IMG/VR virus record: IMGVR_UViG_3300028384_000042
Span: 1 to 20,000 of that record
Source: a virus
Length of the DNA: 20,000 bases
Strand: one strand, 5' to 3'
In this document: one piece after another, positions 1 to 20,000 of the stretch
Layout of the letters: each line of letters opens with the position of its first letter
Position numbering within the stretch: position 1 is the first letter of the stretch
Translations under genes and position numbers: made by a program
The notes under the pieces: model-generated
What the model was told of the DNA's origin: nothing
Databases searched by the model: none
The model's input: the letters and a program-made list of their open reading frames with translations, nothing else

Positions 1-960
1 ATCCGTATAATAAGAACCAGTATCACCACGTGTACCGCTAGCCTTCATACCTGTAAGGGTCAGGTTTTGGAAGTATGAACCGCTGTTTACGCGGAACATA
101 GTCTGCAGTTCTTGGGAGTGCGGAGTATCTACGTCGTAGCCAGACTGATCGGCAGTAGGGATCTTGGGGTGAATGATACACGTACGCAACGACTGACCAA
201 TAATGCCAATGTCATTCTTTTCAATGTCAAGTGGCAGGGTTTCAGCGTAAATACCAGGTGCAACAGAAACGATGCTGCCATCACCTTCAGAATCACCATT
301 GATGTCTGACAATGCAGCAGCGATGGTTTTCTTAGGACGGCTGATACGGTGTCCATCGTTGCTGTCGTCGCCGCTAGAAGCGTCAACGTAAATAACTTTA
401 GGTTGGTTAGTAAAGGTACCGCCAGAAGTGATAGAGGTCCAGCTAGAACCAGTCCAAACAGAAAGAGTCAGGTCGTCGTTAGGGTCAACCCAAACTTGAC
501 CAACGCCAATACCGTCAGTAGTGGTAGGTTCGTCGTTCTGGTAATAGTTATTAAACCTGCGGGTTGCAGCCTGTGCAGTAAAGATCTGATCGTCAGTGCC
601 AACTCGATCGGGGTCTCCCTCTTGCTCGGTAAGAGTAATTTTATCAGTATTCTTAATACGATCAAGATCAACAGAGTTGGCTGCAATGCCTAGGGTCACT
701 TGACCGCCAGTAGCAGACTTACTAAGACCAGAGGCGTCAATTAAAATATCATCCTCAATAGCCGAGTCAATTTTAGAATCAACACGGTTATCAATAGCTG
801 CAGTACTAGCAATCGTAGTGTCGTTGTTAGGCCAAGTTTCGGCAGCTAAAATGGTCTCAGTATCATCATCAAAGTAGTTATCCTCCAGGTACTGCTTGGT
901 AACAGCATCCTGTGCGTCAACAGGATCAGCCAGTTCGGTGATCCGGTTGCTTCGACAGCG
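1..960 (-). CDS. Tail fibre, downstream part (partial, runs off the window start)
   Basis: This is an open frame from about 960 down to base 1 with no stop; its upstream limit is a stop at 979-981, and it has no start codon of its own. It begins with SNRITELADPVDAQDAVTK, the junction typical of phage fibres just after the T7 gp17-like N-terminal domain. A VGQVWVDPNDDLTLSVW segment follows, a motif I associate with cyanophage structural proteins. Next comes a likely beta-helix (pectin-lyase-like) shaft, starting at VIYVDASSGDDSNDG and PKKTIAAAL and continuing with alternating short beta segments and Asn/Gly turns. It is therefore the continuation of the fibre gene that starts at 1286 in another frame. 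Its role would be host recognition at the outer fibre. The C-terminal receptor-binding end lies outside the window. Confidence 0.75.
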
Positions 961-1286
961 AAGTTGTTTTGGTTGAAGTTATCGTTGAGATCTTGCGACC
1001 GGATAGCAGATCCAGCAAAGAACGTAGACTTCAGTTCAGTGATGTCTGTCTCACGGAACACCCGAACGGTGACTCCAGATTTAGGAGCCCCCGTTGTTTC
1101 TTGCAGGGTGGTGGCAACAGAGATAGTATTAAATTGGATTCTCGTATCAGTCGAGAAAAAATATGCAGTTGTAGGCTGGGTGGTGCCATTCAGGCTGACT
1201 TTGACGTCAGACTGTTCCAGGTATTCAAATGTAAAGTCAAAGAAAACTTTAGTGCCGTTTCCTGTGAACGTATCGAATGTCGCCAT
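846..1286 (-). CDS. Tail fibre N-terminal fragment (T7 gp17-like, tail-attachment domain)
   Basis: Starts ATG at 1286 with an AAAGG six bases upstream, 14 bases after the gp16-like gene. Residues 1-110 match the phage T7 tail-fibre N-terminal domain: MATFDTFTGNG, FTFEYLEQSDVKVSLNG, RVFRETDITEL, and FFAGSAIRSQDLNDNFNQ. In T7 this domain docks the fibre on the tail. Homology ends near FAVEA (about 950). The rest of this frame, down to the stop at 846, is out-of-frame translation, and the genuine continuation is in the frame listed for 1-960. The two frames should be one gene. Whether a short segment is missing or a single indel separates them cannot be decided here. T7 gp17 is 553 residues; this fibre is longer than the visible part. 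Confidence 0.8.
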   Translation of the reverse strand: MATFDTFTGNGTKVFFDFTFEYLEQSDVKVSLNGTTQPTTAYFFSTDTRIQFNTISVATTLQETTGAPKSGVTVRVFRETDITELKSTFFAGSAIRSQDLNDNFNQNNFAVEATGSPNWLILLTHRMLLPSSTWRITTLMMILRPF

Positions 1287-1300
1287 TAGGTACCTTTAGG

Positions 1301-4300
1301 TTACTTGTTCTTCAATAAATAATCAGCAGCTTTCAGGGGGTTGCCAGCACGTTGTTGTGCTTTAGCAGCAGCTTTGTTGTCAGCTTGTGTTTGTAGATCA
1401 GGGAATGCATCAGCAAGGCCAGCCAATGCGTCTCGTTTTGCTTGACTAAATATACGTTTGATCTCACGCATAAAGTTTGCGTCATCCAAACTCATGTTTG
1501 TAGGATCATCCTTAGTTTTGCCAGGAAGACCTCCCGGTTGTCGCAGCTTTCTGTATTCTTCAATCTCTTTGCGGATGCCAGGGTCTTTGAACAAATCGTC
1601 TAGCTGTTGCTCAATAGTCCTACCGTTGTAATCTTTATAGCCACCCATCAAGTCAGCGAGGTGTTCCCGCTGCTGTGGTGTCAACCTAGTACCGTTTGCA
1701 TCTGTGCTGAAAGTGGCAACCATATCAAAGCCACTGTCACGCAGTAGCTGTCTGGTTTCGTTATCAGCGTCAGACAGTTGGATCGGAGAGATGCTGTTCC
1801 ACAGACGAGTTGGGAAGTCCCACTCACGTACAACCTCACCACTCAGCGGATCACGTTTACGTGCCAAGAATCCACGCAGAATAGGGTTGCGGTTTGCAAT
1901 CGTGTGAGCAAAGTCATTCTCCAGTTCACGGAGACCTGGGTTCAGAACGTTTGCAATCTCGTTACGAATACCGCTAAAAGGAATAAAATTATTTGTAAGG
2001 TTGGCAGCCCATACCTCAGACCGTGCACCGTCAAATGCAAGAACATCAGTCAAAGGTTGCAGACCAGCCAAGAATGACTTGTTAGTCAGGTTCATGCCAA
2101 TCAGGTAACCGACCTTGCGGAACATGTTTTCAGTGCCAGCCTCGCTGAGGTTGCCTGCAACAAAGTTGTCACCGATGTCAGCAACTAGGGCCAACATGGA
2201 TGCAAACGGCTCCAAGCCATCGTAGTTAATATATTTGTCACCGAGTTTGATAGACCTAGGACGCCAGCCAGTCTGTTCCCATGCTCTCCGTTGCTCACGG
2301 TTAGCTGGACCATTGCCGGTCAGACGGCCTGTGGTGTAGAGACCAGCGGCTGCACCGACAGTCAAGTATCCAGTAGCAACACGACCCCGGACCATGGCTT
2401 TTGCAGCTTCGAGCTGACCTACGTCTGTAATGCCATACTTCAGTACACCGTCAAGGTTGTCAGGTGTTGCACTGAGGATTGCACGAACGTCATCGTTGAA
2501 ACGCGCCAGGATAGGCGTATGCTTACTGACGACAGAGATAGCGTTAGCACCTGTTTTCATGAACAGGAAGAACGGACGGACGATAGGTGTCCGGTTCATC
2601 AGACTTTCCAGCTCACCCAGACGGCCAGTCAAGGGCAGTTGCAGTGCAGCTTCCTTACCAGCATATTCTGCTGAGATGTCAATGACCTCACCAGATTGTC
2701 CGAAGATTTTCTTACGGAACTCTGACTCGTACTTTTCGATCAGTTCCCTAGTCACCTTGCCATCACTGGCATTCCATGCAGCTTCAAAAGCTCTAGCTTT
2801 CATCTCTTGACGTCCGATGATGGTTTTAGTAAACGCATCAATCGTCGTCATAGCGTTAGACGGATACCTAACCCAGCTTTGGTTGTTGAAGTCCTGAATG
2901 GCAGAGGTCATCCGGTACATGGCCTTCTCAGCAGTTGTACCTTGGGATTCGATCACACGTCCCAGATTCTTCCAATGCTTTGCTTCAGAAGGGCTAACCA
3001 GTTGGTTTACATAAGGACCTGCCTGGTTATGGACAAGTGAATGGTGGGTGTTTTTAGCCAATGCCCAGGCTTCACCGATGCCACCCCAGAACCCGTCGAA
3101 GGCCATGTGGTAACCCTTTGCGAAGGATTTAGCATCACCTGGAGTTAGAAGGCCTCCAACCATCATTTGCAACGGTCTCAAGCCTGCTAACAGACCAGTA
3201 CCAGATGCAGCGCGTGACAGAGTTTTAGGTGCTGACAGGATGGAGTTGTAAAGCTGACTAAACAAACCGTCAACAAATTTACTCCGTGCACCGCCAATAC
3301 CCAGCAGTGATTTCCAGTTAAACACTGCATCAGAGGCGTACCGTTTCATTGCTTCCAAAGTGTGCACCTGACCTCCAGATTCAGCAAATGCACGCAAGAA
3401 CGTCTCTGTCATTTCAGGGTCATTCTTGACAATGTTGCGGAGGCTCTTCATAAATGAAGTCAGTTGCTTGTCTTTGTTTGCACGAGTTACAGCATTAGAG
3501 ACCTGACGCACATCGCCACGGCGTGCACGCAACAGTGACCCAGCAAACTCGCTTGCTTCCTGATTAAGTCGGAAAGCAGCTTCTACTTTGTCCAACAGGT
3601 TTGTCAGACCTTTTTCCATAGGCACTTTGTCCACTACAGAGTGCAATGCCATAGCCTTTGTAGACACAGCAGTATTAAGGTCATACATCAACATTTCCAA
3701 CGCGATAGCGTTAGCACTGTTCATGACTGAACGCTCCTTACCAGCGACATTAGTCACAGTGATGCTGTCTTCCATCAACAACTTCTGGATGTCGTCGAAG
3801 TTGCCTTTAGACAAATCAGGGAATGAAGAAAGAATATCAGTGTATTTAGCAACAGCCAGTTGTTTGATACCCATCATGTCTGTGCCAAGACCACCTACGT
3901 TTTGACCTGCAGGGATCTCCAGACCACGCTGTACTTCATCAGCAAAAGCAGCAATCTGTTTGCGGACCTCAGTGTTACTGCGTGCCATCCGTGTCAGTGC
4001 AGCGTCTGTAATCAAACGTGCACGCTGACCAGCCGACAGGTCACCACGATTTGCCATAGCCAGCATGTCTTTCATGTGCTGGTACAGGTTGCCTGGACGT
4101 ACGCCACGCAAGCCCTTGTCAGGCAGGTCGAACATGTCAGGGTGAATGTTCGGTGTTGGCTCTGTCAGATTCTTGTCAAAAAGTTCTAATTGAATGTTTT
4201 CCTTGACAGCACTATCTTGTGCCTCAGCAATCTCAGCAGCAGTACGCGCCTCCACAACCTCAGGATTAGCGTCCTGAGCTTTCTTGAGTTTTTCTTGCAG

Positions 4301-5188
4301 CCTAGAAAGTTTCTTAAGCTGACGTGCCTGCTCTTTACTGCCATCAGGAAGCTCCTTTGCAGCCTTAGTTACAGTATCAATTTCTTGTGTCAGTGCAGTG
4401 AGGTTAGCCCCTGCACCTTCTTTTGTGCCTGCATCGACAGCCTCAGCGGCTGCTTTGCCTGCACGGAAACTAAAGATCTTACCAACAGCCCAGCCCATGC
4501 CAAGATCTTCCAAAACATGCTTGGCTTTCTTTTCAAGGGGTGAAGACTCTTCGTTAGTTGCAGTCAGCGTCCACCAAGGCATCAAAGGTTGCAGCGAGTC
4601 GTTGATGGTTGATTCCATCGAACGCTCACTGACAAATACAGCAGTGGCACTGCGGCCAGCACCTGACACCTTCAGTGCACCTGGTACATATTTAGATCCG
4701 TTGATTACGGTTTTGAGTTTGTTGAGCTTAGAGAGGTGTGCGACACCACCAGTGCCAGCAAAACCAGCACCAAACTCCAAGACGTTGCGAAGGAAGTTAC
4801 CCCACACCGTCTTGTTCATAGGCTCAACTTTATCGTCTACTTGCAGCCAGCTAGGTTCAAACTTAGGGTCTAGCAGCTTGCCAGTGAGGGCACCCTCAAG
4901 GGTACCGCCCACACCTTCAACCAGGTCGATACCTGCACCGACAACTGCGGTGCCCACCTCTTGAAGTGGATTGTTGGTTTCTTCCTTTTTTGGTTCTTCA
5001 GGTTCTGGTGTCGGTTCTGGCTTTGGTTCTTCTTTTCTACGACCAGTTTCAAGACCGTCAAACGATGGCAACCCATCGGGATACATCGCATCCGCTTCGT
5101 CTATAATCTGTTCAAAGATAGAGTCACGATCTGCGTCGTCTTGATACTGTGTTTCGTCATTGACAGGTCCCGTAGGAGTTGTAGTCAT
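1301..5188 (-). CDS. Internal virion protein D, T7 gp16-like (ejectosome / DNA-entry protein)
   Basis: 1295 residues, close to T7 gp16 (1318), and placed between gp15-like and fibre genes as in T7. Members sit in the inner core of the capsid and are ejected to form the channel across the cell envelope that starts genome entry. Start is ATG 5188, five bases after the gp15 stop. Residues 52-70 are a Pro/Glu/Lys-rich linker. Around 74-105 is a Gly-rich hydrophobic stretch (VGTAVVGAGIDLVEGVGGTL), with another near 135-150. A further hydrophobic Gly/Ala segment (TGYLTVGAAAGLYTTGRL) lies in the C-terminal third; all are plausible membrane-contact regions. Most of the rest is predicted helical. I see no SLT transglycosylase motifs at the N-terminus, where T7 gp16 has its lysozyme-like domain. 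The function call rests on synteny and size more than on motif matches. Confidence 0.8.
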   Translation of the reverse strand: MTTTPTGPVNDETQYQDDADRDSIFEQIIDEADAMYPDGLPSFDGLETGRRKEEPKPEPTPEPEEPKKEETNNPLQEVGTAVVGAGIDLVEGVGGTLEGALTGKLLDPKFEPSWLQVDDKVEPMNKTVWGNFLRNVLEFGAGFAGTGGVAHLSKLNKLKTVINGSKYVPGALKVSGAGRSATAVFVSERSMESTINDSLQPLMPWWTLTATNEESSPLEKKAKHVLEDLGMGWAVGKIFSFRAGKAAAEAVDAGTKEGAGANLTALTQEIDTVTKAAKELPDGSKEQARQLKKLSRLQEKLKKAQDANPEVVEARTAAEIAEAQDSAVKENIQLELFDKNLTEPTPNIHPDMFDLPDKGLRGVRPGNLYQHMKDMLAMANRGDLSAGQRARLITDAALTRMARSNTEVRKQIAAFADEVQRGLEIPAGQNVGGLGTDMMGIKQLAVAKYTDILSSFPDLSKGNFDDIQKLLMEDSITVTNVAGKERSVMNSANAIALEMLMYDLNTAVSTKAMALHSVVDKVPMEKGLTNLLDKVEAAFRLNQEASEFAGSLLRARRGDVRQVSNAVTRANKDKQLTSFMKSLRNIVKNDPEMTETFLRAFAESGGQVHTLEAMKRYASDAVFNWKSLLGIGGARSKFVDGLFSQLYNSILSAPKTLSRAASGTGLLAGLRPLQMMVGGLLTPGDAKSFAKGYHMAFDGFWGGIGEAWALAKNTHHSLVHNQAGPYVNQLVSPSEAKHWKNLGRVIESQGTTAEKAMYRMTSAIQDFNNQSWVRYPSNAMTTIDAFTKTIIGRQEMKARAFEAAWNASDGKVTRELIEKYESEFRKKIFGQSGEVIDISAEYAGKEAALQLPLTGRLGELESLMNRTPIVRPFFLFMKTGANAISVVSKHTPILARFNDDVRAILSATPDNLDGVLKYGITDVGQLEAAKAMVRGRVATGYLTVGAAAGLYTTGRLTGNGPANREQRRAWEQTGWRPRSIKLGDKYINYDGLEPFASMLALVADIGDNFVAGNLSEAGTENMFRKVGYLIGMNLTNKSFLAGLQPLTDVLAFDGARSEVWAANLTNNFIPFSGIRNEIANVLNPGLRELENDFAHTIANRNPILRGFLARKRDPLSGEVVREWDFPTRLWNSISPIQLSDADNETRQLLRDSGFDMVATFSTDANGTRLTPQQREHLADLMGGYKDYNGRTIEQQLDDLFKDPGIRKEIEEYRKLRQPGGLPGKTKDDPTNMSLDDANFMREIKRIFSQAKRDALAGLADAFPDLQTQADNKAAAKAQQRAGNPLKAADYLLKNK

Positions 5189-5193
5189 AGCAC

Positions 5194-7347
5194 TTATTGA
5201 AAGTTAGCTCTCGATCCGTGCATCAGAAGTATCTCGCTACCATCAGGCAGAACATAAATAGACATGACTCCGCCACCACCAGGGTCGATTTCAGTTTTGA
5301 GATATTCTGCACCACTTACAGAGATGCGTGTGTTTTTGGGTGTAGCAAAGTCAATCCCATTATGGAACTTAGGCACTCCATAGACAGGATGAATCCGTGG
5401 GCCGTAGCCTGAAGTTTCACGGAAAACTTGATCAATAGGTTTGCCGTCAACCAACAGACGATTCAGTATCGAAGTCGGATCAACGTGTTGACCTTTAGCG
5501 TTATTGTATTTGACGTGGACATGGGGTCCAGTCGATGCACCAGTATTCCCCGTGAAGAACTCCCTGGCAGCAGCGCCCATCACTGCAGGATTAGAGAAGG
5601 GTAGTCCTTCTACAAGTGGGCTGTTAATGTAAGGTACGTCAGGATCAATACCTGCATCTTTAAGGCGTCGATATGCGTCTTCTACAAACATAGTATCAGC
5701 GTCTTCCCTTGCATCAAAATCGCCAACCTGTGCGTAAGCTTGGATAGCTTCTCCAGGTGTCTTGGCATTCTTGACTTCTGGGAATCCATCTAACACATCA
5801 GCCAGAGCCTTGACTCTTGCATGTTCTGTTTCGTACTCCTCAGACATACCGTCTCGCTGGTACAAAATACCAGCCAAAGGTGCGATAGCCTCAGGCATTC
5901 CATACTCCTGTGCAACTCGCGTAGCATCGTGGAACCCTGCAGGTCCTTCACGGATAATGGCAGGAGGGTGGCTACCTGCTACACCAACACGACTAACGCG
6001 GTTGGGAGTTGGACTTGTAAGTAATTCTAGCTGCTTCAATGCTGCAGCAGTACCCTCATATTCGTCTTTGGGAGGAGGATCAACACCAAGCAACAAAGAC
6101 CTAGCCTCATCAAATGTGATTTGGTCATTCGGGTTTTGAATGTTAAAGTGTTCGACGTATCTGCGTAGTTTTAGAGTTCCCGCACCACGCGCTGATGATG
6201 GGTCTCCTAGTTCTGCAAGATCGTTTTCGGTAAACAAACCGCCAACATTGCTGATAAGACCAGCTTTGCCTCGTGCGATAGCAGTGGCTCTGACGTTTTC
6301 GATTTCGCTTTCTCCTCGTTCAGAAGAAAGATTTGGATCTACTTTGAATCGGTCGTGAATAAAACGAGTTTGGCTTCCATAACCATCTCTTGCATAGATA
6401 CCCTTGCCATTCATAATATCGGCTTCAACTTGCAGCACCGCTTGCTCATAGGCTTTGCTCCAGGTCAAACCTTCAGGAGCCTTAGGATCCATCAGAATCT
6501 GACGTGCACGGGTGTGTAAGTCTTCAACTGCTGCTCTAGCAACTGCACCATGCTGGCCTGCTAGTTGCTTGACATTTCCACCAGTCAAACCGACAGCGTT
6601 TACAACTGCCTGTTCAATGTTATCTTCGTAGCCGTCTGTCGGAAGCTGTGATCTACCATTAACACCGTAGCGTTCATCGATAAGTTCTGCAGCATCAGCA
6701 TACTCTTTAATACTTTGCAGTCTTGAAAACCTCGGGCTGTTGAGAACGTTTGAAGTGAACTCACCCTCACGGATCATGATGTCAGCAGCTTGCTGTTGAT
6801 CTCTCAGCTCGCCAGCTTCCTGTGTACCTTCGTCTCTAAGATTAGTAAGAAGTGGATCAACCCTTCCATACCTATCATAACTAGCTTTAATAGCTTTGTT
6901 AATAAGATCTTCTGGTGGTGCTCCGTTTTCTTTGATGTTTAGACTTGCAACATAATCTCTTGCAAAGTTTTCTACCTCTTGATCTTCTACTGCATCTTCG
7001 TGCTGGTCACGTGCCAAACGTTGTTTGGACATGTCGTAACGTGCAGTTGCCAGCTCAGAAGCGAAAGCCGAACGCCAAGACTTACCCATGTAGTTATTGG
7101 TACTGTCAAGAATTAAATTGACTTGATCTTCACTAATACCTCCCATCTTCGGACCCACGGACTGTAGTTCCAGAAGATGCTTGAAGATGACTTCCCTGGC
7201 TTCAGGTGCAGTCACACCAGTGCGCCGGAGCTTATCCATCGCATCCTGGAATAGTCTGTTGTTAGGGTCAGCCGACACAAGTGCCGCAACACCTAATTCA
7301 GTCAGGGCTTGAGACCCTGATGCGGCGATACTGAGATTGAATGACAC
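5194..7347 (-). CDS. Internal virion protein C, T7 gp15-like, main part with C-terminal M23-type peptidase
   Basis: A 717-residue frame, mostly helical and charged, placed between gp14-like and gp16-like genes. T7 gp15 (747 residues) is an inner-core protein ejected to build the periplasmic tube. The first annotated Met (7347) is probably not the real start. The N-terminal 220 residues are in another frame (7298-7978), and homology-like sequence here begins near SGSQALTELGVAALVSADP. Together the two frames give roughly 930 residues. The last about 120 residues hold M23 (LytM-type) metallopeptidase motifs in permuted order: STGPHVHV (His609, His611), VDP, then GPRIHPVYG, HNGID (His662, Asp666), and MHGS (His710). 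All expected zinc and catalytic residues are present, so it is likely an active peptidoglycan endopeptidase. It ends five bases before gp16. Confidence 0.8.
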   Translation of the reverse strand: MSFNLSIAASGSQALTELGVAALVSADPNNRLFQDAMDKLRRTGVTAPEAREVIFKHLLELQSVGPKMGGISEDQVNLILDSTNNYMGKSWRSAFASELATARYDMSKQRLARDQHEDAVEDQEVENFARDYVASLNIKENGAPPEDLINKAIKASYDRYGRVDPLLTNLRDEGTQEAGELRDQQQAADIMIREGEFTSNVLNSPRFSRLQSIKEYADAAELIDERYGVNGRSQLPTDGYEDNIEQAVVNAVGLTGGNVKQLAGQHGAVARAAVEDLHTRARQILMDPKAPEGLTWSKAYEQAVLQVEADIMNGKGIYARDGYGSQTRFIHDRFKVDPNLSSERGESEIENVRATAIARGKAGLISNVGGLFTENDLAELGDPSSARGAGTLKLRRYVEHFNIQNPNDQITFDEARSLLLGVDPPPKDEYEGTAAALKQLELLTSPTPNRVSRVGVAGSHPPAIIREGPAGFHDATRVAQEYGMPEAIAPLAGILYQRDGMSEEYETEHARVKALADVLDGFPEVKNAKTPGEAIQAYAQVGDFDAREDADTMFVEDAYRRLKDAGIDPDVPYINSPLVEGLPFSNPAVMGAAAREFFTGNTGASTGPHVHVKYNNAKGQHVDPTSILNRLLVDGKPIDQVFRETSGYGPRIHPVYGVPKFHNGIDFATPKNTRISVSGAEYLKTEIDPGGGGVMSIYVLPDGSEILLMHGSRANFQ
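5197..5562 (-). other. Circularly permuted M23 (LytM-type) peptidase domain within the gp15-like protein
   Basis: A normal M23 domain reads GxRxHP..G, HxxxD, then DGxxxxYxH, then GxTGxSTGPHxHFE and VDP. Here the last block comes first: FFTGNTGASTGPHVHVKYN and HVDPTSIL, then YGPRIHPVYG, FHNGIDFATP and, at the very C-terminus, LPDGSEILLMHGS. The cut lies in the loop after the catalytic-His strand, which would keep the fold closed. Motif order is seen directly; the fold and activity are inferred. Confidence 0.7.
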
Positions 7348-7978
7348 TGAGTGCTAAACGTTTTTGGTCAGCTCCCTGTGCTGTAGCTGGAGTAAATTCA
7401 ACACCATCGAGTGTAAGCTTTGTAGTGTTGTCTTCAGCAAAAGCTGTATCAACAAAGACGCTATAGCCATCACCATACGAAGTAGCAACACCACGTTTAT
7501 AGCCATAAGCAGCCCAGCCCGACAAACCGCGCATACGTGCAACGACGTCAGGAGGAGCACCATTTGCTTCCAGTTGATCAACTCCTGCCTGGTATTCTCT
7601 ATCATCTTGCTCTAACGCTGCTTCCTGCAAATCGTAGTCAGGTTGCATAGCTTGCATTTTGGTGGCATCTTCCATGCCCTCAGCAAAATACTTATCAGCC
7701 TGATTCTGTGCGTAACCTTCTGCAGCGGTTGTGAGGGTCTCCATGAGTTTGGAAGAGAAGCCCTGTAGCTGCTCTAGCTCCATGCTCTTAGCGAGACGCA
7801 TAGAGTCTTCCTGCTGTTGCATATCGCGCAGGGTTGCATCTAGCGTACGCTGCATATTCTGTTGTTCTGTTCGTTGATTCTCACGCATCTGTGGCGTAGG
7901 ATCAACTGCCTGGATAGGTGCAAAACGATCTGTCTGAGCTGCACCTTGGAATTGTTGCCTTAGTTCAAACTCTTTCAT
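7298..7978 (-). CDS. Internal virion protein C, T7 gp15-like, N-terminal fragment
   Basis: Starts ATG 7978, two bases after the gp14-like stop. The 226-residue frame is Gln/Glu-rich and helical in its first 120 residues (MQRTLDATLRDMQQQEDSM, MELEQLQGFSSKLMETLTTA). It then has a conserved-looking core, PPDVVARMRGLSGWAAYGYKRG and FVDTAFAEDNTTKLTLDGVEFTPA. It runs to GADQKRLALSVIQSQYRR and then into an out-of-frame tail. The 717-residue frame at 5194-7347 picks up at SGSQALTELGVAAL, and the two ORFs overlap by 50 bases. In this phage group gp15-like proteins are larger than either piece alone, so this is best read as the first quarter of one gene with a frame break near 7330. Nothing at the overlap looks like a slippery heptamer. 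Confidence 0.7.
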   Translation of the reverse strand: MKEFELRQQFQGAAQTDRFAPIQAVDPTPQMRENQRTEQQNMQRTLDATLRDMQQQEDSMRLAKSMELEQLQGFSSKLMETLTTAAEGYAQNQADKYFAEGMEDATKMQAMQPDYDLQEAALEQDDREYQAGVDQLEANGAPPDVVARMRGLSGWAAYGYKRGVATSYGDGYSVFVDTAFAEDNTTKLTLDGVEFTPATAQGADQKRLALSVIQSQYRRIRVSSPD

Positions 7979-7980
7979 AA

Positions 7981-8676
7981 TTAGCCGGGTTTCTCAAATC
8001 CAAAGAACTTCTCGCCAGGTGCAGTGAATTGGTAACCAGTCTGAAGACCAGACATGGCAGCTTGACCGATCATCAATCCCATGTTCATCCTGGGTGCAGC
8101 CGGTGGTGTAGGTGCAGCGACACCAGTCTGTAGCTGCGGTGGAATTGCAATACCAGAGAATGTCTGATTATTTGCAGATCTCAACTGACGGTCGATGTTC
8201 TGCAAGTTACGTTCAGATTGAGCACGTGCACTAGACAGGCTTTCTGCCTGAATAGCTTGCTGTCGTCCAAACTCACCTAGTGTAGATACAAGAGATGCAC
8301 GCTCAAAGCTGCGACCTCTGTTACCACCTGCAGCGACGTTAGCGCCCATGGCACGCATCAGTTGTGTACGGGCTGCTGAGTTTTGGAATGCAGCACCACG
8401 GAACACTTCGTTCAGTCGGACTTGTTCAGACTCCATAGAACGACGTGCAGCCTCAGCATTGAAGCTGAACTGACGATCTGCAATCTCTAGTTGTTTGTCA
8501 AAACGCTGTTCAGTCAGTTCGTTCTGACGTTTAATCATCAAGTTTTGAAACGTATTCTGATATACGTTTGCTTTGTGCTGTTGTTCAGCTTGGCGAACGG
8601 CTTCGTTATGTTTGGAAAAGCCGCCTAGGATGCCCATGCCAAACTGCAGGCCACCCATTACTGCTGCTATTGCCAT
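7981..8676 (-). CDS. Internal virion protein B, T7 gp14-like
   Basis: 231 residues (T7 gp14 is 196), between gp13-like and gp15-like genes. In T7, gp14 is an inner-core protein that is ejected and forms the outer-membrane pore of the entry channel. The N-terminus (AIAAVMGGLQFGMGILGGF) is a Gly-rich hydrophobic segment that could enter a membrane. It is followed by a long charged, helical, coiled-coil-prone region to about residue 150 (EQQHKANVYQNTF, IKRQNELTEQRFDKQLEIAD). Then comes a Pro/Ala-rich linker (PPQLQTGVAAPTPPAAPR) and a second short hydrophobic stretch near the C-terminus (NMGLMIGQAAMSGLQTGYQF). Start ATG 8676 overlaps the gp13-like stop by 10 bases, suggesting translational coupling. 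Confidence 0.85.
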   Translation of the reverse strand: MAIAAVMGGLQFGMGILGGFSKHNEAVRQAEQQHKANVYQNTFQNLMIKRQNELTEQRFDKQLEIADRQFSFNAEAARRSMESEQVRLNEVFRGAAFQNSAARTQLMRAMGANVAAGGNRGRSFERASLVSTLGEFGRQQAIQAESLSSARAQSERNLQNIDRQLRSANNQTFSGIAIPPQLQTGVAAPTPPAAPRMNMGLMIGQAAMSGLQTGYQFTAPGEKFFGFEKPG

Positions 8677-9104
8677 AATCTAATAAAGTCTACAAAGTAC
8701 AGGTTTTTAGGTCCTTGTATTTTTACATCTAAAAACTTGAACCCTAAGTGTTTTAGAAGTTTGAGGTGCGTTGTATTCCTAACATCTGCACAGTTGTAAA
8801 GAACTTTGTGTGGTAAAGATTCTAACCAACGTTTTGCTTCTCTAATAAATGTAATAGGATAATCTTCTATGGCAGGTGTGCATAACATCCATACACAGCC
8901 GTCATCAGACACGCCAGCAATTCCGGCAGTCTTACCGTTTGGAACGTGAAACACGACGGTATGGCCCTGTAAGGTATCTAAAAAAAGAGCGAGAGCTGGG
9001 TTGATACCCCAGCCCTCTTGTAGCTCACGCCAGTCGTCCTGGCGTAGATTCTCAGCAATGTAGGCAACTTCTTTGTACGTGGGCGGATGGATGTACTTAG
9101 ACAC
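8667..9104 (-). CDS. Internal virion protein gp13-like (GNAT-like fold candidate)
   Basis: About 145 residues from a GTG start at 9104, overlapping the end of gp12 by eight bases; T7 gp13 is 138 residues and lies in the same place. The frame can be extended to a TTG at 9149, but those extra residues lie over the conserved end of gp12, so the GTG is preferred; there is no clear ribosome binding site for either. The sequence YIHPPTYKEVAYIAENLRQDDW, GHTVVFHVPNGKTAGIAGV and LLKHLGFKFLD has the layout of GNAT-like acetyltransferase folds that many phages encode at this position. The typical acetyl-CoA loop (Q/RxxGxG/A) is not evident, so enzymatic activity is doubtful. It is likely a virion assembly factor or minor internal protein. 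Confidence 0.65.
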   Translation of the reverse strand: MSKYIHPPTYKEVAYIAENLRQDDWRELQEGWGINPALALFLDTLQGHTVVFHVPNGKTAGIAGVSDDGCVWMLCTPAIEDYPITFIREAKRWLESLPHKVLYNCADVRNTTHLKLLKHLGFKFLDVKIQGPKNLYFVDFIRLWQ

Positions 9105-12003
9105 GTTTGTAGAATTTGGTGGTGTATCTACCCTCCCAACTGAAGCCAAGCAAAGACACAGGGTACGGTGTTGTACCTTCGATCAGTATGCCTAGGTTTT
9201 CGTTGCGTTGGAAGATAGGAACGTTGTGTGTGGCAGATGCCAACATGTTTACTTTGTTGAGATTATAAAGATATGGAAGCGTGACGCTAACAACATTCTC
9301 CCAATCAGATAAACCAGTAATATCGATCTTGTAATCAACGGGGCCACTAAGTCCGGTGGAAACCTTAATGCGATGAATGATAAGGTTTGATACATCATCA
9401 TTACTGACATTATCACCAGATTGACTAAACACATAAAGCTTCGGTAGCTCCAATTTCATGTCATAGTTCAATCCCACAACAACATCCTGGCCTCTGAAGT
9501 CACCGTCTACGTCGAAGGTGTTACCGCTAAAGGTTGGTTCCAACAAGCTACCGTCAGTCGTATTAATAAGAGATAGCTTCTTACCTGTAATGGCGTTAAA
9601 CGGCAGAGTATACGTAGACTTCTCAGTCGAGCTGTCATAGGCTACAGGTGGATTGGTTGTCCATAGGTCAAGGCATACGTCCGTCTTCTCACCCGTAGGC
9701 AGAGTCAGGAAGCCTTGCTCACTAGACTGGTTCATGTCAAACGACAGTGCATACACACGTGTGTCGTCATGAACGACTGCGTAATATGTGCTGTTGTCGA
9801 AGAACTGATCCAGAACTTTGCCAGTCATCTCCCACTTGTACCATGTTTCTACAACACGGTTGTCGCCGGAGTTGAAGAACCTGTATTGATAGATAGTTTC
9901 TTTATTTTTAGTTGCCATGGAGACCATAGATAGCCCTGGCGAACAAATAAGATTATCAATAGAATCAGGAATTAGTTCTGGTACGTTTTGAGTCGTATCC
10001 CTAGACGTAGGTGGCTGGTCTGTGCTGATATTCATCAGCTCATACATGTGGGTGTACAGCGGTGTCTTAGCGATAAACACCATCGATGTGCCAAGAGACA
10101 CAGCCTCAACATCAGGATCAGCCTCAAAGCTGCTGAGCTTGTTAATCTTCGCTGTCAGCGGGCTAAGGGTGTCAGAGTCAGTGGTCAGGTAGAACTGGTC
10201 ATTCTCTCCAAACAAGACCAGACCGACGGCAGTTGGCTGCACGTAGTTCAGAAACACAGGTCTTGTGCTGGATGCAGAGATGTCAATAGGATCATCGTCT
10301 GTAGCAGTCTTAGCTGAGGTGACAAAGAAGTTAAAGAAGTCACCTGCTTTGCTTAAGATCACAGCATCGTTAGCCAACACACCGAACCTGTTGCGGAAAA
10401 AGAACATTGATTTGATCTTCTCACCAACGAAGCTAGGCAGTGGGTTGGTGTTGTTATCACCCACTTCCCTATCAGCCCAGTCAACTGGTTCGTATTTGAA
10501 CGACCCATCAGCCTGTCTGACAAGCTGGTGTGGCAGCGTAAGTTCATCCAGTTCGTACTTAATACCAGGTCCGTTAGTTTCTACCCAAGATCCAGCACCG
10601 TAGGTCTGACCATTAGAGGTCTCGAACTTGACCCACATGTCATCAATGTCGATGTCAGTGGTGTTGATGATCTTAAGTTTGTAGTCATTCTTAGCCTGAA
10701 TAGGCAGGCGTGACACGTTAGGCACACTGTCTTGGAAAGCGTAGATGCCGTCCTGTTGTGAACCACCACGCACCTCAATCTTGAATGAACTGCTACTGGT
10801 GATCGAGATGCCAGGTCCAACCTGTACAGCCGTGTAATTAGAGTCACCGTCGATTGCTGTGGCAAGCGCACTCGCAATGCTATTAGCGTCAGTCTTTGCC
10901 TGTGCATTGTTGTTGATCACTGCAGCCGCAGGCGTGCTGTGGGTGAATGTTGTGGTTGTGTTGCCGATCGTCAGCAGAACTTTGTAGTCAACGTTATAGG
11001 CAACAACATTAATGACAACAAATGCCTGGTTTGGAAGTGCATCAGTCGTCGTTGACTTCATCGCCACTTCCTTATTCTTGTTCAACACGAACGTATAATC
11101 GTTCAGTGTCAAGAACTCAATGTCGTCTTCAGTAGCGTCTTTAAGGTATGCGTCAGATGGTACCTGTGTATCTGTGATAGCACAGCTTGTTACCTCACTG
11201 TTATAGTCTGTGAGGGCTGTGGCTTCTGCAGAAACAGCGTCGTCGTAGTTATCTTTTGCTGTCTCTAGTGCAGTCGTTTTAGTTGTAAGGTCACTGGAGG
11301 AGTGTGTAGCTGCTGTCGTGAGGATAGCCTCGTACACACGGAAACCTTGACTAGCAAGATTAGGATGCTCGTCAGTAACCTCTGTACCTAGTGCGTAGTT
11401 TGTAGGAAGTGTAGAAGATCCTTGACTAATAATCGTATCGTCATTCTTAACAACATAGTTACCTGAACTGTCTTCAAGGATGCCAGATGTCAGGTATTCG
11501 TTAAGATCTCCGACAGGGTATTTGTAGTTGACCTTGAACAGACGTGAGGTCGTAGCCTTCTGACCAGCATTGACGACAGCGAACTCATCCTCTGCAGTTT
11601 TGAGAAGCTTTAGTTTTGCAGCGGTGTCAGCCACAGCAGTGTTGTATTCCAGCAACTCTGTCTGCAGGTCTGTGTAGTTACATCCAGACTGGACACCTGT
11701 GTTTGTACCCATGTCAACTTTACGTGGGCTGCCATCTAGCAGGCTCCAGACACGGAACACGTTGTCGTCATACTGTGCGACATACTTTTCCTGTGCGTCA
11801 CGTAGGATAGAGAACCACCTACCACCAGTAGATGCACCCTGCAGCTTGGCTTCATATTTACCGCCTGGACGTTTCAGCATACCCAAAGCGTAGTCCGGGA
11901 AGGTATTCACCGCGTCTTTGACTTGACCTGGAAACTTCCGATTGTCAGGTTGTTGTGATATACCTCGCAGGAGGTTAGGGATTCTTTGGGTTACAGAACT
12001 CAT
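9097..12003 (-). CDS. Tail tubular protein B, T7 gp12-like (nozzle)
   Basis: 968 residues; T7 gp12 is 794. It forms the tail nozzle below the gp11 adaptor ring, to which fibres also bind. Family features include the opening SVTQRIPNLLRGISQQPDNRK with GMLKRPGGKYEAKL, the segment FLTLNDYTFVLNKNKEVAM (about 297-315), and later IKSMFFFRNRFGVLANDAVILS and NYVQPTAVGLVLFGENDQFYL. Extra length relative to T7 includes two helical, coiled-coil-prone insertions at about 111-144 (TDLQTELLEYNTAVADTAAK and on) and 234-272 (SSDLTTKTTALETAKDNYDD and on). Start ATG 12003 overlaps the gp11 stop in an ATGA, and the end overlaps gp13, so gp11-gp12-gp13 look translationally coupled. Confidence 0.93.
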   Translation of the reverse strand: MSSVTQRIPNLLRGISQQPDNRKFPGQVKDAVNTFPDYALGMLKRPGGKYEAKLQGASTGGRWFSILRDAQEKYVAQYDDNVFRVWSLLDGSPRKVDMGTNTGVQSGCNYTDLQTELLEYNTAVADTAAKLKLLKTAEDEFAVVNAGQKATTSRLFKVNYKYPVGDLNEYLTSGILEDSSGNYVVKNDDTIISQGSSTLPTNYALGTEVTDEHPNLASQGFRVYEAILTTAATHSSSDLTTKTTALETAKDNYDDAVSAEATALTDYNSEVTSCAITDTQVPSDAYLKDATEDDIEFLTLNDYTFVLNKNKEVAMKSTTTDALPNQAFVVINVVAYNVDYKVLLTIGNTTTTFTHSTPAAAVINNNAQAKTDANSIASALATAIDGDSNYTAVQVGPGISITSSSSFKIEVRGGSQQDGIYAFQDSVPNVSRLPIQAKNDYKLKIINTTDIDIDDMWVKFETSNGQTYGAGSWVETNGPGIKYELDELTLPHQLVRQADGSFKYEPVDWADREVGDNNTNPLPSFVGEKIKSMFFFRNRFGVLANDAVILSKAGDFFNFFVTSAKTATDDDPIDISASSTRPVFLNYVQPTAVGLVLFGENDQFYLTTDSDTLSPLTAKINKLSSFEADPDVEAVSLGTSMVFIAKTPLYTHMYELMNISTDQPPTSRDTTQNVPELIPDSIDNLICSPGLSMVSMATKNKETIYQYRFFNSGDNRVVETWYKWEMTGKVLDQFFDNSTYYAVVHDDTRVYALSFDMNQSSEQGFLTLPTGEKTDVCLDLWTTNPPVAYDSSTEKSTYTLPFNAITGKKLSLINTTDGSLLEPTFSGNTFDVDGDFRGQDVVVGLNYDMKLELPKLYVFSQSGDNVSNDDVSNLIIHRIKVSTGLSGPVDYKIDITGLSDWENVVSVTLPYLYNLNKVNMLASATHNVPIFQRNENLGILIEGTTPYPVSLLGFSWEGRYTTKFYKRV

Positions 12004-12617
12004 CGTTTCAGTGCGTTAAAAGGCTGATAGCTTTGATAGAAACTATCCCCATCTCTGAAACCAAAGAAGGAGATGTCACCTTGATTGAGGTCATACTCCA
12101 GTGCAGCAGCACGGGTCATGACTTCCTGCTCTTGCAAAAGGGTGTTGATCTCCTGGTCACCAACCATCTTCACAGCACACATACGTGCAGCACGTGCGGT
12201 GATGTAGTTCTGGATAGCAGCAGGGACGTCAGGGAAGTCAAAGAAGTATGTGATGTCTACGTGGATATTTTTGTCGAACGTGTATTTGTGATGTAGTCGG
12301 TCATACAGTTTTACACCACGCTTGACGACATCAAACTCCCCATGGTGGTGGTGTTGGTTGATGTCGATCTGCAGTGCATTCTGCGGGTACTTGATTTCTT
12401 TGGTGATGCTGTCAGGAGTCAGTTCAATGTTGCGTTCGACGTTGAACATCCAACCTTCTGACTGACATTGCTTGCTGACCTCGCGGAGGGTGTTGACCAC
12501 GATAGCAACTTCGGGGTTCTGGAGATCCAGAGTGGTGACAGGAGCCTGTCCCACCGAGCTAAGTATTTGATTTACAGCATCCAGTTCGGTGGACACAGCA
12601 TAAGTAGGAAAGGCCAT
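12000..12617 (-). CDS. Tail tubular protein A, T7 gp11-like (portal-nozzle adaptor)
   Basis: 205 residues; T7 gp11 is 196. It forms the ring between portal and nozzle. The opening STELDAVNQILSSVGQAPVTTLDLQNPEV and CQSEGWMFNVERNIELTPD are typical of the family, as is the C-terminal YITARAARMCAVKMVGD. A natural run of four histidines lies at residues 89-92 (NQHHHHGEF). The start codon ATG 12617 lies only about ten bases after the U-run of the capsid terminator, and no Shine-Dalgarno sequence is seen in front of it. Expression therefore depends on terminator read-through or on an unrecognised promoter. Coupled to gp12 by an ATGA overlap. Confidence 0.93.
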   Translation of the reverse strand: MAFPTYAVSTELDAVNQILSSVGQAPVTTLDLQNPEVAIVVNTLREVSKQCQSEGWMFNVERNIELTPDSITKEIKYPQNALQIDINQHHHHGEFDVVKRGVKLYDRLHHKYTFDKNIHVDITYFFDFPDVPAAIQNYITARAARMCAVKMVGDQEINTLLQEQEVMTRAAALEYDLNQGDISFFGFRDGDSFYQSYQPFNALKR

Positions 12618-12623
12618 ATCGTA

Positions 12624-12654
12624 AATAAAAAAAAGGGACCCCGAAGGATCCCTT
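12624..12654 (-). terminator. Intrinsic terminator after the major capsid gene
   Basis: In the minus-strand RNA, nine bases 12654-12646 pair with 12641-12633 around the loop UUCG. A G-U wobble occurs at pair 48/39; on the plus strand the same pair is a C-A mismatch, so the signal is directional. An eight-base U-run follows (12634-12627). It sits directly after the capsid stop (12668), the position of the T7 main late terminator T-phi. Confidence 0.88.
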
Positions 12655-12667
12655 GGTAAACAAATGA

Positions 12668-13624
12668 TCAGAATGCGGCAGGCTTGGTAGCGGTACCAGC
12701 AAACAGTTCCACGCAGGCAGCGGGGTTCAGGTAGTCTGCGCCCATGGCGAGACGGCCCAGAATCACATCACCTTGGTAGATCACGGAGACGTCACCGCTG
12801 GTGACTTGGACCTGAGGTCCGATAGCTTCCACGCAGCCAGCACCTTCACGCTGGAAGATGATGCCGCAGGAGTTAGCGAACTCAGTTTCTTCACCGTACT
12901 CGTTGTTGATGCCGGTAACATCGGCAGCAGCATCTTCAATGGCAGGAGACACGAACGAACCGGTGTTACCAGGATCGGTAACGCCAGGGTTAGTGGCAGA
13001 GCCAGTACCGAACTTGGTACCGTACTGAGAGAAGAACGGAATGTTCATGGACTTGAAGATCTTGATGCCAGCGATCTCGACGACACCTTGACCACGCTGA
13101 CGTGCAGTACCCTGCTCGTCGCGGTTGATCAGACCAGAGTCACCAACCTTTTGGATCAGTTCATAGTACTGACGGGGGTTGAGGACACCGACGCGACCTT
13201 CAGTGCTAACACCCTTTTCATCGAGTGCAGCCGCGGCGTCATAGAATGCTGACACGAGATTGTCAGAGTCGTAAGCGTCAGAGGCGTTAGTGGTAGAACC
13301 CACACGCACCTGAGTACCACCGGGCTCAACGAAGTTGGACTTGGTGATAGGAGATGCAGCACGTGCACCACGAGTGATAGCACGGAAGATCAGACGGTCA
13401 TATTTTTCTGCGAGTGCATATCCGATCTTCTTAGAGATTTCGGAACGCAGATCGTAGTGAGCAAGAGTCTCATCCAGGTCATAGACGAAGGCGCTGGAAA
13501 TCAGCAGGTCGTCAACGGTGATGGTCTTCTCAGCCACCGGCGGCGCACCGTCGGAGTTACCGAGGATTGCGTTGCCAGGGGTATGGTACTCAGCCGTGGT
13601 ACGACCGGTGTAGATGAACTGCAT
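12668..13624 (-). CDS. Major capsid protein, T7 gp10-like (main part; N-terminal block missing)
   Basis: 318 residues from an internal Met. In-frame family similarity extends upstream to about 13655 (TKRTLTNGKSMQF), which matches the T7 gp10 segment MVRSISSGKSAQF. Further family blocks are GRTTAEYHTPG, KTITVDDLLISSAFVYDLDE, HYDLRSEISKKIGYALAEKYD and the C-terminal GRLAMGADYLNPAA. T7 gp10A is 345 residues. It forms the icosahedral shell (HK97 fold). The expected upstream stretch, which in T7 reads LALFLKVFGGEVLTAF, is absent from the DNA between here and the start codon at 13707, which is in another frame. An intact capsid gene is essential, so the break probably does not reflect a working virus. 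A strong terminator follows the stop. Confidence 0.9.
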   Translation of the reverse strand: MQFIYTGRTTAEYHTPGNAILGNSDGAPPVAEKTITVDDLLISSAFVYDLDETLAHYDLRSEISKKIGYALAEKYDRLIFRAITRGARAASPITKSNFVEPGGTQVRVGSTTNASDAYDSDNLVSAFYDAAAALDEKGVSTEGRVGVLNPRQYYELIQKVGDSGLINRDEQGTARQRGQGVVEIAGIKIFKSMNIPFFSQYGTKFGTGSATNPGVTDPGNTGSFVSPAIEDAAADVTGINNEYGEETEFANSCGIIFQREGAGCVEAIGPQVQVTSGDVSVIYQGDVILGRLAMGADYLNPAACVELFAGTATKPAAF

Positions 13625-13654
13625 AGACTTACCGTTGGTAAGCGTACGCTTGGT

Positions 13655-13707
13655 TCTGCACCAGGCCGTGTAAGGCTCGTGGTCAGATCAGTTGATTGAT
13701 GTGCCAT
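13655..13707 (-). pseudogene. Major capsid protein, N-terminal fragment (frame-disrupted from the main part)
   Basis: ATG 13707 opens MAHQSTDLTTSLTRPGA, which looks like a capsid N-terminus of the cyanophage type and lies in the right place. The frame then leaves the capsid sequence near 13655 and continues as an unrelated 68-residue ORF to 13501. The main capsid frame is blocked upstream by a TGA within 20 bases of this ATG, so no simple alternative start restores it. Around 30-40 residues appear to be lost between the two parts. No Shine-Dalgarno sequence is visible before the ATG. Confidence 0.6.
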
Positions 13708-13867
13708 TTTTAAGGAGTAAAGTTAATAAAGACTTCTCCCAAACGTTTGGAAATTTTTGTTGCAAATTTTTGTGGTCTATCCCACCGTCCAGACGGCTAA
13801 TGGGTATCCGCGTACGGGCCAGAAGCCAATGCAAGGGAGGTCCGACTCTGAGGTGCCTCCCAAGCTA
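13708..13867 (-). promoter_or_regulatory. Non-coding leader of the capsid gene with repeats and inverted repeats
   Basis: About 160 bases without a convincing gene. In minus-strand order there is an inverted repeat GGGAGG/CCTCCC (13861-13856 with 13840-13835), a second one CCGTC/GACGG (13796-13785), two direct copies of ACAAAAATTT (13773-13764 and 13760-13751), and a perfect 12-base palindrome CCAAACGTTTGG (13750-13739). A late phage promoter would be expected here, as T7 has one before gene 10. I cannot match a known promoter: the segment ATTGGCTTCTGGCCCGTA (about 13831-13814) shares only its two ends with the Syn5 promoter ATTGGGCACCCGTAA. Structure and promoter role are inferred. Confidence 0.4.
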
Positions 13868-14017
13868 TTACAGAAGACCTTTAAGGCACTTCTTTTGTTT
13901 ACGACACTGCGCCTTTTTTGTACCGCACTTGCCGCACCTTTTGAATACCCCTTGTTTGCCTGATTGAGGGCTATAAGGTACAGGTGTAGCCTTTGCTAAA
14001 GAAGACTGGTGACTCAT
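13868..14017 (-). CDS. Small basic Cys-rich protein (49 aa), hypothetical
   Basis: Unrecognised. From ATG 14017 the product is 49 residues, with an N-terminal Ser/Pro/Ala part and a C-terminal half rich in Lys. Four cysteines are spaced CGKC, six residues, C, five residues, C, a possible zinc-binding knuckle. An upstream GTG (14059) in the same frame gives 63 residues, but the AGGAG before it is only three bases away and overlaps a hairpin, so the ATG is preferred although it has no ribosome binding site. It lies between the DUF4278-like ORF and the capsid leader. Coding status is uncertain. Confidence 0.45.
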   Translation of the reverse strand: MSHQSSLAKATPVPYSPQSGKQGVFKRCGKCGTKKAQCRKQKKCLKGLL

Positions 14018-14040
14018 AATGTATTTGATAATTTGTAGGC

Positions 14041-14063
14041 GTGGGCGCTTTCCGAACACCCAC
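14041..14063 (-). other. Hairpin between the DUF4278-like ORF and the Cys-rich ORF
   Basis: In minus-strand RNA GUGGGUG (14063-14057) pairs with CGCCCAC (14047-14041) around a nine-base loop UUCGGAAAG, with one G-U pair. No U-run follows, so it is not a standard terminator. It might be an RNA-processing site or control translation of the next ORF. The adjacent AGGAG (14068-14064) lies just before the stem. Confidence 0.4.
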
Positions 14064-14112
14064 TCCTTAAACCGTTCCTTAGGGCTTTACAATTTTGGAA
14101 AGCTCTGTTTAT

Positions 14113-14226
14113 TTAATTTTTAATTGTGCGCTTGACAATGTAGGCAACGCCGCGATACTTCAAGACAATTTCTTTTTGCTTGGCTTGCTGTTCGCGGACA
14201 CGTTGGCGCACTTCGATTTGAGACAT
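14113..14226 (-). CDS. Tiny DUF4278-like protein (37 aa)
   Basis: ATG 14226 is preceded by GGAG six bases upstream, a good ribosome binding site. The product is MSQIEVRQRVREQQAKQKE followed by IVLKYRGVAYIVKRTIKN and a stop. The KYRGVAY core is characteristic of DUF4278, a short family seen in cyanobacteria and their phages; its function is unknown. The N-terminal half is a charged helix. About 77 bases upstream (14227-14303) hold no gene, only a G-rich leader with GGGGGG. It supports a cyanobacterial host. Its proximity to the capsid gene suggests late expression. Confidence 0.7.
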   Translation of the reverse strand: MSQIEVRQRVREQQAKQKEIVLKYRGVAYIVKRTIKN

Positions 14227-14303
14227 GAGAAACTCCAAAAACCTTACCCCCCGTTCCATGAGTAAGATGCCTGCGTCCCGAAGGATGAACGTACGGCTGG
14301 AGT

Positions 14304-14381
14304 CTATTTCTTTTTTGCAGTCTTGGCAGAACGTCGGAAGTTAGCGGCAGTGGGCGCACCCTTGCTGCCAGGCTTCCTCAT
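14304..14381 (-). CDS. Tiny basic peptide (25 aa), hypothetical
   Basis: ATG 14381 has a GGAG six bases upstream (GTGGAGAAAAAATG), and the product is MRKPGSKGAPTAANFRRSAK with a TAKKK tail. It is strongly basic with no acidic residue. An alternative 24-residue ORF starts at ATG 14415, two bases after the DUF6321-like stop, and ends at 14341 in another frame. Both have possible ribosome binding sites, but only this one shares the basic composition of its neighbours. Unrecognised function; coding status moderate to low. Confidence 0.45.
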   Translation of the reverse strand: MRKPGSKGAPTAANFRRSAKTAKKK

Positions 14382-14417
14382 TTTTTCTCCACTGCCAGCG
14401 GCATTTTGCAGGCATGA

Positions 14418-14678
14418 TTAACACTTCCATTTGCGTAGTGCAAGAGCCTTCCGTGTAGGACGACCCTTGCTGTCTTTCATTGGTCCTTTCACACCAGACA
14501 TACGGGCACAGAAAGAACGCTTGCGTGGTCCGCCTTCAGGCTGTGGTGCCTTCAGGTTAGACCCTGTAGCTCTGTTGTATTTACGACGACCGGCAGCAGT
14601 CAAGCCACCGGACCGTGATTTGTGTGTACCGATCTTTAGACTGACAGAACGGGTACTACTTTTTGTAGCCTTTGCCAC
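14418..14678 (-). CDS. DUF6321-like basic protein (86 aa)
   Basis: Starts GTG 14678 with GGAGG eight bases upstream, so the non-ATG start is well supported. The product has the layout SGGLTAAGRRKYNRATGSNL, PRKRSFCARMSGVKGPMKD and GRPTRKALALRKWKC, which I recognise as the DUF6321 family found widely in phages. The pattern ends in a conserved Trp-Lys-Cys. It is very basic and probably binds nucleic acid or a virion surface; no function is established to my knowledge. The start lies inside the preceding 20-residue ORF (23-base overlap). The gene lies between scaffold and capsid, where late structural genes are expected. Confidence 0.8.
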   Translation of the reverse strand: MAKATKSSTRSVSLKIGTHKSRSGGLTAAGRRKYNRATGSNLKAPQPEGGPRKRSFCARMSGVKGPMKDSKGRPTRKALALRKWKC

Positions 14679-14718
14679 CTTTCTTGCCTCCGCAAGAGCC
14701 TTTACCTTTGTGTGCCAT
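14656..14718 (-). CDS. Tiny Gly/Lys-rich peptide (20 aa), hypothetical
   Basis: ATG 14718 overlaps the stop of the preceding ORF in TGATG, so termination-reinitiation is likely. The product is MAHKGKGSCGGKKGGKGYKK: seven Gly, eight Lys/His, one Cys. It resembles the short Gly-Lys peptides that appear beside DUF6321-like genes in phage late regions, but I cannot name a family. The real DUF6321-like start lies 23 bases inside it. Size makes the coding call tentative, although the overlap and composition favour it. Confidence 0.5.
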   Translation of the reverse strand: MAHKGKGSCGGKKGGKGYKK

Positions 14719-14897
14719 CACTTCATCCTGCGGCTACGCAGCCGTTTGAAGTCAGCAGCATCAATCTTATTTGGATTGCCAGCTTGACGTGCAATCTTTT
14801 TTTGTCCGGCGGTCAGCCGCTTAGCAGGTTTTGCAGTGGTGGTCTTCTTTTTTGGACGGCCAACTTGTTTGCCGTATGTTCCAGGTCCGTAAGGCAT
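14718..14897 (-). CDS. Small basic protein with AT-hook-like motif (59 aa)
   Basis: ATG 14897 follows the scaffold stop (14899-14901) after one base, so it is coupled to scaffold translation. The product starts MPYGPGTYGKQVGRPKKKTT and continues with AKPAKRLTAGQKKIARQAG and a DFKRLRSRRMK end. About a third of residues are Lys or Arg. VGRPKKK has the G-R-P core with flanking basics typical of AT-hooks, which contact the minor groove of A/T-rich DNA. The opening MPYG..YG is one I associate with small phage proteins of unknown role. It may help DNA packing or bind the capsid interior, but this is inference. Confidence 0.65.
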   Translation of the reverse strand: MPYGPGTYGKQVGRPKKKTTTAKPAKRLTAGQKKIARQAGNPNKIDAADFKRLRSRRMK

Positions 14898-14898
14898 G

Positions 14899-15675
14899 TT
14901 AGAAATCTAGGTCAGAGTATTCGAGTTTTTCCATAACTTCCATACGATATGCAGGGTCGCGGTCATAGCGAGGGTCCTGCATAGCACGGACAACTTCGGC
15001 CTGGCTGCGGAATGTTTCACGAGGTGCAGCCGCACGGCCTTGCAACATGTTTCCTTCGTATCCCATAGCGTCAGTGTACCTAGCGTTAATAGCTTGTAGT
15101 GCGAGATTGATAGCAGCCAAGTTGCCAGACTCAACCAGTCCGTCGTAGGCAGCCACCTCTTCAGGTGATAGGTTTGTCGCTGCCCACGACGTCAGTTGTT
15201 CATAGCTTTCTTCACCGCCGACAGAATTATAGATAGAACTTACTTCACCATCAGACAACTCGACAGACTGAGGAGCTGCAGGTGCTTGATCTTGCAGTCG
15301 CATGTATGCATCGACAAGATCCTCACTAGACATCTCCTTAAACTGTTCGTAAGTCTCAGGAGTCAGCTCACCAGTCTCTGCAAACTCTTGTTCTGCTGCA
15401 GTGATGAAGTCTGCTACAGGATCTTCAGATGGTTCTTCGTCAACATCTGGATACTCAACATCCTCGCCTTCGGTCTCTTCACCGTCGCCAAGTTTCTTTT
15501 GCAGTTCCAGGTATGCCTTCTCTAATTCCTGTGCGTTGCGGTACTTACCAGCAAGCATCTGTTCCTGGTCTGCTTCCATCTGCTCACCGATGGCGAGAGT
15601 TTCAGCGTCACGTTCTTCAGCTTGCTGGATTGCTTGTGGATCGTTGCTCGGATCGTATGTAAGAATTTCAGACAT
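14899..15675 (-). CDS. Scaffolding protein, T7 gp9-like (capsid assembly)
   Basis: 258 residues (T7 gp9 is 307). It is very acidic: residues 60-100 contain long Glu/Asp tracts (GDGEETEGEDVEYPDVDEEP), and the N-terminus is a charged helix (QQAEERDAETLAIGEQMEAD). The C-terminal region (YRMEVMEKLEYSDLDF) matches the conserved end of this family, which contacts the capsid protein. Scaffold directs procapsid assembly and is then expelled. Start ATG 15675 shares one base with the portal stop (TAATG). It lies directly after portal, and the tiny basic ORFs follow before the capsid gene. Confidence 0.88.
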   Translation of the reverse strand: MSEILTYDPSNDPQAIQQAEERDAETLAIGEQMEADQEQMLAGKYRNAQELEKAYLELQKKLGDGEETEGEDVEYPDVDEEPSEDPVADFITAAEQEFAETGELTPETYEQFKEMSSEDLVDAYMRLQDQAPAAPQSVELSDGEVSSIYNSVGGEESYEQLTSWAATNLSPEEVAAYDGLVESGNLAAINLALQAINARYTDAMGYEGNMLQGRAAAPRETFRSQAEVVRAMQDPRYDRDPAYRMEVMEKLEYSDLDF

Positions 15676-17255
15676 TAAGATTCAGGTGGTGCAAGGGCTT
15701 CAGAGATCATCTCCTCAGCATTGGGATTCTTAGTCGGGTCTGCCATAGGCGTTTTCAGCAGTTGTGGTGCCTGTTGCATCATCATCATTTCCTGCTGTTG
15801 TTGCATCTCGGCTTCCTTCTCAGCTTGCTGGTCTTGCATACTCTTCACAAGGTTGAGAACATCAATGCCTTGTGCAGCAGCCAACCGCTTGATAGCTTCG
15901 TCGGGATTGAGATACTTCATCATTGCCTCCGGACCCAACGTCTGTGCAATGGTTGTAATGAATGCGGTCAAAGACTCACGGTCTTGGCCGCGGCCTAAAG
16001 CATTGATACCTGCCACGATGGTAGGGCTGACCAGATCTTTAGGAATCTTGGGCAGTTGTCCAGACCGTTGCAGAACCAACAGCTTTCGGTTCAGGTAAGG
16101 GACAAGGAACTCAACAGTCAGCAGAGAGAAAAGTCCACCGAGGCTTTGTTCCAATTCGAGTTGTGTGAGGCGTACCTCTTCTGCAGTTGTGCGTTCTGAT
16201 TGGCGTACCGACAGAACAAGAAATGCCTCTGCAATCCTGCGCTCAAGTGTTTGCATCTGCTGCGCCGCCGTAGCGAAGTCAGCAGTCTTGCCTACCTGCA
16301 CAACACCGACATCATCAGGTCGTCCCTGAATGATCGCACCGTTCCCAGCAGCGGCTAGGGTCTGTGCTTTTGTAGTGCTAGAGGGTGAGACAAGGAAAAC
16401 AACTTTTGCTGCTGCTGCAGAGCCTTCTACGATGGCCTGCGATAGTGCATTGAGTGATTTCAGATCACCAAGAAATTCTTCTACTCTACCTCGTCCATAG
16501 TTCTCACCATCAACGGCGTTGAATCTAAGGACCAGCCAGGGTGATGCATCCTTTGGTGACTTTCCATCACTGCCAGGAATCTTCTTACCAAAGACTTCCT
16601 GATGCCATACCCATCGATTGTTGTCCAGACGGACGTGAGTAAATACCTCACAGTCGTCTCCCATTAGTGAGCTGCCTCTCTTTTCTACGTCGTTAAGGGC
16701 TTTGCCTTGTGTCTCGACGAGTTCAGGTGGCAGCAGTTTTTTGTTGATTAGTTCTTTGGTAACAATCTCAATTACGTTGCCGTTGCCATCACGGTCTACA
16801 ACGTAGCGGCTCAATGGATAATGCTTGACACCATCCTTACTCATATACAGCAGAGCATTGCCACCGACCACCAGATGCTTGATAGCTTGGTGGACACTGA
16901 CACGATCTGTTGACGCTGCGATGGAGTCCATCACCATGCGTTCAATCTTAGAGAAGCTGAGGTCAAGTTCAGACCTGATCTCTGCTGGCAGCTCAGTGCC
17001 AAGCTTGTCATCTCTAATTTGTAGTTTGAAAAACGTGGTCTGTGGAGGCAGAAGAGCAAGCATCAATTTAGATGCAAGCGTCACACCTGCTTTGGCTCCC
17101 ACGCTTTGCCAGGGTTGTATAAGAGTTTTGTGGGTCGGCCTCATCTCATCACGTTGGATGAGGTAAGGCAGAGTAAGTTCAGAGCATTGAACAGCTACGT
17201 CAAGAAACGTTTGGCGGCCACTTGTTAGATAATTGTACCTAGTTTGTGCGGTCAT
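15675..17255 (-). CDS. Portal protein (head-tail connector), T7 gp8-like
   Basis: 526 residues, near the T7 gp8 length of 536. It forms the twelve-subunit ring through which DNA is packaged and leaves. Family blocks: RQTFLDVAVQCSELTLPYL, LIQPWQSVGAKAGVTLASKL with MLALLPPQTTFFKL, FNAVDGENYGRGRVEEFLGD, KSLNALSQAIVEGSAAAAKV, and SERTTAEEVRLTQLELEQSL. The C-terminal 60 residues are Gln/Met-rich (EMQQQQEMMMMQQAPQ) and low complexity, as in cyanophage portals. Start ATG 17255 lies four bases after the preceding stop. It ends in a TAATG overlap with scaffold. Confidence 0.96.
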   Translation of the reverse strand: MTAQTRYNYLTSGRQTFLDVAVQCSELTLPYLIQRDEMRPTHKTLIQPWQSVGAKAGVTLASKLMLALLPPQTTFFKLQIRDDKLGTELPAEIRSELDLSFSKIERMVMDSIAASTDRVSVHQAIKHLVVGGNALLYMSKDGVKHYPLSRYVVDRDGNGNVIEIVTKELINKKLLPPELVETQGKALNDVEKRGSSLMGDDCEVFTHVRLDNNRWVWHQEVFGKKIPGSDGKSPKDASPWLVLRFNAVDGENYGRGRVEEFLGDLKSLNALSQAIVEGSAAAAKVVFLVSPSSTTKAQTLAAAGNGAIIQGRPDDVGVVQVGKTADFATAAQQMQTLERRIAEAFLVLSVRQSERTTAEEVRLTQLELEQSLGGLFSLLTVEFLVPYLNRKLLVLQRSGQLPKIPKDLVSPTIVAGINALGRGQDRESLTAFITTIAQTLGPEAMMKYLNPDEAIKRLAAAQGIDVLNLVKSMQDQQAEKEAEMQQQQEMMMMQQAPQLLKTPMADPTKNPNAEEMISEALAPPES

Positions 17256-17259
17256 TTAT

Positions 17260-17586
17260 TTAACCAAGGTTAGTTGAACCACCTGAGCTACCAGGCATAT
17301 TGACGTTTGGATTCAGTTTGATGCGAAGCCTGTTCATGTTGGAACGTTTCCGTCCACGAATAGACTTTGCAGTTTTGATACCTTGGCTGGTATCGTCATA
17401 AGATGATTTGACCTGGGTCGGTCGGTACATGACATCCTGACCAGGTTTCGGTGGCTCAGGAATCTTTGCAATCATCTTTTCCATAGATGCTTGCTGAGCC
17501 TTGATCATCTTGTCAGCTTGGGCTTGTGCAGCAGCATTAGCTTCGCGCTGCATCCTTGCATAATCGGGTCGGCGTCTACGACACAT
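17260..17586 (-). CDS. Small basic protein upstream of portal, possible T7 gp7.3 analogue
   Basis: 108 residues from ATG 17586, two bases after the preceding stop. It starts with CRRRRPDYARMQREANAAAQ, a charged Ala/Gln-rich helix to about residue 40. A Pro-rich linker (KIPEPPKPGQD) follows, then a basic C-terminal part, SIRGRKRSNMNRLRIKLNP, ending PGSSGGSTNLG. T7 gp7.3, directly upstream of portal, is about the same size and also ends with a basic stretch followed by a SSGGG-containing tail. It is a virion protein linked to tail assembly and adsorption. Position, size and tail support analogy; overall identity seems low, so homology is inferred. Confidence 0.5.
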   Translation of the reverse strand: MCRRRRPDYARMQREANAAAQAQADKMIKAQQASMEKMIAKIPEPPKPGQDVMYRPTQVKSSYDDTSQGIKTAKSIRGRKRSNMNRLRIKLNPNVNMPGSSGGSTNLG

Positions 17587-17588
17587 AG

Positions 17589-17750
17589 TTAGGGTTCCTT
17601 AATACGTTCACGTATCCAGTCAACGATTGAGCATTGACCAGCGCGATACATGATCTGGTTGATAGGTGTATCTGGGTTGGGCTGAACCGGAGGAAACTTA
17701 TCCTCCAGCTCTTCCACTAACCTCTCCACAGTCAAACCAATGTTAAGCAT
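17589..17750 (-). CDS. Hypothetical protein (53 aa)
   Basis: The frame is open from 17837, but its upstream part lies over the end of the helical protein gene. The ATG at 17750 gives a 53-residue product that overlaps that gene by eight bases and is the more likely start. It reads MLNIGLTVERLVEELEDKF, then PPVQPNPDTPINQIMYRAG, then a C-terminal QCSIVDWIRERIKEP. I do not recognise a family. A short acidic helix, a Pro-rich turn and an amphipathic second helix suggest a small helical-hairpin protein. No clear ribosome binding site, which fits translational coupling. Confidence 0.55.
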   Translation of the reverse strand: MLNIGLTVERLVEELEDKFPPVQPNPDTPINQIMYRAGQCSIVDWIRERIKEP

Positions 17751-18435
17751 ATTGGGGTAGATCGTTGTTACTGTGTTCAAAGAAAGCTGGAACACGGGAT
17801 GCCTTTGTAAAGGACAGCTCAGGAGCTTTGCCCTCATACATCAGACGATCACTGGAATCCATCCAAAATTTTTTGTTCAAATGTTTGGTCGGGTTGTCTG
17901 CAGACAGAGGCTGCAAAACCCAACTCATAGTTGCCTTCCTGAGACGATCAAGAGAAGGACTGATGTTATACCCCAGCTCAGTATGAACCAGACTATTGGT
18001 AGCCACATGAATTTGTACAGTTCTCATGCCAGCGTCACCAAGAGCGCGAAAGAGTGGTAGAAGAACGAAGAAAATCGCACGCTCGGCAACCATCGCTTTT
18101 GTGATCGTGTGATCTGGATGCGAAGTCCAAGCTTCACGAAGCCGAAAGGCTTCAGCCTCAGCTTTCTCATCAACCCCGTGAGCTGTGGCAATGAAACCAA
18201 GTGCGAGGTCATGCTTCTCTTCGTCTTTGACGTTGGACACGAGTAGTTCACGCGCCAACTCTGGTACTTCAGTGGCAAGAGCTTCATTGATAAAATCTCC
18301 CACAGGCAGTTCCATGTGCCGCAAGGCAAGGGCACGTTTCAACACATCGTGTGCCCCTTCCTTGATCGTACCAGCAGTTGTTTGTACTGGTGTCCATGTT
18401 CTTTTTCGTTCGATTAGTTTTTGATACGGGTTCAT
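17743..18435 (-). CDS. Helical protein with ferritin-like diiron-type motif, next to nrdJ
   Basis: 230 residues from ATG 18435, overlapping the nrdJ stop in ATGA. It is mostly helical: residues 43-66 (acidic helix), 68-86 containing E72-E-K-H75 (an ExxH pair typical of helix B in ferritin-like diiron proteins), 112-132 with E119 (MVAERAIFFVLLPLFRAL) and 137-156 with H143, H151 and E153 (IHVATNSLVHTELGYN). The last helix lacks a clean ExxH, so metal binding is uncertain. The C-terminal 60 residues (KKFWMDSSDRLMYEGKAPEL and on) are less structured. I cannot name the protein. Its coupling to ribonucleotide reductase suggests a role in nucleotide metabolism or oxygen/redox protection, but this is guesswork. 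Confidence 0.6.
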   Translation of the reverse strand: MNPYQKLIERKRTWTPVQTTAGTIKEGAHDVLKRALALRHMELPVGDFINEALATEVPELARELLVSNVKDEEKHDLALGFIATAHGVDEKAEAEAFRLREAWTSHPDHTITKAMVAERAIFFVLLPLFRALGDAGMRTVQIHVATNSLVHTELGYNISPSLDRLRKATMSWVLQPLSADNPTKHLNKKFWMDSSDRLMYEGKAPELSFTKASRVPAFFEHSNNDLPQYA

Positions 18436-18935
18436 TCTTGACAGTCGCAGGTTTGTTCTTCATTAAGAATGTCTGCAAGGTACTCATCAACGTCCGACTG
18501 AAGCGCAGCATAAACATCTGACTTATCCTGGGTGTCTGGCATCACTTGCAAACTGTAGTAAAGGGAGGTTTGCGGAGATTCCAACCACTCTTCGATAAAG
18601 GCTTCGTCATATGTAACGACATCACTCCAACTGTTGAAGCTGTACCCGTGAAGAAGTCCCGTGCGGTCGAGCATGGTCATGATGCCATCGGCAACACGTT
18701 TGTAGTTTGCCCAACCAACTTCTGATGCGATTTCTACATCGACCATCCAGATCTTTGCTTCGATAACTGCAGGAGGCAGTGGGTGCGATAGCAAAGGCTC
18801 GAACCATATTGTGAGACCTAGCCATTGCTGCGGCAGACTCAATACCAATGGCAAACTTAGACACCAACTCATAGGCTGGTGTGCGTACCACTTCGCCTGC
18901 ATTGTATTGGTCCAGAGCAATGCCGAATTGCTCAT
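18432..18935 (-). CDS. nrdJ: Class II ribonucleotide reductase NrdJ, C-terminal fragment
   Basis: Family sequence in this frame begins only near 18765, with VDVEIASEVGWANYKRVADG. It goes on through DRTGLLHGYSFNSWSDVVTY, EEWLESPQTSLYYSLQVMPD and the end VDEYLADILNEEQTCDCQE. The 56 residues before that are out-of-frame translation. The terminal Cys-x-Cys (CDC) is the likely swinging thiol pair that re-reduces the active site. This piece is in the same frame as the N-terminal fragment at 19212-19694, while the middle piece is in another, so two breaks separate what should be one gene. It ends in an ATGA overlap with the next gene. Together the three parts encode reduction of ribonucleotides for phage DNA synthesis. 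Confidence 0.8.
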   Translation of the reverse strand: MSNSALLWTNTMQAKWYAHQPMSWCLSLPLVLSLPQQWLGLTIWFEPLLSHPLPPAVIEAKIWMVDVEIASEVGWANYKRVADGIMTMLDRTGLLHGYSFNSWSDVVTYDEAFIEEWLESPQTSLYYSLQVMPDTQDKSDVYAALQSDVDEYLADILNEEQTCDCQE

Positions 18936-19305
18936 AGGTTACTCCGTACCGCCGTAGGAGATTTGCCAGTCCGAGCATTCCGAGTCCAACTTGTCGGTCT
19001 GTTTCTGGTGGTAGATACTCTCCTGAATCGCCAACGCCAGTTTGAGCATGGAGGGTACACAACTCCGACATGCCCTGAACAAAAGCTCCTGGGATTTCGT
19101 CGAACTTACAGGCACCAAGATTGACGTGCTGCAGCAAGCATGTTCCTCGTGAGGGCAGGTACACTTCCAAGCACACGTTACCTCGGATCCGGTTTCCTTC
19201 GTTGTCATACTTTACTTTGTTGAGCCAGACATCGCCAGCTTTAATGGATTGGAGTAGTTGTTCCTTGAACGTGCACGACCGCCACCAATGCATCGTTTGA
19301 TCCAT
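18622..19305 (-). CDS. nrdJ: Class II ribonucleotide reductase NrdJ, middle fragment
   Basis: Family sequence runs from about 19295 (SCTFKEQLLQSIKAGDVWL) through NKVKYDNEGNRIRGNVCLEV, YLPSRGTCLLQHVNLGAC and ETDRQVGLGMLGLANLLRRY to AFAIAPTASCSYRSKDLDG near 18765. NVCLEV supplies the N-x-C-x-E radical finger loop, and GTC eleven residues later is the partner cysteine. The spacing equals Asn406, Cys408, Glu410 and Cys419 of the Lactobacillus leichmannii enzyme, so this is the monomeric B12-dependent class. Residues after DLDG are out of frame. The first dozen residues from the Met at 19305 are also out-of-frame sequence, so this Met is not a true start. Confidence 0.85.
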   Translation of the reverse strand: MDQTMHWWRSCTFKEQLLQSIKAGDVWLNKVKYDNEGNRIRGNVCLEVYLPSRGTCLLQHVNLGACKFDEIPGAFVQGMSELCTLHAQTGVGDSGEYLPPETDRQVGLGMLGLANLLRRYGVTYEQFGIALDQYNAGEVVRTPAYELVSKFAIGIESAAAMARSHNMVRAFAIAPTASCSYRSKDLDGRCRNRIRSWLGKLQTCCRWHHDHARPHGTSSRVQLQQLE

Positions 19306-19694
19306 GGCAGTTCGTGGCGTGGTGTAGTAATAAACTCAAGGGCATCACTATGACAAAGGTCAAGGTGGCAGACCACAGCGCCGTTTTTATATACGCCGCC
19401 ACGACGGAGAGTCTCATTTAATGTTGAGTAGATTTTTGCAAAAGAGACTGGTCCAGATGCAACCAAGCCTTTACCATTTTCTGTTCCTTTGGGTCGCAGT
19501 TCCGACAAGTGGACTGCAACACCTGCTGCATGGCGTAGTGCAAAGGATACGTAGCGCCACGATTTTTCCAGTCCATCAGGTCCCTCCATAGAATCCTGGA
19601 CAACAAATACCGTGCACGAAACCGGCAGTCTGGACGTTGGATCATCCATCCATTGTTGGACACGTCCGGTGCGAGAAATTACTGAGGTGGTCAT
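19212..19694 (-). CDS. nrdJ: Class II ribonucleotide reductase NrdJ, N-terminal fragment
   Basis: ATG 19694 overlaps the stop of the pyrophosphohydrolase gene in ATGA and gives MTTSVISRTGRVQQWMDDP. Family-like blocks follow: SRLPVSCTVFVVQDSMEGPD, VAVHLSELRPKGTENGKGLV, GPVSFAKIYSTLNETLRRGG, and DALEFITTPRHELPWIKRC near 19300. After KRC the frame runs into unrelated sequence to 19212, while family sequence resumes in another frame at about 19295. A short block expected after KRC, roughly VN(L/I)T and several residues to a Trp, is missing. The enzyme uses adenosylcobalamin and needs no iron subunit, suiting a B12-making cyanobacterial host. Confidence 0.83.
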   Translation of the reverse strand: MTTSVISRTGRVQQWMDDPTSRLPVSCTVFVVQDSMEGPDGLEKSWRYVSFALRHAAGVAVHLSELRPKGTENGKGLVASGPVSFAKIYSTLNETLRRGGVYKNGAVVCHLDLCHSDALEFITTPRHELPWIKRCIGGGRARSRNNYSNPLKLAMSGSTK

Positions 19695-19999
19695 TCGATA
19701 ATCAGATCAAGAAGATGTGGTTCTTTATAATTAGGTCCCTTCAGGACTTTGCCGTCTGCACGGTAGATAGGTTTGCCATTGTCGTCCAACTTAGACATGT
19801 TGGATTCATGGACCCGACGCATGGCTTCGTCTAGGTCCCACTCCTGTGATGCAGCAAACTGGTAGCAAACGTACACAAGGTCTGCTAGTTCTTTAAGCTG
19901 GTCACAATCATCTTTCATGTGGTAGGCCTCATGAAACTCTGACCATTCCTCATCGATCAAAGCTTTCTGCACGCCTCTTTCCGCTACCCCAGTCATCAA
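19691..19999 (-). CDS. MazG-like / phosphoribosyl-ATP pyrophosphohydrolase-type protein (5' end probably outside)
   Basis: 102 residues in the window. The helix motif E17-E-x-x-E21 (IDEEWSEFHEA) and E37-x-x-D40 (KELADLVYVCY), spaced by 15 residues, is the metal-binding signature of all-alpha NTP pyrophosphatases (MazG and HisE-type). The end ESNMSKLDDNGKPIYRADGK and GPNYKEPHL is typical of the phage forms. The visible start (TTG 19999 or ATG 19996) lies at the window edge and family members usually have 20-40 more residues before the first motif, so the gene is likely cut. It may remove non-canonical nucleotides or tune ppGpp/NTP levels during infection. It overlaps nrdJ in ATGA, linking it to nucleotide supply. 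Confidence 0.8.
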   Translation of the reverse strand: MMTGVAERGVQKALIDEEWSEFHEAYHMKDDCDQLKELADLVYVCYQFAASQEWDLDEAMRRVHESNMSKLDDNGKPIYRADGKVLKGPNYKEPHLLDLIIE

Positions 20000-20000
20000 C

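Follow-up and report, generated by a model that had tools for sequence, protein, structure and literature searches.

In this study we found that a gp15-like ejection protein of a marine phage carries, at its C-terminus, an M23 peptidase domain in which the two halves of the fold have changed places. That this domain is circularly permuted we regard as practically certain, and the whole reading, of a permuted M23 metallopeptidase carried on a gp15-like ejection protein and cutting the cell wall during genome ejection, is a probable one. The gene was found in a stretch of 20,000 nucleotides (positions 1 to 20,000 of the IMG/VR record IMGVR_UViG_3300028384_000042), which is here called the window. 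Its features are collected in Table 1, and residues are numbered in the 717-aa open frame.

Table 1. Location of the permuted domain, its parts and the surrounding structural genes in the window, with the evidence for each.
Feature	Position	Strand	Evidence
Circularly permuted M23-like domain, whole (residues 595-717)	5197-5565	minus	phmmer, profiles, alignments, AlphaFold2, Foldseek
First half: GNTG loop, HxH strand (H609, H611), HVDP; residues 599-630 = canonical M23 profile 94-124	5458-5553	minus	23.3 bits; Pfam PF01551 72-96
Linker NRLLVDGKPID (residues 631-641), specific to the permuted arrangement	5425-5457	minus	Alignments
Second half: TSGYGPRIHP, HxxxD (H662, D666), LMH (H710); residues 642-712 = canonical M23 profile 5-75	5212-5424	minus	45.1 bits; Foldseek to lysostaphin
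Degenerate glucosaminidase-like segment (~residues 470-580)	5608-5940	minus	Homology to the S-SRP01/S-CBP1 glucosaminidase
gp15-like ejection protein, C-terminal 717-aa open frame	5194-7347	minus	ORF; full-length relatives L008 (972 aa), L009
226-aa N-terminal piece of this gp15-like gene, separated by deletion/frameshift	7298-7978	minus	Alignment to L008
gp16-like internal virion protein	1301-5188	minus	phrog_6651 E=5.8e-217; homologues in P-SSP7, S-SRP01 and others
gp14-like internal virion protein	7981-8676	minus	Pfam T7_gp14 E=2.4e-7
Nozzle protein (gp12-like)	9097-12003	minus	Pfam Phage_nozzle E=4.3e-177
Tail fibre	846-1286		
Tail tube	12000-12617		
Capsid	12668-13624		
Scaffold	14899-15675		
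Portal	15675-17255		

The initial annotation had read the M23 motifs in swapped order, and they were all located where it had placed them in the minus-strand ORF: STGPHVH from S605 to H611, HVDPT from 621, GYGPRIHP from 647, KFHNGID at 660-666 and LLMHGS from 707. The HxH motif was ahead of HxxxD and LMH, and the linear order of M23 (HxxxD, YxH, HxH) was not found. The Pfam M23 family (PF01551) matched with profile positions 72-96 only, at residues 599-624, and its 25.4 bits were below the gathering score of 28.7. Because the domain fails native-order M23 in motif order and in the Pfam cut-off, it was classified as a circularly permuted M23-like domain. Among PDB sequences searched with phmmer, 5j1l, 6muk and 3slu were each matched in two pieces, in reversed order. 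An HMM made from 30 canonical M23 loci likewise recognised the two halves as separate matches to one profile, in reversed order (23.3 and 45.1 bits). When the domain was doubled, one continuous match to profile positions 5-124 was obtained (66.7 bits), i.e. the homology to M23 extends over the fold once the order is ignored. A chance match of the motifs was ruled out by shuffling, as the best total among 2000 shuffled doubled domains was 12.4 bits in comparison to 131.1 bits for the real one. With the same HMM all 30 canonical controls gave one match in normal order, and the swap was found in every permuted member with two listed matches.

The window domain has nothing that corresponds to profile positions 76-93, which form the hairpin linking the YxH strand to the glycine loop ahead of HxH. 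This absence marks the site of the new termini and agrees with the break after the third-His strand that had been proposed earlier. In the permuted domains from Acinetobacter (see below) the missing part was limited to profile positions ~83-88. Both halves, HxH, HxxxD, the third His and the predicted fold of the larger half are thus shared with M23 enzymes (PF01551; LytM, lysostaphin, ShyA, TagE, NMB0315), whereas the swapped halves, the new linker between the old termini, the missing hairpin and the low native-order Pfam score set the window domain apart. Profiles, the doubled query, the comparison of relatives and the predicted structure all support a circular permutation, as does a syntenic protein of phage S-SRP01 with the canonical order in the corresponding place.

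An AlphaFold2 model of residues 595-717, made from 20 rows including the S-CBP1 type, showed one compact domain with a pLDDT of 91.3 and a pTM of 0.86; in this model a single chain is predicted to close, as the initial annotation had supposed. An earlier AlphaFold2 model from 28 relatives had a pLDDT of 74 and gave only a weak M23 match in the PDB by Foldseek. For the later model the top PDB folds were M23, namely the lysostaphin catalytic domain 4qpb and the Vibrio cholerae M23 protein 2gu1. The superposition on 4qpb was 2.6 Å over 65 columns of the 123-residue model and covered the larger half (probability 0.84), with an E-value of 0.5 that is not significant, as a search that follows the sequence order is able to align one half only. 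In BFVD the earlier model was co-linear, along most of its length, with A0A510E7V3 (TMq 0.62, 3.1 Å over 122 columns) and with the S-TIM5 protein H6WFX6 (TMq 0.57), the sequence of which was read as permuted. H6WFX6 was taken to be AEZ65701, since both have 997 residues.

The 717-aa ORF lies in a T7-like structural module with the order nozzle, gp14-like, gp15-like, gp16-like and tail fibre, and has the T7-like place between gp14 and gp16. Its assignment as gp15-like is supported by this position and gene order together with the gp16-like neighbour; for the gp15 family itself no Pfam or PHROG match to the ORF was found, and the ORF is homologous to the syntenic S-SRP01 protein. Synteny suggests that the gp15-like protein is packaged in the virion and ejected from it. 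The gp16-like protein had its relatives among the internal virion proteins of cyanopodoviruses and of phages from Pelagibacter and Roseobacter, with S-SRP01 giving the widest match, and Pfam detected no peptidoglycan hydrolase domain in the gp16-like protein of the window. The 717-residue frame used earlier gave correct motif positions but not the native length, as the frame is a gene fragment and the native protein is longer. In the relative L008 the gene is a single frame of 972 aa, in which residues 4-224 correspond to the 226-aa ORF and residues 267-972 to the 717-aa ORF. Compared to L008, about 125 nt are missing from the window and the frame changes near 7300-7350; the gene was unbroken in both L008 and L009. 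The permuted domain is located far downstream of the break and is intact. The ORF at 8667-9149 (160 aa), flanked by the nozzle and gp14-like genes, was without a Pfam match. The ribonucleotide reductase (RNR) gene at 18432-19694 was also split over overlapping frames, and the RNR barrel domain was matched by both ORF 19212-19694 and ORF 18622-19305; this points to indel errors in the contig or to a broken gene.

Besides the window, the same order of the halves was found in independent contigs of one clade, with L008 being 98% and L009 and L010 75% identical in the domain. A scan for further gp15s of this clade yielded only the three contigs already known. Outside the clade, the permuted domain was found at the extreme C-terminus of the gp15-like proteins of the cyanopodoviruses S-CBP1, DSL-LC07 and P60, which end after LHG or VHG as in the window; they differ from the window in having HLD for HxH and no regular HxxxD, and the glucosaminidase is intact in S-CBP1 and DSL-LC07. 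A further 70 IMG/VR loci (L289-L358) related to S-CBP1 carry the domain, so that this type is common in IMG/VR. In tape-measure proteins of Acinetobacter phages (Vieuvirus) and prophages and of Moraxella Mcat phages (phrog_3519, phrog_1506) a permuted domain of 30-40% identity was co-linear with that of the window over its whole length, but it was internal in the protein and had HLD. The S-EIV1 protein AHV82231, annotated as peptidase M23 family, was permuted like the window domain, with HxxxD and LLH kept, as were its IMG/VR relatives; these proteins differ from that of the window in being small (~200-270 aa), with the domain N-terminal, and in having HLD. Of the 29 IMG/VR loci akin to AHV82231, 28 were permuted (L241-L268) and one, L269, was canonical. 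A permuted M23-like domain (GAHLH, HTGVD, LAHL) was also identified by fold search and reading in the S-TIM5 virion protein AEZ65701 (L287, 129-3122). A search of the whole S-TIM5 record (L281, 172 kb) with a profile of the permuted domains (A4) missed it, which indicates that sequence profiles miss distant permuted members and that the family is probably larger. When the permuted form was sought in cellular genomes besides prophages, it was seen, among the loci read of 67, in Acinetobacter only, the others being canonical. Neither this recurrence as a family nor the HLD in most relatives had been foreseen in the initial annotation.

In the Moraxella phages Mcat18, Mcat21 and Mcat22 (also L015) the domain match was divided into two pieces that lie in two annotated tail proteins, and this points to frameshifts in the tape-measure genes.

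One origin of the permuted M23 domains is likely. A DGKPL-like linker and a C-terminal LPDG...LHG end are common to the permuted members, and linkers similar to that of the window ('GKPL') were seen in Acinetobacter, Moraxella and other permuted members. The tree, with 104 columns and long branches, is too short to settle one versus several origins; in it a single clade of the permuted rows was not rejected (AU p=0.45), and the unconstrained tree requires three changes of order. The window clade was placed with S-CBP1/DSL-LC07 (support 82/89) and with the Acinetobacter and Moraxella members (95/89). The three order changes, and a window sequence close to canonical M23 (GPRIHP, HVH), would fit a permutation that arose independently in the window gp15, where a canonical C-terminal M23 like that of S-SRP01 would have been duplicated locally and trimmed. 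Given the AU result, the grouping with the other permuted members and the common linker and C-terminal end, we consider such a separate origin unlikely, although it deserves some weight. On the side of a single origin, we tentatively propose, as a reading that is quite possible, one old phage-specific lineage of permuted M23, mostly with HLD, used as a genome-entry cassette in differing virion proteins (podovirus gp15, siphovirus tape measure, a myovirus virion protein and small S-EIV1-type proteins) and forming an enzyme class distinct from M23 proper. As the canonical domain of S-SRP01 and the permuted ones of S-CBP1 and the window occupy the corresponding place in homologous proteins, the origin and the cost of a circular permutation can be tested here.

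For each zinc or catalytic residue of M23 a counterpart had been claimed, and the candidate active-site set of the window was indeed complete (H609, H611, H662, D666 and H710). In the alignment A4 of 28 permuted domains from three groups (window clade, Acinetobacter/Moraxella tape-measure proteins and S-EIV1 type), eleven columns were invariant in 28/28: T32, H35, S72, G75, R77, P80, H88, D92, G117, G119 and H136. H35, H88, D92 and H136 are M23 active-site positions, and the second His of HxH was not among the invariants. At this position the window clade and S-TIM5 have His and the other permuted members Asp (HLD), so that most permuted relatives have Asp as one of the expected zinc ligands. 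HVH, HNGID and LMH are retained in the window, L008 and L009 (the window clade), and S-TIM5 has HLH, HTGVD and LAHL. The S-CBP1 branch with RGSHGID and P60 with RGSFGVD are without the usual His of HxxxD. In L289-L358 an H(x5)RGSHGIDY-like sequence with PHLD and FLHG was seen, which is a different candidate metal site.

The related gp15s also differ in their other wall hydrolases. The gp15-like protein of S-SRP01 (MW015080) has a C-terminal wall hydrolase and the same order before a gp16-like gene as in the window, and its homology to the window-clade gp15 covers the N-terminal half and resumes ahead of the last domain (GIDPDVPYIN / GINPDVPYTN). It differs from the window protein in its intact glucosaminidase (774-874) and in its M23 in canonical order (928-1027). 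S-CBP1 and DSL-LC07 combine an intact glucosaminidase with the permuted M23, and the S-CBP3 gp15 has an SLT domain at the corresponding place. In the window, L008 and L009 no Pfam match to glucosaminidase (PF01832) and no catalytic Glu motif were found, the WALE[TS]GxG motif and the NNxF region being absent from the glucosaminidase-like segment of this clade. The permuted domain was the best conserved part of the protein, with a pN against L009 of 0.163 in comparison to 0.255 and 0.367 for the rest, and its dN/dS of ~0.2 indicates purifying selection. Opposite patterns were thus observed among L282, L283, L270, L008 and L009: clades with an intact gp15 glucosaminidase have an altered permuted M23 site, and the window clade has a lost glucosaminidase motif with an intact M23 site. 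The active sites seem to have decayed oppositely, with the window clade keeping M23 and the S-CBP1 clade keeping the glucosaminidase, and this hints at the enzyme responsible for opening the wall in either clade.

A role of the permuted domain in genome entry is highly probable, and catalysis by the window type is, in our judgement, nearly as probable. Most likely the window domain is a virion-borne endopeptidase that opens the peptidoglycan locally during genome ejection. The old termini of the M23 fold would be joined by the short linker LLVDGKPID, and the new ones would have opened in the hairpin between the third-His strand and the glycine loop preceding HxH. In the compact fold H609/H611, H662/D666 and H710 would meet as they do in M23 enzymes, presumably around a zinc ion. 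The domain would travel in the virion, reach the periplasm as part of the gp14/gp15/gp16 set and cut peptidoglycan cross-links, so that the DNA conduit could pass the wall. In S-SRP01 the same task would presumably be carried out by the gp15 glucosaminidase and the canonical M23. T7 opens the wall with the transglycosylase of gp16, while K1E and K1-5 have lysozyme activity in gp15-like proteins instead (PMC8954989), a precedent for the movement of hydrolases between ejection proteins. The N-terminal lytic transglycosylase of T7 gp16, too, is a wall hydrolase that is carried in the virion and belongs to the ejection machinery (PMC8954989), but it differs from the window domain in fold, in the bond cut and in the carrier protein.

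The main rival to catalysis is a permuted M23 fold that serves as a wall-binding or structural module, a pseudo-enzyme like the degenerate LytM factors. Such a role would account for the replacement of HxH by HLD in the members of the S-EIV1 and S-CBP1 types and in those from Acinetobacter and Moraxella, for the further loss of the HxxxD His in the S-CBP1/P60 branch and for the separate glycosidase of the S-CBP1 and DSL-LC07 proteins. For the window it is rather improbable, as this clade has kept all three motifs and has lost the catalytic motif of its glucosaminidase, and S-TIM5 has a full set as well. It is also conceivable that the permutation is right but the domain is completed by another chain, with a neighbouring gp15 subunit or gp16 filling the hairpin 76-93 that the window domain lacks; T7 gp15 is hexameric (PMC8954989). 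We find this very improbable, since the single chain is predicted to fold with a pLDDT of 91 and the Acinetobacter members miss only a few of these positions. An artefact, either misassembly, to which the broken gp15 frame upstream and the split RNR gene might point, or two unrelated fragments resembling M23, is refuted by the same order in independent contigs, in the cultured phages S-CBP1, DSL-LC07, P60 and S-EIV1, in 70 IMG/VR loci and in Acinetobacter genomes, and by shuffled sequences that stayed below the real score.

Few wall hydrolases and antibacterial lysins are as well known as the M23 enzymes. Native-order profiles see at best half of a permuted domain, so wall hydrolases are missed in many phage entry proteins. 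In the open-access journal literature we found no description of a permuted M23 or LytM; the permuted domain in PMC6403190 is NlpC/P60, not M23. In the databases the members are labelled as hypothetical proteins, 'peptidase M23 family' or 'tape measure protein', and the domain is contained in tape-measure families of PHROG. The sequences themselves are thus known, and it is the arrangement that appears undescribed.

Two PDB chains, 9m7n_A ('Gp16', 915 aa) and, weakly, 9k2v_E ('Internal protein', 1058 aa), matched the profile A5 and may carry M23-like domains. In the S-TIM5 protein AEZ65701 a lysozyme-like C-terminal segment was present besides the permuted domain. Upstream in the same protein we observed a stretch that resembles the missing M23 hairpin (VKEGDKVEIGQIIG) and that is perhaps a relic of a tandem duplication.
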